IMG/VR virus record: IMGVR_UViG_3300047494_000058
Span: 1 to 64,000 of that record
From: a virus
Length of the DNA stretch: 64,000 bases
Reading direction: 5' to 3' (one strand)
A model generated the notes under the pieces. That model was not told where the DNA came from, did not search any database, and worked only from the letters and a program-made list of their open reading frames with translations. How positions within the stretch are numbered: position 1 is the first letter of the stretch; every line of letters begins with the position of its first letter. Shown piece after piece: positions 1-64,000 of this stretch. The translations under genes were made by a program, and so were the position numbers.

Positions 1-535
1 CGCCATCGGTGGCGCGGCACCCCTACAGGGCGCGGCTCAGGCGGCGTGGCTTGCCTACGCGACGCCCACCGGCCTCGCAGTGTTGCAGGGCTCGACGCTG
101 GCGTCGGCAGTAATGCGGGCCGCGGCCATCGGCACGGGCGCGATGGCCGGGCAAACGTTGGCTGGGCTGATCGGTCAGGCGCCCATCACGGGTTTCGTAC
201 CGCTCACCGCGGTAGTCCTGGGCGGTTCGCTCGCCCAGGGCGCGATTACTGGCGCCGTAGCGCTTACCGGCATCGCAGGCGACGTCTTCAGCACTTCGGT
301 GTCGGCGGGCAGCCTAGGTGGCGCCGGCAGCCTGGTCGGCGTGAGCCTGGCGGGCTGGTTCAGCTATGCCGGTACCGGGCGCATCATGCCTATGTACGGG
401 GCCGCGCTCGGGTTCTCGTATTCCTACGCCGATGGCGGCGCAACGCGGGTCGTGTACTCGTACACGCAGCGTCGTTTTGGCCATGGTTGGGTGGGTTTCC
501 GCGGTGCCGGCGGCGGCGGACAATGGACTTTTTAA
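1..535 (+). CDS. Gly/Ala-rich repeat structural protein, 3' end only
   Basis: The reading frame is open from the left edge (first full codon at base 2) to a TAA at 533-535, so the N-terminus lies outside the window. The visible ~177 residues are made of loose repeats of about 20-25 residues with the pattern small-L-x-G-x-A, followed by a Gly- and Tyr-rich tail ending GGGGQWTF. The same kind of repeat fills the protein at 8377-11643, so this is probably another fibre or virion surface protein. Codon use matches the adjacent structural genes. Function is inferred from context and composition only. Confidence 0.6.
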   Translation, partial: AIGGAAPLQGAAQAAWLAYATPTGLAVLQGSTLASAVMRAAAIGTGAMAGQTLAGLIGQAPITGFVPLTAVVLGGSLAQGAITGAVALTGIAGDVFSTSVSAGSLGGAGSLVGVSLAGWFSYAGTGRIMPMYGAALGFSYSYADGGATRVVYSYTQRRFGHGWVGFRGAGGGGQWTF

Positions 536-551
536 CTCTTGAGGACTTATC

Positions 552-1325
552 ATGACGGCATCGCTTCAACTAGACGGACGCACGGATACGACCTTCCCGA
601 CCGGCGGCCAGGCGTCACTGTTTCTCAACCTCATGCTCGCGGGCTTGTTCGCCGAGTCGTACACCGACAACGTGACGGCGCACGCGGGCGGCGGGCAAGC
701 TGCTGCCACCGCGTTGACCACCGAGTTGAGCCGCATCACCACGGTCGCCACGAGCGGCGATTCGGTCAAGCTTCCGCCCTCCTTCGCGGGCGGCACGGTG
801 ATCGTCGTCAACCACACCACCAACACGTTGCAGGTATTCGGTGCGGGCACCGACATGGTGGACGACGTCGCCACCGCGACCGGTGTGTCGCAAATGCCCA
901 ACTCCACGTGCATCTACACGTGTTTCACGGCAGGCAACTGGTACACCGAGGGCCTCGCTTCCGGGTTCGTGCGCGGCCTGTCGTTGCAAACGATGTCCTC
1001 GGCGGTATTCGCGGCGAACGCGACCAACACCCAGGCGGCCGGAACGCCGATCACGGCGATGAGCAATCAAATCTCCGCTGCTGCCGCGAGTTACGCCTCG
1101 ACCTTGCCGCCCTCCTCGCCCGGTATGGAGATCACCGTCCATAATGTCTCGGCTTTCGCCACCAATGTCTATCCGAACGCGCTCAACAACCTGGGCGCGG
1201 CCGGGTCGGAGACCATTAACGCGCTGTCAGCTAATGCGCCGCTGTCGTTCCCGGCGAACACCTCGACGACGTTTTACTGCAACATCGCCGGGCAGTGGTA
1301 CACTGCGCCGCGCGTCCCGTCCTAA
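552..1325 (+). CDS. Virion protein with internal duplication
   Basis: This is a 257-residue protein with a GAGG ribosome binding site 7 nt before ATG. Residues ~50-140 and ~160-257 look like two copies of one domain. Both have LPPS, then a beta-rich V-x-N stretch, then an Ala-rich turn, and end with Y-x-C...AG-(N/Q)-WYT. This domain type occurs in tail-associated proteins of many tailed phages. It lies directly upstream of the tailspike gene, so a role in the adsorption apparatus is likely. No enzymatic motif is visible. Confidence 0.65.
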   Translation: MTASLQLDGRTDTTFPTGGQASLFLNLMLAGLFAESYTDNVTAHAGGGQAAATALTTELSRITTVATSGDSVKLPPSFAGGTVIVVNHTTNTLQVFGAGTDMVDDVATATGVSQMPNSTCIYTCFTAGNWYTEGLASGFVRGLSLQTMSSAVFAANATNTQAAGTPITAMSNQISAAAASYASTLPPSSPGMEITVHNVSAFATNVYPNALNNLGAAGSETINALSANAPLSFPANTSTTFYCNIAGQWYTAPRVPS

Positions 1326-1338
1326 CAGGTACGACCTT

Positions 1339-4308
1339 ATGAAACTGTTCACCCGGCTGCTGTTGCTGTTTATGCTGGCAGGGCTCGCCCCTGCCTTCGC
1401 CCAGCAGCAGGTCGTCAACGTAGGCACTGGGGTTAACACGGGCGATGGCGACATCGCGCGGGTGGCCTTCCAGAAGCTGAACGCGAACGACGCCAACCTG
1501 TTCGCGTTTCTGTGGGCGCCGATCTTCGGCGACGTGACCACAGTATCCGGGTCGAACAACGTTACCATCGTGCCCAATGCGGTGACCCTGGCCAAGATGG
1601 CGCAGATGCCGTCGATGTCATTCATTTGCAACGGCCTGTCCCTGCAGGCCACCGGGCAGTATTGCACCGCGGCCCAGGCCGCGGCGATCCTGCAGCCCTT
1701 CATCACGGGCGGTGGCGGGACGACCGGCGGCCTGTCCAGCTTTTCGTTCGTCACCCCGTCCTGGATGACAATCTCGCCGGCAGTGGTGAACACCGCCGGC
1801 CAGGCGATCACGATCTCGACCCCGACGCTCGGCGCCGACCAGTTCCTGGCCTCACCCTGCGGCGCCAATGGCGTACTGAGCCCGCGGACGCTGTGTGCGG
1901 CGGACCTGCCGCCCTACTCGGGCGACATTGTCACCACCAACGGGGTCGCCAAGATCCAACCCGGCGTCGTGACCATCGCCGAAATGGTGAACGCGCCCGC
2001 GCAAGCGACTATTTGCAATCCGGCCAACGTGCTCGGTGTGTTGCAGTATTGCACCCCGCAGCAGATGCAGATCCTGATTGGGGCGACCGGCGGCGGCTCG
2101 TCGTCCGCATCGAACCTCACCGGCATTTACGATGAGTGCACCTCGTCAGGAATCGACAAGACCGGTGTCAACGACTCCACGGTGGCGCTCAACCGTGACA
2201 TCCAGGCGTACGCCGGCACCTCCATAGCGATCTTCATCAATTGCCCGATAAAGCACACGGTGGGAATCAACCCGGCCGCGCCAATTTTCGTGCACTCGAA
2301 CACGAACTTCATCTTCGGGCCTGCCGGTGTAATCTCCACCGACAACAACCTCATCCCCTCCTTCGTCTTCCTTAATACCGCCCACGTCCATTTCTACAAC
2401 GCGAACTTCCTGTACACGGGTGGCCTGGCCCTCAACAACAGCGTAGCACCGTACCTGGGCGTGAACGGTGCCTTCAACGACACGCAAGAAAAGGCGGAGT
2501 TGGTTAGCCAGGGCTATAGCTTCACTAATGGGGGGTCGAATCTATACAACGGGCCGACTAATGGCGCTGCCCTCATCCGCATTCAGGGAGCCTCGCACGA
2601 TATTTCATTTTTCAATAGCCGTTTCTACGTTCCCGACACGGCTAACGCGACCCAATTCATCGGCGTCGTTGTCGGTCTCGATCCGGAGTGGAAGTGCTGC
2701 GCCGTCAACACCAACGGAGGCGCTGCCTCGACCTGGACCTCGGCGAACACGAATGCACCGTACGACGTCAACTTTGTCGACTCGACCTTCGACGGATTTT
2801 TGATGGGCTTCACCGGGACCGGTGCGAGCGTCAACATCATCAACCAGAAGTTCCTGCGCTACTCGGATCTGCAGGATGCCTCCTACCTCACCAACGGGAC
2901 CGGCGGCTGTCAGGGCGGCGGCTGCAACACGGGCGCCGGCCTGTACTGGCTGGCGCCTCCGCACGCGGCATACCTGCAGGCCGGCGACGCCTCGCTCAAG
3001 GCGAACCGGCAGATTCACGGATACCGCGACTATGGCCCTTATGTGGGCGGCTCGGTGCGCCGGACCGCGTCGGGCTCGGGCACCATCCTGTCGCTCAAGC
3101 TGGACTACGTCCAGGGTACCGACGTCACCGACGTCGAGATCTACCGCCCTGACGGCTGCTTCGACGTCATCAACAACTTCCCTGGCCCGAATCAGCGCAA
3201 CGGCGGCATCAAGGACGCGGTCTGCTACTACGACTCCTCGACCAAGACCACCGATAACTCGAACGTCTGGGCGATGCGCTTTCCGTCCAACGGCCAGTAT
3301 ACCTTCCTGGCGTTCGACAACATCACAATCTATGACACGGCGGCCACGCCGACGTCCTTCCCAATCATCGGCAACGGGTTTTCGACGAACTCGGACATCA
3401 GCTTCCGCAACCTGCGGGTGTACCAGAACGACTGGTTCAACTGGAACCCGGGCTTCCGTATGGGCGGCACGAACATCAACGTGCAGGCCGAGTACCACTA
3501 CGCCCAGACCTCGGGCAACGGCGCGTACTTCAGCCCCGTCTTCGAGCAGGGCACCGACGGCTGTGATTCGTGCAACTTTGACATCACGCTGTTCGGCTGG
3601 CGGCAGGTGCCGGTGACGTTCACCACCTCGCCTGCGGCCGGCGCCACCTCGGTGGTGCTGTCGTCCTCCTGGCAGCTGGCGTCAGGCACGGCGACGCTGT
3701 TCCTGTCCGACGGCGAGACCCGTACGGTGGCCGTGACCAACGGGTCAACTGCGGTCGGCAGCTTCGCCGCCCTGTCGGGCGCCGTGTCGAACTCAGCGAC
3801 CGCGGGCAACCTACTGGCTGACAACTTCAGCGGCTACAAGCCCGGCATCCTCCTCACCCAGGGCTCGGCGTTTACCGCGTCGCCCTCGACCAGCCCGTCG
3901 CAGAACTCCCGCGCTCACATCTTGGATGTGAGCAATGGTTACGAGGCCACCGACGATAACGGCACCCTGGCCGAAACCTGGTCTCAGCTGTGGGTAGGTA
4001 ACGTGTCCGGCGCCTCGACCACGACCTCGATCTCCTGCCCCTCGACCATGTCGCTCGACCGGCGGTCGGTGCGGGTGCTGGCCGCCATCACGGGCGCCAC
4101 CTCGTTCAATGTCGGCTGGACCGGCGCACTCACTGGCCTGTACTCGGGCATCGGCATCAGCACCGGCACCAACCCGGTGACGCCGGCCAACCAGTCGACG
4201 CTGCTGCCTAACAACCCGACTACGCTAGTATTGACCCCGGTCGGCGGCAACTTCACGGGCGGCACCGTGCAGGTCGCGGCGCGCTGCGGCGACTATGTTG
4301 GCAACTGA
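1339..4308 (+). CDS. Tailspike-like protein with beta-helix
   Basis: A 989-residue protein. I prefer ATG 1339 because it follows the upstream stop by 13 nt; the frame extends further 5' but gives only Arg-rich, non-protein-like sequence there. The first ~24 residues resemble a signal peptide (MKLF, hydrophobic run, AFAQQQ), which is unusual for a phage fibre. Residues ~30-320 carry fibre-type repeats (GDIVTTNGVAKIQPGVVTIAEM and QYCT motifs). The middle region (about 330-760) has the short beta-strand turns and N/G ladders of a right-handed parallel beta-helix like pectate-lyase-type tailspikes. The C-terminal part is Ser/Thr/Gly rich. A polysaccharide-binding or depolymerase role is inferred; no catalytic residues could be assigned. 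Confidence 0.7.
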   Translation: MKLFTRLLLLFMLAGLAPAFAQQQVVNVGTGVNTGDGDIARVAFQKLNANDANLFAFLWAPIFGDVTTVSGSNNVTIVPNAVTLAKMAQMPSMSFICNGLSLQATGQYCTAAQAAAILQPFITGGGGTTGGLSSFSFVTPSWMTISPAVVNTAGQAITISTPTLGADQFLASPCGANGVLSPRTLCAADLPPYSGDIVTTNGVAKIQPGVVTIAEMVNAPAQATICNPANVLGVLQYCTPQQMQILIGATGGGSSSASNLTGIYDECTSSGIDKTGVNDSTVALNRDIQAYAGTSIAIFINCPIKHTVGINPAAPIFVHSNTNFIFGPAGVISTDNNLIPSFVFLNTAHVHFYNANFLYTGGLALNNSVAPYLGVNGAFNDTQEKAELVSQGYSFTNGGSNLYNGPTNGAALIRIQGASHDISFFNSRFYVPDTANATQFIGVVVGLDPEWKCCAVNTNGGAASTWTSANTNAPYDVNFVDSTFDGFLMGFTGTGASVNIINQKFLRYSDLQDASYLTNGTGGCQGGGCNTGAGLYWLAPPHAAYLQAGDASLKANRQIHGYRDYGPYVGGSVRRTASGSGTILSLKLDYVQGTDVTDVEIYRPDGCFDVINNFPGPNQRNGGIKDAVCYYDSSTKTTDNSNVWAMRFPSNGQYTFLAFDNITIYDTAATPTSFPIIGNGFSTNSDISFRNLRVYQNDWFNWNPGFRMGGTNINVQAEYHYAQTSGNGAYFSPVFEQGTDGCDSCNFDITLFGWRQVPVTFTTSPAAGATSVVLSSSWQLASGTATLFLSDGETRTVAVTNGSTAVGSFAALSGAVSNSATAGNLLADNFSGYKPGILLTQGSAFTASPSTSPSQNSRAHILDVSNGYEATDDNGTLAETWSQLWVGNVSGASTTTSISCPSTMSLDRRSVRVLAAITGATSFNVGWTGALTGLYSGIGISTGTNPVTPANQSTLLPNNPTTLVLTPVGGNFTGGTVQVAARCGDYVGN

Positions 4309-4366
4309 TCTTCCCGCGTAAAACCATCCCCCGCTTGCGCGGGCACATCTACATGGAGTCTCATCA

Positions 4367-5272
4367 ATGAATCTCTCGAACTACGAACAGAACAAGCTTG
4401 TGGACGGCCTCATCCGCGGCGGCGCGCTCAACTCGGGCGGCACGGTCAACTCAACTGCGGTAGTGACCGGCGTCTGGGCGGCCTCCACCGCGTACACTGT
4501 CGGCCAGGTCGTGGTCCCGGGCTCGGGCTTCACGGCCGGCGGTGGGAAGTTCCTGAAGTGCACCACGGCCGGCACGTCGGGCACCACCTCAACGTTGGCC
4601 GTGCCTAATCCTGGTTCGACCTTGGTCGACGGCACGGTGACCTGGACCGCAGTCTCGGGCATTCCGTCGGAACTTAACCTGTACGTCGCGCTGTTCGTCA
4701 TTAACAAGGGCCTGCGCGCCAGTTCGACCGCGTACAGCGTCGGCGACTGCGTGTCGCTCACCGCGACCGGCGGCGCAGGCGGAGACAGCCGGCAGCATCT
4801 GTACCGCTGCACCACGGCCGGCACCACCAACGCGTCGCAGCCGACCACCTATCAGGGCGTGCCGGGCGAGGCGATCACGGACGGCACGGTGATCTTCACC
4901 GAGATGTCGCCGGTCATCCAGACCGGGAGCGGCTTCCCGTCCGGTTTTACCGAGGTGTCGGGCGCGGGCTACGCCCGCGTCAACCTGGCGGCGTCGCTCA
5001 CCAACTGGTCCGGTACGCAGGCCGCGGCCAGCACCACGACCTCGACCGGCACCAACGGCACCACGTCGAATAACGGCGTCATCACCTACGGCAGCCCGAC
5101 CGCGGCCTGGGCCACCGGCCTGGCGGCCATCGGCGCGTACATCGTGTACGACCAGCTGACCGGCGGCAACCCGCTGTTCTTCGCCCCGCTCACCGTGCCC
5201 AAGACAGTGAACAATGGCGACGCCGCGCCGTCGTTCGCCGCTGCCGCGTTGTCGCTGCAGATCGACAACTAA
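4367..5272 (+). CDS. Tail fibre-associated structural protein
   Basis: 301 residues. The N-terminus MNLSNYEQNKLVDGLIRGG resembles a short conserved leader seen in many phage tail fibre-associated proteins. Two repeats with W-A-x-S-T-A-Y-x-V-G-x-x-V followed by Y/F-x-C-TTAGT (residues ~35-95 and ~115-180) look like small carbohydrate-binding-like beta modules. The stop TAA at 5270-5272 is in the same frame as the downstream cellulase gene and only 9 nt separate them (see findings). Structural role inferred from family resemblance and position. Confidence 0.65.
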   Translation: MNLSNYEQNKLVDGLIRGGALNSGGTVNSTAVVTGVWAASTAYTVGQVVVPGSGFTAGGGKFLKCTTAGTSGTTSTLAVPNPGSTLVDGTVTWTAVSGIPSELNLYVALFVINKGLRASSTAYSVGDCVSLTATGGAGGDSRQHLYRCTTAGTTNASQPTTYQGVPGEAITDGTVIFTEMSPVIQTGSGFPSGFTEVSGAGYARVNLAASLTNWSGTQAAASTTTSTGTNGTTSNNGVITYGSPTAAWATGLAAIGAYIVYDQLTGGNPLFFAPLTVPKTVNNGDAAPSFAAAALSLQIDN

Positions 5273-5281
5273 GATTGTCCC

Positions 5282-8155
5282 TTGACCAACCGTCCAAGCC
5301 AGGGAGCGGTATCCGTATATGCCGCGAGCGCGGACGGTAACTATTACCTGAGCTACCCGCAGGGGAATGCTAACACCCAGGGCGCGGCGCTGGCCGGCCC
5401 TGCTGCAGTCGCGGCAACGGCCGGCGGGCAGCTGGCGACCGGCGCCGGCTTCAACGGCGCCGTGGCAACTGCGGTGGCTATCGCACTCGGTATCCTCGCC
5501 AACAGCGCGCCGGGCAGGCCCACCAATGTGGTGGCGACCCCCGGCAACGCCCAGGCGTCGGTGGCCTTTACGGCGCCCGTGCAGAACGGCGGGCGCCCGA
5601 TTACATCGTATAAGGTCACGGCCAGCACGGGCCAGACCGCAACCGGCCCCACGACCCCGATCAATGTCCTGGGCCTGGCCAACGGTACGCTGGTAACGTT
5701 CACGGTTCAGGCGATCAATTCGGTGGGCACGGGCAACGCTTCGGCGGCCTCAAATGCGGTGACTCCGGTGGCCGGCACCGCGGGTTACGACGGTACCTGG
5801 AAACGCGGCTCGGGCGCGAACTCGTCGCAGTTCGTGAACTCGTCGGGCTCCGTGATCCAGATGCGCGGCTTCAACGTCGCGGGTCTTGAATCCTCGGCCG
5901 CGCAACAAACGACTGATTGGTATGGCACCCCGCCCAATTGGACTTACGCGGGAACGCTCAAGGCGAATTGCGTCCGCATTCCGTTGAATGCCGCCTCGTG
6001 GCTCGGTCTCACGTGCAACGTATTAAACGGCTCGGGCAACGGCTGGAGCGCGACCAACCAGCTGGCCGACTACTCGGGCACCTACCGGGCTACGGTCATC
6101 GCGGCAGTGCGGGCGGCCCAGGCGCAGGGGCTGTATGTCATCATCGACCTGCACTGGTCGGCGCCCAAGTTCACGTTCGGCGGCGTAACCGCTTACTGCA
6201 TGCCGCTGTGGCAGCCCGCGTTCATGAACTCGGACACCGACGGGCTGTTTTGGACGTCCATCGCCCAGATGTTCGGCACGCAGGCGACGCCGCAGTCGGG
6301 CATCAATAACGCGGGCGTCGCGTTCGAGTTGGTTAACGAGCCCACGCTCGACATCTTCAACGGTTCCAACGCCACCGCAACCTGGAACCTGATGCGCAAC
6401 GGCGGCGCGGCGTCGTCGTTCGCCACCAACTACGCCACTACCGCGGTGTCCCAGGGCTGGACGGTCTACGGCTACCAGCAGGCGCTCAACGCGATTCGGG
6501 CGACCGGCGCCACCAACGTCATCCTGATCGGTGGCTGCGGTTACTCGCACGCGCTGTCGGGTTACGCCACCTATATGCCGGCGGACACGCTGACGCCGTC
6601 ACAGGTAGCGCTTACCATGCACCCGTACCCGTCGGGCACCTACCCGTACTCGGACGGCGACGTATACGGCCTGTGTTACCCAGACAACAACAACGGCACG
6701 GCGCAGTGGGCCACCTACATGCTGGCCGCGATAGCCGCCGGCATCCCGGTGATCTGGACCGAGACCGGCGGCAGCTATGGGCCGCAGTGTACGGCCGGCG
6801 AACCGCATGTGACCTACATGACCAAGTTCGCCGACGCGAACAACGTCGCGGGGGCGATCGCGTGGACCTACTGGGATGGTAATCCGGGGCGACCGACATC
6901 GGGCGCGAACGGTCTTAACTACATCACGACCACGAGCAACGCACCGACGACCGGCCAGGGCGCGGTGTTCTGCTCGTGGATGGCGAACCACGGCGGCGCG
7001 GTCAACACGGTGCCCGGGCCGCCGACCAACGTTACCCTGGTGGCCGGCAACGGCCAGGTTACCTGCTCGTTCACGGCGCCCACCAACACGGGCGGCGCGG
7101 CGATCACGCAGTTTACGGTAACCCTGTCCAACGGCCTGAACGCCAGCGGCACGTCAAGCCCAATCGGCGTGACCTCGCCCAACGGCACGGCGGTTACAGC
7201 CACGGTCACCGCCACCAACTCGGTGGGCATCGGCTCGTCGTCGGCGGTGTCCAACAGCGTGACCCCGACAGCGGGCGGTACAGGCGCGACGGTGAACCCG
7301 CCGGTCAACCTTACCCTGAAATACATCGGCGTCACGAGCTTCGGCCAGTCGGGATCACCCAATGCGCCACCCGCGCCGAACTCATCGACCATCACCTGGT
7401 CGCCCGGCGCGAACGGCACCAACGGCGCCCCAACAGCGTACAACATCCAACGCAGCACCAACGGCGGCGCCTATACGCGGATCGCGAGCGCGGTCGCCTC
7501 GACGACCTATGTGGACAACGCAGCGTCGCAGTGCGCATCGTCGACAGCGGGCTCGGGGCCGCAGTATTACGTGTGCAACACGTACCTGTACCAGGTGCAG
7601 GCGATCGACTCCGCCGGCAACGTGTCGGCCTGGTCGAACACGCAGAACTTCTGGATCTACAAGAACGGGTACAACTGGGGTGGGGACTTCGACAACGTCG
7701 CCACCTCGAACTACGCCGACACGAGCGGCAACCCGGTGGGCGGCGGCACCGACATCAAGGTGCAGTTGCAAGGCCAATACGGCGAGACGTTGATGTACGC
7801 GGGCGGGTCCACGACTCTGTATCAGCAGTGGGTCGGTGCATTTACCTACCTTGAGTTTGACATGAAGATCACGCAGGCCAACCCTGCGTTTCAGGTCTAC
7901 TGCCTGCGATCCGGCGACGTCAACATCTACGGCTCGAATGGTCAACCGTACAACCGGCAGTTGTCGAGCTATGCGACGCTCACGGTCGGTAATTGGGTGC
8001 ATGTAAAGATCCCGCTGGCCGACATCATCACGGATTATGGTCCGGGCGGCGGCTCGTCCTCGGTGCGGCAGAACGCCTTCTACAAGTACGCGGTCCAGGA
8101 CCAGTCAGGATCGTCCAACAACGTCTGGTATTACAACAATATCCAGTTCACCTGA
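5282..8155 (+). CDS. GH5-type cellulase domain protein with FnIII modules (virion depolymerase candidate)
   Basis: 957 residues, modular. Residues ~74-165 are a fibronectin III domain, and ~167-575 a glycoside hydrolase family 5 barrel. Visible GH5 hallmarks are DLHW with His291, the acid/base Glu353 in VNEP, the HPYP segment, and nucleophile Glu494 in WTETGG. Residues ~580-665 and ~672-785 are further FnIII domains, and ~790-957 form a beta-rich domain (GGDFDN...WYYNNIQFT) resembling a carbohydrate-binding module. GH5 enzymes hydrolyse beta-1,4 glucans and related mannans or xylans with retention. Placement among tail fibre genes suggests a virion enzyme that opens a cellulose-like exopolysaccharide. 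The start is a TTG with only a weak upstream TAAGA, and the frame continues that of the upstream gene. Confidence 0.85.
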   Translation: MTNRPSQGAVSVYAASADGNYYLSYPQGNANTQGAALAGPAAVAATAGGQLATGAGFNGAVATAVAIALGILANSAPGRPTNVVATPGNAQASVAFTAPVQNGGRPITSYKVTASTGQTATGPTTPINVLGLANGTLVTFTVQAINSVGTGNASAASNAVTPVAGTAGYDGTWKRGSGANSSQFVNSSGSVIQMRGFNVAGLESSAAQQTTDWYGTPPNWTYAGTLKANCVRIPLNAASWLGLTCNVLNGSGNGWSATNQLADYSGTYRATVIAAVRAAQAQGLYVIIDLHWSAPKFTFGGVTAYCMPLWQPAFMNSDTDGLFWTSIAQMFGTQATPQSGINNAGVAFELVNEPTLDIFNGSNATATWNLMRNGGAASSFATNYATTAVSQGWTVYGYQQALNAIRATGATNVILIGGCGYSHALSGYATYMPADTLTPSQVALTMHPYPSGTYPYSDGDVYGLCYPDNNNGTAQWATYMLAAIAAGIPVIWTETGGSYGPQCTAGEPHVTYMTKFADANNVAGAIAWTYWDGNPGRPTSGANGLNYITTTSNAPTTGQGAVFCSWMANHGGAVNTVPGPPTNVTLVAGNGQVTCSFTAPTNTGGAAITQFTVTLSNGLNASGTSSPIGVTSPNGTAVTATVTATNSVGIGSSSAVSNSVTPTAGGTGATVNPPVNLTLKYIGVTSFGQSGSPNAPPAPNSSTITWSPGANGTNGAPTAYNIQRSTNGGAYTRIASAVASTTYVDNAASQCASSTAGSGPQYYVCNTYLYQVQAIDSAGNVSAWSNTQNFWIYKNGYNWGGDFDNVATSNYADTSGNPVGGGTDIKVQLQGQYGETLMYAGGSTTLYQQWVGAFTYLEFDMKITQANPAFQVYCLRSGDVNIYGSNGQPYNRQLSSYATLTVGNWVHVKIPLADIITDYGPGGGSSSVRQNAFYKYAVQDQSGSSNNVWYYNNIQFT

Positions 8156-8164
8156 GGCTAGGGC

Positions 8165-8356
8165 ATGGCAGCACTGACTACCGGCACGACGATGACGACC
8201 TTCAACGTGCCGGTAACGGTCACGCTGCCGGCCCAGGTCCTCACTCAGTTCCAGGTGTCGATCCCGGCGCAAACGTTCGAGACCGTGGTCGAGGTAAACC
8301 TGGCGGACCTTGCCGCGGCCCTGGCCAAGTATATGATGACAGCTGCTCCGGAGTGA
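8165..8356 (+). CDS. Small hypothetical protein
   Basis: 63 residues (MAALTTGTTMTTFNVP...), beta-prone N-terminus with an alternating V-T-V pattern and a short amphipathic C-terminal helix (LADLAAALAKYMM). It sits between the cellulase gene and the repeat fibre gene on the same strand with short spacers. No family recognised; possibly a small tail or fibre accessory protein. Confidence 0.5.
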   Translation: MAALTTGTTMTTFNVPVTVTLPAQVLTQFQVSIPAQTFETVVEVNLADLAAALAKYMMTAAPE

Positions 8357-8376
8357 TGGACAGCCGGAGATAATCG

Positions 8377-11300
8377 ATGGCCGTTGCAATTCGTCAGTAC
8401 GTCGATAGCGGGAACTCGAACGGCCCTTCAGGCGGCTATCCGTCCACGTGGAGTGTTTCTCCAAGCTCAGCGACGCTCGTCGGCTCGTGCTTGGTTATTC
8501 AATATTGTTTGTCCAACGACAACGGCGACGTCACCCTCACGTGTGCCGATTCGAAGGGCAATACCTACGTTAAGCGCGGCGACGTTGCCGATACGAGCAG
8601 CAACGGCGACGAGCGCTACGTCTGGTTCGTGTGTGATAGCGCGACGCACGCGCTCTCCTCGACCGATACGATTACCGTCACCGGGTCGGGCACCGACTAC
8701 AACGAGTCGCTGTTCTGGGAGTTGACCGGATCGACCGGATACCTCACCTACGCCGGCAACTGGCAGCAGGGCATCTCGGGTTCGAGCGCGAACAACCTCA
8801 ACACCGGCAGCCTGGCTTGTGGCTCCGCGTCGAGCGTATTTGTCCTCGCTTGCTCGATGAACTCCACCGGTAGCGGCACGACACCCTACTACCCGATAGT
8901 CGGCACCGGGCTCACAAACGGCGGCAACTGGTTTAAATTCGACCAGGCTGGCAACGTCTATACGGCGGTCTGGGGGTACGGTACCTTTGCGTCGCCCGGC
9001 ACGTTCTCGGCGAAGTTCACGTCGTCAAGCGGCTCATCGTCCGACAACTACGTCACCTCCGGTATCGCGTTCGGCGTATCGAGTGGCGGCGGCGGCTCGG
9101 CGGCGCTGGCCGGGCCGGCCCCGGCGATCGCATCGGCCGCGGGCGCGCTGCTCACCACCATCGCGCTGATCGGCGGTGGCGGCGGCTCGCTGTCGACGGG
9201 CTCGGGATCATTAACCACTTCCAAGCCGCTGGGTAGTGCGCCCGCGGCCTCGGTCATCACCGGCCAGGGCAGCCTCAGGGTCGGCGCCGCACTGACTGGC
9301 GCGGCCCGCTCCGTCGTGTCGAGCGGCGGCGGGTTCGTGAGTTCGGCGCCGCTGGCCGGCACCGGCCGGGCGCTGGTGGGCAGCCAGGCGGCGCTCACAA
9401 CCGGCGTGTCGCTGTCCGGCCAGGCGTTCATCCCGGGCCAGGCCGTCGGCGTGTTCACCGCCTCAACCGTGTCGGGCCTGAGCTTCGGCATCGCCCAGTC
9501 CGCACACGCGGGCACCGCGGTCACCAACATTACGACCACCCCGCTGACCTCGGTCAACGGCTCGGGGTTCGTGATCGGCGTGATCTCGCGCAACGGCGTG
9601 TCGCCGACAGTCGCCGACAGCTACGGTAACGCCTACGTACAGATCGGCACGACCCAGGTGTACCAGGGCGGCCAGGCGTGTTCGTCCCTATGGCTCTGCT
9701 CCAACGGCGTGGGCGGCGCGAATCACACCGCGTCGGCGTTTCAGGGTACGCCGGCCGACCTGTCGGTATACTTCCAGGAAGTCCGCAACAACGCCGGCTA
9801 TGGCGTGCTGCTCGACGCGCTGTCACAGGTCGACGCCTCGACCAGCCCGTACACCTCGGGGTCGATCAACACAGTCCACCCGCAGGAGGTGGTGCTGTCG
9901 TTCTTTGCCGGCTTCTCGGCGCAGAATCCGGCAACCCTGACAACGACGCTCGGCAATACGACCAATTCCCAGGTTAACGGTTCGACCGGCAACGAGGCGC
10001 TGGGCGCCCTGTCGGGCGCGATCTACACGATGCCGCAGACCGGGCTCACCGCGTCCTGGACGCAGGCGAGCAACCCGGCCGATGCGTCGGTGTCGATCCT
10101 GAGCTTTTACGCGACGCCGGTCCCGGGCATCTTTGTAGGCGGCGCGGCCTCGAATGTGGCCGCCTCGGGCGCGCTCACCACGACGACCGCGTTCCCGGCG
10201 TCGCAGGCCGCCGGGCTGGCGTCGGCCGCGGGCGCCCTGACCAACTTCGCGTCCATCGTCCTTACAACGCCGGCCACCGTCGGTATCGGATCGTTCTACG
10301 ATCCGTACCTGTGGGAGGATGAACAGCCCTTCCCCGGCTGCACCGCGTACTGGGACCCCACGTATCTGACGGTCCGGGCCGACGGCTCGATGCGCTCGAC
10401 CGCGGTCAACGTCCGGGTGCAACTGCAGTTCGTCGACCCGGCCGGCAACACCGGCCAGGCGGTCCTGGTCATCACCTCGGGCGAGGTGGGCGTGGCGCAG
10501 GGGCTGGCTAGTGCCACCGGCTCATTGACCACCGTCCCCAGTGTTTTCGGCGGCCTCGCGTCGGCCGTGAGCAGCGCATCCGGTACCATAGTGGCGGGTA
10601 TCCCCCTGGCGGGCGCCGCGGTGGCCGTCGCGACCGGCAACGGCGACACGATCCTGAACGGGATCAATCTGAACGGTGCAGCGTACGTCCTGGTAAACGC
10701 AACGCCGACGCTGATCAACCAGGTGGCGGTATTTACCGGCCCGGCATGCGCCACGGTGTCGGCAGCCGGCAACCTGGTACTCACCGCCACCCTGGCGGGC
10801 GGCGCGCAGGCCCGGGTGAACGCGGCCGGAGTGCTCAGCCACGGTGCGCAGCTGGTCGGCCCGGCGCCGGTCGTAGCTACCGGCGGCGCTGCCTTCACGG
10901 CGGCCATCCGGCCGTCCGGGGCGGCCCGCGGGCTGGCATCCGCTACTGGAGCCCTCCTTACCGGCTCGCGCCTGACCGGAGCCGCGGGAAGTACCACGAC
11001 GGGCACGGGCGCGCTGGTACTGCGGGCCGCGCTCGCCGGCCGGGCTCAGACGCTGGTGGCCGCGCCCGCGGCCCTGAGCGCGGGCGCGGGCTTCACCGGG
11101 GCGGCCCGTGCGGTGGTCACCGCGGCCGGCGCACCCCGCGTCGGGGCCGGGCTCAACGGCCAGGCTCGGGCAGTGGTGACAGCCCGCGGTGGCGGCCAGT
11201 CGAACATCCAGCTGGCGGGCGCGGCGTACTGCATCATCTACTCGGACCCTGAACTCACGACCGACCAGAGCCCGGTTGGAATGTACCATGGAGACCCCAA

Positions 11301-11643
11301 CCTCGTGATCGGCCCCAAGTTCTACCAGAATCCGGGATATGTGACCCTCGGACCTACCGAACAGCGCATCATCACCTGCGACTACACGGCGGACCTGGCC
11401 GAGGGCGAGACCCTGGTGGGCGTGGCCATCGCGGCGGTCGAGAACACCGCGGGCTCGGACCCGATGCTCGTATCGCTGGTGTCGGGCCTGCTGTCGTTCA
11501 ACGTAGGCCAGACCCAGGTGCTGGTACCGGTGAACGGCGCCAACGGCCTGCTCGATAATGACTACTACATCACCGTGACCTGCGCCACCAGCAACCCGCA
11601 GAAGGTGCTGGACCGGTTCGTACTGGTCATGGTTCGGAGTTAA
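8377..11643 (+). CDS. Large Gly/Ala repeat fibre or adhesin-like virion protein
   Basis: 1088 residues, GGAG 8 nt before ATG. Residues 1-225 form a beta-rich domain resembling phage head or tail decoration folds. A homologous copy appears at ~345-600 (TADSYGN, VYFQEVRNNAG), so the domain is duplicated. Residues ~235-350, ~600-640 and ~710-950 consist of imperfect 22-25-residue repeats of the form L-x-G-x-A-x(6)-A-x-G-x-L. The C-terminal ~130 residues are a separate beta-sandwich-like module (DPELTTDQSP...DRFVLVMVRS). No catalytic motif is visible. The stop lies 1 nt before the prohead protease start, placing an adhesion gene immediately upstream of the head genes. Confidence 0.65.
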   Translation: MAVAIRQYVDSGNSNGPSGGYPSTWSVSPSSATLVGSCLVIQYCLSNDNGDVTLTCADSKGNTYVKRGDVADTSSNGDERYVWFVCDSATHALSSTDTITVTGSGTDYNESLFWELTGSTGYLTYAGNWQQGISGSSANNLNTGSLACGSASSVFVLACSMNSTGSGTTPYYPIVGTGLTNGGNWFKFDQAGNVYTAVWGYGTFASPGTFSAKFTSSSGSSSDNYVTSGIAFGVSSGGGGSAALAGPAPAIASAAGALLTTIALIGGGGGSLSTGSGSLTTSKPLGSAPAASVITGQGSLRVGAALTGAARSVVSSGGGFVSSAPLAGTGRALVGSQAALTTGVSLSGQAFIPGQAVGVFTASTVSGLSFGIAQSAHAGTAVTNITTTPLTSVNGSGFVIGVISRNGVSPTVADSYGNAYVQIGTTQVYQGGQACSSLWLCSNGVGGANHTASAFQGTPADLSVYFQEVRNNAGYGVLLDALSQVDASTSPYTSGSINTVHPQEVVLSFFAGFSAQNPATLTTTLGNTTNSQVNGSTGNEALGALSGAIYTMPQTGLTASWTQASNPADASVSILSFYATPVPGIFVGGAASNVAASGALTTTTAFPASQAAGLASAAGALTNFASIVLTTPATVGIGSFYDPYLWEDEQPFPGCTAYWDPTYLTVRADGSMRSTAVNVRVQLQFVDPAGNTGQAVLVITSGEVGVAQGLASATGSLTTVPSVFGGLASAVSSASGTIVAGIPLAGAAVAVATGNGDTILNGINLNGAAYVLVNATPTLINQVAVFTGPACATVSAAGNLVLTATLAGGAQARVNAAGVLSHGAQLVGPAPVVATGGAAFTAAIRPSGAARGLASATGALLTGSRLTGAAGSTTTGTGALVLRAALAGRAQTLVAAPAALSAGAGFTGAARAVVTAAGAPRVGAGLNGQARAVVTARGGGQSNIQLAGAAYCIIYSDPELTTDQSPVGMYHGDPNLVIGPKFYQNPGYVTLGPTEQRIITCDYTADLAEGETLVGVAIAAVENTAGSDPMLVSLVSGLLSFNVGQTQVLVPVNGANGLLDNDYYITVTCATSNPQKVLDRFVLVMVRS

Positions 11644-11644
11644 T

Positions 11645-13024
11645 ATGCCCACGCTCGACCGCGCCACGATCCTGACCGGCAACCTGCCGGACGGCATCAA
11701 GCGCTACCGTTCGTCGGTGGAGGACCGCTCGGCGTTCCATGCGCCCACCCAGCTGGGCAAATCGCAGCACGAGACCCCGGAAGGGTACCTGCTGTGCAAG
11801 GATGTGTGCATCGCGCGCATCGGCGAGCAGCAGTACCACAAGAGCGAACTCGCGCTCGACGCGGACGGCTCGGGCAACATCACGGTCATGCGCGTCCCTG
11901 AGGAGGTGTTCGACGCCACCGCGCTGGCCTCCTTCGAAGGCAAGTCGGTCACGGTTGAGCACCCCAACGAGTTCGTTAATCCGTCCAACGTGCGGCGGCT
12001 CGAAGTCGGCACAGTGCACAATGTGCACCGCGGCGACGGCATCGAGGACGATATGGTGGTGGCGGACCTTCTGATCAAGGACCCGGCAGCCATCGCCTAC
12101 GCAAAGAAGATGAAACCCGAGGTCAGCTGCGGTTATGACTGCGAGTACGACCAGAAAGAACCAGGCCATGCGATTCAGCGGATGATCCGCGGCAATCACG
12201 TGGCGCTAGTAGATCGGGGCCGCGCCGGCCCTCGATGCGCGATAAAGGACCATATGGGCGGTCCCCCCGACACTGCAACATTTTTAAGAGGTTTATTCAC
12301 CATGGCAGACAACAAACCCCTATCCAAGCTCGCCCGCATCCGCGCAGCCTTCAAGGCTCAGGACGCGGTCGCGATGGAACAGGAACTCGGCACCCAAGAC
12401 GAAGAGGAAACAATGATGGACAGTTCTATGGACGCGAAGATCAAAGATGCGCTCGACTGGATCGCGGAACAGCGTTCACAGGACGCGGCGAAAAAGCAGC
12501 AGGACGCGGTTGACAAGGCTGTGAAGGACGCCCTCGAAAAGAAGGCCAAGGAGGAGTGTGACGCCAAGGATGCCGCCGACAAGGCAGCCAAGGACGCGAT
12601 GCTCAGCGCCGAGAAGGCCCCGCCGGCCCCGGACCTGGGCGTCCTGCACACGGGCGACTCCCTAAAGGCCGTACTGGGCCACGCCGAGATCCTCAGCCCC
12701 GGCATCAAGGCGCCGACCGTCGATGCGGCAAACGCGACCAAGGACGCGGTTCCCAAGCTCATGCTGCAGGCTCTGTCCGACGCGTACAAGACCGATATCG
12801 GCAAGGCGGCCATCGACCCGCTGCTGGCCGGCCGCACCATCGACGCCATCACGACTGTCAACGTTGCCGACATCTTCCACGGCGCGGCAGCCTTGGTGGC
12901 CGCGCACAACAACCGCGGCAATAAGCCCGCACCGTTGTCTACGCGGGACTTCGGCAAGCCCACGTCCATCGAGGACATGAGCAAACAGTATAGCGATTTC
13001 TGGGCCAAGCGCCTGCAGGCGTAA
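11645..13024 (+). CDS. Prohead protease (DUF2213-like) fused to scaffold domain
   Basis: 459 residues, GGAG 5 nt before ATG. Residues ~1-205 match the DUF2213 type of prohead protease: HETPEGYLLCKDVCIARIG, VTVEHP, then MKPEVSCGYDCEY with the His, Ser and Asp-bearing segments, and NHVALVDRGRAGP. Residues ~220-330 are a highly charged coiled coil (KDALEKKAKEECDAKDAADK) typical of a scaffold. The C-terminus (~350-459) may bind capsid. The cement and major capsid genes follow, as expected. The protease would mature the capsid inside the prohead. A second start within the frame is listed separately. Confidence 0.85.
   Translation: MPTLDRATILTGNLPDGIKRYRSSVEDRSAFHAPTQLGKSQHETPEGYLLCKDVCIARIGEQQYHKSELALDADGSGNITVMRVPEEVFDATALASFEGKSVTVEHPNEFVNPSNVRRLEVGTVHNVHRGDGIEDDMVVADLLIKDPAAIAYAKKMKPEVSCGYDCEYDQKEPGHAIQRMIRGNHVALVDRGRAGPRCAIKDHMGGPPDTATFLRGLFTMADNKPLSKLARIRAAFKAQDAVAMEQELGTQDEEETMMDSSMDAKIKDALDWIAEQRSQDAAKKQQDAVDKAVKDALEKKAKEECDAKDAADKAAKDAMLSAEKAPPAPDLGVLHTGDSLKAVLGHAEILSPGIKAPTVDAANATKDAVPKLMLQALSDAYKTDIGKAAIDPLLAGRTIDAITTVNVADIFHGAAALVAAHNNRGNKPAPLSTRDFGKPTSIEDMSKQYSDFWAKRLQA
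12302..13024 (+). CDS. Nested scaffold protein (internal in-frame start)
   Basis: Codon 220 of the protease frame is an ATG preceded by AAGAGG about 10 nt upstream (12285-12301 region), a better ribosome site than chance predicts inside a gene. Initiation here would give a 240-residue protein (MADNKPLSKLARIRAAFKAQ...) containing only the charged coiled coil and C-terminus. This mirrors the nested protease/scaffold arrangement known from phage lambda C and Nu3. Production of both forms is inferred. Confidence 0.6.
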   Translation: MADNKPLSKLARIRAAFKAQDAVAMEQELGTQDEEETMMDSSMDAKIKDALDWIAEQRSQDAAKKQQDAVDKAVKDALEKKAKEECDAKDAADKAAKDAMLSAEKAPPAPDLGVLHTGDSLKAVLGHAEILSPGIKAPTVDAANATKDAVPKLMLQALSDAYKTDIGKAAIDPLLAGRTIDAITTVNVADIFHGAAALVAAHNNRGNKPAPLSTRDFGKPTSIEDMSKQYSDFWAKRLQA

Positions 13025-13059
13025 CCCTTCTCTCCCACCCATAACGAGGTTTTCATCAC

Positions 13060-13572
13060 ATGGCTCAGAGCAATACGATTCTTTACCGTATGCCTTTCGG
13101 CGTACCCGGCGACCTGTCGCGCCCGTCAGTGGCGACGGTCGAAGCACAGCCCTACAACTCGTCCCTGCCGTTTGCCTCCTACGGCATCCCCGGCAAGATC
13201 GCCAACGGTCTGTTCGTCCCGATCTCAACGTCCGCCGACATCATCTACGGGTTCCTGGTCCGTCCGTACCCCACGACCGGCGCGAACGCGTCCGATCCGC
13301 TGGGTACCGGCGTGCCCCTGGCCTCGGCCCTGCTCGCCAATATCATGCGCCGCGGCTACATGAACGTGGTTTGCAATGCCGGCACGCCGACACTCGGCGG
13401 CGCAGTTTACGTGCGCTATGCCAACGGCACGCTCGGCACGCCCATTGGCGGCCTTGAGGCCACCTCAGTCGGCGGCTCGAATTTCGCGATCACCGCCACC
13501 AATGGCTCCCCGGTGTACTTCACCGGTCCCGCCGACGGCGCCGGCAACTGCGAAATCGCGTACAACATCTAA
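13060..13572 (+). CDS. Capsid cement/decoration protein
   Basis: 170 residues, GAGG upstream of ATG. Gly-rich, beta-sandwich-like sequence with YGIPGKIANGLFVPI, GFLVRPYPTTG and GGAVYVRYANGT segments. These match the structural cement protein type found between the prohead protease and DUF2184 capsid genes in many myoviruses. It probably trimerises on the outside of the capsid lattice. Assignment rests on sequence style plus exact position. Confidence 0.7.
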   Translation: MAQSNTILYRMPFGVPGDLSRPSVATVEAQPYNSSLPFASYGIPGKIANGLFVPISTSADIIYGFLVRPYPTTGANASDPLGTGVPLASALLANIMRRGYMNVVCNAGTPTLGGAVYVRYANGTLGTPIGGLEATSVGGSNFAITATNGSPVYFTGPADGAGNCEIAYNI

Positions 13573-13608
13573 GCGCTCGGCGCACCAACCCCTCCGGAGT
13601 TCAATTAC

Positions 13609-14694
13609 ATGCTCATCTCTCAATCCGTATCGGCTGCGCTCGCCGCACGCAACGCGCAGCCCGCCATGAGTGTCGTCGACAGCGTCGACACTCGCCTCAC
13701 GCACCGTAAGCGGCTCGAAACCCGCGACGGCCTGATGACCTACGACGCGCAGGTCATCGACTCATCCGGCGTGTTCCTCGTCGGCGAGTTGGAAAAGCTG
13801 GACCAGCGGCTGCACATGCCGCTGGCATCGTACACCTGGGCGCGCGACATCGACCTGCGCCAGGACGTGTCGATGGCGGACGAAGAGTCCAGCTTCACGA
13901 ATTCGAGCTTCGCCAGCGCCCAGGGCGTCGCGGGCTCGAACAAGGCGTGGGCCGGCAAGGACTCCAGCGCCATCGTCGGAATGTCGCTCGACATCGGCAA
14001 GACCATCCAGCCCCTGCCCATCTGGGCGGTGCAGCTGTCATGGACGCTGCCGGAACTGCAGAGCGCTGCGAAACTCGGCCGCCCGGTCGACGCGCAGAAG
14101 TTCGAGGCGATGCAGCTGAAGTACCAGATGGACATCGACGAAGAGACCTACATGGGCGACAGCGTCCTGGGTATGAACGGTCTGTTCAATCACTCGGCGC
14201 TGACCAACGTGGGCAACGCGCTCACGGGCGGTTGGGCGAGTGCGTCGCCGGCCCAGATCCTGGCCGACATCAACGCGCTCCTCACCTCGGTGTGGGCCGC
14301 GACCGGTTATGCGGTCATGCCGTCCCGGCTGCTGGTCGACCCGGCCTCGTACACGCTGCTGCGCTCCACGCTGATCAGCACCGCGGGTAACATCTCGATC
14401 CTCAAGTTCGTGATGGAGAACAACGCGGCGGTCGGTGTCGCCACCGAACCGTTCCTGATCCTGCCCTGCAAGTGGCTCACCGGCACCAACAACGGCGGCA
14501 AAGGCCCGGCGGCGACGAACTCGATGTTCGCCTACGTCAAGGACCCGATGCGCGTCCGTCTGCCGCTGGTCCCATTGCAGCGCACCCCGATCGAGTACCG
14601 CGACATCCGGCAGATCACCACGTACTTCGGCCGCATCGGCGGCGTCGAAATGGTGTACCCGGAAGTGTGCGGCCGGCGTTCCAACCTGGGCTAA
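13609..14694 (+). CDS. Major capsid protein (DUF2184 type)
   Basis: 361 residues, GGAG before ATG. It shows features of the DUF2184 HK97-fold capsid family: an N-terminal arm, FLVGELEKLDQRLHMPLASYTWARDI, a central QLSWTLPELQSA helix region, GLFNHS, and a C-terminal FAYVKDPMRVRLPLVPLQ strand. Length is usual for the family. It is the shell subunit and sits right after the cement gene and before the joining proteins. Confidence 0.88.
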   Translation: MLISQSVSAALAARNAQPAMSVVDSVDTRLTHRKRLETRDGLMTYDAQVIDSSGVFLVGELEKLDQRLHMPLASYTWARDIDLRQDVSMADEESSFTNSSFASAQGVAGSNKAWAGKDSSAIVGMSLDIGKTIQPLPIWAVQLSWTLPELQSAAKLGRPVDAQKFEAMQLKYQMDIDEETYMGDSVLGMNGLFNHSALTNVGNALTGGWASASPAQILADINALLTSVWAATGYAVMPSRLLVDPASYTLLRSTLISTAGNISILKFVMENNAAVGVATEPFLILPCKWLTGTNNGGKGPAATNSMFAYVKDPMRVRLPLVPLQRTPIEYRDIRQITTYFGRIGGVEMVYPEVCGRRSNLG

Positions 14695-14742
14695 TAGGCG
14701 CCCGCAGTTCGATAAAATCTTGTAAATGTAGGGGTAAACAAT

Positions 14743-15405
14743 ATGACGATTCGACGAGTGTTGAAAGCATTCCGCTTCAGCCTGCCGGCCAAGCAGACCG
14801 GCAGGCTGTCAAGTGAACTCATCTTCGCACCGGGAGACCATGACATCCCGGACGAGGTGCTTGCCCACCCCTGGATGCAGGGAGGAGCGGACGGCTCTCT
14901 GGAGACGCACGAGGCCGCGGTCGAGCGCACCAAAAAGGCGCAAGTCCATGCGGAACATCAGGCCGACATAGCGGCCAAGGCCCAGCGCGATGCGCAGGCA
15001 GCACTATCCCGGCTCGAAGCGGCGCACAAGGCCGACGAGCCCAACCGCAGGTTAGCGGCCGATCAACTGAACCAGTCCGTCGGGACGATCCGCGCCCGGC
15101 AGGATGGGGTGAACATGGAAGACCCGGAGTTTCAGAAAGCGCTCAATACGCCGTTGAACGCCCTGCCGGTGTCCACGCCCGGCACGACCGGCGAGCAGTC
15201 CGACGCACAGGTGGCCGGCGCGACGCCCAATGGCGGCTCAAACCTGCCGGGCAGCCCGACGCAGTCCGACGTGACGAGTGGCGCGGCCGATCCCGGCGCA
15301 CCGCCTCCGGAGCTTACCGACAAGGAAACCTCGACCGATGAGGGTACCGAGACGGACGCTGAGGGTAAGCAGGTCCCCAAGGCCAAGGGCAAGAAGGGTA
15401 AGTAA
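14743..15405 (+). CDS. Hypothetical head-region protein with coiled coil
   Basis: 220 residues, AGGGG about 10 nt before ATG. Residues ~55-110 form a charged helix (AAVERTKKAQVHAEHQADIA...), and ~150-220 are disordered, acidic and Pro/Thr/Gly rich, ending in a Lys-rich tail (KVPKAKGKKGK-like). It lies between the capsid gene and the DUF4054 joining protein. No family recognised; possibly a minor head or head-tail linker protein. Confidence 0.55.
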   Translation: MTIRRVLKAFRFSLPAKQTGRLSSELIFAPGDHDIPDEVLAHPWMQGGADGSLETHEAAVERTKKAQVHAEHQADIAAKAQRDAQAALSRLEAAHKADEPNRRLAADQLNQSVGTIRARQDGVNMEDPEFQKALNTPLNALPVSTPGTTGEQSDAQVAGATPNGGSNLPGSPTQSDVTSGAADPGAPPPELTDKETSTDEGTETDAEGKQVPKAKGKKGK

Positions 15406-15828
15406 GTGGCAGTCACGCCCGCGAGCTTCCGGCAGGCGTTCCCGCAGTTCAAGAACCCGGACAAGTTCGGCGACTTTGCGATCACCATGTGGTCGGGCAT
15501 CGCCTACAACCTGCTCGATCCTGTGCGGTGGGACGTCATGCTCGACTATGGGGCGATGCTGTACACGGCCCACCGGCTGGTGCTGATGGAGCGCGACGTA
15601 CTGACTGCCATCGGCGGCGGCATACCGGGCGCAGTCACAGGAGTGCTGACCGCCAAGGCGATTGACAAGGTATCGTCCTCGTACGACGCCCAGTCAGTGA
15701 CCCTGGAAGATGGCGGCGACTACAACATGACCCGGTACGGCATCGAACTCCTCAAACTGATGCGGCAGTTTGGCATGGGCGGCTTGCAGATGTCAGGGGT
15801 CGGCGAGTATGGCCCAGGCTGCTGGTAA
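15406..15828 (+). CDS. Head-tail adaptor (DUF4054-like)
   Basis: 140 residues, GTG start directly after the upstream TAA. N-terminal FRQAFPQFKNPDKFGDFAI and central YTAHRLVLMERD, SSSYDAQ and GIELLKLMRQFGMGG match DUF4054, whose members are phage head completion or adaptor proteins that bind beneath the portal. The position after the capsid and before the tail completion genes fits. Confidence 0.75.
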   Translation: MAVTPASFRQAFPQFKNPDKFGDFAITMWSGIAYNLLDPVRWDVMLDYGAMLYTAHRLVLMERDVLTAIGGGIPGAVTGVLTAKAIDKVSSSYDAQSVTLEDGGDYNMTRYGIELLKLMRQFGMGGLQMSGVGEYGPGCW

Positions 15829-16387
15829 GAACCTCGAAGTCAGGGATAACACCAGGCGGATCTTTCAGGCGCTGGAGACGTTGCTCGGGCACGAGATCCT
15901 GGTGGGCATCCCCGAGGATAAGAGCCAGCGGCCGGGCGACTCCGACATCACCAACGCCGCGCTCGCCTACATTCACGAGTTCGGCAGCCCTGCAGCCAAT
16001 GTGCCGGCCCGGCCGTTCCTGTTCCGCGGCATCGCGGCAGCCGAAAAGCCGGTGCTGCTGCAATTAAAGAAGGCTGGCAAGGCGGCCATGGACGGCGACG
16101 CGGGCCGCGCTCTGCAGTACATGCACGCGGCCGGCAGCGTGGCGAGCAACTCGGTGCGCGACACGCTCCTTAAGGGCGAGGGCTGGGACCCGCTGTCACC
16201 GCAGACGATCCTGAACCGCAACCGGTCGCGCGGCACCAAGTCGCACCGCAAGGAAGAGTTGTACTACCTGGCGCTGTACTCCTCAGGCATGGACGCGGCC
16301 GATGCCCAGAGCGCGGCCAACATTAAGCCTTTAATCAACACAGGCGAGATGTTCCGCGCGATCACGTATGTAATCAAGAAGGTCTGA
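15809..16387 (+). CDS. Virion morphogenesis / tail completion protein
   Basis: 192 residues from ATG 15809, chosen because AGGGG lies 10 nt upstream; the open frame extends 13 codons further 5'. It overlaps the DUF4054 gene by 20 nt. The segment YIHEFGSPAANVPARPFLF is characteristic of the Mu gpG / HK97 gp10-type virion morphogenesis family acting at the head-tail junction. The rest is helical and basic. Confidence 0.7.
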   Translation: MAQAAGKNLEVRDNTRRIFQALETLLGHEILVGIPEDKSQRPGDSDITNAALAYIHEFGSPAANVPARPFLFRGIAAAEKPVLLQLKKAGKAAMDGDAGRALQYMHAAGSVASNSVRDTLLKGEGWDPLSPQTILNRNRSRGTKSHRKEELYYLALYSSGMDAADAQSAANIKPLINTGEMFRAITYVIKKV

Positions 16388-16388
16388 T

Positions 16389-16784
16389 ATGCCCCTGCTC
16401 GACATGTCGGACGTGCTGTACGACCCGGACTTCCTCGATATTAATCTGTCGTGCGCGCGTAACCTGCAGGTCGTGGGCAGTAACGGCGTCGCCACCGACA
16501 ATATTACGACCCTGCCGTTCGCGGCGACCGTCACCAGCTTCGGCGGTGACGAACTCAAGCGCTCGGCAGACGGTGAGTACATTACGCAGACCATCACGCT
16601 GGTTACCGCGTTCAAGCTTACCGATGGTAAGGCGTTCATCGACGGGCGCGTGTACACGGCCGACATCATCACCTACCGCGGCAGCCAGTACACGGTGATG
16701 CATGTAGATGATTACTCGGCGTACGGTCACGGCTTCATCCAGGCGACCGCGGAACTGCTGCCGCTGGCCGGACGCGACGATTGA
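16389..16784 (+). CDS. Head-tail joining protein
   Basis: 131 residues. Beta-rich small protein (ITLVTAFKLTDGKAFIDGRVYTADII) ending in PLAGRDD, placed between the morphogenesis protein and the neck terminator-like protein. This is where head-closure or stopper proteins are encoded in DUF3383-type myoviruses. Its stop overlaps the next ATG by 1 nt. Function inferred by position. Confidence 0.6.
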   Translation: MPLLDMSDVLYDPDFLDINLSCARNLQVVGSNGVATDNITTLPFAATVTSFGGDELKRSADGEYITQTITLVTAFKLTDGKAFIDGRVYTADIITYRGSQYTVMHVDDYSAYGHGFIQATAELLPLAGRDD

Positions 16785-17389
16785 TGGGTAACAGTTCCCT
16801 CACCTACGGGTACCTGACGCCGAATACGCCCTACCCGGCGGACGACGACGCGCTCACTGCGATCCTGCAGGGCATGGTAGTCGGCATCACGGGGCTCGAC
16901 GGGACGCTGGTCCGGCCGCGCTGGCAGCCGGTGATCCCCAAGATGCCCGAACCGTCGACCAGCTGGTGCGCCATCGGGGTTTCCACCACCGTGCCTGACG
17001 ACGGACCGTACATAGGCTATGACCCCCTCAACGACGTTGGTCCCTACATCCGGCACGAGACCATCGAACTGGCTTGCACATTTTACGGCCCACAGGCCAA
17101 GCAGTACGTATCCATCCTGCGCGACGGCCTGGGCATCCCGCAGAACACCGACGTACTACGGGCCAATAACATGGCTTGGGTTTCGTGTGGCCCGATCCAG
17201 CAGGTCCCAGAACTGTTCAACCAGCAGTGGATACGGCGCCAGGATATGACGGTCACCCTGCGGCGTGAGGTCACGCGTACCTACAACATCACCTATCTCG
17301 CAATCGCTGCGGTCGACCTCAGAACCGACGGCACGCCGGCACTCGACTCGGAATCAGTAATTCCGCCCACAGCTACCTTGGAGCCTTAA
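16784..17389 (+). CDS. Tail terminator-like neck protein (LIC_12616-type)
   Basis: 201 residues from ATG 16784, which overlaps the upstream TGA by one base; a TTG one codon earlier is possible. Motifs such as the ALTAILQGMVVGITGL helix, ETIELACTFYGPQAKQY, LRDGLGIPQN and a C-terminal VTLRREVTRTYNI strand fit the phage neck terminator family found just before sheath genes. It would cap the tail tube and sheath. Confidence moderate. Confidence 0.65.
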   Translation: MGNSSLTYGYLTPNTPYPADDDALTAILQGMVVGITGLDGTLVRPRWQPVIPKMPEPSTSWCAIGVSTTVPDDGPYIGYDPLNDVGPYIRHETIELACTFYGPQAKQYVSILRDGLGIPQNTDVLRANNMAWVSCGPIQQVPELFNQQWIRRQDMTVTLRREVTRTYNITYLAIAAVDLRTDGTPALDSESVIPPTATLEP

Positions 17390-17393
17390 CAAC

Positions 17394-18872
17394 ATGTCTA
17401 ATCCCGGACTTTCAGTCAGCGACGTCGTCGGCGTCAGCGTCTCGCTTTCCCCGACGCCCGCGCAGCTGCGCAGCTTTGGGTCGGCTCTCATCCTCGGCGA
17501 CTCGGACGTCATCGACACCCAGACGCGGTACCGCACTTACACCGGCATCACCGGCATCGGGGCCGACTTCGGCACCAACAGCCCGGAGTACGCGGCGGCG
17601 CTGGAGTTCTTCGGTCAGACCCCGCAGCCCTCGGTGTGCTATGTCGGGCGCTGGGCGCGCACCGCGACCCACGGCACCTATGTGGGCGCCACCCTGGGTA
17701 GCGCTGCACAGGTCATCAGCAACTTCAACGCCATCACCAACGGCGGCGTCAACATTACGGTAGACGGCACGCTGCACGCACTGGCCGCCATCTCGCTGGT
17801 CGGCGTGTCGAACCTCAACGCGGTGGCGTCGGCGCTGCAGACGGCGCTGGCCGGCGCGGCTACCGTCGTCTGGGACTCGAACAACAACCGGTTTGTCGTT
17901 AAGTCCACGACCAACGGCTCGGGCTCCTCGGTCAGCGCGGCGCAGGTCGGCACCGGCACCGACCTGTCGGTCATCATGGGCCTGAACTCCTCGGTGCTGG
18001 GCGGGTACTCGGTCAACGGAATAGCGGCCGAAACCCCGCTCGCCGCGGCCCAGACCCTGGCGGCGCTCACCAATGCCTGGTACGGGCTCACGTTCTCGGC
18101 CTCAGTCCAGCCGGCCGACGCCGACTACCAGGCGGTGTCCGCCTTCATCCAGGCTTCCTCGCCAGCCCGCGTGTTCGCGGTCACCACCCAGGAGGCTAAT
18201 GTCCTCACGACCGGCGTCAACACGGATATCGCATCGGTGCTGACGGCCAACCGTACGTTCGTGCAATACTCCTCGTCCAGCCCGGTGGCGGCAGCTGCGG
18301 CCCTGGGACTCGCGTTCAGTACCAACTTCAACGGCGCCAACACGCTGTACACCCTGATGTTCAAGCAGGAGTCGGGCGTCCTGCCCGAGACCCTGACCGA
18401 GGCACAGTCAACCGAACTCCAGGCCGCGTACGGTAACGTGTTCGTGAATTACAACAACGGCGTGGCGATCCTGCAGAACGGCACCATGTCGGACGGTACG
18501 TTCTTCGATGTGATCCACGGCACCGACTGGCTGCAGAACGCGATCCAAACCGCGATCTTCAACCTGCTGCTCACCAGCCGCAAGATCCCGCAGACCGACG
18601 CGGGCGTGAACCAGATCGTATCGGTCGTCACCAACGTACTGGATCAGGCCGTGACCAACGGCCTGCTGGCGCCGGGCACCTGGACCGCGGCACCGTTCGG
18701 TGCCATCGTCACCGGGCAGTATCTCACCGCCGGATACTACGTGTACGCCCCGCCCATCGCGACCCAGTCCCAGGCCGCCCGTGCGGCCCGGCAGGCCCCC
18801 GTCCTCACCATCGCGGCCAAGCTCGCAGGCGCGATTCAGAGTGCGAACGTCATCGTCAACGTCAATCAATAA
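17394..18872 (+). CDS. Tail sheath protein (DUF3383)
   Basis: 492 residues. The N-terminus (LSVSDVVGVSVSLSPTPAQLRSFGSALILGDS), the central ALTNAWYGLTFS segment, the IASVLTANRTFVQYSSSSP region and the C-terminal AYYVYAPP-like segment match DUF3383 proteins, the sheath subunits of many myoviruses. This gene is the main evidence for a contractile tail. The tube gene follows 16 nt downstream. Confidence 0.88.
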   Translation: MSNPGLSVSDVVGVSVSLSPTPAQLRSFGSALILGDSDVIDTQTRYRTYTGITGIGADFGTNSPEYAAALEFFGQTPQPSVCYVGRWARTATHGTYVGATLGSAAQVISNFNAITNGGVNITVDGTLHALAAISLVGVSNLNAVASALQTALAGAATVVWDSNNNRFVVKSTTNGSGSSVSAAQVGTGTDLSVIMGLNSSVLGGYSVNGIAAETPLAAAQTLAALTNAWYGLTFSASVQPADADYQAVSAFIQASSPARVFAVTTQEANVLTTGVNTDIASVLTANRTFVQYSSSSPVAAAAALGLAFSTNFNGANTLYTLMFKQESGVLPETLTEAQSTELQAAYGNVFVNYNNGVAILQNGTMSDGTFFDVIHGTDWLQNAIQTAIFNLLLTSRKIPQTDAGVNQIVSVVTNVLDQAVTNGLLAPGTWTAAPFGAIVTGQYLTAGYYVYAPPIATQSQAARAARQAPVLTIAAKLAGAIQSANVIVNVNQ

Positions 18873-18888
18873 TCGGAGTCCCTGATCC

Positions 18889-19329
18889 ATGGCTACTTAT
18901 AGTTTCAACGACGTCGTGGCGTCCATCGCCGGGCCGACCGGCATGATATCGCTGGGCTACGGCAATGCCGTGGCCGATGAGGGCATCTCGGTCGACATGG
19001 CCGGTGACAAGAACACCATGACCATCGGCGCCGACGGCTCGGTCATGCACTCCCTGCACGCCGATCGCTCGGGCCACGTGACCCTGCGCCTGCTCAAGAC
19101 GTCGCCGCAGAACTCGCTCCTGCAGGCAATGTACGACGCGCAGACGGCGTCCGCGGCGCTGCACGGCACGAACACCATCACGGTGTCGCATGCGGTGTCG
19201 GGCGACATCACGACCGCTTCCACCTGTGCGTTCAAGAAGAAGCCCAACATCAAGTATTCCAAGGACGGCGACGTCCTGGAGTGGCAGTGGGACGCGGGCA
19301 AGATTACCACGGTCCTGGGCACGTACTGA
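18889..19329 (+). CDS. Tail tube protein (DUF3277)
   Basis: 146 residues with the DUF3277 pattern: YSFNDVVASIAGP, ISVDMAGDKNTMTIGADGSVMHS, HVTLRLLKTSPQNSLLQAMYD and a C-terminal EWQWDAGKITTVLGTY. It forms the inner tube surrounded by the sheath encoded upstream. The length is typical. Confidence 0.88.
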   Translation: MATYSFNDVVASIAGPTGMISLGYGNAVADEGISVDMAGDKNTMTIGADGSVMHSLHADRSGHVTLRLLKTSPQNSLLQAMYDAQTASAALHGTNTITVSHAVSGDITTASTCAFKKKPNIKYSKDGDVLEWQWDAGKITTVLGTY

Positions 19330-19361
19330 TTCATCCGTCTTCTTAGGGGTTCTACAACAAA

Positions 19362-19838
19362 ATGGCTACACCTGACGGCGCACGGGCGCCCACCGAGTTC
19401 ACGTTCGGTGATCACCAATATCGCATTCTCAAGCTGTCGGCGATGAAGCAGCTGCACCTGAGCCGCAAGATCGCGCCGCTCATTCCGCCCCTGGCTCCGG
19501 TCCTCGCCAAGGTCTCGACCTCGCGCGACGACCGCCAGGGGCTGGTGGACATGGTGCAGCTGATGGGGCCGTTCGCGGAGGGCCTAGCGGAGCTTTCGGA
19601 CGAGATCTCCGAATACGTGGTCAACATCTGTATGGACGCGGTCCAGCGCGAAGTATCCCACAACGTATGGATGCGGGTGTGGTCGGCCGACTCCACCTCA
19701 CAGTTCCCGGAGCTCAACGACCTGGGGAACGTCCTGCAGCTGGTGGCCAAGGTCATCTGGGACGCCCTCGGCCCTTTTATACAAGGACTGCTTACCGACC
19801 AGCCGTCCGTGACTCCAGCCAAGACCCCGGAGCTATAG
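19362..19838 (+). CDS. Tail assembly chaperone, zero-frame product
   Basis: 158 residues, ending with TAG at 19836-19838. Mostly helical and positioned between tube and tape measure, where the gpG/gpE-type tail assembly chaperone is encoded. Near its 3' end the frame contains a perfect X XXY YYZ slippery heptamer (19772-19778). The -1 frame is open beyond the stop to 20017, so a longer fusion is expected as a minor product. The chaperones coat the tape measure protein during tail assembly. Confidence 0.82.
   Translation: MATPDGARAPTEFTFGDHQYRILKLSAMKQLHLSRKIAPLIPPLAPVLAKVSTSRDDRQGLVDMVQLMGPFAEGLAELSDEISEYVVNICMDAVQREVSHNVWMRVWSADSTSQFPELNDLGNVLQLVAKVIWDALGPFIQGLLTDQPSVTPAKTPEL
19772..19778 (+). 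other. Programmed -1 ribosomal frameshift site (CCCTTTT)
   Basis: In the zero frame the codons are GGC CCT TTT ATA, so C CCT TTT exactly fits X XXY YYZ. After tandem slippage the tRNAs would re-pair with CCC and TTT, and translation would continue in the frame that stays open to 20017. Frameshifting at this place is a conserved feature of tail chaperone genes. Efficiency cannot be judged from sequence. Confidence 0.82.
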
Positions 19839-20017
19839 CCTACGACACGCTGCCCGGCGGCGAGGACTGGCTGCTCACTCCGGTGGCCGAGGGCATGTGT
19901 AAGTATGAGTCGCTCATCGACGGCACGCTCGACATCTGCGACGTCGCCCTCATGAATGAGGTACTCATGGTACGTGCAATTAACCGCAACCGGCCCCGGC
20001 CAACCGACGAGACCTGA
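19778..20017 (+). CDS. Tail assembly chaperone, -1 frame extension (gpT-like)
   Basis: About 79 residues read only after the -1 slip: YTRTAYRPAV... through AIAYDTLPGGEDWLLTPVAEG to NRPRPTDET. No good start codon or ribosome site precedes it, while its downstream part is clearly coding-like. Zero-frame plus extension gives a ~218-residue fusion. It ends 3 nt before the tape measure ATG. The extension is expected to bind the tape measure, as in lambda gpGT and the P2 E+E' product. Confidence 0.8.
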   Translation, partial: YTRTAYRPAVRDSSQDPGAIAYDTLPGGEDWLLTPVAEGMCKYESLIDGTLDICDVALMNEVLMVRAINRNRPRPTDET

Positions 20018-20020
20018 CGT

Positions 20021-21865
20021 ATGGCCGATGAAAACGTACTCAAATCGTTCCTCGTTAAGGTAGGCTTCAGCCACGACGAGGCTGCACTCACCAAGATCGA
20101 GAAGGGCATCGGCTCCGCGACCAAGGTGGTGGTGGGGTTCGCAGCGGCGGTCGAGGCCGCGGCCGACGCCGTGTTCTACGGCGTGGCGCGCTTCGCCAAC
20201 AGCTTGGAGAACCTGTACTTCGCGTCGATCCGGACTGGCACGACTGCGGCGAACTTGAAGGCCCTGGACCGGGCGTCCATGAGCTTCGGCACTGCGGCCG
20301 GCGAGGCGCTGGCCTCCGCGGATGCGCTGGCGCGGTTCTTCCGCAACAACCCCGGCGGCGCAACCTGGCTCAACGCCATGCTCGGTCAGGTGGGCGAGTC
20401 CGCGTTCGACAGTAAGGGCCAGGTGCGGTCCATCGAGGAGCTTGAACTCGCGCTGGGCAAGCTGTTCGCGCGTAACACGCGCGGCGGCCAGGGGTTCCTG
20501 AACACGCAGATTGCCGACATGATCGGCATGAGCGAAAAGCAGATGCTGGCGATCCAGTCGCCGGACTACGCCCGCAAGCTCGCCGAGGAAAAGGCGTACA
20601 TGCAGTCGTCGGGCCTTAACGACGCGGCCGACGGCGCGCACCGGTTCAACGAATCACTGCGCCGGCTCGATGACCAGCTATACGTGTTTGGCGTGCGCGT
20701 GGTCGACGTCCTGGAGAAAAAGCTCGGCTTCTCGCTCGACAAGGTAACGCAGTGGTTCGTGTCTAACGGCCCATGGCTCGCGAACGAAGTTGTCCGCCTG
20801 GTCGGTGCCTGGATTGATGAGTTCAACCGCTTCCTGCAGTGGGTCACGACCAACTGGCCGCGCATTAAGGCGCACATCATCCAGACCCTGTTCGAGATTA
20901 ACTGGGCGTGGCAGATGCACGTCAAGCCCGCGCTCGAATGGATGATCACCAAGTTCGAGCAGATGGACCAGAAGACCGGCGGCTGGTCGACTACTCTGAT
21001 CGGACTGTTGCTGGTCCTCAAGGAACTGGGCGCGACCCCGATCATCGCCGGCATCCTCGGACTTGGCCGCGCCATCACCGGCCTGGGGACCGCGGGAGCG
21101 GCCATCGGCACGGGCGGCGTGCTGGGATTCCTCGGGCTGGCCGGCGTCGCTGCCGGCGTCATGGGCGTGGGCGAGTGGCTGCGGCAGAAGCTGGGCATCC
21201 CGTCCGAGGCCGAGATGGTATCGGGCGCCTGGAACGTCATCAGCAACCCGGGCCAGACCATCGAGAATGTGGAGAAGTGGTGGGCCGGCTTCCGTAACCC
21301 TGCGGTCAAGTACAGCAACATGCTGCAGGCGCAGGGGTTGTCCAAGTCCCAGGCCGACGGCCTCACCTCCAACATCCTGACCGAGTCGTCCGGCGACAAG
21401 GACGCGATGAACACGGTAGTCGACCCCAAGACGGGTAAGAAGAAATACTTCATGGGCCTGTTCCAGCTGGGCCTCGGCGAGCAGCAGGAGTATTACAAGC
21501 AAATGGGGCGCCGTATCGACGGGCCGTTCGGCATGGATTCGGCCGAGAACCAGATCGCGTTCATGATGAAGCGTATGAAGCAGATCCCCGGACTCATGGA
21601 GGGGCTGCAGGCGCACCAGGGCGACGGCGCGTATAACGCGGCCTGGAACGCGGAGTTCTTCAACCACATGTACGAGAAGCCCGGCAACTATGCGGTGGAA
21701 GACCCCAAGCGTGCCGGCCGCGCGATTACGATCAACCAGCACACGGACGTCACGATCCACGCGCCCAACAAGGACGTCGCCGAGAGCGCGGTTGACCGGT
21801 TCCGCCGGCAGCTGAACACCGATGCCATGACTGCGATACGCCAGGCCGCAGGGGCGACGCAGTAA
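20021..21865 (+). CDS. Tape measure protein with tail lysozyme domain
   Basis: 614 residues. N-terminal and central parts are helical (residues 1-330), with two hydrophobic stretches around 325-390 (TTLIGLLLVLKELG, GLGRAITGLG...). Residues ~425-560 match the phage tail lysozyme type: YSNMLQAQGLSKSQADGLTS, Glu455 in ILTESSGD, GLFQLGLGEQQEYY and QIAFMMKRMK. The lysozyme would locally cut peptidoglycan during DNA entry. The protein is short for a tape measure, predicting a short tail. Its stop overlaps the next ATG by 1 nt. Confidence 0.82.
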   Translation: MADENVLKSFLVKVGFSHDEAALTKIEKGIGSATKVVVGFAAAVEAAADAVFYGVARFANSLENLYFASIRTGTTAANLKALDRASMSFGTAAGEALASADALARFFRNNPGGATWLNAMLGQVGESAFDSKGQVRSIEELELALGKLFARNTRGGQGFLNTQIADMIGMSEKQMLAIQSPDYARKLAEEKAYMQSSGLNDAADGAHRFNESLRRLDDQLYVFGVRVVDVLEKKLGFSLDKVTQWFVSNGPWLANEVVRLVGAWIDEFNRFLQWVTTNWPRIKAHIIQTLFEINWAWQMHVKPALEWMITKFEQMDQKTGGWSTTLIGLLLVLKELGATPIIAGILGLGRAITGLGTAGAAIGTGGVLGFLGLAGVAAGVMGVGEWLRQKLGIPSEAEMVSGAWNVISNPGQTIENVEKWWAGFRNPAVKYSNMLQAQGLSKSQADGLTSNILTESSGDKDAMNTVVDPKTGKKKYFMGLFQLGLGEQQEYYKQMGRRIDGPFGMDSAENQIAFMMKRMKQIPGLMEGLQAHQGDGAYNAAWNAEFFNHMYEKPGNYAVEDPKRAGRAITINQHTDVTIHAPNKDVAESAVDRFRRQLNTDAMTAIRQAAGATQ

Positions 21866-22605
21866 TGGCTAACCTGGGCTCAGCCATCGGCGCGGCGCTG
21901 GTCGGCCAGGGTATTGCCGCGGGCCTCGACCTCGCGGGCGACACGCTCAACGCGGCCGGTTACGGCGGCTTCATTGACATCATCCCGACAGGCAGCCTGG
22001 GGTCGATCTCAATCCAGGCGACCTTCGAGGAGCGCCTGACCGACACGATCCAGATCACGGAACACCCGGTCGAGTCCGGCGTCCAGGTTTCGGACCACGC
22101 CTACGTGCGCAACCCCGAGGTTACGATCCGCTGCGGCTGGTCGAACTCCAACGGGTTCCTGGGCGCGCTCGGTGAGCTTGAGGGCATCGCCAGCGCGGTT
22201 AACCAGCAGCTGAACGGCGCGGGCCTGGACTTCGGCGCACTGACGGCCGACTCCTACCCCAGCGTCGGCGGCTACGTCTCCGGGATCTACCAGCAGTTGC
22301 AGGACCTGCAGCAGTCGCTCAGGCCGTTCACCATCGCGACGACCATCCGCACTTACCTGAACATGATGATGACATCACTGTCGGTGACGCGCGACCAGAA
22401 GACGAGCCAGGCGCTGATGGTAACCGCGGTGTGCCGGCAGATCAAGATGGTGTCGACCAGTTCGGCCACCCTGCCGCCGGCCAACAACATGGCCAACCCG
22501 ACCAACAGCGACACGGTAGACTCGGGAGTGCAGACCGCGGTCCCGGCGAGCGGGATTAACAGCAGCGGCGCTTATGATCCCAACGGCATCTTCCCGAGTT
22601 CGTGA
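21865..22605 (+). CDS. Baseplate hub-proximal protein (Dit-like)
   Basis: 246 residues. The segment YGGFIDIIPTGSLGSISIQATFEERLTDTIQITEHPVESGVQVSDHAYVRNPEV (positions ~30-85) is typical of the N-terminal domain of Dit-like baseplate proteins that follow tape measure genes in this type of myovirus. Overlaps both neighbours by 1 nt, indicating translational coupling. Confidence 0.72.
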   Translation: MANLGSAIGAALVGQGIAAGLDLAGDTLNAAGYGGFIDIIPTGSLGSISIQATFEERLTDTIQITEHPVESGVQVSDHAYVRNPEVTIRCGWSNSNGFLGALGELEGIASAVNQQLNGAGLDFGALTADSYPSVGGYVSGIYQQLQDLQQSLRPFTIATTIRTYLNMMMTSLSVTRDQKTSQALMVTAVCRQIKMVSTSSATLPPANNMANPTNSDTVDSGVQTAVPASGINSSGAYDPNGIFPSS

Positions 22606-22928
22606 TGCCCGCGCCCTCCGCCTACATCGTGCCGCTGCAGCCGAACCCGCAGACGTTCCAGATCACGCTGGGCAGTAATACCTACCGTTTCACGGCGCTG
22701 TGGCGTAACAATGCCTTGGGCGGCTGGTTCCTGGACATCGCAGACGCCAACAACAATGCACTGGTGAGCGGCATCCCGATGGTCACCGGCTGCGACCTGC
22801 TAGCGCAGTACAAGTACCTGAACTTCGGCGGGCAGCTGGTGGTGCAGACGACTTCGGACACCGACGCGGTGCCGACCTTCATCAACCTGGGGTCGGATGG
22901 CATGCTGTACTGGATACCCAACCCGTGA
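22605..22928 (+). CDS. Baseplate plug/spike-associated small protein
   Basis: 107 residues from ATG 22605, overlapping the upstream TGA by one base; a GTG one codon earlier is possible. Beta-rich sequence (FQITLGSNTYRFTALWRN...GGWFLDIADANN) matches the small baseplate protein that sits between the Dit-like and hub genes in related phages (Pam3 gp18-like). Overlaps the next GTG start by 4 nt. Confidence 0.68.
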   Translation: MPAPSAYIVPLQPNPQTFQITLGSNTYRFTALWRNNALGGWFLDIADANNNALVSGIPMVTGCDLLAQYKYLNFGGQLVVQTTSDTDAVPTFINLGSDGMLYWIPNP

Positions 22929-23932
22929 CCATAGCAGTGTCGACCATCCCGGGTACGGTCCAGTTCGGCCGCAAGTTCTCGTTTGTGGTGGGCACCACCG
23001 CGGGCGGCGGCCTCGAACTCGGCACGTTCCGCTGCGTGTTCCACATCCAGCGCGGTGACTTCCAGAATCCGAACACCTGCGACGTCCGCGTGTACAACCT
23101 GGCGCCGGCCACGGCCAACGTGTTGGCGCAGAAGGAGTTCACCCAGCTGGCCGTGCAGGCTGGCTACCCCGGCAACTACGGGCTCATCTTCCGCGGCGGC
23201 ATCACCCAGGTGAGGCTCGGACGCGAGAGCCAGACCGACTCATATGTGGACTTCACCGCGGGCGACGGCGACGAGGCATACAACTTCGCCAACGTCGTGA
23301 GCAGCCAGGTAGCGGGCGCCGATCATAACACGCGCATCCTGGGCGACATGCTCACGGCCATGGCGGCCAAGGGCGTGGCGCCGGGCGACTGCCGCGAAAC
23401 CGTATGGGGCAATGATAACAAGCCCCGCGGCGTCGTTACCTACGGCTCGGTCTGCCGGCGGCTGCGCGGCATCACGCGCGACAATGACTACATCTGGAGC
23501 ATCCAGGACGGCGTACTCAAGCTGGTACCACAGACCGCGTACCTACCGGGCGCCATCCCGTTGATCTCGCCCGACACCGGGCTCATCGGCATACCGGAGC
23601 AGACGCAGAACGGGGTCAACATGACCGTGCTGCTTAACCCCTCCATTAAGATCGGGCAGGCCATCCAGCTGGCCGACCCGCGCGGCGTCAATCAATACAG
23701 GTTCGGCGTCGGCCTGGCATCGTCGGTGTCGAACCTTAATGCCCAGCAGGCCAACAAAATCAGTAGCAACGGCCTGTACTACGTGATGGCGGCCACCCAC
23801 GTGGGCGACTCGCGCGGTAACGACTGGTACACCGCCCTGAACTGCCTGTCAATCAACGCCACCATAGCGCCGGGCGACCAGACGTACCTGCAGGCGTTCC
23901 AGGTGCCCAACGGCCCGCTCTTCAGGTACTAA
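22925..23932 (+). CDS. Baseplate hub protein (gpD/gp44-like)
   Basis: 335 residues, GTG start overlapping the upstream stop (GTGA). N-terminal beta domain (RCVFHIQRGDFQNPNTCDVRVYNL) followed by the FRGGITQVRLGRESQTDSYVDFTAGDGD signature, then a helical domain around MLTAMAAKGVAPGD. Pattern and position fit the baseplate hub that joins tube and spike. Family assignment is by pattern; no enzymatic role. Confidence 0.72.
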   Translation: MTIAVSTIPGTVQFGRKFSFVVGTTAGGGLELGTFRCVFHIQRGDFQNPNTCDVRVYNLAPATANVLAQKEFTQLAVQAGYPGNYGLIFRGGITQVRLGRESQTDSYVDFTAGDGDEAYNFANVVSSQVAGADHNTRILGDMLTAMAAKGVAPGDCRETVWGNDNKPRGVVTYGSVCRRLRGITRDNDYIWSIQDGVLKLVPQTAYLPGAIPLISPDTGLIGIPEQTQNGVNMTVLLNPSIKIGQAIQLADPRGVNQYRFGVGLASSVSNLNAQQANKISSNGLYYVMAATHVGDSRGNDWYTALNCLSINATIAPGDQTYLQAFQVPNGPLFRY

Positions 23933-23934
23933 CG

Positions 23935-24651
23935 ATGCACAGATCCGAACGCGTCCACAACCTACCGGAGATGCTGTACCAGGTCGCGCTCGCGGAGCGC
24001 TCCGACATGTGGACCGCACTACCCGGCTTCGTCGTGAAGTTTCCTGGGAGTGCGGGCGGCGCCATGACCGTGGACATTCAGCCGACGGTCAACGGTATGT
24101 ACACCGACGAGAAGGGCCTCAACCACTTCCAGCGCATGCCGGTGCTGCTCGACTGTCCCATCGTGTGGGCCGGCGGCGGCGGCGCCACGCTCACGTTCCC
24201 CATCACCGCGGGCACGGAGCAAACCGGCGACGAGGCCCTCGTGATCATAGCGTCGCGTGCCATCGACAGCTGGTGGTACCACGGCGGCATCCAGAACCCG
24301 GTGAGCCTGCGCATGCACGACCTGTCGGACGGGTTCGCGATCATCGGGCTCAAGTCACTGCCCAGATCGTTCGCCGTCGACACCTCGAACGTGTGCCTGA
24401 CGTCCAACGACCTGCAGACTTATGTCAAGATGAGCCCGGCCGGCAAAACCGTGGCGATCCAGGCCAGCAACGGCATCAATCTCAACGGCGTCACCATCGA
24501 CTCGGCGGGCAATATCGGCAACGTGAAGAATTTGACCGGCGCGGGATCGGGAGCCGTCACCGGCTTTACCGACGCGTCGAACACGGCGAACACGAGCCTG
24601 ACGACCCACTATCACACGGCGGGCGGACCTCCCCCGATACCGGGGAGCTAG
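23935..24651 (+). CDS. Baseplate spike protein (Gp138 family)
   Basis: 238 residues. N-terminal OB-like domain (WTALPGFVVKF...MTVDIQPTV...LNHFQRMPVLLDCPIVW...ALVIIASRAIDSWW) is the Gp138-type membrane-puncturing spike. Residues ~170-225 are beta-helical repeats (ASNGINLNGVTIDSAGNIGN). The C-terminal THYHTAGGPPPIPGS resembles the metal-binding/PAAR-like tip region (H-x-H) of such spikes. It would pierce the outer membrane on sheath contraction. Confidence 0.83.
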   Translation: MHRSERVHNLPEMLYQVALAERSDMWTALPGFVVKFPGSAGGAMTVDIQPTVNGMYTDEKGLNHFQRMPVLLDCPIVWAGGGGATLTFPITAGTEQTGDEALVIIASRAIDSWWYHGGIQNPVSLRMHDLSDGFAIIGLKSLPRSFAVDTSNVCLTSNDLQTYVKMSPAGKTVAIQASNGINLNGVTIDSAGNIGNVKNLTGAGSGAVTGFTDASNTANTSLTTHYHTAGGPPPIPGS

Positions 24652-24652
24652 C

Positions 24653-25012
24653 ATGCGATACCGTCAGCTGGGCCTCGGCGGCGACTACACGGTCGACACG
24701 CCGTTCCTTATAAACTCGCCCGCGTGTGTCGCTCAGGCGATCCTCACGCGCCTGAAGCTGTTCCTGGGCGAATGGTTCGTGGACACCACCGACGGGACGC
24801 CCTGGTTCCAAAGCATCCTCGGCAAGAACTACAATAACCCGGACGCGCTCATCAAGCAGCGCATCATAGGCACACAAGGGGTGACCTCGATTGCCACATA
24901 TTCAAGCTCCTTTAACGGCCCGACGCGGGCGCTCACGGTGAACACCACGGCGAATACGCTGTACGGGATCACTGCCCCGGTCATTGTCTCACAGATATTG
25001 CCCACGGTCTGA
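24653..25012 (+). CDS. Baseplate wedge protein (gp25/W-like)
   Basis: 119 residues. Contains AQAILTRLKLFLGEWFVDTTDGTPWFQSILGK, the conserved core of small baseplate wedge proteins located between spike and baseplate J. It would help connect the hub with the sheath. Confidence 0.75.
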   Translation: MRYRQLGLGGDYTVDTPFLINSPACVAQAILTRLKLFLGEWFVDTTDGTPWFQSILGKNYNNPDALIKQRIIGTQGVTSIATYSSSFNGPTRALTVNTTANTLYGITAPVIVSQILPTV

Positions 25013-25017
25013 CCTCT

Positions 25018-26190
25018 ATGGCATCCAAGTACGCCCCTGTGATCACCGCTGCCGGCATCACCTCGAACACCTTCGCCCAGAACCTGGCATACCTCACGGC
25101 GGACTACCAGACGATATTCGGGTCGGATGTCTACCTGGGGAATGACTCCCAGGACGGCCAGTTCATCGCGATCCTGGCCCAGGCGTTTACGGACCTCGGC
25201 GACGCGGCGGTGGCGGTGTACAATTCATTCAGCCCGGCCACCGCGGTCGGCGCCGGCCTGTCGTCCATTGTTAAGCTCAACGGCCTGGGGCGCCTGGTCC
25301 CGTCGTCGTCCACGGTCGGGCTCACCATCGTGGGCGTCGCCGGCACACAGATCTACAACGGGCAGGCCCAGGACACCGCCGGGAACCTCTGGAACCTGCC
25401 TCCCGTGGTCGTGATCCCGACATCCGGTACCATAGTAGTGACTGCCACCGCAGCGACCACGGGAGCTATTTCCGCGGCGACGGGAACCATCACGAAGATA
25501 GCGACCGCGATCTACGGCTGGCAGACGGTAACGAACGCGTCGGCCGCGGCCATCGGTGCCCCGGTCGAGATCGACGCGCAGCTGCGGGTGCGGCAGTCGA
25601 CCTCGGTGTCGCTGCCGTCGCTCACGATCTTCGAGGGCATCCAGGCGGCCATCGCCAACCTGACCGGCGTCACCCGCTCGCGCGGCTACGAGAACAACAC
25701 CGGCACGACCAACAGCAACGGCATCCCGCGTAACACCCTGTACTTCGTGGTCGAGGGCGGCGCGCAGTCGGATATCATCAATGCGATCGCGTCCAAGATC
25801 ACGCCGGGTATCGGCACCCAGGGCTCGATCAGCCAGACGGTGACCGACAGCTATGGCTCGACGCGGCTCGTTAAGTTTGACACGCCGACTGAGCAGACTA
25901 TCCAGGTCGCGATCACGGTCCACCCCCTGAGCGGCTGGTCGTCGACCACGATCCCGGTCATCCAGGCCGCGGTGGCGGCCTACCTGTCGAACCTGCCCAT
26001 CGGCACCAACGTAAGCTATACCGGCATGTTCCTGCCGGCGTACCTGCCGGGGACGATCTATGCCGGCACCTTCAGCATCACGTCGCTCACCCTGCAGGGC
26101 TCGGGCGGCGCTGCCGCGGCCGACGTCGCGTTGTCGTACAACACGGCCCCGGTGAGCGCGCCGGCCAACGTCACGATCACGGTGTCCTGA
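25018..26190 (+). CDS. Baseplate J-like protein
   Basis: 390 residues. The N-terminal helical region includes DVYLGNDSQDGQFIAILAQAFTDLGDAAVAVYNSFSPATAVGAGLSSIVKLNGLGR, followed by beta strands, a central DAQLRVRQSTSVSLPS motif and GVTRSRGYENNTG. These are hallmarks of baseplate J (Mu gp47-like) proteins. Length is typical. Forms the wedge that triggers sheath contraction. Confidence 0.85.
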   Translation: MASKYAPVITAAGITSNTFAQNLAYLTADYQTIFGSDVYLGNDSQDGQFIAILAQAFTDLGDAAVAVYNSFSPATAVGAGLSSIVKLNGLGRLVPSSSTVGLTIVGVAGTQIYNGQAQDTAGNLWNLPPVVVIPTSGTIVVTATAATTGAISAATGTITKIATAIYGWQTVTNASAAAIGAPVEIDAQLRVRQSTSVSLPSLTIFEGIQAAIANLTGVTRSRGYENNTGTTNSNGIPRNTLYFVVEGGAQSDIINAIASKITPGIGTQGSISQTVTDSYGSTRLVKFDTPTEQTIQVAITVHPLSGWSSTTIPVIQAAVAAYLSNLPIGTNVSYTGMFLPAYLPGTIYAGTFSITSLTLQGSGGAAAADVALSYNTAPVSAPANVTITVS

Positions 26191-26191
26191 C

Positions 26192-26866
26192 ATGTCATGG
26201 TCAGCCGACAGCGGCGACATTACAGCCGACAGCGGCCTGGTCACCGCCGATGGCGCATACCTCACGAGCCCGACTGCGGCGCCGTACCTCGGGCTGATCA
26301 CCTCCGAACACCGCTTTCAGCCCAAGTTCGCCGCACTAATGGCAGTGCTGCTGAGCGCTGTGGGCGACACGACCGCGGTCATCAACTCGATGCCGGGTAA
26401 GTTCGACCTGGATACGGCAGTCGGCAACCAGCTGGACATCGACGGCGCCTGGGTCGGCCAGGACCGCGTCATTACGCAGGTGCTGCTGGTCGAATTTTTC
26501 GGGTTCGCGGACGACCAGGCGGCGCTCACCATGGGCGAGCTTACCAACCCGACCATCGGCGGCGTGTTCTACGAACTCGGCGCCACGTTCGCGCAGTCGA
26601 CCACGCTGTCGGACGACGACTACCGCACTATCATCCGGGCGCGCATCGTCCGCAACCAGGCCAACGGCACGCTGTCGGACCTGGAGGCCGCGCTGGAATA
26701 CATCTTCCAGGTGCCCTGCGCAGTGGCCGACATCGGTGACCAGTCCCTTGCCATCGAAGTCTCGGCCCCGATCACGCAGACCCAGGAGGCGCTGCTCAAT
26801 ACGCTCGACATATTGCCGCGACCAGCCGGTGTTGCCATCGGCTCGATCACGTACTCCCCACTATAA
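26192..26866 (+). CDS. Baseplate protein (DUF2612)
   Basis: 224 residues. YLGLITSEHRFQPKFAALMAVLL, INSMPGKFDLDTAVGNQLDIDGAWVGQ, DDYRTIIRARIVRNQANGT and a C-terminal LPRPAGVAI segment are characteristic of DUF2612, the gpI-like protein linking baseplate to fibres. It directly follows baseplate J and precedes a fibre gene. Confidence 0.83.
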   Translation: MSWSADSGDITADSGLVTADGAYLTSPTAAPYLGLITSEHRFQPKFAALMAVLLSAVGDTTAVINSMPGKFDLDTAVGNQLDIDGAWVGQDRVITQVLLVEFFGFADDQAALTMGELTNPTIGGVFYELGATFAQSTTLSDDDYRTIIRARIVRNQANGTLSDLEAALEYIFQVPCAVADIGDQSLAIEVSAPITQTQEALLNTLDILPRPAGVAIGSITYSPL

Positions 26867-26878
26867 CGAGACTCTTGA

Positions 26879-27982
26879 ATGACCAACATCGCCATCACCA
26901 AGCCGGTGGTCCGTCCGGTTTGGGCCAGCCTGGCAGCGGCAGCGGCTCTCGTCGATCCGGACACCATTACCGCGAGCTATGTTGCCAACGGCTGGCCACT
27001 GTCATCGACTCCGCCGGCCCGGCAGTTCTGGAACTGGGTACTCAACTACTGCATGAACGGCGTGGCGTACTTCAGCCGGCGCGGCATCACCGACTGGGAC
27101 TCGAACCAGACCTACTCGACATACGACGTGTGCCTGGCGACCAACGGCGTGGTCTACCAGTCGCTGCAGGCCAACAACACCAACAACACGCCGCAGACGT
27201 CGCCGGCCTTCTGGGGCGGGCTCAATGGCTACGCCCTGACCGGCGTGTTGGGCGGTTACGTCACCAGCGCGCAGCTGTCGGCGGCCCTGGGCTCGTACGT
27301 CACAACCGCGGCGCTGTCCGCGGACCTGTCAAACTACGTCACCAACGCGGGGCTGGCAGGGACGCTGTCGACATACGCCACCCAGGCGTATGTTAATGCT
27401 AACGGCGCGTCGGCGGTGTACCAGTCCGAGGCGTACACGCAGGCCGCGCTCGGGCCTTATGCCACCGCGGCACAGGTCACGGCGGTCCTGGCCAGCTATG
27501 CCACGCTGTCATACCTTCAATACGCGTACTATACCTCGGCCGCCGTGAACAGCCTCCTGGCCAGCTACGAGACGACGACCGTCCTCGACGGCCGGTTCGC
27601 CGGCTATGCGCCACTGGTCAGTCCTGCGATCCAGGGCTCGCCCACCTGCGGCACCCCCGGCATCGGCTCCAACAACGGGCAGATCGCGAACACGTACTAT
27701 GTCGCCGCGTACGTGAACTCGGTGTTCCCGGCGTACGGCGCGAGCCCCGGTTACATCCGGCTCAACAGCGGCGTCATCTTCCAGTGGGGCTCGTTCCCTG
27801 CCGGCGTCAACGCCCACTCTATCGCGTTCCCGGTCACCATGAGCAGCGTCTGGTTCTTCGGCGCCCAGGTCTCGGGCGGCAACCCGCTGCCCACCGGTAC
27901 GGTCGTCAACAACGGGGCCAGCGGCACCGTGTACTGCGCCTCGAACGCGGTGGCCGGTAACTGGCTCGTCATTGGCATATAG
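26879..27982 (+). CDS. Tail fibre protein
   Basis: 367 residues. Residues ~1-115 form an attachment domain. Residues ~120-245 are heptad-like repeats with recurring L-x-x-Y and YVT/YAT units (LGGYVTSAQLSAALGSYVTT). The C-terminal ~100 residues (GYIRLNSGVIFQWGSFPAG...SIAFPVTMSSVWFFGAQ) resemble the gp53-like receptor-binding tip. It is probably the receptor-binding fibre attached to the DUF2612 baseplate protein. The start of a second adsorption locus separate from 1-11643. Confidence 0.75.
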   Translation: MTNIAITKPVVRPVWASLAAAAALVDPDTITASYVANGWPLSSTPPARQFWNWVLNYCMNGVAYFSRRGITDWDSNQTYSTYDVCLATNGVVYQSLQANNTNNTPQTSPAFWGGLNGYALTGVLGGYVTSAQLSAALGSYVTTAALSADLSNYVTNAGLAGTLSTYATQAYVNANGASAVYQSEAYTQAALGPYATAAQVTAVLASYATLSYLQYAYYTSAAVNSLLASYETTTVLDGRFAGYAPLVSPAIQGSPTCGTPGIGSNNGQIANTYYVAAYVNSVFPAYGASPGYIRLNSGVIFQWGSFPAGVNAHSIAFPVTMSSVWFFGAQVSGGNPLPTGTVVNNGASGTVYCASNAVAGNWLVIGI

Positions 27983-28033
27983 TAACCACGAGCGCGTGTT
28001 CGCAAGGAGCGACTACGATGCGGAAAGCCCACC

Positions 28034-28465
28034 ATGAGTTCACCCGAGATGCCGTCATGGCAGACGATCTACAACTGGGCTGCGGGCGTATTCGGCATCG
28101 TCCTTACCGGAGCGGCCACCTTCATCGCCTTCTGGTTCCGGCGCTACATCGACAAGGTGGACGCGCTCGAACGCGTGAGCCACGAGTATATCAAGGACGC
28201 GGAACTCGCACAGCGCTACGCCTCACAGCTGCAGATGGTCGAGCTTGAAAAGAGGATCGCCGACTTGGTCTCCCGCAAGGAACTGCTGGCGCACCTGGAG
28301 GAACTGGCTGAACAGCGCCAGATCAACCACCAGGACAACGTCGAGCGGCTGGAGCGCAACGGCGAGGACATCCGCGAGGTGCGGCGCGAAAGCGGCGAGA
28401 CCCACAAGCGCATCGACGACATCTTCAAGCTATTGATGCGGAGGCACCGAGATGACGATAAGTGA
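28034..28465 (+). CDS. Membrane-anchored coiled-coil protein (XhlA/spanin-like)
   Basis: 143 residues from ATG 28034 (an upstream ATG 16 nt earlier is in another frame). One N-terminal membrane segment at ~17-33 (GVFGIVLTGAATFIAFWF) is followed by a long charged coiled coil to ~135. Topology suits an inner-membrane spanin or XhlA-like lysis accessory. It overlaps the endolysin gene by 14 nt, supporting a lysis role. Confidence 0.6.
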   Translation: MSSPEMPSWQTIYNWAAGVFGIVLTGAATFIAFWFRRYIDKVDALERVSHEYIKDAELAQRYASQLQMVELEKRIADLVSRKELLAHLEELAEQRQINHQDNVERLERNGEDIREVRRESGETHKRIDDIFKLLMRRHRDDDK

Positions 28466-28808
28466 CGAGCTTTCCCTACAGTTCATGCACACGCACCTGG
28501 TCGCGAAGCTGATCATGTGGGCCGGCACCCAGGACATCAACCTTACGTGGGGCGAGGCTTACCGCACTGCCGAACAGGCGCAGTGGGACTGCCAGCACCA
28601 TACCGGCATCAGCGCCAGCCTGCACTGCGACCGGCTCGCCGTCGACCTGCAGGCATTCGACGTTAACGGCAACTACCTCACCGACAAAAGTGCTTACCAG
28701 CCGCTCGGTGACTACTGGAAGTCGCTCGATCCGCGCTGCCGCTGGGGCGGCGACTTCACGACCGTCGACGCTGATCACTTTTCGATCACATTCCAAGGGA
28801 GATCCTGA
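28452..28808 (+). CDS. Endolysin, M15-family peptidase
   Basis: 118 residues. Zinc peptidase motif SLHCDRLAVDL provides His58 and Asp65, and VDADHFSI near the C-terminus provides Asp106/Asp108 and His109, as in M15 phage L-alanyl-D-glutamate or D-Ala-D-Ala peptidases. N-terminal LTWGEAYRT also fits. No signal peptide, so release needs the holin. It cleaves the stem peptide of peptidoglycan. Overlaps the holin gene start by 1 nt. Confidence 0.83.
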   Translation: MTISDELSLQFMHTHLVAKLIMWAGTQDINLTWGEAYRTAEQAQWDCQHHTGISASLHCDRLAVDLQAFDVNGNYLTDKSAYQPLGDYWKSLDPRCRWGGDFTTVDADHFSITFQGRS

Positions 28809-29110
28809 TGTCCGACCCCACGCCTGCGCCGGTAACCCCGGCAATGCCGTTTTATACCTCCAAGGTGTTCATCCTCGCGCTCGTCGATGCGGTGGCGTCA
28901 GTCGCGCTCGTGTTCGGCGTACACCTTAACACCGACCTGCTCACTAATGCGCTCGTCGCCGTCGCCGCCTTCGTCGCCGTGGGCGCTCCGATATGGACGG
29001 CCATCGCCCGCTGGCGCTCCAAAGTCCAACCCCTTACCACCACTCAAGGAAAAGCTGATGAAAAGAATATTGCCACTCCTCCTATCGTTCCCACTCCTCC
29101 TCAGCCTTAG
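28808..29110 (+). CDS. Holin candidate
   Basis: 100 residues with two membrane segments (~16-36 and ~43-63), a basic turn (RWRSK) and a Pro-rich C-terminal tail. It lies immediately after the endolysin gene and overlaps the downstream lipoprotein gene by 53 nt. Size, topology and position fit a class II-like holin. Confidence 0.65.
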   Translation: MSDPTPAPVTPAMPFYTSKVFILALVDAVASVALVFGVHLNTDLLTNALVAVAAFVAVGAPIWTAIARWRSKVQPLTTTQGKADEKNIATPPIVPTPPQP

Positions 29111-29537
29111 TGGCTGCGGCTCGATGGCCGCACTCGGCAAGGTCAACCAAACCCTAACGAGCCAGAAAAATCCGCTCATGACGCAGGCCGTCACGGCAGG
29201 CGTCACGCTCGCCATCGCCAAGCAGCCGAACGCGGCGAAGTTCGCGGCCGAACTCAACTCCATGGCGAAGATCATCGCGGCCGACGCGGCGAGTCCCACC
29301 GCCACGGTAGCGATGCTCGAAGCGACGCTCAACGCGGAGATCGGCAGGGTGTCCTCGACGCCGCAGGAGAAGGCAGCCTTCGCCGCCCTTGCGATCACGC
29401 TCGAAGCCGCGCTTAACACCTACATCTCGACGAACCCGGGCGGGCCGATCACCTCCGCCACGCTCGTCTCGATCCAGGGTCTTGCGCTCGCGGTCGAGAG
29501 CGCCACGCAGTTCTACGCGCCGGTACCGGGTGCGTAG
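29058..29537 (+). CDS. Lipoprotein, outer-membrane spanin candidate
   Basis: 159 residues from ATG 29058 with AAGGA 7 nt upstream; the frame extends 5' but that part is shadow sequence. Signal peptide MKRILPLLLSFPLLLS followed by lipobox LSGC with Cys at ~20. The mature part is Ala-rich and helical. The partial overlap with the holin and the lysis context suggest an o-spanin, but it is longer than usual and not Pro-rich, so this is uncertain. Confidence 0.65.
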   Translation: MKRILPLLLSFPLLLSLSGCGSMAALGKVNQTLTSQKNPLMTQAVTAGVTLAIAKQPNAAKFAAELNSMAKIIAADAASPTATVAMLEATLNAEIGRVSSTPQEKAAFAALAITLEAALNTYISTNPGGPITSATLVSIQGLALAVESATQFYAPVPGA

Positions 29538-29975
29538 GTGTTCGTCACCGACCTGTGCCTCAAGGCCGACAAACCGAACTACTGGCGCCTGACCCAGGAC
29601 CTGGTCTGGCAGGATGCCCAGTTCGGCGAGTTGATCGTCCCGGTCGGATTCCTGACGGACCTGGAATCCGTGCCGTTCATGATCCGCGGCATCCCGTGGG
29701 TCGACAGCGTGTTTGATCCGGACGGCGTAACCCGCAAGCCGGCCGCCGGGCATGACTTCCTGTATGCCTGGCACGCCTGGGGCAAAGAGAAATCGGACGA
29801 TTTCCTGCGGGTCGCAATCATCGCCGAGGGAGGCTCCAAGTCGGTGGCCGAGACCGTATACCTGGGCGTGCACCTGTTCGGCGGCTCCTCCTGGCGCAAG
29901 GATGACAACGCGCTCGACAAGTACAACTTCACCAACGACGCCACCTACCAGGAGTGGCTGGCGAAGCAGAAGTAG
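29538..29975 (+). CDS. DUF1353 family protein
   Basis: 145 residues, GTG start directly after the upstream TAG. VPVGFLTDLESVPFMIRGIPW, AAGHDFLY and EKSDDFLRVAI match DUF1353, a small phage family frequently encoded near lysis genes; its role is unknown. A putative metal-binding His in GHDFLY is noted from the family pattern. Confidence 0.8.
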   Translation: MFVTDLCLKADKPNYWRLTQDLVWQDAQFGELIVPVGFLTDLESVPFMIRGIPWVDSVFDPDGVTRKPAAGHDFLYAWHAWGKEKSDDFLRVAIIAEGGSKSVAETVYLGVHLFGGSSWRKDDNALDKYNFTNDATYQEWLAKQK

Positions 29976-30027
29976 CCAGGAGCGGCCCGCTGTGGTAAAC
30001 TCGCGGGGCTTCACCAGGGGAACCGAC

Positions 30028-30381
30028 ATGAGTGTACTACACGAGTTGCTTCGGGCGGTGAATATCAACACCCGTACGCAAGAGTTCTTAACACAGGAGA
30101 TCAGAAAGATGACCGCAGCAGTAGATGCATTGACAGCAGCAGTAGCAGCCCAGACCACGGTCGAGGCCAGCGTGGTTACGCTCCTCCAGACCCTCACCTC
30201 CGACCTGCAGGCCGGGATCGATGCCAACGACCTGGCCGCCATCCAGGCCGCCACGACCGCCATCCAGGACGGCACGGCCCAGCTGGCCGCGGCGGTGACC
30301 GCCAATACGCCGGTCCCGGCGTCCTCACCGACTCCGCCGGCCGCCTCCACGACTCCGTCCACGCCCGCCACGGGCTCGTAA
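30028..30381 (+). CDS. Hypothetical coiled-coil protein
   Basis: 117 residues from ATG 30028 (AGGGG 8 nt upstream). An alternative start at 30109 (AGGAG 9 nt upstream) is equally good. Helical, Ala/Thr/Leu-rich region (VDALTAAVAAQTTVEASVVTL) followed by a Pro/Ser/Thr tail. Similar proteins are common in phage lysis or fibre regions with no assigned role. Confidence 0.55.
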   Translation: MSVLHELLRAVNINTRTQEFLTQEIRKMTAAVDALTAAVAAQTTVEASVVTLLQTLTSDLQAGIDANDLAAIQAATTAIQDGTAQLAAAVTANTPVPASSPTPPAASTTPSTPATGS

Positions 30382-30478
30382 GGACAAGTCGCCCCTCACT
30401 GGCCTAGCCGCCTGAGGTACGCCGCGCTGGCCCGGCGCGTTATCAAAACGGGCTCTTATCCACCACCGGAAGAAACTG

Positions 30479-30667
30479 ATGTCAATGCTCGACGTTCTGA
30501 TCGTAGTCATTATCCTACTGTTCATCCTCGGTGGCCTGCCCGGCATCGGCCTGTATGGTGCGCACGTGTACGGTGGCTGGGGCGTGCCTGGCCTGGGTAC
30601 GATCCTGCTGGTACTGGTTCTATTGTACCTGTTTGGCGTGATTGGCAACCGCGGGCCGCGGCCTTAA
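30479..30667 (+). CDS. Small membrane protein (DUF3309-like)
   Basis: 62 residues with two hydrophobic segments (~5-25, ~40-57) joined by a Gly/Trp turn, the arrangement of DUF3309 proteins. Last rightward gene before the strand switch; its 3' end overlaps the 3' end of the converging leftward gene by about 48 nt. Function unknown. Confidence 0.6.
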   Translation: MSMLDVLIVVIILLFILGGLPGIGLYGAHVYGGWGVPGLGTILLVLVLLYLFGVIGNRGPRP

Positions 30668-31171
30668 GTACCTGCCACTGGCCGCGGCGTCGGCTGCATC
30701 CGCGCTGGCCGCATCCGCGATGGCCGCATCCGCGCCCGCAGTCTCGGCCAGCGCCTCATCGAATCCCAATAACGCCGTCTTGTAAGTCAACGCTGACATC
30801 CTGTCGACGAACGGCGCCACCCGAACCACCTTATCGGTCACGAGCAGCGCCGGGTCCAGCTGCTGAAACATGGTCTGGCCTATGTACTCCGTAACCAACT
30901 GCCGGTCCCGCTGCACCAGGGTGAAACCGCCACCGGCCATGGCTGGGAACCAGCACCCTACGCCAACGTTCCCCGCCCAGAAATATCTAAACTCCAGCAT
31001 GGTGTCGCGGCCCATCACTTTCAAGGCGCACGGACGCCGCAGGTAGTAGGCGTACATCACTCGGTAAGGCCCCTGCTCGGGCTGAAATCCCCAAACCATA
31101 GCCTGGTCTTCAAAATCCGGCGCGGCCTGGGCCGCGGTCGTCAGCAGCAGAATAGCGAATAAAGCTCTCAT
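30620..31171 (-). CDS. Secreted hypothetical protein with Asp-Ala repeat tail
   Basis: 183 residues with a clear signal peptide (MRALFAILLLTTAAQAA). The mature part has conserved-looking YRVMYAYYLRRPCALKV and FWAGNVGVGCWFPAMAGGGF segments with two or three Cys. Residues ~140-165 are a degenerate repeat of A-D-A-A. Terminal gene of the leftward block; possibly expressed with the early genes yet exported, so an envelope function is possible. No family recognised. Confidence 0.6.
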   Translation of the reverse strand: MRALFAILLLTTAAQAAPDFEDQAMVWGFQPEQGPYRVMYAYYLRRPCALKVMGRDTMLEFRYFWAGNVGVGCWFPAMAGGGFTLVQRDRQLVTEYIGQTMFQQLDPALLVTDKVVRVAPFVDRMSALTYKTALLGFDEALAETAGADAAIADAASADAADAAASGRYLRPRPAVANHAKQVQ

Positions 31172-31277
31172 CTCGAATCTCCTCTATATGTCTAGGTACC
31201 CCGACCGTCCGCACGGGATGGGTCGTCCTTGGGCGCTGGGGCGGGGGTCGCTACGTGTGTACCGACCCCCTATCTCA

Positions 31278-32054
31278 TCAGGCGTCGACGGCCTCCCGTT
31301 TGGGACGCAGCGCTGCCTCGCTCTCGGGCCAACTATTTGGATACACTGTCGAGTACGCCAGCGCAGCGATGGTTTCGACCTGCCGGCGCATGCCCTCGGT
31401 CACCTGCATCTGTTCCGAGCCAAGGGTCTCCGCTGGCGTCATGTCACCAGCCCACCGGTAAAACCTATTATGGGTCACCGTGCGGCCGGCGTCGAGTTCG
31501 CCGGGCGGGCTGACCCAACGCTGAAACAGGTCGGACAGGTCTTCGGCCATTCGCCTGGGCGACTCGATGTGGACATTCACGGTGACCATGCCCAGAGGGT
31601 CAACAGCCTGGGCCGGCTCCGGGATCTGGAACCCGCGCTCGCGCAGCTGCGGCCTCGGCGCATGCAGGTTGCCAATATCAAGCGGTGTGTGGAACCGCAG
31701 CGCGTACAGGCGCAGCGCTGCCGCAATCAGCTGCCGCTGGCCGTCGGTCGCGAACCCTGACATGTGCTGGAGGTCGAACCCCAGGATGGTCTCGAACTTC
31801 CTGTAAAACTCAAACGGGTTGCCCTCCCCAATCCCGAGGAGCGGCAGCGCGGCCAGATACCCTGAGTTATTGGAGGTAGCCGGAAATCCGGCGAACGCCG
31901 CGATCCACCCTAGGGCGCAGCCGCAACTGCTACCGAATCCGCCACCGCCGCCGTTGTTCGGCGTGCTAGGTATGTTGCCCATAGAATACGCGAAGCTGTG
32001 CGGCGTCCGCTCGATATGGTCGGCTGCCGCCATTATTGCTGATCTAATATCCAT
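31278..32054 (-). CDS. Hypothetical protein
   Basis: 258 residues from ATG 32054 (GGAG about 6 nt upstream). A TTG one codon earlier is possible. Contains a Gly-rich stretch with CGC-like cysteines (GGGGGFGSSCGCALGW) near residue 40. The C-terminal half is helical with charged patches. No recognisable enzyme motif. Its upstream neighbour at 32082 shares strand and close spacing. Confidence 0.6.
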   Translation of the reverse strand: MDIRSAIMAAADHIERTPHSFAYSMGNIPSTPNNGGGGGFGSSCGCALGWIAAFAGFPATSNNSGYLAALPLLGIGEGNPFEFYRKFETILGFDLQHMSGFATDGQRQLIAAALRLYALRFHTPLDIGNLHAPRPQLRERGFQIPEPAQAVDPLGMVTVNVHIESPRRMAEDLSDLFQRWVSPPGELDAGRTVTHNRFYRWAGDMTPAETLGSEQMQVTEGMRRQVETIAALAYSTVYPNSWPESEAALRPKREAVDA

Positions 32055-32081
32055 CAATATCTCCTGTTATTGCCCTATCAC

Positions 32082-32468
32082 TCATTCCGGCCGGCCGGCC
32101 GACACGATCTCGAAAAACTTGTCCATGGTACCGGCCGTAATGCTCGGATCAGGCGGCGTGGCATCGGCCGCCTCGGCCGCCTTCATTGCCTGGGCCTGTG
32201 CGGCCAACATTTCCTGGGCCTGCATCCATGACGCGATGTCACCCATGATCACCAGCTGCGCCGTCGTGAGCCCGCCCTGCCGTGGGTCCACCTGCGGCTC
32301 ACCTCCATAGCGCATAAAGAACACGATGATATTACGCAGGTCTCCCACCTCGGCGAGCAATCGGTTGCAGTCGAAGTGTGCCTGGGCGAAGTCGCCGAAC
32401 GTCGGCGTCTTCATGTCCAGCGGCGCCTTCGCCCGCTTCTCGATCTCCTGGTGTTCTTGCATGTTCAT
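32082..32468 (-). CDS. Hypothetical helical protein
   Basis: 128 residues, AGGAG 9 nt before ATG 32468. Mostly helical (AQEMLAAQAQAMKAAEAAD). Overlaps the end of the winged-helix gene by 4 nt, so it is translationally coupled to it. Function unknown. Confidence 0.6.
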   Translation of the reverse strand: MNMQEHQEIEKRAKAPLDMKTPTFGDFAQAHFDCNRLLAEVGDLRNIIVFFMRYGGEPQVDPRQGGLTTAQLVIMGDIASWMQAQEMLAAQAQAMKAAEAADATPPDPSITAGTMDKFFEIVSAGRPE

Positions 32469-32719
32469 GTATCAATCTCCTGTAACTCTTTCGCCCGGTA
32501 CTGGGGCCGTACCACGCCGGGCCGCACCGGGGTCTCCCACCGGAACTCAACCAGGCCCAGGTCCTGCAACTTGGCCAGGTGTATGTAAATCGTCGACCGC
32601 GATGCGAGCCCGGCTTTAACCAAATCCAGGCCATAATGCCAACCCGGGTCCGCGCGCATCCAGTCAAGAATACGTTGCCTGCGGGTCGCAGCCGACCATC
32701 TCTTAAAAAACCCAAACAT
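32465..32719 (-). CDS. Winged-helix DNA-binding protein
   Basis: 84 residues from ATG 32719, which overlaps the upstream TGA by one base. QRILDWMRADPGWHYGLDLVKAGLASRSTIYIHLAKLQDLGLVEFRWE has the helix-turn-helix and wing pattern of small MarR/ArsR/PadR-type regulators. Probably regulates phage or host transcription. Confidence 0.7.
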   Translation of the reverse strand: MFGFFKRWSAATRRQRILDWMRADPGWHYGLDLVKAGLASRSTIYIHLAKLQDLGLVEFRWETPVRPGVVRPQYRAKELQEIDT

Positions 32720-32931
32720 CACAGTGCCTCGGGCATCTTGTAGTCGTTCGCGACCTTCCACGCGTCGTTCCATGCTGCCAGCGTTATCACCAGCAGCGCC
32801 TCGGGCCAGGCGTACAGCCGGCCGGGCTCACCGGGCACGTGCCGGAAGTTGTCCAGCATGCGGAAGAACAGCACGCGCCGCGCCAGCGACATCCGCCCGA
32901 CCGACTCGATGATCTCGTCGCGGGTCTTCAT
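32719..32931 (-). CDS. Hypothetical protein
   Basis: 70 residues (MKTRDEIIESVGRMSLARRVLFF...). Predicted helices, an Arg/Leu-rich amphipathic segment. Coupled by short overlaps to both neighbours. No family recognised. Confidence 0.55.
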   Translation of the reverse strand: MKTRDEIIESVGRMSLARRVLFFRMLDNFRHVPGEPGRLYAWPEALLVITLAAWNDAWKVANDYKMPEAL

Positions 32932-33299
32932 TCCAGCACGACTGGGAACACGTTGCGCCAGCCCTGGTGTTGCCGGCCCTGCTCGTTGGCGGCGATGAGG
33001 GCATCCTGGTGCACTTTGAGGAGTGCCTCAGCATTGGCCGCCCGCAGCAGCAGCCGGTCGCGCTCGGCGACCACCGCGGCGTGCTTGTCCGCGTGCACAT
33101 TATGCGAGTCGCGGTGGGCCTCCAGGGTCTTGAGCATATGGCTCACGTCCGACTCCAGCACGTACCAGACCCCCGGGCCCTGCGGCCCGCGGTCGGCCGC
33201 GTTATGAATCGCCTCGCCGTTTGCCACCTGCATCTCGACCGTGACGTCGAGGACGCCCTCACCCGTACGCCGGACTATCGGGCTGTATCGCTTCGTCAT
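32928..33299 (-). CDS. Hypothetical coiled-coil protein
   Basis: 123 residues. N-terminal beta part (GEGVLDVTVEMQVANGEAIH) and a long helix rich in His, Ala and Arg from ~60 (AERDRLLLRAANAEALLKVHQDALIAANEQG), a pattern common to small phage early proteins. It overlaps the downstream gene by 4 nt and the upstream gene by 41 nt. Confidence 0.55.
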   Translation of the reverse strand: MTKRYSPIVRRTGEGVLDVTVEMQVANGEAIHNAADRGPQGPGVWYVLESDVSHMLKTLEAHRDSHNVHADKHAAVVAERDRLLLRAANAEALLKVHQDALIAANEQGRQHQGWRNVFPVVLE

Positions 33300-33486
33300 G
33301 TGCTACCTCCGGATTCCTGATTCTTTCGATTGACTTGTCCACGGCCCGCTGCACTTCGAGCGGCGCATTCGCCAGGTCGATCAGCCCGTACTTGTTCAGG
33401 GCGTTGGACACTATCCAGTCCAGGGCTTCGTTCGCCCGACTCAGTTTGCGGCCCAGGCGCATCAGCGCCTCCTTGTCGGGCGTCAT
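33259..33486 (-). CDS. Hypothetical protein
   Basis: 75 residues from ATG 33486, overlapping the stop of 33483-33698 as ATGA; upstream extension is shadow sequence. Helical, charged. Unknown function; part of a chain of overlapping small early genes. Confidence 0.55.
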   Translation of the reverse strand: MTPDKEALMRLGRKLSRANEALDWIVSNALNKYGLIDLANAPLEVQRAVDKSIERIRNPEVAHDEAIQPDSPAYG

Positions 33487-33698
33487 GGTAGCCGCACCGC
33501 GTAAGCCAGGCCGCAGAACCCGCGGTCGCCTGCTGGGTAATCGTCCATCTTGCGCCACATCATGCAGTCGCTGGCAATGCAACGCCCCAGTGGGCCGGTC
33601 GCGACCGCGTTGTACGACGTATGCTCGATATGTGGCCGTGCAGCGATGCGCATCCATGGGCACCACTTCCCCAGCGCCTCACCCTCCGTGATTACCAT
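33483..33698 (-). CDS. Hypothetical Cys-containing protein
   Basis: 71 residues, containing WCPWMRI, CIASDCMMW and FCGLAY. The spaced Cys, His and Trp residues could bind a metal, but no known zinc finger is recognised. Overlaps the next gene by 7 nt. Confidence 0.5.
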   Translation of the reverse strand: MVITEGEALGKWCPWMRIAARPHIEHTSYNAVATGPLGRCIASDCMMWRKMDDYPAGDRGFCGLAYAVRLP

Positions 33699-33979
33699 GA
33701 CCCTATCTGCTTGATTGCTTCCATGATCCTCGTCCTCTCGGCCTTGAGGGCCTTTTCGACTGCCTTATTCACCTCGCGCTCCTGCCGGCGCATGTCGGCC
33801 AGGATACCCTGCACGCGCACACACTCCCTGCGGGCCGCGTCCTCGATGGAGTGCGACACGTTGAGCCGCGCCTCCATCTCGATCATCGCGGCCCGGTGGT
33901 CGATCCACAGCATCCAGTTACCGCCCGCCTCCTCCACCATCTTCACCTGACCGGTCGCCAGCATGGCCACCGCGTCCAT
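33692..33979 (-). CDS. Hypothetical helical protein
   Basis: 95 residues if started at ATG 33979, the first start downstream of the preceding gene. The same frame is open back to 34366, overlapping 34009-34233, so a longer product cannot be excluded. Charged helices (EREVNKAVEKALKAERTRIME). No clear ribosome site at 33979, so the start is uncertain. Confidence 0.5.
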   Translation of the reverse strand: MDAVAMLATGQVKMVEEAGGNWMLWIDHRAAMIEMEARLNVSHSIEDAARRECVRVQGILADMRRQEREVNKAVEKALKAERTRIMEAIKQIGSW

Positions 33980-34008
33980 GCCGTGGGCCAGCTGACTGTA
34001 GCGCTTGA

Positions 34009-34233
34009 CTATGGTCGCCAGGGTTCCCGGCGCACGGCCTTCAGAAACGCCGTCGTCGTCTTGGGCTTGGTGTCGAGGTAATTGTGCTGGAACGGGCGCT
34101 GCTTGAAGCGGTCCAACCGCTTCTGTAAGCGTCGGGATTCGCGGATCGACCGGCTCCGGTTCCATCGTCCAATCGCGCAGGCCAGTAGCGACAGCCCCAG
34201 TGCCGCCAGCAGGGTCTTCAGTGTGTTGCTCAT
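34009..34233 (-). CDS. Small membrane protein
   Basis: 74 residues. N-terminal membrane segment (LLAALGLSLLACAIG) followed by a strongly basic tail (RWNRSRSIRESRRLQKR). ATG 34233 overlaps the upstream stop as ATGA, which favours this frame over the alternative frame reading through the same bases. Function unknown. Confidence 0.55.
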   Translation of the reverse strand: MSNTLKTLLAALGLSLLACAIGRWNRSRSIRESRRLQKRLDRFKQRPFQHNYLDTKPKTTTAFLKAVRREPWRP

Positions 34234-34481
34234 ACATTCTTCGTCCTCTCGTGTTCGGGCGCATCATGCTGGCGGCCCGAGAATTTAAGCCCTTTATTAC
34301 TGAGCAGCTGCCGGATGCAGTCGAGCCAGGTGTCGAAGTCCTCCTTGTTCGGCATATACTTGGCATCGATGGTCGATACCAGCGAGGCCCCGACCAGCGT
34401 GTCGGGCGGCGCCAGGTACACGCTGACGAACGCGCCCTCGACGCGTACCGCGAGCCGCATCGGCACCTGTGTTCCGCTCAC
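34230..34481 (-). CDS. Hypothetical protein
   Basis: 83 residues with beta-strand segments (RLAVRVEGAFVSVYLAPPDTLVGASLVSTID) and a charged C-terminus. Coupled by 4-nt overlaps to both neighbours. No family recognised. Confidence 0.55.
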   Translation of the reverse strand: MSGTQVPMRLAVRVEGAFVSVYLAPPDTLVGASLVSTIDAKYMPNKEDFDTWLDCIRQLLSNKGLKFSGRQHDAPEHERTKNV

Positions 34482-34660
34482 TGGTCCACCGCGAGTTCGG
34501 CCCCGACCAGCGCCAGGGCGACGCCGGCCGGCGCCCCGTTGAGGACCAGGTAGTTGCGTAGGTGCCGGGCGTGATTGTCAACCGCATCCTGGTCCGCCTG
34601 GGGCAGGGTCTTGATGAACGCCTGGACCTCGCGCAGAGTGTAAGTTTCGGGTGTCGGCAT
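34478..34660 (-). CDS. Hypothetical protein
   Basis: 60 residues from ATG 34660, which shares a base with the upstream TAA. The open frame extends to 34825 but that part overlaps the membrane protein gene and is not protein-like. Helical (LREVQAFIKTLPQADQDAVDNHARHLRNYL). Confidence 0.55.
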   Translation of the reverse strand: MPTPETYTLREVQAFIKTLPQADQDAVDNHARHLRNYLVLNGAPAGVALALVGAELAVDQ

Positions 34661-34794
34661 TACAGCACCAGGATGAAGAACGAGACGATGGGGAACAGTA
34701 TCAGTCCCAGGATCATAAGCAGTGTGTGCCGCGGCATCATGGCTACGACACCCAGCAAAACAATGGTCCACAACCAGGCCGCCACGGTACTCAT
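34660..34794 (-). CDS. 44-residue membrane protein
   Basis: A short gene read directly from the sequence: MSTVAAWLWTIVLLGVVAMM...ILGLILFPIVSFFILVL. Two hydrophobic segments separated by PRHT. Its ATG overlaps the stop of the upstream HTH gene (ATGA) and its TAA overlaps the next ATG, so it fits perfectly into the overlap chain, good evidence that it is real. Confidence 0.65.
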   Translation of the reverse strand: MSTVAAWLWTIVLLGVVAMMPRHTLLMILGLILFPIVSFFILVL

Positions 34795-35132
34795 GACTGG
34801 CCGCCCTCAAACGAATTGAGCGCAAGCATCGCCAGCAGGAACGACCGAGACTTGAGCGACCCGCCCTCGTTCCGGGCCTGGCGCAGCAGCACCATGCCCT
34901 CCTGGAAGTTGGGCGCCGGCACCGGCACCGGCACGGCCTGCACGACCGTGACCGCCCGGCCGGACGTCTTGCCCTTCTTGCGGGCGCGGTTCACGATCTT
35001 CTGCGGCGCCTTGTGCCGGTGTACGGTCGAGGGCGACACCTTGAGTTTCTTGGCGGTCTCCACTATCGTCGCCCCTGCCGCGGTGTTGTCATAGATCGCC
35101 TGCTTCACCGCAGGGTCGAGGTCGCGGCTCAT
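34791..35132 (-). CDS. HTH DNA-binding protein
   Basis: 113 residues. Residues ~8-42 (AVKQAIYDNTAAGATIVETAKKLKVSPSTVHRHK) form a classic helix-turn-helix like those of resolvases and sigma-type regulators. A basic linker (NRARKKGKTSGR) follows. Probably a phage transcription regulator. Overlaps neighbours by 4 nt. Confidence 0.65.
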   Translation of the reverse strand: MSRDLDPAVKQAIYDNTAAGATIVETAKKLKVSPSTVHRHKAPQKIVNRARKKGKTSGRAVTVVQAVPVPVPAPNFQEGMVLLRQARNEGGSLKSRSFLLAMLALNSFEGGQS

Positions 35133-35356
35133 GACGCCTTCCTCGGCTGCCGGCGCTGGCCCTTCTTGCGTGACGGCCCCTTGGTCGCCAGCCGGGCCTG
35201 GTACAGCCGCAGGCGCTGGGTCCGCTTAGTGACATCGCTCGTCGGCCTGAGTTCCCACGACGCCATGTTGGCCTCACAATTGCTGCAGAACGGCCCCTTA
35301 GTTTCGTTGGGATACGGGCACGGTCCCGGCATTTCACATTTTTTGCTCATTGACAC
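35129..35356 (-). CDS. Small zinc-binding, basic protein
   Basis: 75 residues. Four cysteines in the order CEMPGPC...CSNC can form a zinc ribbon; the C-terminus is strongly basic (KGPSRKKGQRRQPRKAS), suggesting nucleic acid binding. Unknown family. Confidence 0.55.
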   Translation of the reverse strand: MSMSKKCEMPGPCPYPNETKGPFCSNCEANMASWELRPTSDVTKRTQRLRLYQARLATKGPSRKKGQRRQPRKAS

Positions 35357-35657
35357 TATCCTCTATATGGTACGGGTGATCTTTCGGCTTCAAACAGATG
35401 TGACATATCTTCGAACGGACGCGCTCCATGAAAACATGCTTGAGATCGCGCTGGAATTTCTTCTGTGCATTAACCAGGCACAGATAGTGGAACCTCTCGA
35501 ACGGGTGACCGATGGATACGCGACCCTGCAGCACCGGGTCCTTCCGCCGGCCCGGACGGCCACAGATGTGGCATACCGGACCGGTGGTAGCCACCCCCGA
35601 TCCTAAGGCGGAGGGCGACCCCTCCGCTTTGGCCGTCTTGGGCCTCGTCAGCCTCAC
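35334..35657 (-). CDS. Zinc-ribbon HNH-like small protein
   Basis: 107 residues with two CHIC motifs (VCHICGRPGRR near 30 and ICHICLKPKD near 87). This resembles recombination endonuclease VII-type or treble-clef zinc proteins, but a complete His-containing catalytic motif could not be assigned. Overlaps the helicase gene's 3' end by 4 nt. Zinc binding is likely; a nuclease role is speculative. Confidence 0.5.
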   Translation of the reverse strand: MRLTRPKTAKAEGSPSALGSGVATTGPVCHICGRPGRRKDPVLQGRVSIGHPFERFHYLCLVNAQKKFQRDLKHVFMERVRSKICHICLKPKDHPYHIEDSVNEQKM

Positions 35658-37117
35658 TGCGGCATCTCAATCAGGATCAGGGTCTCCATGGCGCGGGTCG
35701 TGGCGACGTAGCACAGGTTGCGCTCCTGTTGCTGCTCCCAGGGCTGACGGGCACGCTTCGAGGGGCACTGGCTGGAGTTCAGCCAGAACACGCGCTTCGC
35801 CTCCAGGCCCTTGGCCTTGTGGATTGTCGCCAGGTGCACGGCGTGGCTGCGCTCGGCGAACATGGAGTCGATGACGGCCAGCAGGCCGGCAACCGTGAAC
35901 TTGTCCTCGTCCAGGCCGTCGATGATGCACATGATGCAGTCGGTCTTGTCCTGGATGTTCTCGGCCTTGTCTTCCTTGTTCTTGGCACGGGCCTTCTCGA
36001 CCTCGCGCTCGGTCCAGGTCGTCAGCTTCTGGGTGAGCAGCTTGACGTCGTCGCCGGCCCGCATACGAGCGATCAGGGCCTTGAGGCCCTGGCCGATCTC
36101 GCGGCCCATGATGTGCGCCGGGACGCGAGCCTTGAACAGCTGGAAGGCCAGGCTGACGAGCGGCTTAGCAGTGCGGCAGACGACCAGGTCCTGGGGCTGG
36201 AACGTGGCCGGCGTGAACTCGGTACCCATGTACCGCACTTCCCCGGCGGGCGCGTTCGGGGCGGCCTCGATGTGGCTCACCCACTGGCGGGCATGCTCGA
36301 CAATGGCCGTCGGGCAGCGGTAGGAGACCGTCAGCGGCAGGCGGATGCAGGCGAACTCCTTGGCCATCGTCGCCAGCGACTCGGAGTCTGCGCCGCGGAA
36401 CCCGTAGATGGCCTGGGCCGGGTCACCGACCGCGATCAGGCGGGCGCCGGGCTTCATGACCTTGCGCAGGATGGCGCGCTGCAGGGCGTTGGTGTCCTGA
36501 GCTTCGTCAACGAACACGAAGTCGAATTTCGGCAGCACCAGGCCGTCGCGCACCGCGACGTACAGCAGGTCGTCGAAGTCCACCTCGTGGGAGGCGTTGC
36601 TCTTCTCCAGCAGCGCCTGAGCGTACTCGACCGCGGTGGAGTAGCTGGCCTTCTCATCGTCCAACTCCAGATCGAAGTGGTCGACCAGGTCGCGCCAGAC
36701 CATGACTTGGTCGATCTCGGTCCAGATGCCGATGCCGACCTGCTTGGCCAGGCTCACCAGCCGGCAGGCGAACCGGCCGTACATCTTGGCGTCCTTCTCG
36801 GTCATCATGCCGTCGACCAGGTCGCGCAGCTTGTCGCCGTTAACGTCGCGGACGTTCTTGTGGCGGGTGACCGCGCTGTAGGTCAGGGAGTGGAACGTGC
36901 GGGCATTGACGCCGCGATTTTTGAGTTCGGTGGCGATCGACTTGTTGAAGGCCAGGAACAACGTGCTGCCCGTCACGCGCTTTAGCGCCTCGACAATCGT
37001 GGTGGTCTTGCCTGAGCCGGCGACGGCCTCGACAATCGCGTTGCCTTCGCCGCTCTCGGCGAAGTTGAAAACATTGGTCTGAAGCGGCGACCAGCTGCGA
37101 ATCATTGAATTGTCCAT
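35654..37117 (-). CDS. SF1 (UvrD-like) DNA helicase
   Basis: 487 residues. Walker A AVAGSGKTT (Lys37), motif II FVDEAQDTN, motif III GDPAQAIYGFRGAD, motif IV-like VSYRCP, and C-terminal VHLATIHKAKGLEAKRVF and VATTRAM. A complete UvrD/Rep-type superfamily 1 helicase, slightly smaller than bacterial UvrD. Probably unwinds DNA in replication or recombination. Preceded by a strong leftward promoter at 37156-37184 and an ATAGAGGATA ribosome site. Confidence 0.88.
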   Translation of the reverse strand: MDNSMIRSWSPLQTNVFNFAESGEGNAIVEAVAGSGKTTTIVEALKRVTGSTLFLAFNKSIATELKNRGVNARTFHSLTYSAVTRHKNVRDVNGDKLRDLVDGMMTEKDAKMYGRFACRLVSLAKQVGIGIWTEIDQVMVWRDLVDHFDLELDDEKASYSTAVEYAQALLEKSNASHEVDFDDLLYVAVRDGLVLPKFDFVFVDEAQDTNALQRAILRKVMKPGARLIAVGDPAQAIYGFRGADSESLATMAKEFACIRLPLTVSYRCPTAIVEHARQWVSHIEAAPNAPAGEVRYMGTEFTPATFQPQDLVVCRTAKPLVSLAFQLFKARVPAHIMGREIGQGLKALIARMRAGDDVKLLTQKLTTWTEREVEKARAKNKEDKAENIQDKTDCIMCIIDGLDEDKFTVAGLLAVIDSMFAERSHAVHLATIHKAKGLEAKRVFWLNSSQCPSKRARQPWEQQQERNLCYVATTRAMETLILIEMPQ

Positions 37118-37155
37118 GTCTCTATCCTCTATATTGATGAACCGACCGAGATTTT

Positions 37156-37184
37156 ATTAGAACATGCCGGCCGGGGTTTGTCAA
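37156..37184 (-). promoter_or_regulatory. Leftward sigma70-type early promoter for the SF1 helicase gene
   Basis: On the minus strand TTGACA, 17 nt, then TCTAAT, with GCATGT before the -10 element. It lies just upstream of the 35654-37117 start and its GAGGATA ribosome site. Part of a recurrent family in this block. Confidence 0.75.
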
Positions 37185-37445
37185 TTATCTCAGCTGCGAG
37201 TCCATCGGAGCGCGGCGGTTGTGCTGCGTGGCGCGAAACTCGGCGTCGTGTTCAGCCTGGCAGTGGACGCAGCGCACGGCGTGCGGCATCAGCTGCCGGC
37301 GCTGCACCGGGATCAACTCGCCACAGCCCTTGCAATCCGCCCGGCCGGGGCCGGCCGCCTGGCCGCGGGCACGGGCAACCGCGTCCGCGATCGTTGCATC
37401 GATCTGGTCCTGCACCGCCCCGTCCCGTGTGAATCCGCTGCTCAT
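37185..37445 (-). CDS. DksA/TraR-type zinc finger protein
   Basis: 86 residues. DCKGCGELIPVQRRQLMPHAVRCVHCQ contains the C-x2-C...C-x2-C zinc finger and I-P-x-x-R-R pattern of TraR/DksA proteins, after an N-terminal helix. TraR proteins bind RNA polymerase secondary channel and mimic DksA/ppGpp, so this could reprogramme host transcription. Short family form, as TraR. Confidence 0.78.
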   Translation of the reverse strand: MSSGFTRDGAVQDQIDATIADAVARARGQAAGPGRADCKGCGELIPVQRRQLMPHAVRCVHCQAEHDAEFRATQHNRRAPMDSQLR

Positions 37446-37496
37446 AAACCCCGCCCCGTGCTGTGTGTCGATTTTACCACGCCGTCCCGCGGTGTA

Positions 37497-37811
37497 CTAG
37501 TAGCCGCGGTACCGGAGTTTGAACCCGTCCTTGCCCAGGGTCTTGAGGTCGGCCAGGCGCTCCTCGCACACCGACACCAGCCGCTCGTACTTGCGGACCC
37601 GCATGGTCGCCCGCATCTTAGCGCCCAGCCAGGTCTTGCCCTTGTAGGCGTCCGTGCGGGACTTGTCGACGCGGGCCTCCGCCAGGTTGCGGCGATAGTT
37701 GTCCAGGACTTCGGTGAGCCCCTTTTCGCCCGACTCCTGCGTGGCGTAATATGCGAACGCCTGCTCTGTAACGAGGCCGATCAGCTTCCAGTGGTGACGT
37801 GCGATCTTCAT
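37497..37811 (-). CDS. Hypothetical helical protein
   Basis: 104 residues. Strongly helical, basic (RVDKSRTDAYKGKTWLGAKMRATMRVRKYERLVSVCEERLADLK). Own promoter family member immediately upstream (37847-37875) and a GAGGATAG ribosome site. No family recognised. Confidence 0.6.
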   Translation of the reverse strand: MKIARHHWKLIGLVTEQAFAYYATQESGEKGLTEVLDNYRRNLAEARVDKSRTDAYKGKTWLGAKMRATMRVRKYERLVSVCEERLADLKTLGKDGFKLRYRGY

Positions 37812-37846
37812 TGCTTCTATCCTCTATGTTGAAATCCCGAGAGCAC

Positions 37847-37875
37847 ATTACACCACACCTCGGGCTCTTGCACAA
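37847..37875 (-). promoter_or_regulatory. Leftward early promoter
   Basis: Minus strand TTGTGC, 17 nt, TGTAAT; preceded by GTG next to the -10. Located between 37848-38066 (inside its 3' end) and the start of 37497-37811. Confidence 0.6.
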
Positions 37876-38066
37876 TTCCCCGGGCGCAGCAGCGCCTCGC
37901 CAGCACAGGTGGGGCAATAAGTCTCGGACACGGGGTCATATGGGTCGCCCTCGCAGGTCGGGCACTTGTCGTAGACGGTGCAACCGGCGGCAGAGTTTAC
38001 CTCCAACTTGAGTGACCGGATGCGGCCTAGCAGGAACTCCTTCTCGCTGTATGTCTCCTTTACCAT
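37848..38066 (-). CDS. Zinc-ribbon protein
   Basis: 72 residues from ATG 38066, which overlaps the upstream stop as TGATG. KCPTCEGDPYDPVSETYCPTCAG gives a C-x2-C, C-x2-C zinc ribbon, preceded by a charged helix. Function unknown; perhaps nucleic acid or protein binding. Confidence 0.6.
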   Translation of the reverse strand: MVKETYSEKEFLLGRIRSLKLEVNSAAGCTVYDKCPTCEGDPYDPVSETYCPTCAGEALLRPGNCARARGVV

Positions 38067-38314
38067 CAATTCGTCGTCGCCATTTTGAGCTCGTGATCGC
38101 CGCACCAGTCGCGCATCGGGTCGACGGTCATCCAGCACGTGGCATGGATCGGCTGCGGTCCGTTAGGCGACTGAATGAACGTGCCAATGACCTGGCCCGG
38201 CCGGCGTCGGCAGGCACAAAGCGTCGACAGGTCCGGCAGGACCATCCGGTCCATGTACAGGCAGGTCGAGCATGAGCGCGGGTTCAGTTGGTCTTCGTAC
38301 TTGGTCTTATCCAT
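38066..38314 (-). CDS. Cys-rich small protein
   Basis: 82 residues with seven Cys (SCSTCLYMDRMV, LCACRRR, ATCWMTV, WCGDH), suggesting one or two zinc sites or an iron-sulphur site. Coupled to both neighbours by 1-nt overlaps. No family recognised. Confidence 0.55.
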   Translation of the reverse strand: MDKTKYEDQLNPRSCSTCLYMDRMVLPDLSTLCACRRRPGQVIGTFIQSPNGPQPIHATCWMTVDPMRDWCGDHELKMATTN

Positions 38315-38610
38315 CAGGGCCCCAAGGTGTTGGCAATCAATGTGGCATAGCCAGCGATGTCGTGCCAGCTGTCATAATGGTATGGGTCGCCGTTCAAGAT
38401 GCGCGCGATCTTTACCGAAATTATCGAAAGTGCTTCGCGCATATGCGGCGGGATCGGACGCCACCCGGCATCGTCAACTTCACTCTGCGGGTGCCAGTTC
38501 GGCGTGTTCATCATCACGGCCAGGAGCGCCTGCGAGATCTCGGACTGCTCGATGAAGCTGCCGTAGGTCTTGCCACGCTCCGCCAGTGTGGCCTGAATGT
38601 TATCAGTCAT
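38314..38610 (-). CDS. DUF6378-type protein
   Basis: 98 residues. LAERGKTYGSFIEQSEISQALLAVM and SIISVKIARILNGDPYHYDSWHDIAGYATLI match DUF6378, a small phage family with a nucleotide-enzyme-like helical pattern of conserved Glu, Lys, His and Asp. It overlaps the DatZ-like gene by 8 nt, hinting at a shared role in nucleotide handling. Activity unknown. Confidence 0.7.
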   Translation of the reverse strand: MTDNIQATLAERGKTYGSFIEQSEISQALLAVMMNTPNWHPQSEVDDAGWRPIPPHMREALSIISVKIARILNGDPYHYDSWHDIAGYATLIANTLGP

Positions 38611-39181
38611 TGGCTGCTCCTCGCGTCACATCGTCCACCATGACAGCCCATACCTCGTCGGCCGGCAGGCACGATTTCAGGACCCCGGGAACCTTCCCCC
38701 ACTGATAGGAGCCCTGTTTGGCCGCGGCCCCGTATGCAGCCCGGAATTGGTCGCGCAGGGACACCATGACGTGCCGGCGGTCCAGGCCGCCGTTTTGGTA
38801 GGCGAACAACGCGGTTTCGGTAATGTCGGCCAGCTTTACCACGGCGTCGACTATGGTGCCCTTATGGCCACGACCGCCCCGGACCTCGATCACGTCGCGG
38901 GCGTTCTCCTCGATCAGCCGGTAGACGTCGGGAGCCACCGCCTTGGCCGTGGCCGGGATGTCGCCCGTCAGCACTTCATGCAGGTCGTGGGCAAGTGCCC
39001 AGCGCTCGATGGCGGCCATGTCCAGCGAGTTGTGGTGATCAACGCCGATCGCCTCCGCGATGGCGCAGGCGATGTGGTACACGCGGTACTGGTGTTCGGC
39101 CAGCGACTGTGGGCGCGTGAGCGCTACAATCGTCCAGCGCTTGACCTCGGTCGCGCGCAGTGCTAATTCAAGGTTGGGCAT
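38603..39181 (-). CDS. datZ: DatZ-like HD phosphohydrolase (dATPase candidate)
   Basis: 192 residues, AAGGA 9 nt before ATG. HD-domain residues: His30 in SLAEH, His65-Asp66 in LAHDLHEVLTGDIP, Asp119 in VVKLADITE; the fold pattern matches YfbR-like 5'-deoxynucleotidases. Z-genome phage DatZ belongs to this HD group and removes dATP (to dA and triphosphate), so that only 2-aminoadenine nucleotide is incorporated. Assignment as DatZ rather than a general YfbR dNMP nucleotidase is inference from the PurZ, MazZ and DpoZ genes 3-6 kb away. Confidence 0.72.
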   Translation of the reverse strand: MPNLELALRATEVKRWTIVALTRPQSLAEHQYRVYHIACAIAEAIGVDHHNSLDMAAIERWALAHDLHEVLTGDIPATAKAVAPDVYRLIEENARDVIEVRGGRGHKGTIVDAVVKLADITETALFAYQNGGLDRRHVMVSLRDQFRAAYGAAAKQGSYQWGKVPGVLKSCLPADEVWAVMVDDVTRGAAND

Positions 39182-39468
39182 CGGGTAGATCCTTCGGGGT
39201 CACGGTAGAGGAGACCGCTGCGCATATGATAGCAGCGGCCGAAAGCGACGAAATCGCGGTCCACGTCCTTCGTCAGCGGCGCGCATTCGTGCGGTATGAG
39301 CCCGGAGTCCGGGCATACGATAGCGGGCTTGTCGGCCAGCGCCTGGTCGGGGTCGTCGCTGCGCATCACGCCGGTAGCGTGCAGGAGTGCGAAGACGCCT
39401 GCCCCTATAAGGCCGCCCAGCGCCGGCAACGCGATCTTGGACTCCCTCATATTACTCCAGGTACTCAT
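39163..39468 (-). CDS. Membrane-anchored hypothetical protein
   Basis: 101 residues. One membrane segment (~13-31, ALPALGGLIGAGVFALLHATG) with an extracytoplasmic-like C-terminal domain containing four Cys (IVCPDS, ECAPL, RCYHM, RCPTLN). ATG 39468 overlaps the upstream stop by 4 nt; ATG at codon 7 is an alternative. Confidence 0.55.
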   Translation of the reverse strand: MSTWSNMRESKIALPALGGLIGAGVFALLHATGVMRSDDPDQALADKPAIVCPDSGLIPHECAPLTKDVDRDFVAFGRCYHMRSGLLYRDPEGSTRCPTLN

Positions 39469-39764
39469 AACAGCGTCACCTTGCGACCCAGGCGCTGCGA
39501 CAGGTCGGCCTCGTAGTCCTGCACCTCGCGCCTCATGGCGTCGCGCACGGCCCGGTGGTATTCGATCTCGGTGAACACGCCTTTTTCCATGAGCAGCCGG
39601 GCCAGCGCCGCGTCGTTCACCATCGCGGAATTGATTCCGACCCGCACATGCTTGGGGTCGGCTATGTCCTGGTCGTACTGCAGCAGCATCTTAACGCCGG
39701 TCTGCATCGCGTGGGCCAGCGCCATGTACTCCTGGCGCAGCGTGTCGATAATGTCTTCGTTCAT
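39465..39764 (-). CDS. Hypothetical protein
   Basis: 99 residues, highly helical and charged (MNEDIIDTLRQEYMALAHAMQTGVKMLLQYDQ). Overlaps neighbours by 4 nt at both ends. No family recognised. Confidence 0.55.
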   Translation of the reverse strand: MNEDIIDTLRQEYMALAHAMQTGVKMLLQYDQDIADPKHVRVGINSAMVNDAALARLLMEKGVFTEIEYHRAVRDAMRREVQDYEADLSQRLGRKVTLL

Positions 39765-39958
39765 TTCTTCTCCTCGGGTTCGGGGATGCCCAGATGTTCG
39801 CGGATTAGCCGGCGCAGCTTGTAGGCGCGGGTAAAGTTCGGGGCCTTTAGGGCCTGCTGCAACAGGTCCTGGGCCACTAGTAGCTTAGCGTGCACGCGGT
39901 CGCGGTCGGCGACCATGGCCGTGAACCGCTGGTCCATGACCTTAAGCTCGTTCATCAT
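39761..39958 (-). CDS. Hypothetical small protein
   Basis: 65 residues, one helix with leucine heptads (DRDRVHAKLLVAQDLLQQAL) and a charged acidic tail (PEPEEKK). Coupled to neighbours by 4-nt overlaps. Confidence 0.5.
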   Translation of the reverse strand: MMNELKVMDQRFTAMVADRDRVHAKLLVAQDLLQQALKAPNFTRAYKLRRLIREHLGIPEPEEKK

Positions 39959-40233
39959 GGCTTTGAATCCGGTTCGGAAGTAGCCGCAGGGCTAGATTGT
40001 GTCGGTTTGACGAAGTTGGGCAGCCCCACACTGCGAAGAATCTCGTTACAGGCGTCCAGCAATCGGGGGTGAAAATAATACAGCCCAGCCATCTTCGTCA
40101 GCGCCGCCTCCAGCGCAGCAACGCGGTCGCTTGCGGCGAACAGGGCATCCCTATAACCAGGATGGGGAAAGCACACCTTGTCGTTTACCGCTCGAATGAT
40201 GGGCACCAAATCGTCCGATGTTCTGTCATCCAT
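39955..40233 (-). CDS. Hypothetical protein
   Basis: 92 residues: N-terminal helical domain and a Ser/Pro-rich C-terminal tail. Contains DRVAALEAALTKMAGLYYF. Unknown function. Confidence 0.5.
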   Translation of the reverse strand: MDDRTSDDLVPIIRAVNDKVCFPHPGYRDALFAASDRVAALEAALTKMAGLYYFHPRLLDACNEILRSVGLPNFVKPTQSSPAATSEPDSKP

Positions 40234-40756
40234 GAGGCACCTCTGTCTGAGATGCTGTCACTTCGCTCATCAGGATCGGCGCGAGGCCGGTCCATTCCGC
40301 CGACACACAAACGTAGCGTTCGTCCGGCTCATCGTCGTAGGCTTCGTGTGTTTTCATGACTCGCTTGCTGTGCATGTGGCCGTGGATGTTCTTGGCATAC
40401 CGGTACATCTGGTTCTGGTGGATCGGTACGTGGGTCAACAGGCAACCGTTGTACTCGGCGGCTCCGTAAATCTTGCCGAAGTAGGTTTGATAAACCTCCA
40501 GCGGATAGTGATCGTGGTTGCCCAGCACGAGGCGCTTGTAGCCATTCAGCGAAGCCAGCACCTTGTGCCCGTCCTTGCCGAAGAACACGTCCCCTAGATG
40601 CCACACGGTGTCCCGCTTGGTAACAACCGCATTCCATCGGGCCACCAGTTCGGCGTCATGGGCTTCGATTGTGTCGAATGGCCGCGCCTCCTTCTCGAAC
40701 TCTATGACCCGCTTGTGCCCAAAATGGGTATCCGAGATTACGAATACGCGGCTCAT
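40226..40756 (-). CDS. Calcineurin-like metallophosphoesterase
   Basis: 176 residues from ATG 40756, overlapping the upstream gene. Motifs: SDTHFGH (Asp9, His11), LGDVFFG, LGNHDH, THVPIHQ and NIHGHMHS, a complete two-metal metallophosphoesterase set. Small phage members hydrolyse phosphodiesters or nucleotides. The substrate cannot be told from sequence; next to nucleotide-metabolism genes a nucleotide or nucleic acid target is plausible. Confidence 0.85.
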   Translation of the reverse strand: MSRVFVISDTHFGHKRVIEFEKEARPFDTIEAHDAELVARWNAVVTKRDTVWHLGDVFFGKDGHKVLASLNGYKRLVLGNHDHYPLEVYQTYFGKIYGAAEYNGCLLTHVPIHQNQMYRYAKNIHGHMHSKRVMKTHEAYDDEPDERYVCVSAEWTGLAPILMSEVTASQTEVPHG

Positions 40757-40935
40757 GCGGCTGGGTCTTTTATGGGCGGTGGGCGAATCTCTGATCGCGC
40801 CAATTCCAGCGCCTGGTCCCAAGGCATTTCGCAGCCGTCGTACAGTTCGCGCGCCCTTCGACCTATCGCCAAATCCTCAGCGGTGGGTCCGCACAACCTC
40901 GTCGGGCTTTGCCTATACCATTCATCGAAGTTCAC
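40753..40935 (-). CDS. Hypothetical small protein
   Basis: 60 residues (MNFDEWYRQSPTRLCG...). Acidic-amphipathic helix near the middle. Overlaps the phosphoesterase start by 4 nt. Unknown. Confidence 0.5.
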   Translation of the reverse strand: MNFDEWYRQSPTRLCGPTAEDLAIGRRARELYDGCEMPWDQALELARSEIRPPPIKDPAA

Positions 40936-40963
40936 TACTCACCTCCCTTTGCAGATGCGGAGT

Positions 40964-41251
40964 TCACCGCGAACTCTCCAGATTACTCGCTGCAGTGAAC
41001 CCCAATTCATACGCGGCCTGCCTTATAGCCTCCTCGTCCAACTCGGCCTTAATGGCCCGCGACAGCCAGGAGCCCCACATCCGGTTGAGGTTCCCGTCCC
41101 GGTACTGACCGATGAACTCACCCGCGGTGTCGTAGGTGCCGCCCTCGGCGGGCCAGGAACCGGCCATGACCCGGCGCACCCAGCCCTCGAAGATCGGACG
41201 CTCCCTGTCCATCAGGGCGACGCGCTGCTCCATCGACTTGAACTCTTTCAT
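40964..41251 (-). CDS. Hypothetical protein
   Basis: 95 residues from ATG 41251; the frame is open to 41293 but ATG 41251 is preceded by an ATAGAGGATAG ribosome site. Charged, helical, with a Trp-rich central part (FEGWVRRVMAGSWPAEGG). Unknown. Confidence 0.6.
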   Translation of the reverse strand: MKEFKSMEQRVALMDRERPIFEGWVRRVMAGSWPAEGGTYDTAGEFIGQYRDGNLNRMWGSWLSRAIKAELDEEAIRQAAYELGFTAASNLESSR

Positions 41252-41262
41252 ATTGCTATCCT

Positions 41263-41523
41263 CTATTTGATAGACGCAAAACCCGCCGCCCACAACCGGT
41301 TTGACTCGTTACCGTCCGGATAAGGGTTCGTGCGCCCATCGTTCTGAATCGCATCCCGTTGTCCGCGCTCGTAGGCGCCCTGCACTCGATAATGCTCCAG
41401 TTCGGCGGCATCGGCGACAAGTAACCGCTCAACATCTCGCAACTCGACGTAATCGCCCATACCGCGGTCTTCGCGCATACCAACCACGGTCCAGTGTAGC
41501 ACACGGAGGTTTCTCGGCGTCAT
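41263..41523 (-). CDS. Hypothetical protein
   Basis: 86 residues from ATG 41523, which shares one base with the upstream TGA. N-terminal short hydrophobic strand then charged helix (ELEHYRVQGAYERGQRDAIQ). The open frame extends much further 5' but through the secreted protein gene. Unknown. Confidence 0.55.
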   Translation of the reverse strand: MTPRNLRVLHWTVVGMREDRGMGDYVELRDVERLLVADAAELEHYRVQGAYERGQRDAIQNDGRTNPYPDGNESNRLWAAGFASIK

Positions 41524-41885
41524 CACCGCACCACCACCGTGATCTGCGTCGGGACACCCGGCGTCTGGAACGGGATCGCCGCGCAGGCCGTCGCGCTCTG
41601 TGCCCCCTCCTGGCCATTTGCAACCGCAGTGACTGCAAAACACTGCGTCGTGCCGGGCGTGAGGCCCGCGCTGATCAGCACCCCAGTGTTGGCCAGGGCC
41701 GACTGCACCTTGACCAGGGTCGAGCCCTGTGCCGCCTGGTACACGTTGTAGGTCAGCGTCGCCGTGATCGTTGAGCCGTCGCTGTTGAGCGTCGGCGCCG
41801 TCCAGGACAACGATGCAGTAGGCGATGCCCAGGCTGCTGCAGCGATCACACAGCCAATCAACATACTGATAATCCGTTTCATCAT
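41523..41885 (-). CDS. Secreted fibronectin III-like protein
   Basis: 120 residues. Signal peptide (MKRIISMLIGCVIAAAAWA) followed by one FnIII-like beta domain (TASLSWTAPTLNSDGSTI...LTYNVYQA...TPGTTQCFAVTAV). Early-region location of an exported FnIII protein is unusual. The MM start permits two in-frame initiation codons. Function unknown; could act in the periplasm or on the cell surface. Confidence 0.62.
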   Translation of the reverse strand: MMKRIISMLIGCVIAAAAWASPTASLSWTAPTLNSDGSTITATLTYNVYQAAQGSTLVKVQSALANTGVLISAGLTPGTTQCFAVTAVANGQEGAQSATACAAIPFQTPGVPTQITVVVR

Positions 41886-41905
41886 TCATCTCCATGTGTA
41901 AGAAA

Positions 41906-42466
41906 CTATAATGCTCCGTCGGGCCCCAGCGGCGGACATTCGATGCAGTCGCAGCCCGGCGCCTCGCAGTGGTGCGGGTTATCGTGCTGGGTCCAGGAGT
42001 GCCCACATGTGGGGCACGCGGCAGGGCGCGGCAGGTTCGTGATCTCCGGCCCCTCATTGTGCGGCGTCGGTGTCGGGTTCAAGGGGTCGACGCGCCGCGG
42101 CAGGGCCGGATTCTCAGGGTCGTTGTCCTGCTCGCCGGTCGGCAGTGGCGGTATGCTTGTGCTCATGGGTCGCTCCTCGATGTGTTGTGCCAGGCCGGTG
42201 ACCTCGTCGAACACCCAGCGCCTGGCCTCGTTTATTTCCATCTTCTCGGCGATCGCCTTCGCGATGTTGATGTGGTTCATGCTGCAGTAGTCGAGCAGCA
42301 GGATGAAGACGTCGGCCGCCTCGTGCGGGCTCGACGGGTCAGCGATAAGCTCGCCCACCTCCTGGTATAGTTTGAGGAACACGCCGGCCGACGTGCGCTT
42401 GGGGAACTGCCGGCTGGCCCAGGCCGTCACGGCGCGCTGGACGTCGGAGAAGCTGTCCCAGTTCAC
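41906..42466 (-). CDS. mazZ: MazZ-like MazG pyrophosphohydrolase with C-terminal zinc region
   Basis: 186 residues from GTG 42466, which overlaps the purZ stop as GTGA; the upstream frame lies inside purZ and is a shadow. The MazG core shows YQEVGELIADPSSPHEAADVFI: Glu36, Glu39, Glu49 and Asp52, the metal-binding E-x2-E...E-x2-D signature, followed by a MEINEARRW segment. Residues ~105-180 are extra: Pro-rich, then six Cys and three His (CPTCGHSW...CEAPGCDCIEC), probably a zinc-binding tail. In Z-genome phages MazZ converts dGTP (and dATP) to dGMP, the substrate of PurZ. Linkage to purZ supports that role. Confidence 0.78.
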   Translation of the reverse strand: MNWDSFSDVQRAVTAWASRQFPKRTSAGVFLKLYQEVGELIADPSSPHEAADVFILLLDYCSMNHINIAKAIAEKMEINEARRWVFDEVTGLAQHIEERPMSTSIPPLPTGEQDNDPENPALPRRVDPLNPTPTPHNEGPEITNLPRPAACPTCGHSWTQHDNPHHCEAPGCDCIECPPLGPDGAL

Positions 42467-43608
42467 TTGAACCACCTGCTGAAGCTGCCCTGGCTGAGCC
42501 ACTGCGCGGTGAACACGTCGTCCACATAGATCGCGTCCGCGGCTGTGGGCCCGAACGTGAGGATGCGCGGCCGGACGCCGGTCCAACTCTCAATCTCGAC
42601 CAGCCACTTGGACAGCTTCTCGCCGATGTTCTGCCCGTACTCGGGCTGCGGCGCCACATAGTCGGCAAACGTCAGTACCAGGTGGTTGGGGCTGCAGATC
42701 CAGGCGGCCTCGCGGGCCTGCTGAGCGCTGAACGTGAACACGCGCCGCGGCAGCCGAGTTACGGTCGTGAGTTCGGGCTCGCGGCCGAGGTCGGCCTGCC
42801 AGTCAAGTTCTGTCTGGTCGTCGTAGCATGCGCCGGACGTTCCGACGAGGCTTCCGTCGGCCGCGTCGTAGCGATTCGCTACTCTGATGGGGAATGTGCG
42901 CATCGTGCCCCAGACGGTGGCCCCCCGTGCGGTGTCGAACGGTATCCTGCAGTCGGCCAGCAGCTGCGTCACGCTGACGTCGCGCGAGGTCGTGTGCGGC
43001 CAGAACTTGGTGTGGCTGCCCAGCGAGAACCCCTGGGCGCCCTCGATCAGGATGTGCCGGGCGGTCGCGACCTCGGAGTTGTACAACTGCTCGGACACGC
43101 AGAACTGCACGTCAATCATCGCCAGCGCCTTCTGGATGTCGCGATACAGGGCCATCGGGGCGTCGCGGGCCAGCGGCGACTTGTACGGGTCGCGCCAGAT
43201 CTTGTCGATGGTCGCGGCCGAGGTGCCCTTCATCGTGGAGCCGATGCGCGCCAGCACCTTCTCGGCCTCGGCGTGCCGCGGCTGCAGGATGCAGGCGTTG
43301 GGGTGAATCACGATACGCTTACCGGCCAGGTAGCTGCGGGCCGCCTTGGCCTCGGCCAGCAGCGAGTCCAGGTTCACCACCGACCCGGGGCCGATCAGCT
43401 GCGTGCACACGCTGTGGCACACCAGGCTGTTGGCCAGCATTGTGTGCACGAACTTGTGGCCCGCGGCGTTGATCGCCGTGTGGCCGGCGTTCGGGCCCCA
43501 AGCCGTCATCGCCACGTCGGGCTGCAGCTGTTCGCCCAGGAGGTGTGCCAGCGCGCCCTTACCGGTGCTGCCGTACTGCATATCGACCACTATATCAAGC
43601 TTTGTCAT
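42463..43608 (-). CDS. purZ: PurZ, 2-aminoadenylosuccinate (dSMP) synthetase candidate
   Basis: 381 residues, PurA fold. N-terminal QYGSTGKG (residues 11-18) is the PurA P-loop in which E. coli PurA has W-G-D-E-G-K-G-K. The Asp that acts as catalytic base (Asp13 in E. coli) is replaced by Ser14. This Asp to Ser change is the published signature of phage PurZ, which uses dGMP and Asp instead of IMP. GPNAGHT carries the conserved His, and ILIEGAQGFSLGSH...PHTTSRDVSV is conserved in the family. The product feeds host PurB and then kinases to give dZTP. Length is shorter than PurA (~430), as in phage PurZ. Confidence 0.85.
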   Translation of the reverse strand: MTKLDIVVDMQYGSTGKGALAHLLGEQLQPDVAMTAWGPNAGHTAINAAGHKFVHTMLANSLVCHSVCTQLIGPGSVVNLDSLLAEAKAARSYLAGKRIVIHPNACILQPRHAEAEKVLARIGSTMKGTSAATIDKIWRDPYKSPLARDAPMALYRDIQKALAMIDVQFCVSEQLYNSEVATARHILIEGAQGFSLGSHTKFWPHTTSRDVSVTQLLADCRIPFDTARGATVWGTMRTFPIRVANRYDAADGSLVGTSGACYDDQTELDWQADLGREPELTTVTRLPRRVFTFSAQQAREAAWICSPNHLVLTFADYVAPQPEYGQNIGEKLSKWLVEIESWTGVRPRILTFGPTAADAIYVDDVFTAQWLSQGSFSRWFK

Positions 43609-45446
43609 TTTGCCGTCGCCTCGAACCAGTTCTTACCAGTCTTGCCTTTGCAGAGTATGGGAACCCTGAACTTCAGGGGTGTCTTTTCGCCATCGAACCG
43701 TTGCAACAGGTCGAGGATGTCGACCTGCTTGACCTGCTTGCCTAGCGAGATGCACAGTTCGTCGTGCACCGACAGCATCAGGCGCGAGTCGGTCCCGTGC
43801 AGCATCTCGGCGACCTCGATCATCTTGTATTTGATGATGTCGGCGCAGGCGCCCTGGAACAGGAGCCCTGCGGCCTTGTGCGCGCCCTGACCTCGCGGGA
43901 AGTGCAGTCGGCGCTTCAAGGGCGTAAGGATGTAGCCGCGGGCCTTGGCCACGGACTCGGCGCCGTTGGTCATGCCCTTGATGCCAGGGATCGTCGCGTG
44001 GTATTTCTTGAAGATCGCCTCCGCGGCCTCGCCGGCCCGGAAGTAGCCGCGCTCGTCCACCCAGTAAGGCAGGCCCATCTCGCGCGCCAGCTTCCCCTGG
44101 CCCATACCAAACACCATCGCAAGGTTAATCTGCTTGGCGTTAGCTCCGCCGGTCTTCTGGTCGCGGTTACGCGGCACGCCCACCAGCTTCGACACCAGGC
44201 CGTGGAAGTCGACCATGGGGTCGGCCGCGTAGGCGTCGAGCAGTACGGGCTCCTTCACGTAGTGCGCAAAGCAGCGAAAGTCGATCTGGTCGTAGTCCGC
44301 GCTCAACCAGCTGTTGCCGACGTCGGGCAGGAACAGCGACCGCACTATGCGGGCAAGCTTCACGTCCCTCGCGTGGATCTGTTGCAGTGCGGGCTCGGTC
44401 ACGCTCATGCGGCCGGTGGTCGTGCCGGAATCCGCCTCGGTCTTGGTCTGGTTGATGTTGCAGTGGATGTAACCCTTGTAGCTGTCGCCCAGCACGTACC
44501 GGTTGACGAACACGTCGCGGGCCTTGATCATGCCGCGGATATTCGCGATCAGCCCGGCCTCGGGGAACTTCATATTGTTGAGAGCATGCGTCCGGACCGA
44601 CGCGTTGCCGCCGTCGGTGGGCTCCAGCGGCGTGCCGTCCCGCGCCCGCCACTGGCCCTGGTCGTCCTTCACGGGCGCCACGATCTTGAGCACCTGCGGC
44701 CCTGAGTTCACGTTGACCTTGGAGCCCACCAGGCGGTCGAGTTCGCGCTGGTCGGCCTGGACCTGGCGGTCGAGCTCCTTGGAGGCGATCTCGGCGCGCT
44801 CCAGGTCCACGCGTACGCCGCGCTTCTCCAGGTCCAGCACGACGCCCAGCAGCTGCCGCTCGACACCGCAGATGTAGCGCAGGTCCTGCTTCTCGATCTC
44901 GCGCTCCTGGGCCAGCCAGACGCGCAGCGCTATCGCGGCGTCCGGGCAGGCGTACGTCGCTACCATCTCCTCGGGCGCGTACTGCAGGTTCAGGATCTGC
45001 GCATCCCGCGTGGCCTTGCCACCGTGGGCCTGCGCCAGGGCGCCCCATATCTCGACGCTCTTTTTACCGGCGTCGTACTTGCCACCCAGCGAATCCAGGC
45101 TGTACTCGTGCCGGTGTTCGTCGATCAGCGCCTCGCGAATCATGGTGCAGTCGATCTTGGCCGGGTCGAGCGGACAGCCGGCCTCGCGCAGGAAGTGCGC
45201 GTCGAACTTGATGTTATGGTTGACGACCTTGCGCGCCCGGCGCAACTGGTCAAAAGCCCAGCGGCGCTGGTTCTCGATGCGGATGTCGACGTAGATGCTG
45301 TCGACCTTGGTGCCGCCAGCAAACCAGGCGAAGGCCAGGCCGAACGGCTCGTCCTTCCAGAACTTCAGGCCCGTGGTCTCGGCATCACACGCGATCACGT
45401 GATGGCTCGACAGATCAGGGAGAAGCTTGAGTCGCTGTTGCGTCAC
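43605..45446 (-). CDS. dpoZ: Family A DNA polymerase, DpoZ candidate
   Basis: 613 residues, GTG start. The 3'-5' exonuclease domain has Asp21/Glu23 (DAETTGL), Asp82 (NIKFDAHF) and Tyr165/Asp169 (YACPD). The polymerase domain has motif A SADYDQIDFR (Asp384), motif B ANAKQINLAMVFGMG (Lys438) and motif C SVHDELCIS (Asp562). In motif B the positions equivalent to E. coli Arg754, Phe762 and Tyr766 appear to be Gly, Leu (442) and Phe (446). The 5' nuclease domain is absent. In Z-genome phages DpoZ is a PolA-family enzyme that prefers dZTP over dATP; here it overlaps purZ by 4 nt, so the DpoZ role is inferred from linkage. Confidence 0.82.
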   Translation of the reverse strand: MTQQRLKLLPDLSSHHVIACDAETTGLKFWKDEPFGLAFAWFAGGTKVDSIYVDIRIENQRRWAFDQLRRARKVVNHNIKFDAHFLREAGCPLDPAKIDCTMIREALIDEHRHEYSLDSLGGKYDAGKKSVEIWGALAQAHGGKATRDAQILNLQYAPEEMVATYACPDAAIALRVWLAQEREIEKQDLRYICGVERQLLGVVLDLEKRGVRVDLERAEIASKELDRQVQADQRELDRLVGSKVNVNSGPQVLKIVAPVKDDQGQWRARDGTPLEPTDGGNASVRTHALNNMKFPEAGLIANIRGMIKARDVFVNRYVLGDSYKGYIHCNINQTKTEADSGTTTGRMSVTEPALQQIHARDVKLARIVRSLFLPDVGNSWLSADYDQIDFRCFAHYVKEPVLLDAYAADPMVDFHGLVSKLVGVPRNRDQKTGGANAKQINLAMVFGMGQGKLAREMGLPYWVDERGYFRAGEAAEAIFKKYHATIPGIKGMTNGAESVAKARGYILTPLKRRLHFPRGQGAHKAAGLLFQGACADIIKYKMIEVAEMLHGTDSRLMLSVHDELCISLGKQVKQVDILDLLQRFDGEKTPLKFRVPILCKGKTGKNWFEATAK

Positions 45447-45550
45447 TTACGTCCGCCGGTCCATATCGACACGATTGTCGGTACCAGTATAACCAGGGTA
45501 AGGCATAAGGCCGTGATCGCGTGGTCGATTTGCTCAGGTGCCCAGCACAT
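45443..45550 (-). CDS. 35-residue single-span membrane protein
   Basis: Short gene found by reading the gap: M-C-W-A-P-E-Q-I-D-H, then a hydrophobic span (ALCLTLVILVPTIVSIW) ending TGGRK. GAGGATA ribosome site 7 nt upstream; its TGA overlaps the polymerase GTG as GTGA. Probably real by overlap and ribosome site. Function unknown. Confidence 0.6.
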   Translation of the reverse strand: MCWAPEQIDHAITALCLTLVILVPTIVSIWTGGRK

Positions 45551-45592
45551 GTCAGTATCCTCTATGATCGAAAACGCATTTTACCACAGGCG

Positions 45593-45700
45593 TCACGCGG
45601 CGTCTACCAGCAGCAGTGTCACCGTAATGATCGCAATAGTAGCCATCAACCAGATCGCATGTTCCCAGGTGAACTGCGGCCGGCGGGGCTTCGGTATCAT
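45593..45700 (-). CDS. 35-residue single-span membrane protein
   Basis: Starts at ATG 45700 overlapping the helicase TGA (ATGA). Basic/Pro N-terminus (MIPKPRRPQFTWEH) and one membrane span (WLMATIAIITVTLLLV). Second micro-membrane gene of the same length next to the polymerase gene. Function unknown. Confidence 0.6.
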   Translation of the reverse strand: MIPKPRRPQFTWEHAIWLMATIAIITVTLLLVDAA

Positions 45701-47097
45701 GCCGCCCTCGGGAACAGGTATCCGTTCGTGTCGTGCACCAGGAACAGGTTCGTCTTAGCGCGGGTGACCCCAACGTACATTACGCGATGCTCGGCGTCCT
45801 GGTCCTTGTAGAACGACTCAATGGTCGACTTAGTCATTGACGACACCACGACCACCGAGTCCGCCTCCATGCCCTTGGCGCTGTGGATCGTACGCAGGTC
45901 GACGCGCCGGGCGTCCAAGCTCACGCGCTGCAGGTACGAGATCTCGGCGTGATTGGTGTTGATGACGTCGGTGGCCTTCTCGCCGTCGAGCATCTCGGCC
46001 ACGGCGCCGTAGCCCACGGTGTCGGCCAGCTGCAGGCCATACTGCGTGAGCCCGGAGCGGATCACGCGGATGTCGACCGCCTCGAACCACTTCTCCTGGC
46101 GCAGCCGGTGGAACGCCTGCCCGGAGCGCTTCTGCAGCGGCGAGTTGCCGACATCGGTTACGAACGGCACGAGTTCCTCGGTGAGCAGCCGCACGTACTT
46201 GGCGCGCGAATATTTGTTCCTGAACAGGATCATCATGGAGTTGCCGCGGTACAGGTCGCGCAGCATGGGCTTGTCGAGCGCGACGCCGGACGCGACGCGC
46301 CCCTCCGCCGGCCGGGGCCTGTACTCCTTGTGCTGGCGGGCCGACATCTTGGACGCGATCGCCTGAGCCAGCGAGTGCACGGCCGAGGGCACGCGGTACG
46401 ACTGCGATAGCACCTTGACCTCGGAGTCATGCTTCTCGGCGAAGCGTGCCATGCCGTGCGGGTCGGCGCCGGTCCACTGGAAGATCGCCTGGTCGTCGTC
46501 GCCGGCCACGGTCACGTCGTCGCACACTTCGAGCATGCGCTCGACCACGGCCCAGTGCAGCGGCGTCAGGTCCTGCGCCTCGTCGATCACCAGCGAGCCC
46601 AGGCGCGCGACGAACCCGCGCTCGACGGTCATGGTAAGCATGTCTGTGTAATCCACAAATCCAAACGCATCCTTCCATTCTCGATAGGCGTGTACGAAAC
46701 GCCTAAAATCTGTACGGCTGCCGACTGCACCATAAGCCTCAAAAGCGGCGTCATCAGTGATTCCGACGGTGCGAGCGAAACTGTTAACGTGAAAATAGGT
46801 CCGGAGTTCACTCGGCTTCTCCTCATCGGCCTCCAGGATGAACCCGGTGCGCTTGCAGAACGACTCCAGGTTGTGGTCGGACACGACCTGCGCCCGCGAC
46901 AGACCCAGCGCCCGGAAACACAAGCTGTGGATCGTTGACGCCTTCCAGTCGATGCCGGTTTTCTTGAGTTCCTGATACTGCGCCGACGACGTCGCCGCCT
47001 GCGCCGCGGTGCGGGTATGCGAGCAAAACGTCACCGTGCCGTGGCGCTCCAGCGAGCGCTGTACAAGATAGGTCGTTTTTCCTGTGCCCGGCATCAT
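45697..47097 (-). CDS. SF1 DNA helicase, N-terminus disrupted at Walker A
   Basis: 466 residues if started at ATG 47097. Walker A PGTGKTT at residues 3-9, SHTRTAA, motif II VIDEAQDLT, GDDDQAIFQWTGAD, LSQSYRVP, and C-terminal TIHSAKGMEADSVVV and YVGVTRAK. These define an SF1 helicase (UvrD/Dda-like). The first strand before Walker A is missing from this reading. In another frame immediately upstream, GTG 47135 (AAGAGG 7 nt upstream) gives GKIPNHTVFGPP then TGA. Removing 8 nt (ATGATGCC) would fuse this to GTGKTT in frame. The gene is either interrupted, or restarts at the ATGATG created there. Confidence 0.75.
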   Translation of the reverse strand: MMPGTGKTTYLVQRSLERHGTVTFCSHTRTAAQAATSSAQYQELKKTGIDWKASTIHSLCFRALGLSRAQVVSDHNLESFCKRTGFILEADEEKPSELRTYFHVNSFARTVGITDDAAFEAYGAVGSRTDFRRFVHAYREWKDAFGFVDYTDMLTMTVERGFVARLGSLVIDEAQDLTPLHWAVVERMLEVCDDVTVAGDDDQAIFQWTGADPHGMARFAEKHDSEVKVLSQSYRVPSAVHSLAQAIASKMSARQHKEYRPRPAEGRVASGVALDKPMLRDLYRGNSMMILFRNKYSRAKYVRLLTEELVPFVTDVGNSPLQKRSGQAFHRLRQEKWFEAVDIRVIRSGLTQYGLQLADTVGYGAVAEMLDGEKATDVINTNHAEISYLQRVSLDARRVDLRTIHSAKGMEADSVVVVSSMTKSTIESFYKDQDAEHRVMYVGVTRAKTNLFLVHDTNGYLFPRAA

Positions 47098-47135
47098 GGC
47101 GGGCCGAATACTGTGTGGTTGGGTATCTTACCCAC
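47092..47135 (-). other. Helicase 5' remnant with apparent 8-nt insertion
   Basis: Minus strand, GTG 47135 followed by codons for GKIPNHTVFGPP and TGA overlapping ATGATG at 47097-47092. The sequence around Walker A fits a helicase start such as FGPPGTGKTT if the 8 nt ATGATGCC are removed. It lies directly after the HNH gene stop (47128-47130). Confidence 0.6.
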
Positions 47136-47631
47136 GGCACACCTCTTCGGCCCGCAATCTCCTCAGTATCTGTGACTTAGAAACGCCGGTTCTGGCCGCG
47201 ATTGCTCGCGACGACAGGCCCTGCCGCCTCAACTCGATGATGTTCGCGTACACCTCGTCTCCGTATCTATGCATGTGGTTGTCGACACCTCGAAAGACCG
47301 GCGGCGCCAGATTCGTGCCGTGGCGCACTTTATCAGCGTGTTGTTCGCTGGCCGTGCCCCACTTCAGATTTCGTCGTCTATCATCCAAGCTATTGCCATT
47401 CATATGCCTACAGCTTTCGTGCGGCAGACGCTCCCGGTCAAACGTCTCCAGCACCAGCCGGCAGACCTTCAAAATCGGCTCTCCTCGGCCACCCACGGAA
47501 CACACGCGATACTCGGGGTTGTGGCCGTCTCGCTTAATACTAAGGGTCTTAATGCGGCCATTCCTACGCACTCTGCCCATGTTGCTAACCTCGACGTCAT
47601 GCGTCGGATGCTTCTTCCATCGCTCAGTCAT
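47128..47631 (-). CDS. HNH homing endonuclease-like protein
   Basis: 167 residues. N-terminal WKKHPTHDVEVSNMGRVRR resembles a NUMOD4 motif. The HNH region is CRHMNGNSLDDRRRNLKWGTASEQHADK, and the C-terminal HTH (IIELRRQGLSSRAIAARTGVSKSQILRRL) binds DNA. Free-standing HNH homing endonucleases of this architecture are common in phages. The gene abuts the helicase gene's 5' end, whose Walker A is disrupted, suggesting insertion there. Overlaps the upstream membrane protein gene by 8 nt. Confidence 0.8.
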   Translation of the reverse strand: MTERWKKHPTHDVEVSNMGRVRRNGRIKTLSIKRDGHNPEYRVCSVGGRGEPILKVCRLVLETFDRERLPHESCRHMNGNSLDDRRRNLKWGTASEQHADKVRHGTNLAPPVFRGVDNHMHRYGDEVYANIIELRRQGLSSRAIAARTGVSKSQILRRLRAEEVCRG

Positions 47632-47776
47632 TATGCAACGTGTCCTCGAACGCCTTGGTCTTTTGCTTGTTCATTATCATGTACAGGTAGACCCCGATGC
47701 AGACCGTCACCACCAGGAGTGCGCCTGCCGCGGCCAGGCCGCAGACGAACCCCAGAAACCAGTAAGTCACGAACAT
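47624..47776 (-). CDS. Small membrane protein
   Basis: 50 residues from ATG 47776 with GGGAG 6 nt upstream; earlier ATG 47782 lacks spacing. Hydrophobic spans (WFLGFVCGLAAAGALLVVTVCIGVYLYMIM) then a Lys-rich cytoplasmic tail. Unknown function. Confidence 0.55.
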   Translation of the reverse strand: MFVTYWFLGFVCGLAAAGALLVVTVCIGVYLYMIMNKQKTKAFEDTLHND

Positions 47777-47950
47777 CGGCATCTCCCGAAACTGTGGCGG
47801 TACCCTGCCGGGTTCCCTCACAAGTTGCACTCTCGTGCATACCGCCACCTTTGGCCCCGTACTGCTCCACGGCGCGGGTTAACCCCGGCTCGGGCAGGGC
47901 ATCGGACAGCCCTCTACACCCGCTTAGCCGGCCGCACCGCTTCGCAGGTC

Positions 47951-48745
47951 CTAGTAGTCCTTGCCTGGCTCCAACGCGTCGTCCGGCGGCGTGTCGGTGC
48001 TGGTATCGGCCACCACGTTACGCTCGCCCCGCTTGACCGACTCGTACAGCGCCTCGCCCTTCTTGTACACCTCGACCGGCGCGAACCCCAGCGTCTGCAC
48101 GTTGAGGTTCCAGAAATCGTCGCCCTTGTCGTTACTGTCCTCGACTGCGAACACGTTGTAGATCCTGGTGAAGCGGTCGTTGCCGTTCATCCGGATCAGC
48201 GCGTTCCAGGCCCGCGACACCTTGAGTTTGGAGCGCGACATGGAGACCACGATCTCCTCGGTCTCGCCGGTCGCGTCGTCCAGGAGCAGGCAGAACTGCT
48301 GGGCAGTCTCCTGCGCGGTGAACTGCTCGGGGTCGTCCTCCTGATTAATGCGGATCTGCGCCTCTTCCAGGGTCGGGAACGCGCCCCGGAACCCGCCACC
48401 GGCCTTGCGGTCCTTCCATACCAGGTACTCCTTGCGGAAGAACACCGGGCATACCACCGCATTGTGTCCGTACAGCTTACGGGTTACCGAGTTGAAGAGC
48501 ATGCCCTGCTCGGCGCCCTCGATGTACGCGGGGTCGCTCTTCTTGATCGCGGGCGACAGCGCCTGGATGACTTCGAGCCTGGGGATGACCAGGTCCTCCA
48601 TCCCGACGTTCTCGCTGCCGCGGTTCATACCCTGCTTGATGTAGTCGGGCACGGCCACTGTGCCGGCCTGCTCTTTCTTCGCCACCTGTGTGGCGGCCTT
48701 GGGTACCACTGCCTTGTTCGCTGTCTTGCTTGCTGCTGATGCCAT
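47951..48745 (-). CDS. Conserved phage protein, putative ssDNA-binding/recombination accessory
   Basis: 264 residues. The N-terminus is Ala/Lys rich. The segment GMEDLVIPRLEVIQALSPAI, then GMLFNSVTRKLYGHNAVVCPVFFRKEYLVWKDRKAGGG, is a pattern shared by a widespread family of phage proteins encoded near replication genes. A ssDNA-binding or annealing role has been suggested for such proteins but is not shown by sequence. Charged C-terminal tail (TPPDDALEPGKDY) fits ssDNA-binding proteins with acidic tails. Confidence 0.6.
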   Translation of the reverse strand: MASAASKTANKAVVPKAATQVAKKEQAGTVAVPDYIKQGMNRGSENVGMEDLVIPRLEVIQALSPAIKKSDPAYIEGAEQGMLFNSVTRKLYGHNAVVCPVFFRKEYLVWKDRKAGGGFRGAFPTLEEAQIRINQEDDPEQFTAQETAQQFCLLLDDATGETEEIVVSMSRSKLKVSRAWNALIRMNGNDRFTRIYNVFAVEDSNDKGDDFWNLNVQTLGFAPVEVYKKGEALYESVKRGERNVVADTSTDTPPDDALEPGKDY

Positions 48746-48778
48746 TGTCTTGATGTCCTTAACTTAGTTGATGTAATA

Positions 48779-49444
48779 CTACGACGTTTTGATGGCGGCT
48801 CGCGTGAACGGCCGTGTTTCTACGATCTCGGACGGGACGTCCTTTCTGCCCTCCTCTGGTTTGAGCTTGTTCTGCGCACGGATGAAAGCGGCCAGCGTCT
48901 GCGCGTTTACGCTGTCCTGGATCATGTCCTCCAGCAGGTTGTCAATCAGCCATTGCTTGAGGCCATCCTTATCCAGCACGGTGACCTGAATGTCGTCAGA
49001 CAGATAGCAGGTGCCGACGTCGGCCACCGTGATCTTTTCGATGCCCTTCTCGTCGAACAGGTCCGGCAGGTGCGAGAACCGGATGCGGTCGAGGAGCGCC
49101 GACTGCGCCGACGTGATCGCCTTCAGCTGGTTGCCCAACTGCTTGATGCGCGCCATCGACTTGACCAACCCCTCGACGTTCCCCTCCTCGCGCAGCTTGT
49201 CGACATGCATCCCGGCGCTTACGATGATCTCCCCGAGGCTCGCGAGCGGAGTGGCTATATCAGCCTTGGGTTTCGTCGCAGGCGGCGCCGCGGGCTTCCT
49301 CTTGGCTCCCGCCAGTGCCGACGCGGCCCGGTTTGGGGTCGCCGGCATGCCGATCTTCTCCTTGTACTGCTCGTACGCCGACTTCGGCCGGTCCTCGTGG
49401 GTCTTGATCGCGCCGACCCCTGACGCCTTCTTCGCTGCCGCCAT
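48779..49444 (-). CDS. Hypothetical replication-region protein
   Basis: 221 residues from ATG 49444 with GAGGA upstream; longer open frame is shadow. N-terminal Lys/Ala/Pro-rich segment, then helices (VDKLREEGNVEGLVKSMARIKQLGNQLKAITSAQ) and a beta/helix C-terminal part. It is the partner upstream of the ssDNA-binding-like gene; conserved pairs of this kind occur in phages but the role is unknown. Confidence 0.6.
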   Translation of the reverse strand: MAAAKKASGVGAIKTHEDRPKSAYEQYKEKIGMPATPNRAASALAGAKRKPAAPPATKPKADIATPLASLGEIIVSAGMHVDKLREEGNVEGLVKSMARIKQLGNQLKAITSAQSALLDRIRFSHLPDLFDEKGIEKITVADVGTCYLSDDIQVTVLDKDGLKQWLIDNLLEDMIQDSVNAQTLAAFIRAQNKLKPEEGRKDVPSEIVETRPFTRAAIKTS

Positions 49445-49457
49445 GTTCGCTATTCCT

Positions 49458-49793
49458 CTATGCTGCTGCTGTTTGTGACAAATCAATCGAGTAAGGTATG
49501 TACCGGTAGTGCATGGCGTCCCAGGCCAGGAACTGGTGCCTGGCCCCATGTTCCATCAGGATCATGCTGACCACACACATCTTGAGCGGCTTGCCCGTCG
49601 GTATCAGGTAATCCACCATGGGCACGTAGTTCTTCAGCTGCTTGCGCAGGCTGTGGACGACGTCCCGGTTCCAGTGGTCGTCGCCACCGGCACCTGTTGC
49701 AAAATTCTGGGCACGCAAGCTCACGACGTCACCGAACGCTTCCGCTGGTGTATAGTCGAAGCTGTTCGTGTCCATTATGTAGACCGTAGCCAT
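49458..49793 (-). CDS. Hypothetical protein
   Basis: 111 residues from ATG 49793 (upstream codons are shadow). Contains DDHWNRDVVHSLRKQLKNYVPMVDYLIPTGKPLKMCVVSMILMEHG. No recognised family. A TAAAAT-type -10 element (49820 region) precedes it with a weak -35 element. Confidence 0.55.
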   Translation of the reverse strand: MATVYIMDTNSFDYTPAEAFGDVVSLRAQNFATGAGGDDHWNRDVVHSLRKQLKNYVPMVDYLIPTGKPLKMCVVSMILMEHGARHQFLAWDAMHYRYIPYSIDLSQTAAA

Positions 49794-49861
49794 CGCGTTC
49801 GTTCTCCTATATGGTCGGCATTTTAGCACGCCTCCATCTGTCCGTCTATCTGTCAGGGTGT

Positions 49862-50017
49862 TCATTCGTCCTCCATGCGCACATGCGCGACAACCATCGA
49901 CGCCATGCCATCCCACAAATCTTTCTCGTCGTTGTCAAGAGACGCCCAGGTATCCACCAGGCAGTTCTGGTCGCGGCTCGCCTGGACGTAAATCGAGTAA
50001 AGCTGCTCACCGGTCAT
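49862..50017 (-). CDS. 51-residue acidic protein
   Basis: Read from the gap: MTGEQLYSIYVQASRDQ..., ending MVVAHVRMEDE. Its ATG overlaps the 3' end of the next gene by 11 nt, so it is part of the overlap chain. Acidic and helical; function unknown. Confidence 0.55.
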   Translation of the reverse strand: MTGEQLYSIYVQASRDQNCLVDTWASLDNDEKDLWDGMASMVVAHVRMEDE

Positions 50018-50186
50018 GATCGTGCAGCCCCGGCGCCTTGTGCCAGTGTTTAAGTTCCGCGGCCGACGGCGGGCGCAGCCAGTACGGCGGCTCGCAGCGG
50101 CAGCCCAATAAATGTTGACAGCCCGGCGCCTGCCGCGGTGCGCGGGTGTAGGCGTTGGGCTCAGGTCGTGTGCTATTGGTGGTCAT
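50007..50186 (-). CDS. 59-residue Cys/His-rich protein
   Basis: Reads MTTNSTRPEPNAYTRAPRQA, then CQHLLGCRCEPP and a His-rich tail (LKHWHKAPGLHDHDR). ATG overlaps the upstream stop as ATGA. The Cys/His content suggests metal binding. Unknown function. Confidence 0.5.
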   Translation of the reverse strand: MTTNSTRPEPNAYTRAPRQAPGCQHLLGCRCEPPYWLRPPSAAELKHWHKAPGLHDHDR

Positions 50187-50599
50187 CGTACTACGCGCTC
50201 CAACAGTTGGTCATTGCACGAATTTGGGTTAACACACATCGATATACACGTCGTGATCCGCTTCATAATCTTCTTTTCCGACAGCGCGTGCCTGGTCCAG
50301 AAGTTCATTGTTCGATATCGGACGTGGAGCGGCAACTCGTTTTGAACCATTTCATGGTGGTTAAGCAAAATATCGACGATGGCAGAACGCATTATACCTT
50401 TAGGACTGTTTGGTCTGTGCCTTTTCATAGTTACTCGGTAATCTGCCTTGAGTCGTAGGATGTGCGGCCCTTTCGGATAATCCTTATGTGTCTTGCCACT
50501 GCGCTTCATTGCTTCGGCCAGGTTCACACCTCGGGGCCTGCCCACCTTTCGTTTCACAACGGGAACCACCGTCGTGGTTTTTACATACGTCGTCGACAT
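50183..50599 (-). CDS. Basic DNA-binding-like protein
   Basis: 138 residues from ATG 50599 (AGAGG 8 nt upstream). Contains an AT-hook-like KRKVGRPRGV near residue 18 and a strongly basic body. Possibly a nucleoid- or regulator-like protein. Function inferred only from composition. Confidence 0.55.
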   Translation of the reverse strand: MSTTYVKTTTVVPVVKRKVGRPRGVNLAEAMKRSGKTHKDYPKGPHILRLKADYRVTMKRHRPNSPKGIMRSAIVDILLNHHEMVQNELPLHVRYRTMNFWTRHALSEKKIMKRITTCISMCVNPNSCNDQLLERVVR

Positions 50600-50625
50600 T
50601 GTCATCACCTCTATTGTGCTATACA

Positions 50626-50859
50626 CTATACGATCACTTCCCGGCCTTCCTGCATCTGCTGCTTTCTTTTGCAAGTCGCAACGATTACTGCCACTCTATC
50701 AGGCCCCAGGCCCACTTCCCGCGCTATGCTAGCATAAGTGCAACCTGCGGCGTGGTCTGCGATGATTTTAGCGTTTCGGGCCGTATATGCATCAGGGTCG
50801 GTTAGTGCTAGTGACCACTGTTTGACCTTCCTGCGTCTCTTTCCATTAATTATAATCAT
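50626..50859 (-). CDS. HTH-like small protein
   Basis: 77 residues; the segment ADHAAGCTYASIAREVGLGPDRVAVIVATC resembles a helix-turn-helix with a basic N-terminus (GKRRRKVKQW). ATG 50859 overlaps the SNF2-like gene stop by 4 nt. Likely DNA-binding. Confidence 0.55.
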   Translation of the reverse strand: MIIINGKRRRKVKQWSLALTDPDAYTARNAKIIADHAAGCTYASIAREVGLGPDRVAVIVATCKRKQQMQEGREVIV

Positions 50860-52484
50860 ACCATGATCTCCTTTCCTGCCTGCATCTGCTGCGCTACATA
50901 TGTTGCAAGGTCGAGCTTAACCTCATGCGCTGCCACCAGCGTCTCGTCCACTGTCTTGTTCGCCACGAAGTCAATATACGTGACCGGATGGCGGAGGCCG
51001 GCGCGGTGAGCGCGGTCCTCGGACTGCGTGCGGATCACGTAGCTGTTGGAGTGCGAGTAGTAAATCACGGTCTCGGCCGCGGTCAGCGTCAGGCCCACGT
51101 GCGCCAGCTGCGTGGTCGACACGAAGTACCTGTAGACGCCATTCTGGAACCCGTGGATCAGCGCCTGCCGCTGGTCGGCGTCGAGGTCCGAGGTGAACAC
51201 GGCAGCCTTGCCCTCGGGCAGCACGTCGGTTATCAGCCTAAGTTCAGGCACCCACTCGCAAAAGATGATGACCGGCCCCTGCAGAACTTCAAGTTCGGTG
51301 ATCAGCGCCTGCAGGCGCGTGTTGTCCTTCGCCGGGATGCGCGCCACCGGCACGCCGTCCTCATTCGGCAGGAACCCGCCCAGCAGCTGGCGCAGGCGCA
51401 GCATCTTCACCAATACGTTCTTGAGTTCGAACGGCTCCAGCGCGTTCTTCTTCAGCGCGGCGTACTGGTCACGGTGCGCCTTCGAGAGTTCGATGTAGCG
51501 CCGCGTGTAAATCTTCTCTGGTAGGTCCAAGCACTCCTTCTTGGTGATGGCGAAGGTGTACGGCTGGATGAACCCCATAAACTCTTCGACGTTGTCGTAG
51601 CCGATGATGTTCTTCTTCTTGAACCCGCCCATGATGGCGTAGCGGTTGCGGAACGCGTAGAAGTCGCCGATGCCGATGATGTTGGGGTCCAGGAACTCGT
51701 ACTGGGAGTACAGGTCGATCAGCGACTTGGTAACCGGCGTACCGGTCAGGCACAGCCGGACCTTGGCCTGGCGCCCGATCTGCTGCAGGATCTGCGTCCG
51801 CACTGTGCTGTGCGTCTTGATGGAGTGCGACTCGTCGATGACCATCATGAACTTATGGTATGGAGCCCAGGCCATGAAGGCGGCGCCGGCCCTGCCCTGG
51901 GAGAATGACTCCACGCCCGCGATGATGAAGCAGATCTCGCCGTCGCGGATGTTACTCACGCCCTTGAACTTGGAGTCGGCGCGGTGTACGACGAACGGCA
52001 GCGGGCAGTGGGTTCTGAGTTCGTCCTCCCAGGTGCGGCACACCGACATCGGGCAGACGATGACGACGTACTGTACGCGCTGGTGCAGGTAGTGCGCGCA
52101 GCCGACATCGATTGCCACCTTGGTCTTGGCCGTGCCCTGCTCCATCGACAGGAAGAACGCGTCGCGGGCGTACGCCAGCTGCATGGCCCGCTTCTGGTGT
52201 TCGTAGGGCTCGGGGCCGGCGTGCCTGTACCAGGCCGGCCAGGCGCGCAACTCCTGCGTGCCGCTGGTGGCCCGGTGCGCAGCCTCCAACGCCTCGGGCT
52301 GCCACTCCCATTTGTCGCTCTTCAATGTATCGAGCATGACCTGGCAGTTCAGCCGCGTCGCCGGTACCTGCCAGACCCCGGCCTTCTTCATGAACCGGCG
52401 CATGGGCAGCCGCATCACCGGGCCGATGAACTGCGGCGGCGCGTTAATGAAGAACTGATTCTTGTCAGCGACGTAGCGGATCAT
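50856..52484 (-). CDS. SNF2-like SF2 helicase/ATPase
   Basis: 542 residues. Motif I SMEQGTAKTKVA (Walker A), motif Ia VVIVCPMSV, motif II VIDESHSIK (DESH), motif III LTGTPVTKS, motif IV VIIFCEWVPEL, motif V VSTTQLAHVGLTLTAA and motif VI RTQSEDRAHRAG. An SNF2/SF2 ATPase without extra domains, typical of phage replication regions. It probably translocates on dsDNA; role in replication or recombination inferred. Confidence 0.85.
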   Translation of the reverse strand: MIRYVADKNQFFINAPPQFIGPVMRLPMRRFMKKAGVWQVPATRLNCQVMLDTLKSDKWEWQPEALEAAHRATSGTQELRAWPAWYRHAGPEPYEHQKRAMQLAYARDAFFLSMEQGTAKTKVAIDVGCAHYLHQRVQYVVIVCPMSVCRTWEDELRTHCPLPFVVHRADSKFKGVSNIRDGEICFIIAGVESFSQGRAGAAFMAWAPYHKFMMVIDESHSIKTHSTVRTQILQQIGRQAKVRLCLTGTPVTKSLIDLYSQYEFLDPNIIGIGDFYAFRNRYAIMGGFKKKNIIGYDNVEEFMGFIQPYTFAITKKECLDLPEKIYTRRYIELSKAHRDQYAALKKNALEPFELKNVLVKMLRLRQLLGGFLPNEDGVPVARIPAKDNTRLQALITELEVLQGPVIIFCEWVPELRLITDVLPEGKAAVFTSDLDADQRQALIHGFQNGVYRYFVSTTQLAHVGLTLTAAETVIYYSHSNSYVIRTQSEDRAHRAGLRHPVTYIDFVANKTVDETLVAAHEVKLDLATYVAQQMQAGKEIMV

Positions 52485-52723
52485 GGTCGTCGTATGAACG
52501 CCCGGTACAGCGGAATCCAGTCGCCCGCGTAGCCTTCCGGCTGGCGCGGCCCGTGGACATACTGCCGCGGGACCAGGCGCGCGTGCAGCCAGCCCATGAT
52601 GTCGGGCTCGCAGATCGTTATGCGGTTCTTGGTATGGATCGTCATTTCCACCGGCACGACCATGTCCACGTAGATCTCGGTCGGCCCTTTGACGATCACA
52701 TCTTTAACTTCGCATTCGTTCAT
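52481..52723 (-). CDS. Hypothetical protein
   Basis: 80 residues from ATG 52723 (overlaps the upstream stop as TGATGA); earlier frame is shadow. Beta-rich (KGPTEIYVDMVVPVEMTIHTKNRITICEPDIMGW). Overlaps the SNF2-like gene start by 4 nt. Unknown. Confidence 0.55.
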   Translation of the reverse strand: MNECEVKDVIVKGPTEIYVDMVVPVEMTIHTKNRITICEPDIMGWLHARLVPRQYVHGPRQPEGYAGDWIPLYRAFIRRP

Positions 52724-53064
52724 CACATCGCTCCCGTCGTGGCGTAGAGCGGCCGGCGGCGCCGGGCCTGGTTCCGGGCATCGCGCTCGATCCGACGCAG
52801 CCGACGGGCAACCTCGCGGGCGCCGCAGCCCGGCATCGGTAACGGGTGCCTGGAATAGGACTCGGTGCGCCACCGATAGCCGGATATCGCCCGCGCCCGC
52901 GCCATGGTCAGGTACCCGATCTGGCCGGCGCGTTCGATCAGGATCGACGCCTTCCAGCGCGGGCCGGGCGGCGGCTTAGCGCCCTTGCGTGCCGCGGCCT
53001 TCTTGCGCTGTCGGCGGGTCACGCTGTGCGGCTTCTTGCGGTAGTTCTGGTTCATATTATTCAC
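52723..53064 (-). CDS. Basic hypothetical protein
   Basis: 113 residues, GTG start with GAGGA 4 nt upstream overlapping the previous stop as GTGA; ATG at codon 4 is an alternative. Very basic (RRQRKKAAARKGAKPPPGPRWK, RRIERDARNQARRRR), suggesting nucleic acid binding. Unknown family. Confidence 0.55.
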   Translation of the reverse strand: MNNMNQNYRKKPHSVTRRQRKKAAARKGAKPPPGPRWKASILIERAGQIGYLTMARARAISGYRWRTESYSRHPLPMPGCGAREVARRLRRIERDARNQARRRRPLYATTGAM

Positions 53065-53393
53065 AGGTCCTCGTACCTGTCAAGCAGGTCACGCAACTCC
53101 TGCATGAAAACACGGCGGGCGCTGTCGCTCTTGCTCAGTATGAGCGGCTTGCGTTCAGCGCTGTACCTCTCCATCGCCTGTGCCACGGCCTGGGCGTCGA
53201 GTAGCAGGGCACGGTCGGCCTCGTCGATGGGCTTCGAGTGCCCCTGCGTGGCCTGGTCCTCGAACAACGCGCACCAGGCCCGGACCGCCTGCGCCGAAAT
53301 CTTCTCGCCGCCACGCAGCACGAACACGGGCTCGGACTGTTCGGCCCGGCGCCAGCGGCTATGCCCCTGTGTCGTTTCTTCCAGCTTGTTCAT
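53061..53393 (-). CDS. Hypothetical protein
   Basis: 110 residues from ATG 53393; open frame continues 5' but as shadow of the next gene. Mostly helical and charged (EKISAQAVRAWCALFEDQATQG; QELRDLLDRYEDL). Unknown. Confidence 0.55.
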   Translation of the reverse strand: MNKLEETTQGHSRWRRAEQSEPVFVLRGGEKISAQAVRAWCALFEDQATQGHSKPIDEADRALLLDAQAVAQAMERYSAERKPLILSKSDSARRVFMQELRDLLDRYEDL

Positions 53394-53581
53394 CAAAACG
53401 CCACCCCTACAGTTAGTTGTACCCCTAATCCGTCCTCGTCCTTGGACACCACCGCGCTGACGAGTAACTGCGTCTCGCAGTGGTCGCAGTCGGTCTCGAA
53501 GCTGACGCCCTCGGGCACGTCGCCGTCGTCCGTGATGCCGCACGGCCTGTCGCACACCGGGCACATAAGATCGTAGCCCAT
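53393..53581 (-). CDS. Zinc-ribbon protein
   Basis: 62 residues from ATG 53581, which overlaps the primase stop by one base. MCPVCDRPCG...CDHCETQ gives a C-x2-C...C-x2-C zinc ribbon. Directly downstream of the primase gene, so it may assist it. Function unknown. Confidence 0.6.
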   Translation of the reverse strand: MGYDLMCPVCDRPCGITDDGDVPEGVSFETDCDHCETQLLVSAVVSKDEDGLGVQLTVGVAF

Positions 53582-55107
53582 CAATAATCCGGCCGGAACG
53601 TCGCGGCCACCTCTTCCTCGGGCGGTGAGTACGGCATCATCCAGACGTTGGTGTAGGTCTTGCCCAGCAGCGCCCTGACCGAGATCGCGGACAGCAGGTG
53701 CAGCTGCGTCGTGATCTCGCTCGACGTCATGCGGATGTTGTACTGAGCGCGCAGCCGCTGCTCCAGGTGCAGCAGACGGAACATGACCATACGCTTGTCC
53801 TCGTAGGTCACGGTCGCCGGCCCGGTGTCGCGGACGTACAGCTTGCGCAGGTTCTCGTCCTGCTCCTGCTTCTGCGTCTGGGCGTCGCGCAAGATGTGCG
53901 ACAGCGCCGACAGGAACTGCTCGTTGAGCGCGATGCCCTCGGTGTCGCCGATTATCGACAGTTTGTCGGTAAGGAGCGACTGCACGAAGATCATCCAGTC
54001 GTCGGCCTTGTACACCGGAAGCAGCTGGCGCGTGAGGTCCAGGACGCGCTCGCGGAACTCCAGCGAGCTTATCAACGTGCGGGTCTTCATCGCGATCTCC
54101 TGCCCGTAGATCGTCACCACCCAGGTGGGCGGGTCGGTCGCGATCTTGAGCAGCTTCTCGACCGGCGGCATGTTCTGGTAGTCGGTGCCCATGCGGACGC
54201 CGAACTTGAGGAGCTTACACGCCTCCTTGTTGCACAGGGACAGGCACGGCTCGTCCTTGCACTTGTAGGCGTAATCGGTGCGGTTCACGGAGCCGCGGAT
54301 CTTGCGGATCTCCGCGTCGTCGAGCGGCTTCGCGAACGCGGCCTGGTTGAACAGCTCCATGCGCGACTTCCAGTCGTCGGGATAGATCCGCTTGAGCCAG
54401 ATGGACGCCTGGAACAGCGACAGGTTACGGTGCCCCTCGCCGCGATGCTCGTCATGGATCTTGACGATGCACGGCGGCGCCTGGCTGAGGTCGTAGAGTG
54501 TGGTGCCGGCGGCCGGGCCCTGGTCGACTGCCGCGGCCCGCTTTTCGGCCTCCGTGAGAAAATGTTCGAGGCTGGTGGGCATCCCGCCTATAATAGCGTA
54601 GCGCTCGGTCACGCCGGCCGCGTTGAAGTACGGCAGGTTGATCCAGGACCCCAGGCCGCCGGCCACGATCCGGTCCTGCTTGGGGAACACCTCGGCGGTC
54701 GGGTACCCCATCGTGGTCGCCCAGCCCTTGAGGACCTGCCGCGCGAACTCGACGCCCAGCGGCCGGGGAAAGAACGCGTAGCAGTGAGCGCCTCCGCTCT
54801 TGGAGCGGCAGACTATGAGCCCGACGTTGAGTTTGTCGGCCTTGGGCGCCACCTTGGCGGGGTCAGCGTCGTAGGCGTTGGGCCCGTGCACGTCGATGTC
54901 GATCACGCCCCAGGTGCACAGGCCGTCGTCGCGGATCGGCACGACCCCGGTCCCGAACTTCCCGTTCAGGTGACTCTTGAAATACCTGAACTCCGGGGCG
55001 TCGCGGACCGTGGACGTGCGACCATCCTTCGGGTCCCAGCGTCCGCGCGACGCGGTCGAGCACTCGAACACAGCCTGGAACCTGCGGACCTGGCTATCGT
55101 CGACCAC
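53581..55107 (-). CDS. Archaeo-eukaryotic primase (PrimPol-type)
   Basis: 508 residues. Motif I WGVIDIDVHGPN (Asp70, Asp72), motif II CRSKSGGAHCYAF (Ser102-His108) and a later FPKQDRIVAGGLGSWINLPYF segment are hallmarks of AEP/PrimPol primases. A helical C-terminal domain contains C-rich CKDEPCLSLCNKEACK, possibly a zinc site. This is the replication primase of the phage; the Z-genome cyanophage S-2L also uses a PrimPol, which makes the pairing with PurZ notable. Confidence 0.85.
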   Translation of the reverse strand: MVDDSQVRRFQAVFECSTASRGRWDPKDGRTSTVRDAPEFRYFKSHLNGKFGTGVVPIRDDGLCTWGVIDIDVHGPNAYDADPAKVAPKADKLNVGLIVCRSKSGGAHCYAFFPRPLGVEFARQVLKGWATTMGYPTAEVFPKQDRIVAGGLGSWINLPYFNAAGVTERYAIIGGMPTSLEHFLTEAEKRAAAVDQGPAAGTTLYDLSQAPPCIVKIHDEHRGEGHRNLSLFQASIWLKRIYPDDWKSRMELFNQAAFAKPLDDAEIRKIRGSVNRTDYAYKCKDEPCLSLCNKEACKLLKFGVRMGTDYQNMPPVEKLLKIATDPPTWVVTIYGQEIAMKTRTLISSLEFRERVLDLTRQLLPVYKADDWMIFVQSLLTDKLSIIGDTEGIALNEQFLSALSHILRDAQTQKQEQDENLRKLYVRDTGPATVTYEDKRMVMFRLLHLEQRLRAQYNIRMTSSEITTQLHLLSAISVRALLGKTYTNVWMMPYSPPEEEVAATFRPDY

Positions 55108-55303
55108 GGGTCACCGGCTCCAGCTGCACCGAGTCCATGATGTCGAGGGCTGCGATGGCCGCCAGCAGCGCCTGCTGCGTCCGGTCGTCTCCGGAGCCCC
55201 CGGGAGCCACGAGAGGCTGGAGTTGGTCCTTACATAGCGATAGTGCCTTCTTGACGGCACGGAACTGGTCACGGTGCAGCGTCTCGACCATCCGGGCGCT
55301 CAC
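55094..55303 (-). CDS. Hypothetical protein
   Basis: 69 residues, two helices (RDQFRAVKKALSLCKDQLQ; TQQALLAAIAALDIMDSV). Overlaps the primase start by 14 nt and its own upstream neighbour by 4 nt. Unknown. Confidence 0.55.
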   Translation of the reverse strand: MSARMVETLHRDQFRAVKKALSLCKDQLQPLVAPGGSGDDRTQQALLAAIAALDIMDSVQLEPVTRGRR

Positions 55304-55641
55304 GTATCCAGGTCCTCGCCCGGGACCGGGGCGCCGGACCAGGCTCGGACCTGCTTGAGCAGGTTGATAATGCGTGACTGCTTGGCGAACACCTCGTCGC
55401 GCAGCTGCTCGATCAGGTGGGTGTTGGCGAACAACGTCTGATTAGCCAGGGCGAGGTCGAGCCTGAGCGTCGCCAGCTGGACGAGCAGTTCGTGGTTCTC
55501 GCTCCGCGCCAGATGGGCGGAGATCAGGATGGCATCGATTACCCAGTCATGCGGCTCGAACGATTCGGCATCCGCGACATACGACTCTGGGCGGGCTCGC
55601 GCCGCTTGCACAGCAATGTCTCGGGCTTGGGATCTGGTCAT
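55300..55641 (-). CDS. Hypothetical coiled-coil protein
   Basis: 113 residues from ATG 55641 with GGAG 7 nt upstream. Long helix with heptads (LVQLATLRLDLALANQTLFANTHLIEQLRDEVF) and acidic C-terminus. Unknown. Confidence 0.55.
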   Translation of the reverse strand: MTRSQARDIAVQAARARPESYVADAESFEPHDWVIDAILISAHLARSENHELLVQLATLRLDLALANQTLFANTHLIEQLRDEVFAKQSRIINLLKQVRAWSGAPVPGEDLDT

Positions 55642-55709
55642 TGTTACTCCGTTATACTCTATGAGAAAGGAGGGCGACATCATACCACACGCGGCCGACG
55701 GTCGCCAGT

Positions 55710-56216
55710 CTATCTAGATACCTTGACTGGACGCCTCGCCCGTGCTTGTGGCTTGACTACGGCGCCGGATGCGTAGAGTCCAGGGAACTCGACCAGCCGC
55801 GCCAGGACGATGCAGGATTTCAGCGAGTCGCAGAACACGGTCACCTGCTGCAGGTGTTGCACTTTGACCGCATAGGCGTAGACCGCGGCCATCAGCCGGA
55901 TGGCGTACTCGCACTTGTCGGCGCGGCCGGCGCGGGCCGCCAGCCTGTTGACACGGATGGGGTTGGGCGGGCCCTCGTTCTCGTGCAGGATCAACAGCGA
56001 CGGGACGCCGACCGCCTCGATCTCGCCCAGTGCGTCGGCGGCGGCCAGGACCGCGGCGGCCTGGTCGGTCGTGCACAGGCCACGGCCCAGCGAGTCGAAC
56101 CAGCCCTGCATCTCGGCCTGCAACTGCTCGAAGATGGCGAAAGCCTGCTGGACCGCAGGCTGCACCCCGTAGGAATCATAAGTGCCCGTCAGCAACCGGT
56201 AGCGCCGTGCTGCCAT
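55710..56216 (-). CDS. Hypothetical protein
   Basis: 168 residues from ATG 56216 (GGAG upstream). Helical, Ala-rich with a basic C-terminus (KPQARARRPVKVSR). Contains VPSLLILHENEGPPNPIRV. No family recognised. Confidence 0.55.
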   Translation of the reverse strand: MAARRYRLLTGTYDSYGVQPAVQQAFAIFEQLQAEMQGWFDSLGRGLCTTDQAAAVLAAADALGEIEAVGVPSLLILHENEGPPNPIRVNRLAARAGRADKCEYAIRLMAAVYAYAVKVQHLQQVTVFCDSLKSCIVLARLVEFPGLYASGAVVKPQARARRPVKVSR

Positions 56217-56239
56217 TATACTTCTCCCCCAGGCCGGCC

Positions 56240-56488
56240 TCAATCAGTCAGGGACACGGGGCCCCGGACGACCAAGCTCGCCAGTAAGTTCATGTACGCC
56301 ACTCGGGCGGCCACCAGTTCCTCGCGGTTCTGCTCGAAGCGGAAGATGTCCGCATACATGGCATCTTCCGCCTTTTCCACGCGCAACCGGGCGGCTTCGA
56401 GCGTGGGGTCGGGGTAGTGGGAGCGGATTACCCGGCCGTTGGCACGGAAACCCAGCTGATTGGGCGCCGTTGCCGTGGCTCCGTCCAT
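56240..56488 (-). CDS. Hypothetical protein
   Basis: 82 residues, mainly one long helix (LEAARLRVEKAEDAMYADIFRFEQNREELVAARVAYMNLLASL). Overlaps the upstream gene by 1 nt. Unknown. Confidence 0.5.
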   Translation of the reverse strand: MDGATATAPNQLGFRANGRVIRSHYPDPTLEAARLRVEKAEDAMYADIFRFEQNREELVAARVAYMNLLASLVVRGPVSLTD

Positions 56489-56673
56489 CAGCCGGCGGCC
56501 TCGATGGTAATGACGTCACCCGCGGCCAGGGCCCACTGCTCGGTCTCGATAGTGCGCACGACGACCTGGCGCACCAGGTCGGGGTCCTCGGGGTTCCTTA
56601 AGGGGATGTCGGCCCGGTCGAGTTCGCCGCCGTGGTCGCCCCTCAAGACTAGTTGCAATTTGTGCATCGCCAT
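56488..56673 (-). CDS. Hypothetical small protein
   Basis: 61 residues, beta-like pattern (LQLVLRGDHGGELDRADIPL...DVITIEAAG), as in small Ig-like or SH3-like phage proteins. Start preceded by ATAGAGGTAT. Unknown. Confidence 0.5.
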   Translation of the reverse strand: MAMHKLQLVLRGDHGGELDRADIPLRNPEDPDLVRQVVVRTIETEQWALAAGDVITIEAAG

Positions 56674-56703
56674 TTCAGTATACCTCTATGTTATCAACAG
56701 TCG

Positions 56704-56728
56704 GTGGTCGGGCACCACGCCCGACCAC
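56704..56728 (-). terminator. Hairpin downstream of the 56739-57368 gene
   Basis: Perfect 10-bp stem GTGGTCGGGC/GCCCGACCAC with a 5-nt loop (56714-56718), placed between a stop codon and the next gene's ribosome site. No clear U-run follows on the minus strand, so it may be an intrinsic terminator of low efficiency or an RNA processing/operator element. Confidence 0.5.
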
Positions 56729-56738
56729 TACGGAGCCA

Positions 56739-57368
56739 TTAACTGGCCCGTGCGGCAGCCCGCTCTTCCTTCGCCTTGGCCTTCGCCCGCTCCAGGCCGC
56801 GCACGCGGTTGCCCAGGTTCATGCGCTGCATGCCGGCGTTCAGGTGCTTGTACTGCTCCTTGAGCGTGCGCTCGGACACGTCCATCTTCTTGGCCACGAA
56901 CTCGTACACCTCGGCCAGCGTCATGCCGCGCATCTTGGTCGACACGTCGTCGCCGTTGTCGTAGGCCACGTTGCCCGCGGCGGTCTTGTGCTGGACGTAA
57001 CTGTCGAACCGCTTGAACTGCGTGCCCTCGCCCGAGGTCACCTTGCGGACGCCACGCGGCAGCGCGGCCTTGGCGGTGCGCGGGACGCGGACCTTGGTGG
57101 AGCGCTTGCGGGCGCTGGGGGATGCTGATGCCATGGTGTTGCTCTCCGTTTGCTTGTTGATTTCTTCAATCGACTCGGCAGTCATTTTGCCGGCCTCGGC
57201 CTGGGGCGGTACGATCGACACCTCGGTCGCGCGGACCTTGCGGGCCCGGCCGGTGTTGTCGATGATGTCCGTCCAGCCGCGGCTCAGCTTGCGTACGTCA
57301 CAGGGCAGGCCCTTGTACATTGCATGCTCGGCGCCGACGGTTACCGGGGTCTTGGTCTTGATGGTCAT
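56739..57368 (-). CDS. Hypothetical basic protein
   Basis: 209 residues. N-terminal beta region (GAEHAMYKGLPCDVRKLSRGW), a central Lys/Arg-rich linker, and C-terminal helices with RGMTLAEVYEFVAKKMDVSERTLKEQYKHL, resembling a helix-turn-helix. Probably DNA-associated. Strong family promoter upstream at 57414-57443. Confidence 0.55.
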   Translation of the reverse strand: MTIKTKTPVTVGAEHAMYKGLPCDVRKLSRGWTDIIDNTGRARKVRATEVSIVPPQAEAGKMTAESIEEINKQTESNTMASASPSARKRSTKVRVPRTAKAALPRGVRKVTSGEGTQFKRFDSYVQHKTAAGNVAYDNGDDVSTKMRGMTLAEVYEFVAKKMDVSERTLKEQYKHLNAGMQRMNLGNRVRGLERAKAKAKEERAAARAS

Positions 57369-57413
57369 GTTAACTATCCTCTATGTGTTGATGTGTAAAG
57401 CTATCGCAGACGA

Positions 57414-57443
57414 ATTAGAACACGGGAGAAGCTACTGGCACAA
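57414..57443 (-). promoter_or_regulatory. Leftward early promoter
   Basis: Minus strand TTGTGC, 18 nt, TCTAAT, with CCCGTGT before the -10. Followed by the ATAGAGGATAG ribosome site and the start of 56739-57368. Confidence 0.65.
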
Positions 57444-57493
57444 GTATTGATGACAAGGTAGGCGCCGCGTGTCAGACGGCACCTACATGAACC

Positions 57494-58033
57494 TCACTTG
57501 ACCTTGCGGGTCGGCCACTGGTTGAACACGGTGCCCAGGGGCGACACATTGACGATGCGCTGGGTGAGCCAGCGCTCGGTGGTGCCGTCGGCCAGGGTCA
57601 CCTGCATCACGCTGCGGGCCCAGACGCGGTCGCCGACCAGCGTGGCCGCGGTGACTTCGCCGATCTTGCCCACCAGCTTGGCTACATACGCGGTGTACTG
57701 GGCCGAGGCGCCTTCCTCGGCGTCGCGGATGAAGCGGGCGCAGCCTTCGGCGTCCATCTTCACGATTACCGGCTTGGTGCGGTCGGCGAAGCTATAGGTG
57801 CGCTTCTCGACTTCGCGGGTCAGGTGCGCGACCAAGGTCAGCTTGGCCTTCGCCTTCATGTACTCCGGGCGGCTCATATTGCCGTGCGGGTGCGGCGCCA
57901 GGACCTTGACGTCGCCGCCGGCCGCCTCCAGTTGCTTGGTGATCGACTCGATGACGCGGATCGCGTAAGCGCGGGCGTCCTCGATGGCTTCCTGGCGGAG
58001 GGGCTCGACGGCGGCGACGATGGGGTTGTTCAT
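57494..58033 (-). CDS. Hypothetical protein
   Basis: 179 residues. Charged helices (VIESITKQLEAAGGDV, KAKAKLTLVAHLTREVEKR) and a C-terminal beta part with EVTAATLVGDRVWARSVMQVTLADG. Unknown function; own promoter at 58073-58102 and ATAGAGGATAG ribosome site. Confidence 0.6.
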   Translation of the reverse strand: MNNPIVAAVEPLRQEAIEDARAYAIRVIESITKQLEAAGGDVKVLAPHPHGNMSRPEYMKAKAKLTLVAHLTREVEKRTYSFADRTKPVIVKMDAEGCARFIRDAEEGASAQYTAYVAKLVGKIGEVTAATLVGDRVWARSVMQVTLADGTTERWLTQRIVNVSPLGTVFNQWPTRKVK

Positions 58034-58072
58034 GCTTGCTATCCTCTATATGTTGATCAATCCCGAGCTTGC

Positions 58073-58102
58073 ATTAGAACATGCGCCCGGGATTGCTGTC
58101 AA
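58073..58102 (-). promoter_or_regulatory. Leftward early promoter
   Basis: Minus strand TTGACA, 18 nt, TCTAAT, with GCATGT upstream of the -10. A CCCGGG-type dyad lies inside the spacer and is repeated downstream (CCCGAGCTTG), giving an operator-like element. Confidence 0.75.
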
Positions 58103-58105
58103 TTA

Positions 58106-58348
58106 TTACACAATCCGCAGGTAGGTGCCGGCGGGGACCTTGTCGGCCACGCACAGGTTGGCGTAGGCCACGGCATCGGAGCGCTTGCCGACGCCGTAGG
58201 TCTTGACCTCGATCATCTGGTTGCCGGCCTCGGGCGCGTCGACGTCGAACGACACATGGGTCAAGCGCCAGCCTGCGTAACCACCCGCGAGGGCCTCGAT
58301 CATCACCGCAACGCCGAGGTCGAAGTTGTTAAAGGTCTGGGTCTGCAT
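58106..58348 (-). CDS. Hypothetical protein
   Basis: 80 residues from ATG 58348 (GAGGATAG ribosome site); longer frame includes upstream promoter DNA. Beta-rich pattern (WRLTHVSFDVDAPEAGNQMIEVKTYGVG). Unknown. Confidence 0.6.
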   Translation of the reverse strand: MQTQTFNNFDLGVAVMIEALAGGYAGWRLTHVSFDVDAPEAGNQMIEVKTYGVGKRSDAVAYANLCVADKVPAGTYLRIV

Positions 58349-58390
58349 GGCGCTATCCTCTATAAGGCGGTCGAAATTGACCGTGGAGAC

Positions 58391-58420
58391 ATTAAAACAC
58401 GGCTTGAACAGATTGCACAA
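58391..58420 (-). promoter_or_regulatory. Leftward early promoter
   Basis: Minus strand TTGTGC, 18 nt, TTTAAT. Same architecture as the other family members, upstream of 58106-58348. Confidence 0.6.
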
Positions 58421-58597
58421 TTATTTCTGCTTCGCAAAGTCCGCGCATCGCTGGCAGCACGGCACGTCGCCCAGAACCGGGTGCGCCACCGTAGTCACGG
58501 CCGGCCGTACGCACTTAAGGAACCAGCGGCAGACCGGCGGCCGGCGCGCGGCCTCGGCCAGTCGTGCCTGGGCGCGCTGCAGCTGTGCCGGCGTCAC
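58421..58597 (-). CDS. Small Cys-containing protein
   Basis: 58 residues from GTG 58597, overlapping the upstream stop as GTGA; upstream codons are shadow. Contains VCRWFLKCVRPAVT and PCCQRCADFAKQK, so it could bind zinc. Unknown. Confidence 0.5.
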   Translation of the reverse strand: MTPAQLQRAQARLAEAARRPPVCRWFLKCVRPAVTTVAHPVLGDVPCCQRCADFAKQK

Positions 58598-58884
58598 TTG
58601 GACACCTCGATGCTGGCGCGGTCGGCCCACAGGCGGGTCGCGGTGTCAATCATCGCGCGGACCGGGGCGGACTTGTAGCCGGCCAGGGCCTCGGTCAGGC
58701 TGCGGTAATTCTTGCCCATGCCGCGCCAGGCGCGGTGGGAGGCGTTGCTGGTCACGACCACCTGGACGGTGTCGGCGGCGACCGAGATCGCCATGGTCTG
58801 CTTGCCGCAGCGCAGTTCGGCGAACACGTACTCGCCCAGGTTGGAGTAGATCTTGCGGCTGGCTTCGATGATTTCGACGTTCAT
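58594..58884 (-). CDS. Hypothetical protein
   Basis: 96 residues. Beta-rich N-terminus (IYSNLGEYVFAELRCGKQTMAISVAADTVQVVVTSN) and helical C-terminus. Promoter upstream at 58923-58951. Unknown. Confidence 0.55.
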   Translation of the reverse strand: MNVEIIEASRKIYSNLGEYVFAELRCGKQTMAISVAADTVQVVVTSNASHRAWRGMGKNYRSLTEALAGYKSAPVRAMIDTATRLWADRASIEVSK

Positions 58885-58922
58885 TGCTCTATCCTCTATG
58901 TGTTGATCAATCCCGAGCTTGT

Positions 58923-58951
58923 ATTACAACATGCCCGGGATCGGTTGTCAA
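58923..58951 (-). promoter_or_regulatory. Leftward early promoter
   Basis: Minus strand TTGACA, 17 nt, TGTAAT. Downstream sequence CAAGCTCGGGATTGATCAAC is shared with the promoter at 58073-58102, so the promoter unit itself is duplicated. Confidence 0.75.
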
Positions 58952-58955
58952 TCCC

Positions 58956-59183
58956 CTAGCCGCACAGCTTCTGTTCGGCCCGCACCCGGGCCATAGCCGC
59001 GTCGAGCCCGGGGCTGGTGAACTCGATCCTGTACCGGATACCGGCGCAGCCGCTTCGATTCGGACGCTGCTCCTCGATCGTCGCGAATCGGTCGCCGGCC
59101 GGTACGACCACCAACCACACGCCGGACTTCACGTTACGATCGTAGGTCGAGCGCTTAACGACCTTATAATATTTGCTTGGCAT
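58956..59183 (-). CDS. Hypothetical protein
   Basis: 75 residues from ATG 59183 with AGAGG 8 nt upstream. Small alpha/beta sequence (WLVVVPAGDRFATIEEQRPN, IRYRIEFTSPGLDAAMARVRAEQ). Unknown. Confidence 0.55.
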   Translation of the reverse strand: MPSKYYKVVKRSTYDRNVKSGVWLVVVPAGDRFATIEEQRPNRSGCAGIRYRIEFTSPGLDAAMARVRAEQKLCG

Positions 59184-59221
59184 TATCATATCCTCTATAT
59201 GTTTGACTTGACCGAGGCTCC

Positions 59222-59250
59222 ATTGGAACATGCCCCGGTCAAGTTGTCAA
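59222..59250 (-). promoter_or_regulatory. Leftward early promoter
   Basis: Minus strand TTGACA, 17 nt, TCCAAT, with GCATGT before the -10 and an imperfect dyad (ACTTGACCGGGG / CCTCGGTCAAGT) around it. Drives 58956-59183. Confidence 0.7.
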
Positions 59251-59255
59251 TCCCC

Positions 59256-59966
59256 CTAGCTCAGCTGCCGGTCGAGGCTGATGCCGGAACCGTAGACCGC
59301 GCCGGCCCGGCGGGCGTTCTCGTCGCGCAGCACCACCTTCGAGGTCTTGGTCCGGAGTTTCACGCCCGTGGTCGCCAGGAACTTATCATTCTCGACGGCC
59401 TCGCTCTTATAGATCACGGCCAGCGACATGCCGGTGGACGCGGCCGGCTTCGGCGCCTCGGCCTCGGCGCGCAGCGCCTGGCAGCGGGCGTATACCTTGT
59501 ACATCGCGCCCATCGCGAAGCTGGTGTACTGCGTCTGCAGGTGGGGGTAGGTCGCGCGCTGGTAGGCGCGGGCCTCGTTGTGGATCGAGGCCACCAGGTA
59601 CTTGGCCATCTCGCGGGCGGTCACCGCGTTGGAGGTGCGGCCGATGAAGTTGTGGTGGGCCTGGCCCGAACCCCGGACCTTGGTGTAGTAGTACGAGCAG
59701 AAGAACAGTTCGGCCGCGGCCATCGCGACCTGCCGCGCCCACGGGTAGCCGAGGAAGGTGTCCATCTGCTGCTCGCGGGCCTCACCCGGTGCCGGCTTCT
59801 TGGTGGTCGCGGTCACGCTGGCGATGTCGATGTTGTACTTGGCCATCGTAGCGTACGCCATCCGCAGCGCGTTGTCGCGCTCGCCCTCAGTGGTGCCCTT
59901 GTCTGCGGCCAGGGCCAGCATCTTAGCGATGCGGGAAGTGACGCGGTCGGTGTTCTGATTTTCCAT
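59256..59966 (-). CDS. DUF2786 family protein
   Basis: 236 residues. N-terminal SRIAKMLALAADKGTTEGERDNALRMAYATMAKYNID matches DUF2786, followed by a variable alpha/beta domain (FFCSYYYTKVRG, NFIGRTSNAVTAREMAKYL). The family is frequent in phages; role unknown. Promoter at 60006-60035. Confidence 0.8.
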   Translation of the reverse strand: MENQNTDRVTSRIAKMLALAADKGTTEGERDNALRMAYATMAKYNIDIASVTATTKKPAPGEAREQQMDTFLGYPWARQVAMAAAELFFCSYYYTKVRGSGQAHHNFIGRTSNAVTAREMAKYLVASIHNEARAYQRATYPHLQTQYTSFAMGAMYKVYARCQALRAEAEAPKPAASTGMSLAVIYKSEAVENDKFLATTGVKLRTKTSKVVLRDENARRAGAVYGSGISLDRQLS

Positions 59967-60005
59967 TGCTACTATCCTCTATGATTGGTGAAATCGACGG
60001 TAAAC

Positions 60006-60035
60006 ATTACAACACGGGTGGCCGTGGGCTGTCAA
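60006..60035 (-). promoter_or_regulatory. Leftward early promoter
   Basis: Minus strand TTGACA, 18 nt, TGTAAT, with CCGTGT before the -10. Upstream of the DUF2786 gene. Confidence 0.75.
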
Positions 60036-60206
60036 TTATTTCGTGTTGTCGGCCCGGGCCAGCGCGGCCTCGGCCTCTTCCCGCGTCTCGTACATGCCGG
60101 CCGCCTGCTCGAAGCCGTCGTCGGTCGTCTCGTACACGATCCAACTGCAGCCGGCGCTGTGCAGGTACGAACTGATGCGGCGGGCGGTGACTTTAGGGTG
60201 GTTCAT
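60036..60206 (-). CDS. 56-residue hypothetical protein
   Basis: Read directly: MNHPKVTARRISSYLHSAGC..., ending EAEAALARADNTK. GAGGATAG ribosome site 6 nt before ATG. Small alpha/beta sequence with an acidic C-terminal helix. Its stop immediately precedes the promoter for the DUF2786 gene. Unknown. Confidence 0.65.
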   Translation of the reverse strand: MNHPKVTARRISSYLHSAGCSWIVYETTDDGFEQAAGMYETREEAEAALARADNTK

Positions 60207-60243
60207 GGTGCTATCCTCTATGTTGGTGCGAATCCGAGAAAAG

Positions 60244-60273
60244 ATTAGAACACGGCCGGACAGACCGTGTCAA
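60244..60273 (-). promoter_or_regulatory. Leftward early promoter
   Basis: Minus strand TTGACA, 18 nt, TCTAAT, with CCGTGT before the -10. Drives the 60036-60206 gene. Confidence 0.75.
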
Positions 60274-60281
60274 TATGTTGA

Positions 60282-60482
60282 TTACCAGATGCCCAGGGCG
60301 CGGTCTTCGATCTCCTGTTCAGCCGACGCCTTGGAGTCCAACATGGCCTCGTACGCGATCTCGCCGTCCTCGTCCGGGATGTAGGTATCCTGGTCGTACC
60401 AATAGGAGTCGATGCCCTCGGGGCCGCCGTAGTCCTCGTACTCGATGTAGGCCGTCGCTGCGTTCACCTTTGCTTGTGCCAT
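60282..60482 (-). CDS. Acidic small protein
   Basis: 66 residues, very acidic and Tyr-rich (AYIEYEDYGGPEGIDSYWYD, IPDEDGEIAYEAMLD). Could be a DNA mimic or inhibitor, a common property of small early phage proteins, but this is only compositional. Ribosome site GAGGATAA. Confidence 0.55.
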   Translation of the reverse strand: MAQAKVNAATAYIEYEDYGGPEGIDSYWYDQDTYIPDEDGEIAYEAMLDSKASAEQEIEDRALGIW

Positions 60483-60516
60483 GTCCGTTATCCTCTATAA
60501 GTGAAACCGAGAACAT

Positions 60517-60546
60517 ATTACAACACATTGATCATCATTGATACAA
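60517..60546 (-). promoter_or_regulatory. Leftward early promoter
   Basis: Minus strand TTGTAT, 18 nt, TGTAAT with TGTG before the -10; overlaps the 3' end of the nuclease gene. Drives 60282-60482. Confidence 0.6.
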
Positions 60547-60942
60547 GTATATCTGGTCCTGGAGCCTGTGCAGCTGGCCGTTGCGGGCGTGGCTCATGGC
60601 GAGCTTCATCTCCTCGACGTCCAGGACCTTGTCGACCCACAACTCGTGCCCGACGAGCAGCGGCTCATGGCCGCGCCACAGCTTGTGCATGTCGTCCTCC
60701 AGGTCGTACTTGAGGAGGAACGCGTTGCCGTAGTTGCTCCAATGGCGGCGCAGGAAGTGACCCTGCTCGGCGCGCACTTTAGAGTCGACCTTGAGTTCGA
60801 GCCAGCAAAAGACGAACGGCCACTCGATGACCAGGTCGGAGGGGCCGGGACAGCCCGCCTCCATCACTTGGGTGACTTCGCAGCCGGCGCCAGTGAACGC
60901 CTTGCGGACCCGCCCGGAATACCTCTGTTCGAGCTTCGTCAT
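60535..60942 (-). CDS. VRR-NUC-like PD-(D/E)XK nuclease
   Basis: 135 residues from ATG 60942. CPGPSDLVIEWPFVFCWLELKV, followed by a QGHFLRRH segment, matches the VRR-NUC/Holliday-resolvase-like core (G-x-S/D-D...E-x-K). Small stand-alone VRR-NUC nucleases act in phage recombination or DNA processing. First gene of the leftward block, adjacent to the repeat-rich control region. Confidence 0.72.
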   Translation of the reverse strand: MTKLEQRYSGRVRKAFTGAGCEVTQVMEAGCPGPSDLVIEWPFVFCWLELKVDSKVRAEQGHFLRRHWSNYGNAFLLKYDLEDDMHKLWRGHEPLLVGHELWVDKVLDVEEMKLAMSHARNGQLHRLQDQIYLYQ

Positions 60943-61003
60943 GGCCCATGAAACCACGGGAAGAGGCCCGCAGGCAAACCCTCCGAGAGTCAACGAGACC
61001 GGC

Positions 61004-61047
61004 CGACCATATTCGGACGCGACATTCGACCATATTCGGACGCGACG
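61004..61047. repeat. 20-bp direct repeat, two copies
   Basis: CGACCATATTCGGACGCGAC occurs at 61004-61023 and 61028-61047, separated by 4 nt (24-bp period). Likely protein binding sites. Confidence 0.85.
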
Positions 61048-61069
61048 TTACCTTGGTACCACGGTAACG
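61046..61069. repeat. 24-bp near-perfect palindrome
   Basis: Arms CGTTACC and GGTAACG around a KpnI-like GGTACC core; one mismatched pair. Overlaps the end of the second direct repeat. Operator-like. Confidence 0.75.
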
Positions 61070-61112
61070 AATATACGATATGCCCTAGGAGATATAGCGT
61101 CCGAGATGCCAA

Positions 61113-61293
61113 CCATGTCCACCAACGATGTCCAGCCTCTTGAGGCCCTCCTTCGATAGGTCCGGAAACCATGTCCACGAACGGTGTCCAAATCGATCGA
61201 GGCCCTCCTTGGGGTTGGACATGGTTCGTGGACATGGTTCCAAAACCTATCGAAGCGAGGCCCTGGCTGGCTGGACATCGTCGGTGGACATCG
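61113..61293. repeat. Nested imperfect inverted repeat with eight TGTCCA hexamers
   Basis: Outer arms 61113-61137 and 61269-61293 match at 23 of 25 positions. Inner arms 61151-61191 and 61215-61255 match at about 35 of 41. Each arm contains two copies of a unit with paired TGTCCA hexamers 13 bp apart (for example 61116 and 61129). A large hairpin or cruciform can form, centred near 61203. Confidence 0.85.
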
Positions 61294-61303
61294 TTCCTGT
61301 ATA

Positions 61304-61315
61304 TACAGACCCTAT
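61304..61315. promoter_or_regulatory. CTGTATATACAG palindrome
   Basis: Perfect 12-bp palindrome, followed by ACCCTATTGC. A partner (CTGTCTATACAG, about 61429-61440) lies within the loop of the 18-bp inverted repeat and is also flanked by GCAATAGGG in inverse orientation. Shorter than a proteobacterial LexA box. Likely a phage regulator site. Confidence 0.6.
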
Positions 61316-61404
61316 TGCACTACTCCGCGGTGCCGTGAGCACTCCGGGGGATACCAGAAGAGGGAAACGCGCTACACGGGGCTTAAGTCCGCGCCGGGCG
61401 AGGC

Positions 61405-61468
61405 TTACGATGTCCACGCAATAGGGCTGTCTATACAGTGCGTAATGGGCATTGCGTGGACATCGTAA
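61405..61468. repeat. Perfect 18-bp inverted repeat
   Basis: Left arm TTACGATGTCCACGCAAT (61405-61422) and its exact reverse complement (61451-61468), with a 28-nt loop. Each arm carries one TGTCCA hexamer of the same kind as in the 61113-61293 element. Confidence 0.9.
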
Positions 61469-61571
61469 AGGTCGTCCGCGGTGGGTATAGAGGTTACGTA
61501 GCGGGCTCGCTACACGGGCCAGTGCGTGTTACGTGCGCGCACACGAGGGGCGGCCTTGACAGCCTGGCCGC

Positions 61572-61600
61572 TTGTCATCTAGACGGTCCCGTGGTACAAT
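61572..61600 (+). promoter_or_regulatory. Rightward sigma70-type promoter
   Basis: TTGTCA, 17 nt, TACAAT on the plus strand. It faces the regulator and terminase genes and is the best-looking rightward promoter in the region. Confidence 0.65.
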
Positions 61601-61631
61601 CGCTGCTCACCCCAGGGAGTGCTTGACCAAC

Positions 61632-61832
61632 ATGGCGTTAATCGGATTTGATGTCGAAAGGGGGACTTCCCAGCGCCGGGATCTTGTGATATACTGGCTG
61701 CCTGTCGATCGTCCCTCGACCTCCAGCGCCGTTCGTCCGGCCGGCCAATGTCGACGGGGTGAGAGGGACGTGAGACAGATCAACCGACCGAGCCGCCAAC
61801 AAGTGCCGTCCTGTCAAGGGTTCTCGCAATGA
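61632..61832 (+). CDS. Possible small leader protein
   Basis: 66 residues from ATG 61632 (MALIGFDVERGTSQRRDLVIYW...). The ribosome site is weak. Its TGA overlaps the next ATG as ATGA, the coupling seen throughout this genome, which supports translation. Sequence is Arg/Ser rich and matches no family. Confidence 0.4.
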   Translation: MALIGFDVERGTSQRRDLVIYWLPVDRPSTSSAVRPAGQCRRGERDVRQINRPSRQQVPSCQGFSQ

Positions 61833-62269
61833 GGCCCGGCCCCGACGAGATCGACATCTGGGGCATGGACTGGGCGAAGCAACGCCGCATCATGCTGGGC
61901 ATCATCCCGGGTTCGATGATCCCGCTCCGTGACCACATCGGCAAGATCCGCTGCACCCTGGCCCAGGTCCGAGAAGACGGCGACGGAGCCGGTCAGAACA
62001 CGCTCAACGGTCACCCTAATCAAGACTGGCCCGAGGTCTACACTGGCTTGTCGCTTACTGTCCACCGGGCTTACTCGGTGATGCCCGGTATCAACAAGCA
62101 AATCATGAATCTACACTACGTCTGGCGCGAGATCTCGGCGCGGCTCAAGGCCGAGGAGCTTGGAGTATCGCTGGCGCAGTATTGGATACACGTCGGCAAC
62201 ACCAAGTCGTTCCTGTTCGGGGCCGTGACAATAAATAGGCCGGTCGATGTCTCTAGAGCATCTAGATAA
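61829..62269 (+). CDS. Putative phage transcription regulator / antiterminator-like
   Basis: 146 residues, AAGGG about 10 nt upstream. The C-terminal NLHYVWREISARLKAEELGVSLAQYWIHVGNTKSFLFGA resembles the sigma-like or Q-type helix-turn-helix region of phage late regulators (RinA/ArpU-like). It is located just before the terminase genes, where late activators are often encoded. Assignment is tentative. Confidence 0.55.
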   Translation: MRPGPDEIDIWGMDWAKQRRIMLGIIPGSMIPLRDHIGKIRCTLAQVREDGDGAGQNTLNGHPNQDWPEVYTGLSLTVHRAYSVMPGINKQIMNLHYVWREISARLKAEELGVSLAQYWIHVGNTKSFLFGAVTINRPVDVSRASR

Positions 62270-62471
62270 TCTAGACGCCATCAGCAGGGCCCGCCGCCTG
62301 GGGTCAGACGCCGCCGACAGGATTCCCTCGAACGTCTCCCTGGCCCCGCCGCCGACGCCGTCACTGGTCGGTCGGACCGGCTGGCGGCCGAGGAAGGCGC
62401 GGAAAGGGGTCTTCCTTCGGCGCGGAGCCCAGACCCGCTACCGTAGTAGCGATCCCCCACCCAGCGCCTGA
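62247..62471 (+). CDS. Possible small Arg-rich protein
   Basis: 74 residues starting inside the 3' end of the regulator gene (MSLEHLDNLDAISRARRLG...), with Pro/Arg-rich remainder. No good ribosome site was found. The first codons overlap three TCTAGA sites with 9-bp spacing. May be a shadow reading frame, hence low confidence. Confidence 0.3.
   Translation: MSLEHLDNLDAISRARRLGSDAADRIPSNVSLAPPPTPSLVGRTGWRPRKARKGVFLRRGAQTRYRSSDPPPSA
62252..62275. repeat. Three TCTAGA palindromes with 9-bp period
   Basis: TCTAGA at 62252, 62261 and 62270, exactly 9 bp apart. A further TCTAGA overlaps the rightward promoter spacer at 61578. Rare palindrome for a GC-rich genome, so possibly operator sites. Confidence 0.6.
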
Positions 62472-62510
62472 CGGAGAGCCTCCCGTTGGGCCGAACTTTT
62501 TACGGTTAAT

Positions 62511-62969
62511 ATGTCGAACACCCCCATTCCCACCTCGAAAGTTGACGGCGTCCCGGTTCACCAGGGCGTTGGCCTGGAACACGTGCCGACCGCCAAGCTG
62601 CGCCACGAGGTTGCCGCAATGAGCCGTGTCGGGACGCCGCGTCATATGATTGCGGCCTTGGTTAAGATGTCGACGCCTTGTCTCCTCAAGCATTATCAGA
62701 CGGAGCTTGACGAGGGCAAGGCCAGCGGCGTCTACAGCGTCGGCAAGAACCTGCTAACCCAGTGCCGCAAGGGCAATACCAAGGCCATCATGTTCTACCT
62801 GCAGACGCAGGCCGGATGGCGCGTCACCCAGGTCGTGCAGAAGCAGACGCTGGGCGCCGACGGTAACCCGGTCGAGCCGCCGACGGTCAAGGATGCGGGC
62901 GATGCAATTCGTGACTTCATGGACCTGCTCGCCAAGCCCAAGGCGGACGACGAGCCTGAAGACGAGTAA
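62511..62969 (+). CDS. terS: Terminase small subunit
   Basis: 152 residues. Residues ~35-105 (LRHEVAAMSRVGTPRHMIAALVKMSTPCLLKHYQTEL...SVGKNLLTQCRKGNTKAIMFYLQTQAGWR) match the small terminase pattern: an HTH-like DNA-binding domain followed by a helical oligomerisation region. Acidic C-terminal tail. It recognises the packaging site and sits just before terL. Confidence 0.82.
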   Translation: MSNTPIPTSKVDGVPVHQGVGLEHVPTAKLRHEVAAMSRVGTPRHMIAALVKMSTPCLLKHYQTELDEGKASGVYSVGKNLLTQCRKGNTKAIMFYLQTQAGWRVTQVVQKQTLGADGNPVEPPTVKDAGDAIRDFMDLLAKPKADDEPEDE

Positions 62970-62974
62970 GCACG

Positions 62975-64000
62975 GTGGCGTTCATCCTCGAAGACTTTGA
63001 CCACAAGAACCCTGATTACCCGGCCGTCATAGCCTGGCGCAAGTCGCTGTTGCTGACATTACGCAGCCGGCCGCAGGCGGTCCTCGACGCGAAGCAGTTC
63101 TACAAGGCTTACCCGGCCAAGTTCATCAGCCACTGGGGCTGGACGGTTGACCCGCGCAACGTCGAGCGCAACCTGCCGTCGGTCATTCCTTTCGTGCTGT
63201 TCAAGCGCCAGGAGGAGTGGATCGAGTGGTTCCTGGAGCGCTGGCGGGCCGGCGAGCCCGGTATTACCGAGAAGACGCGCGATATGGGCATGAGTTGGCT
63301 TACGGTCGCGCTGGCTTGTACGATCTGCCTGTTCAATGACGGTGTGGTCGGTGGCTTCGGCTCCCGCAAGGAGGAGTACGTCGACAAGATCGGCAGCCCC
63401 AAGTCGCTGTTCGAGAAGGCCCGTACCTTCATGCAGTGCTTACCGTATGAGTTCCTGGGCGGCTGGGAGCGGTCCAAGCATGCCCCGCACCTGCGTATCC
63501 TTTTCCCCGGCACGGGTTCGATGCTCGGTGGCGAGTCCGGCGACGGCATCGGCCGCGGCGACCGGACGAGCTTCTACATCGTCGATGAGGCCGCGTTCCT
63601 TGAGCGCCCGCAGCTGGTGGACGCGTCGCTGTCGCAGACGACCCACTGCCGGCAGGACGTCTCGACGCCGAATGGCACCGGCAACCCATTTGCCACGCGC
63701 CGCTTCTCGGGCAAGATCAAGGTGTTCACGTTCCATTGGCGCGATGACCCGCGCAAGGACGACGCCTGGTACCAGAAGCAGGTAGACGAACTTGATGAGG
63801 TTACGGTCGCGGCCGAGATTGACATCAACTACTCGGCTTCGGTCGAGGGCGTCGTCATCCCCAGCCTGTGGGTACAGGCCGCCATCGGCGCGCACCAGCG
63901 CCTGGGCATCTCGCCCACCGGCCGCCGGTATGTGGGTCTGGACGTCGCCGACGAGGGCACCGACAAGAACGCGATGGCCGGCCGCCACGGCTTCCTGCTG
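62975..64000 (+). CDS. terL: Terminase large subunit, 5' part
   Basis: GTG start 6 nt after the terS stop; the frame stays open for 342 codons to the window edge. Visible motifs: the adenine-binding-like FVLFKRQEEWIEWFLERW, a deviant Walker A TEKTRDMGMSW, Walker B FYIVDEAAF, coupling motif STPNGTGNPF and the start of the nuclease domain (YVGLDVADEGTDKNA). Packaging motor ATPase and nuclease. Truncated by the window. Confidence 0.9.
   Translation, partial: MAFILEDFDHKNPDYPAVIAWRKSLLLTLRSRPQAVLDAKQFYKAYPAKFISHWGWTVDPRNVERNLPSVIPFVLFKRQEEWIEWFLERWRAGEPGITEKTRDMGMSWLTVALACTICLFNDGVVGGFGSRKEEYVDKIGSPKSLFEKARTFMQCLPYEFLGGWERSKHAPHLRILFPGTGSMLGGESGDGIGRGDRTSFYIVDEAAFLERPQLVDASLSQTTHCRQDVSTPNGTGNPFATRRFSGKIKVFTFHWRDDPRKDDAWYQKQVDELDEVTVAAEIDINYSASVEGVVIPSLWVQAAIGAHQRLGISPTGRRYVGLDVADEGTDKNAMAGRHGFLL

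Follow-up and report, generated by a model that had tools for sequence, protein, structure and literature searches.

A complete, apparently intact 2-aminoadenine (Z) enzyme set in a predicted myovirus of mosaic make-up

A complete and apparently intact enzyme set for the 2-aminoadenine (Z) genome is encoded in the window, the 64,000-nt stretch of viral DNA analysed here, which comprises positions 1 to 64,000 of IMG/VR record IMGVR_UViG_3300047494_000058. The set very probably represents a complete Z-genome pathway of the type formed by PurZ, DatZ, MazZ-1 and a phiVC8-like DpoZ, harbored by a contractile-tailed phage. Although the set itself is known, its pairing with a contractile virion whose closest relatives lack it suggests that swapping between unrelated phages has taken place more than once.

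The four Z genes and the features discussed together with them are collected in Table 1. The preliminary description had reported a complete-looking set of four co-oriented genes within 7 kb, accompanied by an AEP primase and belonging to a myovirus; all four open reading frames were found on the minus strand at the positions it gave, with no internal stop in any of them, and the assignments to PurZ, a MazZ-like MazG protein, a DpoZ-like family A polymerase and a DatZ-like HD phosphohydrolase are upheld by curated models, solved structures, active-site residues and synteny. The genes dpoZ and purZ overlap in the motif ATGA, and purZ and mazZ in GTGA, so that translational coupling of dpoZ, purZ and mazZ is probable. 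The start of mazZ was taken as GTG, while a mechanical ORF finder begins the gene at an upstream TTG. datZ is not adjacent to mazZ: it follows downstream on the same strand after a gap of about 2.7 kb that holds roughly seven small ORFs; despite this gap the order of the Z cluster, with mazZ between purZ and datZ, is kept. A PdeM-like (phrog_547) phosphoesterase gene is situated in the same interval at 40226-40822. Scans of the 64,000-nt window for tRNAs and Rfam families came back empty.

Table 1. Coordinates (positions in the window) and supporting matches of the Z genes, the replication block and the virion genes
Feature	Position	Strand	Remarks
Major capsid protein	13609..14694	+	phrog_264; 60-64% to Magia and IFTN9
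Tail sheath (DUF3383 / phrog_205)	17394..18872	+	E 8e-120; 46-51% to Magia and IFTN9
Baseplate hub	22925-23932	+	phrog_196 / phrog_6 baseplate matches
Baseplate wedge	25018-26190	+	phrog_196 / phrog_6 baseplate matches
DatZ, HD-domain dATP triphosphohydrolase (predicted)	38603..39181	-	192 aa; phrog_7076; S-2L DatZ (6zpa) best by sequence and by predicted fold
MazZ (MazZ-1 type), predicted (d)GTP pyrophosphohydrolase	41906..42466	-	186 aa; GTG start; PF04447; 7ody
PurZ, predicted succino-amino-deoxyadenylate synthase	42463..43608	-	381 aa; NF038379; phiVC8 and S-2L PurZ best in PDB
DpoZ, phiVC8-like family A DNA polymerase with 3'-5' exonuclease domain	43605..45446	-	613 aa; GTG start; NF038380; 7pbk
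UvrD-like helicase	45697..47097	-	upstream of dpoZ; 31-33% to same-place gene in Z-siphophages
Pam3 gp34-like protein (PF23977)	47951..48745	-	36-48% identity, same order, in most Z-phages compared
Pam3 gp33-like protein (PF23984)	48779..49549	-	block member
SF2 (SNF2-related) helicase	50856..52484	-	block member
AEP-type primase (AEP-TOTE)	53581..55107	-	PF22548; phrog_21866 primase; homologue in same place in PMBT28, S6a and PSA28

Gene identity, intactness, residues, synteny and mosaic make-up were established directly. For the residues, alignments with 9-13 Z-phage homologues were used to map each protein onto the sites named in earlier structural studies (PMC8342488, PMC8065100, PMC8599892). 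PurZ scores 314 bits against the NCBIfam model NF038379 (cutoff 300) and falls below the cutoff in all PurA models, and its closest PDB entry is phiVC8 PurZ (E 8e-60). The catalytic Asp13 of PurA is replaced by Ser14, which is invariant across 14 aligned sequences; T281 is kept, and an Asp occupies the position of S-2L Q308, which is variable within the family. A reading as PurA is thus disfavoured by the curated cutoffs, by the Ser in place of the catalytic Asp and by synteny. A PurZ0-type (Wayne-like) system was likewise rejected: the PurZ0 rows are separated at 100/100 in the tree, and the companions found here are DatZ and MazZ, not DutZ and DmtZ.

The polymerase reaches 700 bits against NF038380, which is 200 bits above the cutoff of 500, and stays below the cutoff in all Pol I models; its best PDB match is 7pbk (E 9e-114), an entry named 'DNA polymerase I' that we take to be phiVC8 DpoZ. 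It keeps R426, L442, F446 and G527 with a shorter insertion 3, and the signature of L455, F459, G548 and the helix-O insertion was recovered together with the Tyr-to-Phe change of DpoZ, so that cutoffs, residues and synteny all disfavour an ordinary Pol I. For MazZ, no NCBIfam match was obtained; the protein matches PF04447, and its nearest solved structure is S-2L MazZ 7ody (E 2e-12). It retains E36, E39, E49, D52, I55, D59 and R82, and comparison with S-2L MazZ revealed that the conserved metal ligands, Arg83 and the guanine-site residues I56 and D60 are all kept; residues and synteny disfavour a house-cleaning MazG. The protein possesses a Cys-rich C-terminal tail and is without a DUF5664 domain.

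The overall identity of DatZ to its reference relatives is only 22-27%. Its best PDB match by sequence (6zpa) has an E value of 5e-11, and it fails the YfbR model at 34 bits against a cutoff of 122, while also matching the YfbR-like Pfam family. The checked metal and phosphate residues are kept together with W16 and I18, the latter being the residue that shuts out the 2-amino group; the S-2L DatZ residues W20, I22, Q29, A32 and G74 have their counterparts, and P79 is Thr. By themselves these residues cannot tell DatZ and YfbR-type nucleotidases apart. An AlphaFold2 model built on an alignment of 21 sequences (mean pLDDT 84) retrieved S-2L DatZ best (E 5.6e-7) and YfbR next (2e-4), and DatZ rather than a YfbR nucleotidase is favoured from model scores, predicted fold and synteny.

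Characterised homologues are the source for each enzymatic step proposed here and for the expected Z in the virion DNA. MazZ would convert (d)GTP to dGMP, which PurZ would join to aspartate to give dSMP with ATP or dATP as the energy donor. The host PurB and host kinases, steps taken from the published pathway, would carry dSMP to dZTP; a search of this phage for its own PurB or kinases for these steps found none. DatZ would destroy dATP, and DpoZ would preferentially pair Z with T. In a separate observation, Streptomyces phage Hiyaa, which is of the PurZ0 type, has a gene for a PurB-like adenylosuccinate lyase (locus L020, 14480-15853) at a distance of about 4.4 kb from its purZ, a candidate for a phage-borne version of the step otherwise left to the host.

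The Z genes form part of a longer replication block, in which the order SF2 helicase, small genes, UvrD helicase, DpoZ, PurZ, MazZ and DatZ is common to phages SH-Ab 15497, PMBT28, S6a, PSA28 and Barton at protein identities of about 25-49%. The AEP primase was matched in PMBT28, S6a and PSA28, the compared stretches of SH-Ab 15497 and Barton cutting the primase gene. An S-2L-like PrimPol reading of this primase is not supported, the homologous enzyme being the usual companion in the PMBT28-type block. The block is colinear with those of the siphophages SH-Ab 15497 (Acinetobacter), PMBT28 (Salmonella) and S6a (Klebsiella), from which the window differs in its contractile virion, in the distance of datZ, in a MazZ without their N-terminal DUF5664 domain, in the lack of an SSB gene between dpoZ and purZ, and in an HNH endonuclease gene (47128-47631) between the Pam3 gp34-like gene and the UvrD helicase, a place where the compared Z-siphophages have none. 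The Cys-rich tail of MazZ resembles those of PMBT28, S6a and Kokobel2. The Z cluster of cyanophage S-2L contains datZ, mazZ-1 and purZ as in the window and supplies the nearest solved structures of MazZ and DatZ; S-2L has no DpoZ and replicates by PrimPol (PMC8065100), whereas the window encodes DpoZ and a different AEP primase. Two phrog_1967 UvrD-like helicases are present in the window, at 35654-37117 and 45697-47097, of which only the second is placed as in the Z-siphophages.

The other half of the phage traces to a different phage group. From its tail sheath and baseplate hub and wedge genes it is a predicted myovirus, an assignment the sequence supports; a protease gene lies on the plus strand with the sheath, baseplate and capsid genes, and the whole record of 72,224 bases contains terminase, portal and head genes beyond the window, named by homology. 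Burkholderia phage Magia and Bordetella phage vB_BaM-IFTN9, temperate-type myophages with an integrase and RecT, have 18 of 24 tested structural genes in common with this phage in the same order, and its TerL is 69-71% identical to theirs. When 25 replication-side genes of the window were sought in these two phages, none was detected; conversely, the compared stretch of SH-Ab 15497 has replication genes and no structural ones in common with the window. The phage is a clean mosaic of a Z-siphophage-type replication block and an unrelated contractile virion of the Magia/IFTN9 type.

Such a composition could arise artificially if a contig from a Z-siphophage had been fused with one from a Magia-like myophage during assembly, and it is true that the halves trace to phage groups with no genes in common and that the record, an IMG/VR contig, lacks end repeats. 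GC content nevertheless stays even across the window (58-69%) and does not step where the halves meet, a pairing of this kind also occurs in a cultured isolate, Burkholderia phage Bm1, and in four other contigs, and tailed phages are commonly mosaic in this way, which together make a chimera very unlikely. Reversion of the Z genes to ordinary roles, as PurA, 5'-deoxynucleotidase, house-cleaning MazG and normal Pol I in a phage with adenine in its DNA, is equally improbable: all four superfamilies have ordinary members and DatZ retains its YfbR-like Pfam match, but PurZ and DpoZ lie below every PurA and Pol I cutoff and bear the Ser and Phe replacements, DatZ misses the YfbR cutoff with a predicted fold closer to DatZ, and all four co-kept specialised genes would need to revert.

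A pathway that works while replacing A by Z only partially or conditionally, as an acquired module not fully matched to virion or host, is unlikely though deserving of some weight. The type of virion derives from phages that lack Z genes, host steps are required and the level of replacement is unreadable from sequence; against this, DatZ and DpoZ are the pair by which other Z-phages exclude A almost completely, and both look intact here. The complete Z pathway stays the preferred reading of the quartet.

The preliminary description had further regarded the phage as extending the Z system beyond siphophages and podophages. The remark is fair with respect to the 2021 survey, in which the Z cluster was confined to these two groups (PMC8342488), and to the description of Z-DNA phages in general (PMC8342488, PMC8599892), but the window is not the first Z set in a myovirus, since GenBank already contains the quartet of Bm1, apparently unremarked. 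Bm1 is a cultured isolate with a contractile tail seen by TEM (PMC12003559), and its datZ, a 111-aa mazZ, purZ and the DNA polymerase (dpoZ) stand side by side (locus L002, 33816-37748). A text search of the Bm1 paper for Z-pathway terms returned no mention of the quartet (PMC12003559), the main text of a 2026 Z-phage survey names neither Burkholderia nor Bm1, and no paper reporting a Z set in a myovirus was found in a literature search largely of papers outside subscription. Bm1 resembles the window in combining a contractile tail with dpoZ, purZ, mazZ and datZ, yet their structural genes are barely related (sheath identity 22%), and PurZ and DpoZ of Bm1 fall in the phiVC8-like clade while those of the window fall outside it. 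Megablast for close relatives of Bm1 returned only Bm1 itself. These comparisons support the window as a second, independent myovirus lineage with the Z quartet. As a control, the window's record and Bm1 both gave a DUF3383/phrog_205 sheath match, against 0 of the 15 other Z-phages in the phage collection.

A wider survey of IMG/VR by an alignment-based scan gave 375 PurZ relatives, of which the best 80 were kept, a scan with a single PurZ sequence having given only 3 loci. Among these best 80 loci, DatZ accompanies PurZ in 76, MazZ in 71 and DpoZ in 70, which indicates that the Z genes travel together. Four of the 80 contigs (L031, L034, L081 and L092) carry the same sheath family and are candidates for further Z-myoviruses; three contain the full quartet, and in L031 the contig breaks off just short of PurZ. 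Searching the 80 contigs for a PF04984 sheath gave no match, and thus only the DUF3383/phrog_205 sheath marks myoviruses in this set. Six MAGs with a bacterial binning also have PurZ relatives on their contigs (L113-L118).

In the PurZ tree of 65 rows, whose bootstrap is not fully settled, the six myovirus rows need six label changes, at least four of them forced by well-supported branches, and the DpoZ tree agrees, with five myovirus rows, five changes and at least four forced. The count of transfers is approximate. Many contigs are fragmentary and a single sheath family turned up, so that a contig with no sheath match is not equivalent to a phage with a non-contractile tail. Both trees join the window to L024, its nearest relative by PurZ, whose contig (record G005) yielded no sheath match and no structural gene in common with the window. 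Since the PurZ sequences of the six myoviruses form no single group, the Z module has probably moved between morphotypes repeatedly; a safe minimum is two independent myovirus lineages, those of Bm1 and of the window.

We lean, with some reserve, towards the Z replication block being a mobile module independent of virion type, which contractile-tailed phages would have acquired several times and which here accompanies a kind of virion that is otherwise seen in temperate phages. That two or more unrelated myovirus lineages carry the whole set, one of them represented by a cultured isolate (Bm1), suggests that Z chemistry is independent of virion type. Magia and IFTN9, which have the same virion type without the Z genes, offer a natural comparison for how packaging machinery handles Z-DNA.

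Follow-up and report, generated by a model that had tools for sequence, protein, structure and literature searches.

The polymerase gene and its neighbourhood

The window, a stretch of 64,000 nucleotides from an IMG/VR virus record of 72,224 bases in all, encodes a family A DNA polymerase in a single uninterrupted open reading frame of 613 amino acids, which lies on the minus strand and runs from a GTG start at 45446 down to 43605; the plus-strand translation of 43605-45446 is interrupted by stops. The protein combines 3'-5' exonuclease and polymerase domains (PF01612 and PF00476), and the catalytic residues of both are in place (D21, E23, D82, D169, R346, D384, K438, H561 and D562). It matches the NCBIfam model of the φVC8-like DpoZ-1 polymerases (NF038380, phage_DpoZ_1) with 700 bits at a cut-off of 500, and the model of the Wayne-like enzymes (NF038381, DpoZ_2) with 34 bits, below the cut-off of 350. 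By sequence as well as by fold the best structural match is 7PBK, the DpoZ of φVC8: the AlphaFold2 model of the window polymerase (mean pLDDT 91) matches 7pbk_B with a Z score of 38.4 and an rmsd of 2.8 Å over 582 residues. The gene finds one weak blastn match among phages, and a search of the viral contig collection with the window PolA as sole query found no stretch.

The 3' end of the polymerase gene is overlapped by purZ (42463..43608, minus strand), which encodes a succino-amino-deoxyadenylate synthase and matches NF038379 with 314 bits at a cut-off of 300. Also on the minus strand are genes for a mazZ-like dATP/dGTP pyrophosphohydrolase (41906..42586, PF04447) and a datZ-like HD/YfbR-type phosphohydrolase (38603..39181, PF12917). 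Both are matched by our own HMMs as well; sequences of the window and of the named phages are among those from which our PolA, PurZ, DatZ and MazZ models were built, and matches to them are therefore by construction. Of the 154 loci with both genes, 153 have purZ downstream of polA, on the same strand and at a distance of no more than 2.6 kb. Upstream of the polymerase are a UvrD helicase (45697-47097) and an SNF2 helicase (50856-52484), and between these helicases a Pam3 gp34-like protein (47951-48745) and a Pam3 gp33-like protein (DUF7307; 48779-49549). UvrD and SNF2 beside a Leu762 PolA is the setting reported for the virioplankton 'Leu762 group II' in the available text of PMC6302109. The gp33-like protein recurs near a polymerase with Tyr766 (locus L196) and could be part of a replication module that the two neighbourhoods share.

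The earlier note had linked the polymerase to purZ and to DpoZ, and both points are borne out by the NF038380 and NF038379 matches and by the mazZ- and datZ-like genes nearby. Judged from its sequence, the window protein is an ordinary φVC8-like DpoZ, which adds one more member to the known DpoZ-1 family. It is the putative replicative polymerase of a phage that would replace adenine by 2-aminoadenine (Z). The NF038380 score alone is no proof of Z use, since relatives with Tyr766 and without purZ (see below) reach 764-784 bits.

Motif B and the displaced arginine

Motif B reads AKQINLAMVFG (residues 437-447, 44106..44138; this and the following window features are on the minus strand). The earlier note equated Leu442 and Phe446 with Phe762 and Tyr766 of E. 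coli, and alignment with Pol I and known DpoZ enzymes agrees: Leu442 (44121..44123) corresponds to E. coli F762 and φVC8 L455, and Phe446 (44109..44111) to E. coli Y766 and φVC8 F459. The third φVC8 residue considered, G548 in motif 6, is also retained, as Gly527 (43866..43868; E. coli N845). The odd residues in motif B are real, but an already-published signature of DpoZ: a 2021 paper on φVC8 lists L455 and F459 as deviating from what is usual in the family (PMC8599892, in the part available).

The claim that the position of Arg754 is not Arg does not stand. A gap-free alignment places Gly434 on R754; MAFFT with nearer outgroups (simpler Leu762 PolA) places R754 on Arg426 (44169..44171) of the window, with a gap of eight residues before Lys438. 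The spacing from Arg426 to Lys438 is 11 residues in the window versus 3 in E. coli, and the apparent loss of the arginine is an alignment effect of an insertion that splits helix O (the helix-O insertion or 'insertion 2', residues 427-437, 44136..44168, between Arg426 and Lys438). In the structural model this region forms a helix (414-422), a loop (423-436) and a second helix (437-445). The accessible text of PMC8599892 describes the same for φVC8, where the seemingly absent Arg is structurally kept as R440 and insertion 2 splits helix O. The Arg426 column is Arg in all 104 unique Phe766 enzymes and in 4/4 Tyr766 relatives described below, which together with the MAFFT placement rules out that the motif B Arg was lost. 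One of the DpoZ-1 search patterns sits inside the helix-O insertion, so our DpoZ scan gives no measure of how general the insertion is; no pattern covers residues 762 or 766.

The window polymerase is 37-39% identical to the DpoZ of φVC8 (7PBK, NF038380) and shares with it the Leu and Phe of motif B, the displaced Arg, the helix-O loop, the G548 site, the exonuclease residues and the purZ-datZ-mazZ setting. At the sites of insertions 1 and 3 the window has residues that are absent from E. coli. The two enzymes differ in that the window has Gly447 (FG) at a site that is Asn in φVC8 and most other members, Asp389 in place of Glu at the Glu710 site, an insertion 2 that is one residue longer, and an insertion 3 that is shorter in the alignment. 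The Wayne/Ghobes-like DpoZ_2 enzymes (NF038381) resemble the window in Phe766 and purZ linkage, but have Phe762, no helix-O insertion, and Arg754 in register. The PolA of φJL001 and of other phages share Leu762 with the window, and φJL001 has two insertions, as reported in PMC8599892; the Leu762 control PolA read here differ from the window in having Tyr766 and no purZ.

Distribution of Leu762 and Phe766 with and without purZ

We scanned IMG/VR with ten DpoZ queries (best 80 of 160 loci taken), with nine PurZ queries (best 80 of 384 loci taken) and with the Tyr766 relatives (19 loci), and added 11 named phages, OH and BP63 among them. After six of 170 PolA loci with fewer than 450 amino acids had been dropped, 164 loci with 113 unique proteins remained. 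All 101 unique purZ-linked DpoZ-1 proteins from the loci taken have Leu762 and Phe766, which is more than expected by chance. The other unique proteins are one purZ-linked Met762/Ser766 enzyme (phage OH), four with Leu762/Tyr766 and four with Phe762/Tyr766 for which purZ was not found, and three on Leu762/Phe766 contigs with no purZ seen; the latter and the 101 purZ-linked proteins are the 104 unique Phe766 enzymes referred to throughout. Sampling by purZ first gave Leu762/Phe766 at 69/69 readable sites among the best 80 of 384 loci, ten of these 80 having no PolA match and one a PolA that ends before the motif. The DpoZ-2 phages Ghobes, MeganNoll and Theresita all have a PurZ match and Phe762/Phe766 (3/3), and none of the 13 whole phage genomes with Tyr766 has a PurZ match. 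According to the text of PMC8599892 available to us, Phe is the sole change common to both DpoZ clades; the present counts extend this published pattern.

For the control scan we used Leu762 PolA of purZ-less phages as queries, with patterns that avoid positions 762 and 766, and took the best 80 of at least 583 loci. No purZ was found in these 80 loci, though the sequence extends at least 2.5 kb downstream of polA in only 18 of them, which makes the absence of purZ there weaker evidence. Leu762 is present in 80/80, Tyr766 in 79/79 readable sites and Glu710 in 80/80. Leu762 also occurs without purZ in three whole phage genomes (023Pt_psg01, FP1 and PC1) and in the Tyr766 relatives, so the residues singled out by the earlier note part company: Leu762 is found in PolA phages that lack purZ, the observation that the note itself had named as refuting its reading, and Phe766, among the PolA read, is not, save for the three contigs with no purZ seen. 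The abundance of Leu762 in viromes was already known (PMC6302109 and PMC9069017, in the parts available). The sequences show Leu442 to be untied to Z: a large lineage of phage PolA has Leu762 as its background state. In the sample read, Phe766 marks Z, save for OH and one contig, L172.

Ochrobactrum phage OH (13523-15349 of L009) has purZ, datZ and mazZ, and its PolA with Met762/Ser766 scores 253 bits against DpoZ_1, under the cut-off of 500. OH also encodes a primase-polymerase. Either it copies Z-DNA in a third way, or its PolA is not the replicase. In L172 (contig G011, 30.7 kb) the DpoZ-like polymerase has Phe766, Asp710 and a helix-O insertion that is longer, and searches of the contig for purZ, datZ and mazZ found none; it is a fragment or a true exception. 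Two further Phe766 contigs, L065 and L077, likewise show no purZ, and their sequence stops less than 2.4 kb from polA.

The replicative polymerase of phage S-2L is a primase-polymerase. Ten purZ loci had no PolA found (L101, L113, L122, L140, L146, L147, L153, L159, L160 and L165); some are cut short, while others, L122 and L165, are flanked by about 10 kb on either side. By analogy with S-2L, L122 and L165 might use a primase-polymerase.

Five loci (L062, L063, L064, L068 and L072; four unique proteins) encode DpoZ-like polymerases in which Tyr766 is combined with Leu762, the helix-O insertion and the retained Arg. No purZ is present on the contigs over their full lengths of 8.8, 36.4, 19.2, 37.2 and 9.9 kb, respectively, and our DatZ and MazZ models find no match on them. 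The three that were scanned with NF038380 (L063, L064 and L072) score above the 700 bits of the window, and the name 'aminoadenine-incorporating' DpoZ is likely an over-annotation for these relatives.

Phe446 and the nascent base pair pocket

The Tyr766 relatives allow a comparison across the whole protein. Thirteen columns separate them from the 104 unique Phe766 enzymes, and column 446 is the only one that is invariantly Phe in the Phe766 set, Tyr in 4/4 Tyr766 relatives and 5/5 outgroups, and Phe again in 3/3 enzymes of the unrelated DpoZ-2 group. The column of φVC8 G548 (Gly527 in the window) is Gly in 103/104 Phe766 enzymes, Ala in the Tyr766 clade, and Asn in the outgroups and DpoZ-2. 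Of the three residues in the earlier note, two were correctly described, and the interpretation as discriminators of Z from A fits one: Phe446 follows purZ and is the sole residue here to do so, while Leu442 is also found without purZ and Arg754 is merely displaced.

A second site of interest is Asp389 (44280..44282), which occupies the position of the E. coli steric gate Glu710. This site is Asp in 20 of the 104 unique Phe766 enzymes, the window included; all Tyr766 enzymes read have Glu, and the tree requires at least five changes here. The part of PMC8599892 available to us has no mention of E710 or of glutam-. In Pol I, a hydrogen-bonded Glu710-Tyr766 pair shapes the nascent base pair pocket; PMC4882331, in the sections available, calls both residues universally conserved and finds that Y766F stays closed in simulations. 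The preference of the φVC8 enzyme for dZTP persists when exonuclease activity is lacking (PMC8599892, same limitation), which places some of the selectivity in the polymerase site.

We suggest that DpoZ breaks the Tyr766-Glu710 pair, by Phe446 together with Asp389 in the window and by Phe with Glu in most other members. With the pair lost, the closed state would be more sensitive to how stable the nascent base pair is, and the fingers would close preferentially on the stronger, three-bond Z:T pair; alternatively, the lost pair might make room for a contact with the 2-amino group in the minor groove. The helix-O loop and exonuclease cycling would act jointly with the broken pair to disfavour A:T, so that Phe446 is probably one contributor rather than a lone switch.

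The Tyr766 relatives may descend from a Z-DNA ancestor that lost its Z genes and restored Tyr766, a reading that we consider evenly balanced. In a quick tree from which the motif B columns were left out, they fall within the Phe766, purZ-containing enzymes (SH-aLRT 88, 96 and 93 on the enclosing branches), a single clade of Phe766 enzymes appears in just 87 of 1000 bootstrap trees, and contig G002 retains the SNF2, DUF7307 and UvrD replication genes around its Tyr766 polymerase. However, the careful tree does not settle the position of the relatives, and trees in which the Phe766 enzymes form a single clade with the Tyr766 relatives branching outside it are not rejected by the AU test (p 0.50). 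Reversion may thus have occurred, perhaps even probably, but given the AU test it is not a certainty.

A rival to a role for Phe446, less likely than not though with a real chance of being correct, is that Phe766 is a mere lineage marker and that specificity comes from the insertions, fast switching from polymerase to exonuclease, and the nucleotide pool enzymes. PMC8599892, in the text available, proposes base-pair-sensitive backtracking with no single residue explaining specificity, and notes that a Tyr-to-Phe mutant of Taq works in ordinary cells. Leu762 enzymes that carry the helix-O insertion group in one clade, only two independent purZ contrasts fall on well-supported branches (the sign test is not significant), and, because a single Phe766 clade is not rejected, the association may reflect one inheritance and one convergence. 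OH, with purZ and without Phe766 (though with a primase-polymerase as well), and L172, with Phe766 and without purZ in 30.7 kb, weigh against the explanation favoured below. Against a mere marker, Phe766 also arose in DpoZ-2, which has neither the helix-O insertion nor Leu762, and the purZ-less Tyr766 clade has the insertions and Leu762 yet carries Tyr. That Leu762 discriminates Z from A, as the earlier note suggested, is very improbable: it is invariant in DpoZ-1 (104/104 unique Phe766 enzymes) and residue 762 of Pol I touches the incoming nucleotide (PMC13228545, available part), but the 80/80 control loci without purZ found (best 80 of at least 583) rule it out as a mark of Z, it is abundant in viromes, with 934 of 2,045 in a single sample (PMC6302109, available part), and it is absent from the DpoZ-2 enzymes read.

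The explanation that we favour, and hold with considerable confidence, is that of a φVC8-like DpoZ with Leu442 as background and the motif B Arg kept, in which Phe446 is one contributor to Z preference. A wider scenario, rather unlikely to be right, is that Z-polymerases arose at least twice by dismantling the Glu710-Tyr766 pocket, Tyr766Phe coming first and freeing Glu710 to become Asp, and that a lineage which lost its Z genes restored Tyr766 and kept Leu762 and the insertions. If this were true, residue 766 could be read as a mark of genome chemistry.

The Tyr766 DpoZ-like clade without purZ, datZ or mazZ and the E710D substitution are new, although an earlier description in the family A literature is possible. 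The available text of the crystal paper (PMC8599892) reports no single determinant of Z versus A for DpoZ. A purZ-less relative that shares Leu762 and the insertions, yet has Tyr766, provides a ready-made natural contrast. Caution is warranted in annotation, where NF038380 can name an 'aminoadenine-incorporating' polymerase in phages that show no Z genes. Together, the Tyr766 relatives and E710D make the selection of Z directly testable at residues 766 and 710.

Follow-up and report, generated by a model that had tools for sequence, protein, structure and literature searches.

To our knowledge, gene 60 of phage T4 is close to being the lone well-studied ribosome bypass in bacteria and phages, and according to what Bonocora reportedly described in 2011, T4 mobA and the gene 60 bypass represent a mobile DNA cassette. 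The excerpts of the literature on T4 gene 60 used here (PMC5009743, PMC3014915, PMC11194080) describe a stop codon after the take-off codon, a matched landing codon and a 5′ stem-loop that guides sliding, as well as an HNH gene next door, and suggest that the site may be shielded against the nuclease. Excerpts of a 2016 review further state that shorter bypass counterparts with matched codons have long been presumed, that in-frame stop hopping could exist with no occurrences known, and that synthetic stop-hops have been made in E. coli (PMC5009743 and reference 54 therein).

Here, we describe a stop codon that interrupts the Walker A motif of SF1 helicase genes from many phages and that, as we propose, is hopped over by the ribosome. 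As far as the excerpted sources on T4 gene 60 and mobA go, the helicase element shares with this system the stop directly after the take-off codon, putative take-off and landing codons that are related in most genes, the 5′ stem-loop, in 9 of 23 genes the HNH gene directly upstream, the choice of a conserved replication gene and the fact that most relatives lack the insert. In contrast to T4 gene 60, in which a topoisomerase is affected, the gap lies in the P-loop of an SF1 helicase, spans 6–8 nt instead of 50, is usually in frame, would involve tRNA-Pro instead of tRNA-Gly and corresponds to at least 11 state changes on a tree, as against T4 alone. Take-off would occur after about 9–27 codons compared with 46 in gene 60, so early that an extended signal in the nascent peptide, as in gene 60, is not to be expected. 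Unlike the synthetic stop-hops of E. coli, the helicase element is natural and recurrent and has a conserved stem. It would resemble the bypassing in Magnusiomyces, by which inserts are rendered harmless, although the latter is, according to the excerpted review, mitochondrial, context-independent and found in many genes (PMC5009743). The best reading is that the helicase element would work like the T4 mobA/gene 60 cassette, though it is widespread, much shorter and situated in a different gene. A literature search, which largely did not extend to subscription papers and preprints, yielded no report of a helicase stop-hop element.

Helicase Locus of the Window

The window, i.e., the whole stretch of DNA analyzed, comprises 64,000 nucleotides (positions 1 to 64,000) of the 72,224-base virus record IMGVR_UViG_3300047494_000058. 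On its minus strand, a GTG at 47135–47133 opens the reading GTG GGT AAG ATA CCC AAC CAC ACA GTA TTC GGC CCG CCA, and this 5′ segment of the helicase gene (47097–47135) encodes (M/V)GKIPNHTVFGPP, corresponding to the short N-terminus with terminal GPP found in all uninterrupted relatives. The last codon, CCA (47097–47099), encodes the second proline of GPP and is the proposed take-off codon, with an equivalent CCN in 23 of 23 interrupted genes; it is directly followed by TGA (47096–47094), which closes the frame right after GPP. Eight nucleotides on and in a different frame, GGC ACA GGA AAA ACG ACC (GTGKTT) begins at 47088 and opens the main reading frame of a UvrD-type SF1 helicase (45697–47088, minus strand; phrog_1967, DNA helicase). 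The helicase ORF 45697–47097 is intact and contains the N- and C-terminal UvrD domains (PF00580, PF13361), but Walker A, with the first beta strand before it, becomes complete only through skipping of the gap. The additional 8 nt can be written in two ways, either as ATGATGCC, as in the earlier note on this DNA, or as TGATGCCG (47089–47096, minus strand), the latter consisting of the stop TGA, TG and the proposed landing codon CCG (47091–47089).

Upstream of the helicase, an HNH-type ORF is located on the same strand (47128–47631), whose product is NUMOD4/HNH_3-like with a C-terminal HTH; the NUMOD4 and HNH_3 matches lie under the Pfam cut-offs, and the matched families phrog_1492 and phrog_59 are HNH endonucleases. 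Its stop codon falls within the helicase region, and the overlap with the GTG reading amounts to 8 nt and not to 5 nt as given in the earlier note. The 3′ end of this gene also harbors the 5′ arm of a putative stem-loop, CGGGCCGAA (47146–47154, minus strand), the 3′ arm of which, TTCGGCCCG (47100–47108, minus strand), abuts the take-off codon and is supported by covariation (see below).

The gene order primase-like AEP, SNF2, gp33-like, gp34-like, helicase, DNA polymerase A and PurA is common to the window, L069, L072 and L079. No close relative of the window was found, as a search with its DNA polymerase gave no pattern match in viral contigs, from which close records were possibly omitted. 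Next to the family A DNA polymerase gene (43605–45446) lies an adenylosuccinate synthetase-like gene (42463–43608, minus strand; PF00709), whose product might be a PurZ, from a phage having 2-aminoadenine in its DNA. Another UvrD-type helicase, whose Walker A motif (AGSGKTT) is intact, is encoded at 35654–37117 on the minus strand of the window.

Recurrence of the Interruption in Phage Helicases

Viral contigs were scanned twice for GPP and a stop codon, with 0–14 further nucleotides before GTGK; 22 and 7 contigs matched, respectively, and 24 of these 29 were helicase ORFs. L091, L097, L099, L102 and L112 were chance pattern matches to non-genes or unrelated sequences and were dropped. A protein-alignment scan blind to the insert kept 80 loci, with a readable P-loop in 78 of them and in the isolate locus L126, and contained three interrupted P-loops, two already known and one new (L131). 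Rows representing the same contig were removed (L087 as L070, L096 as L058, L136 as L108, L137 as L088), as were L103 (sequence identical to L089), L111 (same site as L108) and L110 (a truncated copy of L114), whereas the sisters L104 and L106 were both counted. This left 23 distinct SF1 helicases of phages, counting that of the window, with a stop codon directly after the GPP of Walker A (GPP^GTGKTT). The earlier note had described the 8-nt disruption of Walker A in the window, which is confirmed in the sequence, and a stop interrupts the same place in 22 other distinct phage helicases, e.g., as CCA TAA CCA in L058 and CCG TGA CCG in L070, both exactly at the break site of the window. This recurrence at one place of the P-loop is far beyond chance.

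For comparison, 136 uninterrupted sites were collected, all with intact GPPGxGK-like P-loops and long ORFs, which were mostly, though not in every case, checked as helicases. Already in the first set of relatives, a short N-terminus with terminal GPPGTGKT was seen in nearly every helicase with a readable start. One uninterrupted protein, L071, is 94% identical to interrupted L070/L087.

A search of 84,980 prokaryote genomes for the 6-nt stop pattern turned up a single contig (L119), a chance match to a non-gene. Protein-query searches found no isolated phage with the element: an L092-type query, in which X replaced the stop, retrieved 33 isolate records, in whose best-aligned rows the record span was 2 residues shorter than that of the query, as expected without insert, and an L100-type query gave no match. 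When the loci examined were scanned for the same layout (stem, stop and long downstream frame) in other genes, six out of seven strict matches were the known helicases. The seventh, L091 (GAG TAA), was unconvincing, and a reversed control gave 2 matches.

Composition of the Insert

Among the 23 genes, the insert measures 6 nt in 19, 8 nt in two (window and L109), 7 nt in one (L114) and 13 nt in one (L093). In all 19 six-nucleotide inserts, a stop codon (TAA, TAG or TGA) precedes a CYN codon. Of these 19 genes, 16 have the same third base in the proline codon before the stop and in the codon behind it (expected 7.4; permutation p = 5e-5, kinship ignored), and three have different ones. Provided that a G.U middle pair is accepted, an anticodon of tRNA-Pro can pair with CYN, and CTN, the putative landing codon in 12 of 19, could pair only in this way. 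The 8-nt inserts offer CCA/CCG, 8 nt apart, in the window and CCG/TCG in L109 as take-off/landing pairs. Two parts of one protein are split by a noncoding gap that opens with a stop codon, as is the case in programmed translational bypassing.

No fitting landing codon is present in L114 (7 nt) and L093 (13 nt). These two genes carry CCT TGA C (at L114:3362 and L093:3868), which looks like a +1 frameshift site rather than a hop; it is similar to the +1 frameshift site of prfB, CUU UGA C, but unlike prfB has a stem on the 5′ side. A +1 shift at these sites would leave extra residues inside Walker A. Both genes count against one single mechanism for all interruptions.

The 5′ Stem-Loop

Upstream of the stop, 21 of the 23 interrupted genes have a stem-loop whose 3′ arm runs through the Phe-Gly-Pro codons and ends 1–2 nt before the second proline codon, as exemplified by GGGCCGAAGA with TCTTCGGCCC. 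Compared with shuffled upstream sequence, the stem is significant at p < 0.01 in 18 of 23 interrupted genes and reaches p = 0.01 in L089, L105 and the window; by the same shuffle test it was not found in L095 and L101, nor in any of the 136 uninterrupted P-loops (0 at p < 0.01). Ten positions (+4 to −5) are each paired in 19–21 of the 21 stems with enough score. In the 20 distinct stems, standard pairs make up 98.5% of cells, both sides have changed at 5 of 10 pairs, and the covariation score is 0.349 vs. 0.134 after shuffling, a value reached by none of 500 shuffles; slid controls gave at most 57% pairing. In most interrupted genes, the end of the strongest local helix falls between +3 and +9 relative to the GPP codons, and in uninterrupted genes it may lie at any position. 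The upstream folding z-score is −4.03 for the 23 interrupted sites compared with +0.37 for a random 48 of the uninterrupted sites. The stem-loop represents a putative stimulatory structure 5′ of take-off.

In L058, L070, L092, L094, L113, L114 and the window, the start codon of the helicase falls inside the hairpin, often in the arrangement SD-GGGCCG-ATG, and because of this position the hairpin might also regulate initiation.

Selection and Phylogenetic Distribution

The interrupted genes are under purifying selection, as seen both between the interrupted L111 and L108 (pN 0.001, pS 0.089) and between interrupted L087, which is complete and stands in for L070 in the selection and tree analyses, and uninterrupted L071 (pN 0.03, pS 0.559). 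Their downstream ORFs are intact, with 418–961 codons where the contig allows. On a tree of 150 rows, parts of which are unsure owing to long branches, at least 11 changes of the interrupted state are required, each of them enforced by branches with support.

In clade B, four of seven aligned helicases (L095, L100, L109, L114) contain long in-frame insertions, which by the reading of the alignment are putative inteins at other helicase motifs. The helicase would accordingly be a frequent target of mobile elements.

Association With HNH Endonuclease Genes

Of the 23 interrupted genes, 9 (L086, L092, L094, L104, L106, L108, L113, L131 and the window) are preceded by an HNH gene whose end is no more than about 60 nt away from GPP. 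Two HNH types occur, one in the window and the second in the other eight loci. None was found beside uninterrupted helicase genes, where short upstream flanks in some loci could hide one. Within clade A, 6 of 10 interrupted and 0 of 14 uninterrupted genes have an HNH gene (Fisher p = 0.0016, with inputs counted by hand and kinship ignored). L104 vs. L088 and L094 vs. L098 represent clean presence/absence of the HNH gene (about 490 nt). Since both members of each pair keep the cassette, it can exist without HNH; the reverse, HNH without cassette, was never seen.

The comparison of L104 with L106 was considered as the footprint of a mobile unit and rejected, as L106 ends early and the aligned profile is that of sister phages. 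These sisters, about 97% identical, drop to 82% identity solely within the 100 nt that follow GPP, which is perhaps the end of a recombination tract. In L095, the place of the HNH gene is taken by an ORF ending 40 nt before GPP, which matches the Mom family of DNA modification proteins (PF25680, E 5e-18).

Proposed Mechanism and Alternative Explanations

We consider it probable that the helicase gene is recoded and not dead, with a hop over the stop restoring GPPGTGKTT, and that the insert is linked to HNH homing. The ribosome would translate from GTG to the second proline codon of GPP and stall with the stop codon in the A site; termination after Pro-Pro is slow. The peptidyl-tRNA-Pro in the P site would then release CCN and re-pair with the CYN-type codon just before GGN, after a hop of 6 nt in most phages and of 8 nt in the window (CCA to CCG), so that the product would be the normal ...FGPPGTGKTT... 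helicase. Meanwhile the 5′ stem-loop may re-fold behind the ribosome and push it forward, as has been proposed for T4 gene 60. A tendency to shift is reported, in excerpts of one study, for the tRNA-Pro whose anticodon is UGG (PMC4519876). At the DNA level, the insert divides the most conserved stretch of the helicase sequence and would leave the protein unaltered. By this it would probably alter the target of a homing nuclease and let a phage carry, or withstand, an HNH endonuclease cutting there.

An alternative, possible but rather unlikely, is that recoding is real and purely regulatory, with stem and stop limiting helicase synthesis and the HNH gene being a coincidental neighbor. The absence of a detectable upstream HNH gene in 14 of 23 interrupted genes and the start codons inside the hairpin at several loci would agree with such a role, but the presence of the element varies even between close relatives (11 changes; L087 vs. 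L071 at 94% identity) and HNH genes occur solely with the element, as the clade A comparison shows.

Somewhat more doubtful still is readthrough of the stop by a near-cognate or suppressor tRNA, giving GPP-X-(P/L)-GTGKTT with two extra residues. All three stops are in use, the usual 6-nt insert keeps the frame in 19 of 23 genes, and stop codons with CUN behind them are leaky in eukaryotes. However, the frame is not kept in the window, L109 (8 nt), L114 (7 nt) and L093 (13 nt), and readthrough leaves the third-base match unexplained. If two extra residues were tolerated, sense-codon versions, only one mutation away, should also be expected; a control scan with any six bases instead of the stop gave 21 contigs, 17 of them the known stop-bearing helicases and the other four sense cases in non-genes, and hence no helicase with a sense-codon insert at this place. 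Structure is moreover found 5′ of the site, with no folding signal downstream (3′) of interrupted sites, and no tRNA gene was detected in the window.

Very improbable is termination followed by reinitiation at the ATGATG of the window, which the earlier note had brought up on account of the ATGA stop-start overlap there and by which the helicase would start with MMPGTGKTT. Such a product would lack the first beta strand possessed by all uninterrupted relatives, which read ...GPPGTGKTT and do not start in the proposed manner. Reinitiation is also unfit for relatives such as L070, L086, L100, L105 and L107, whose downstream frame lacks a start codon close to the site.

An assembly error or a recently broken gene, conceivable for a virus contig from a metagenome collection, has next to no probability and is already refuted by recurrence as a general explanation, because about 26 contigs share the interruption at the same place with intact downstream ORFs, purifying selection and a covarying stem. 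The 8-nt disruption is thus real and neither error nor decay, and of the four options that the earlier note had set side by side, these two are excluded, and bypass with a link to homing fits best.

Implications

We regard it as an even question whether this is the first natural in-frame stop-hop, in which a compact cassette consisting of HNH gene, 5′ stem-loop and Pro-stop-CYN homes into the helicase P-loop of many phages and is put up with at the level of the ribosome, much like introns at the RNA level and inteins at the protein level. Similar to inteins in helicase motifs, a mobile element would be tolerated at a conserved motif, with the difference that it would be skipped by the ribosome and not removed by protein splicing.

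Helicases of this kind would be cut short or lost by ordinary gene calling. If the proposed bypass is true, about two dozen natural variants with differing stops, codons and stems would provide a ready comparative set, and ribosome bypass would be a recurrent way of life for mobile endonucleases within essential motifs.
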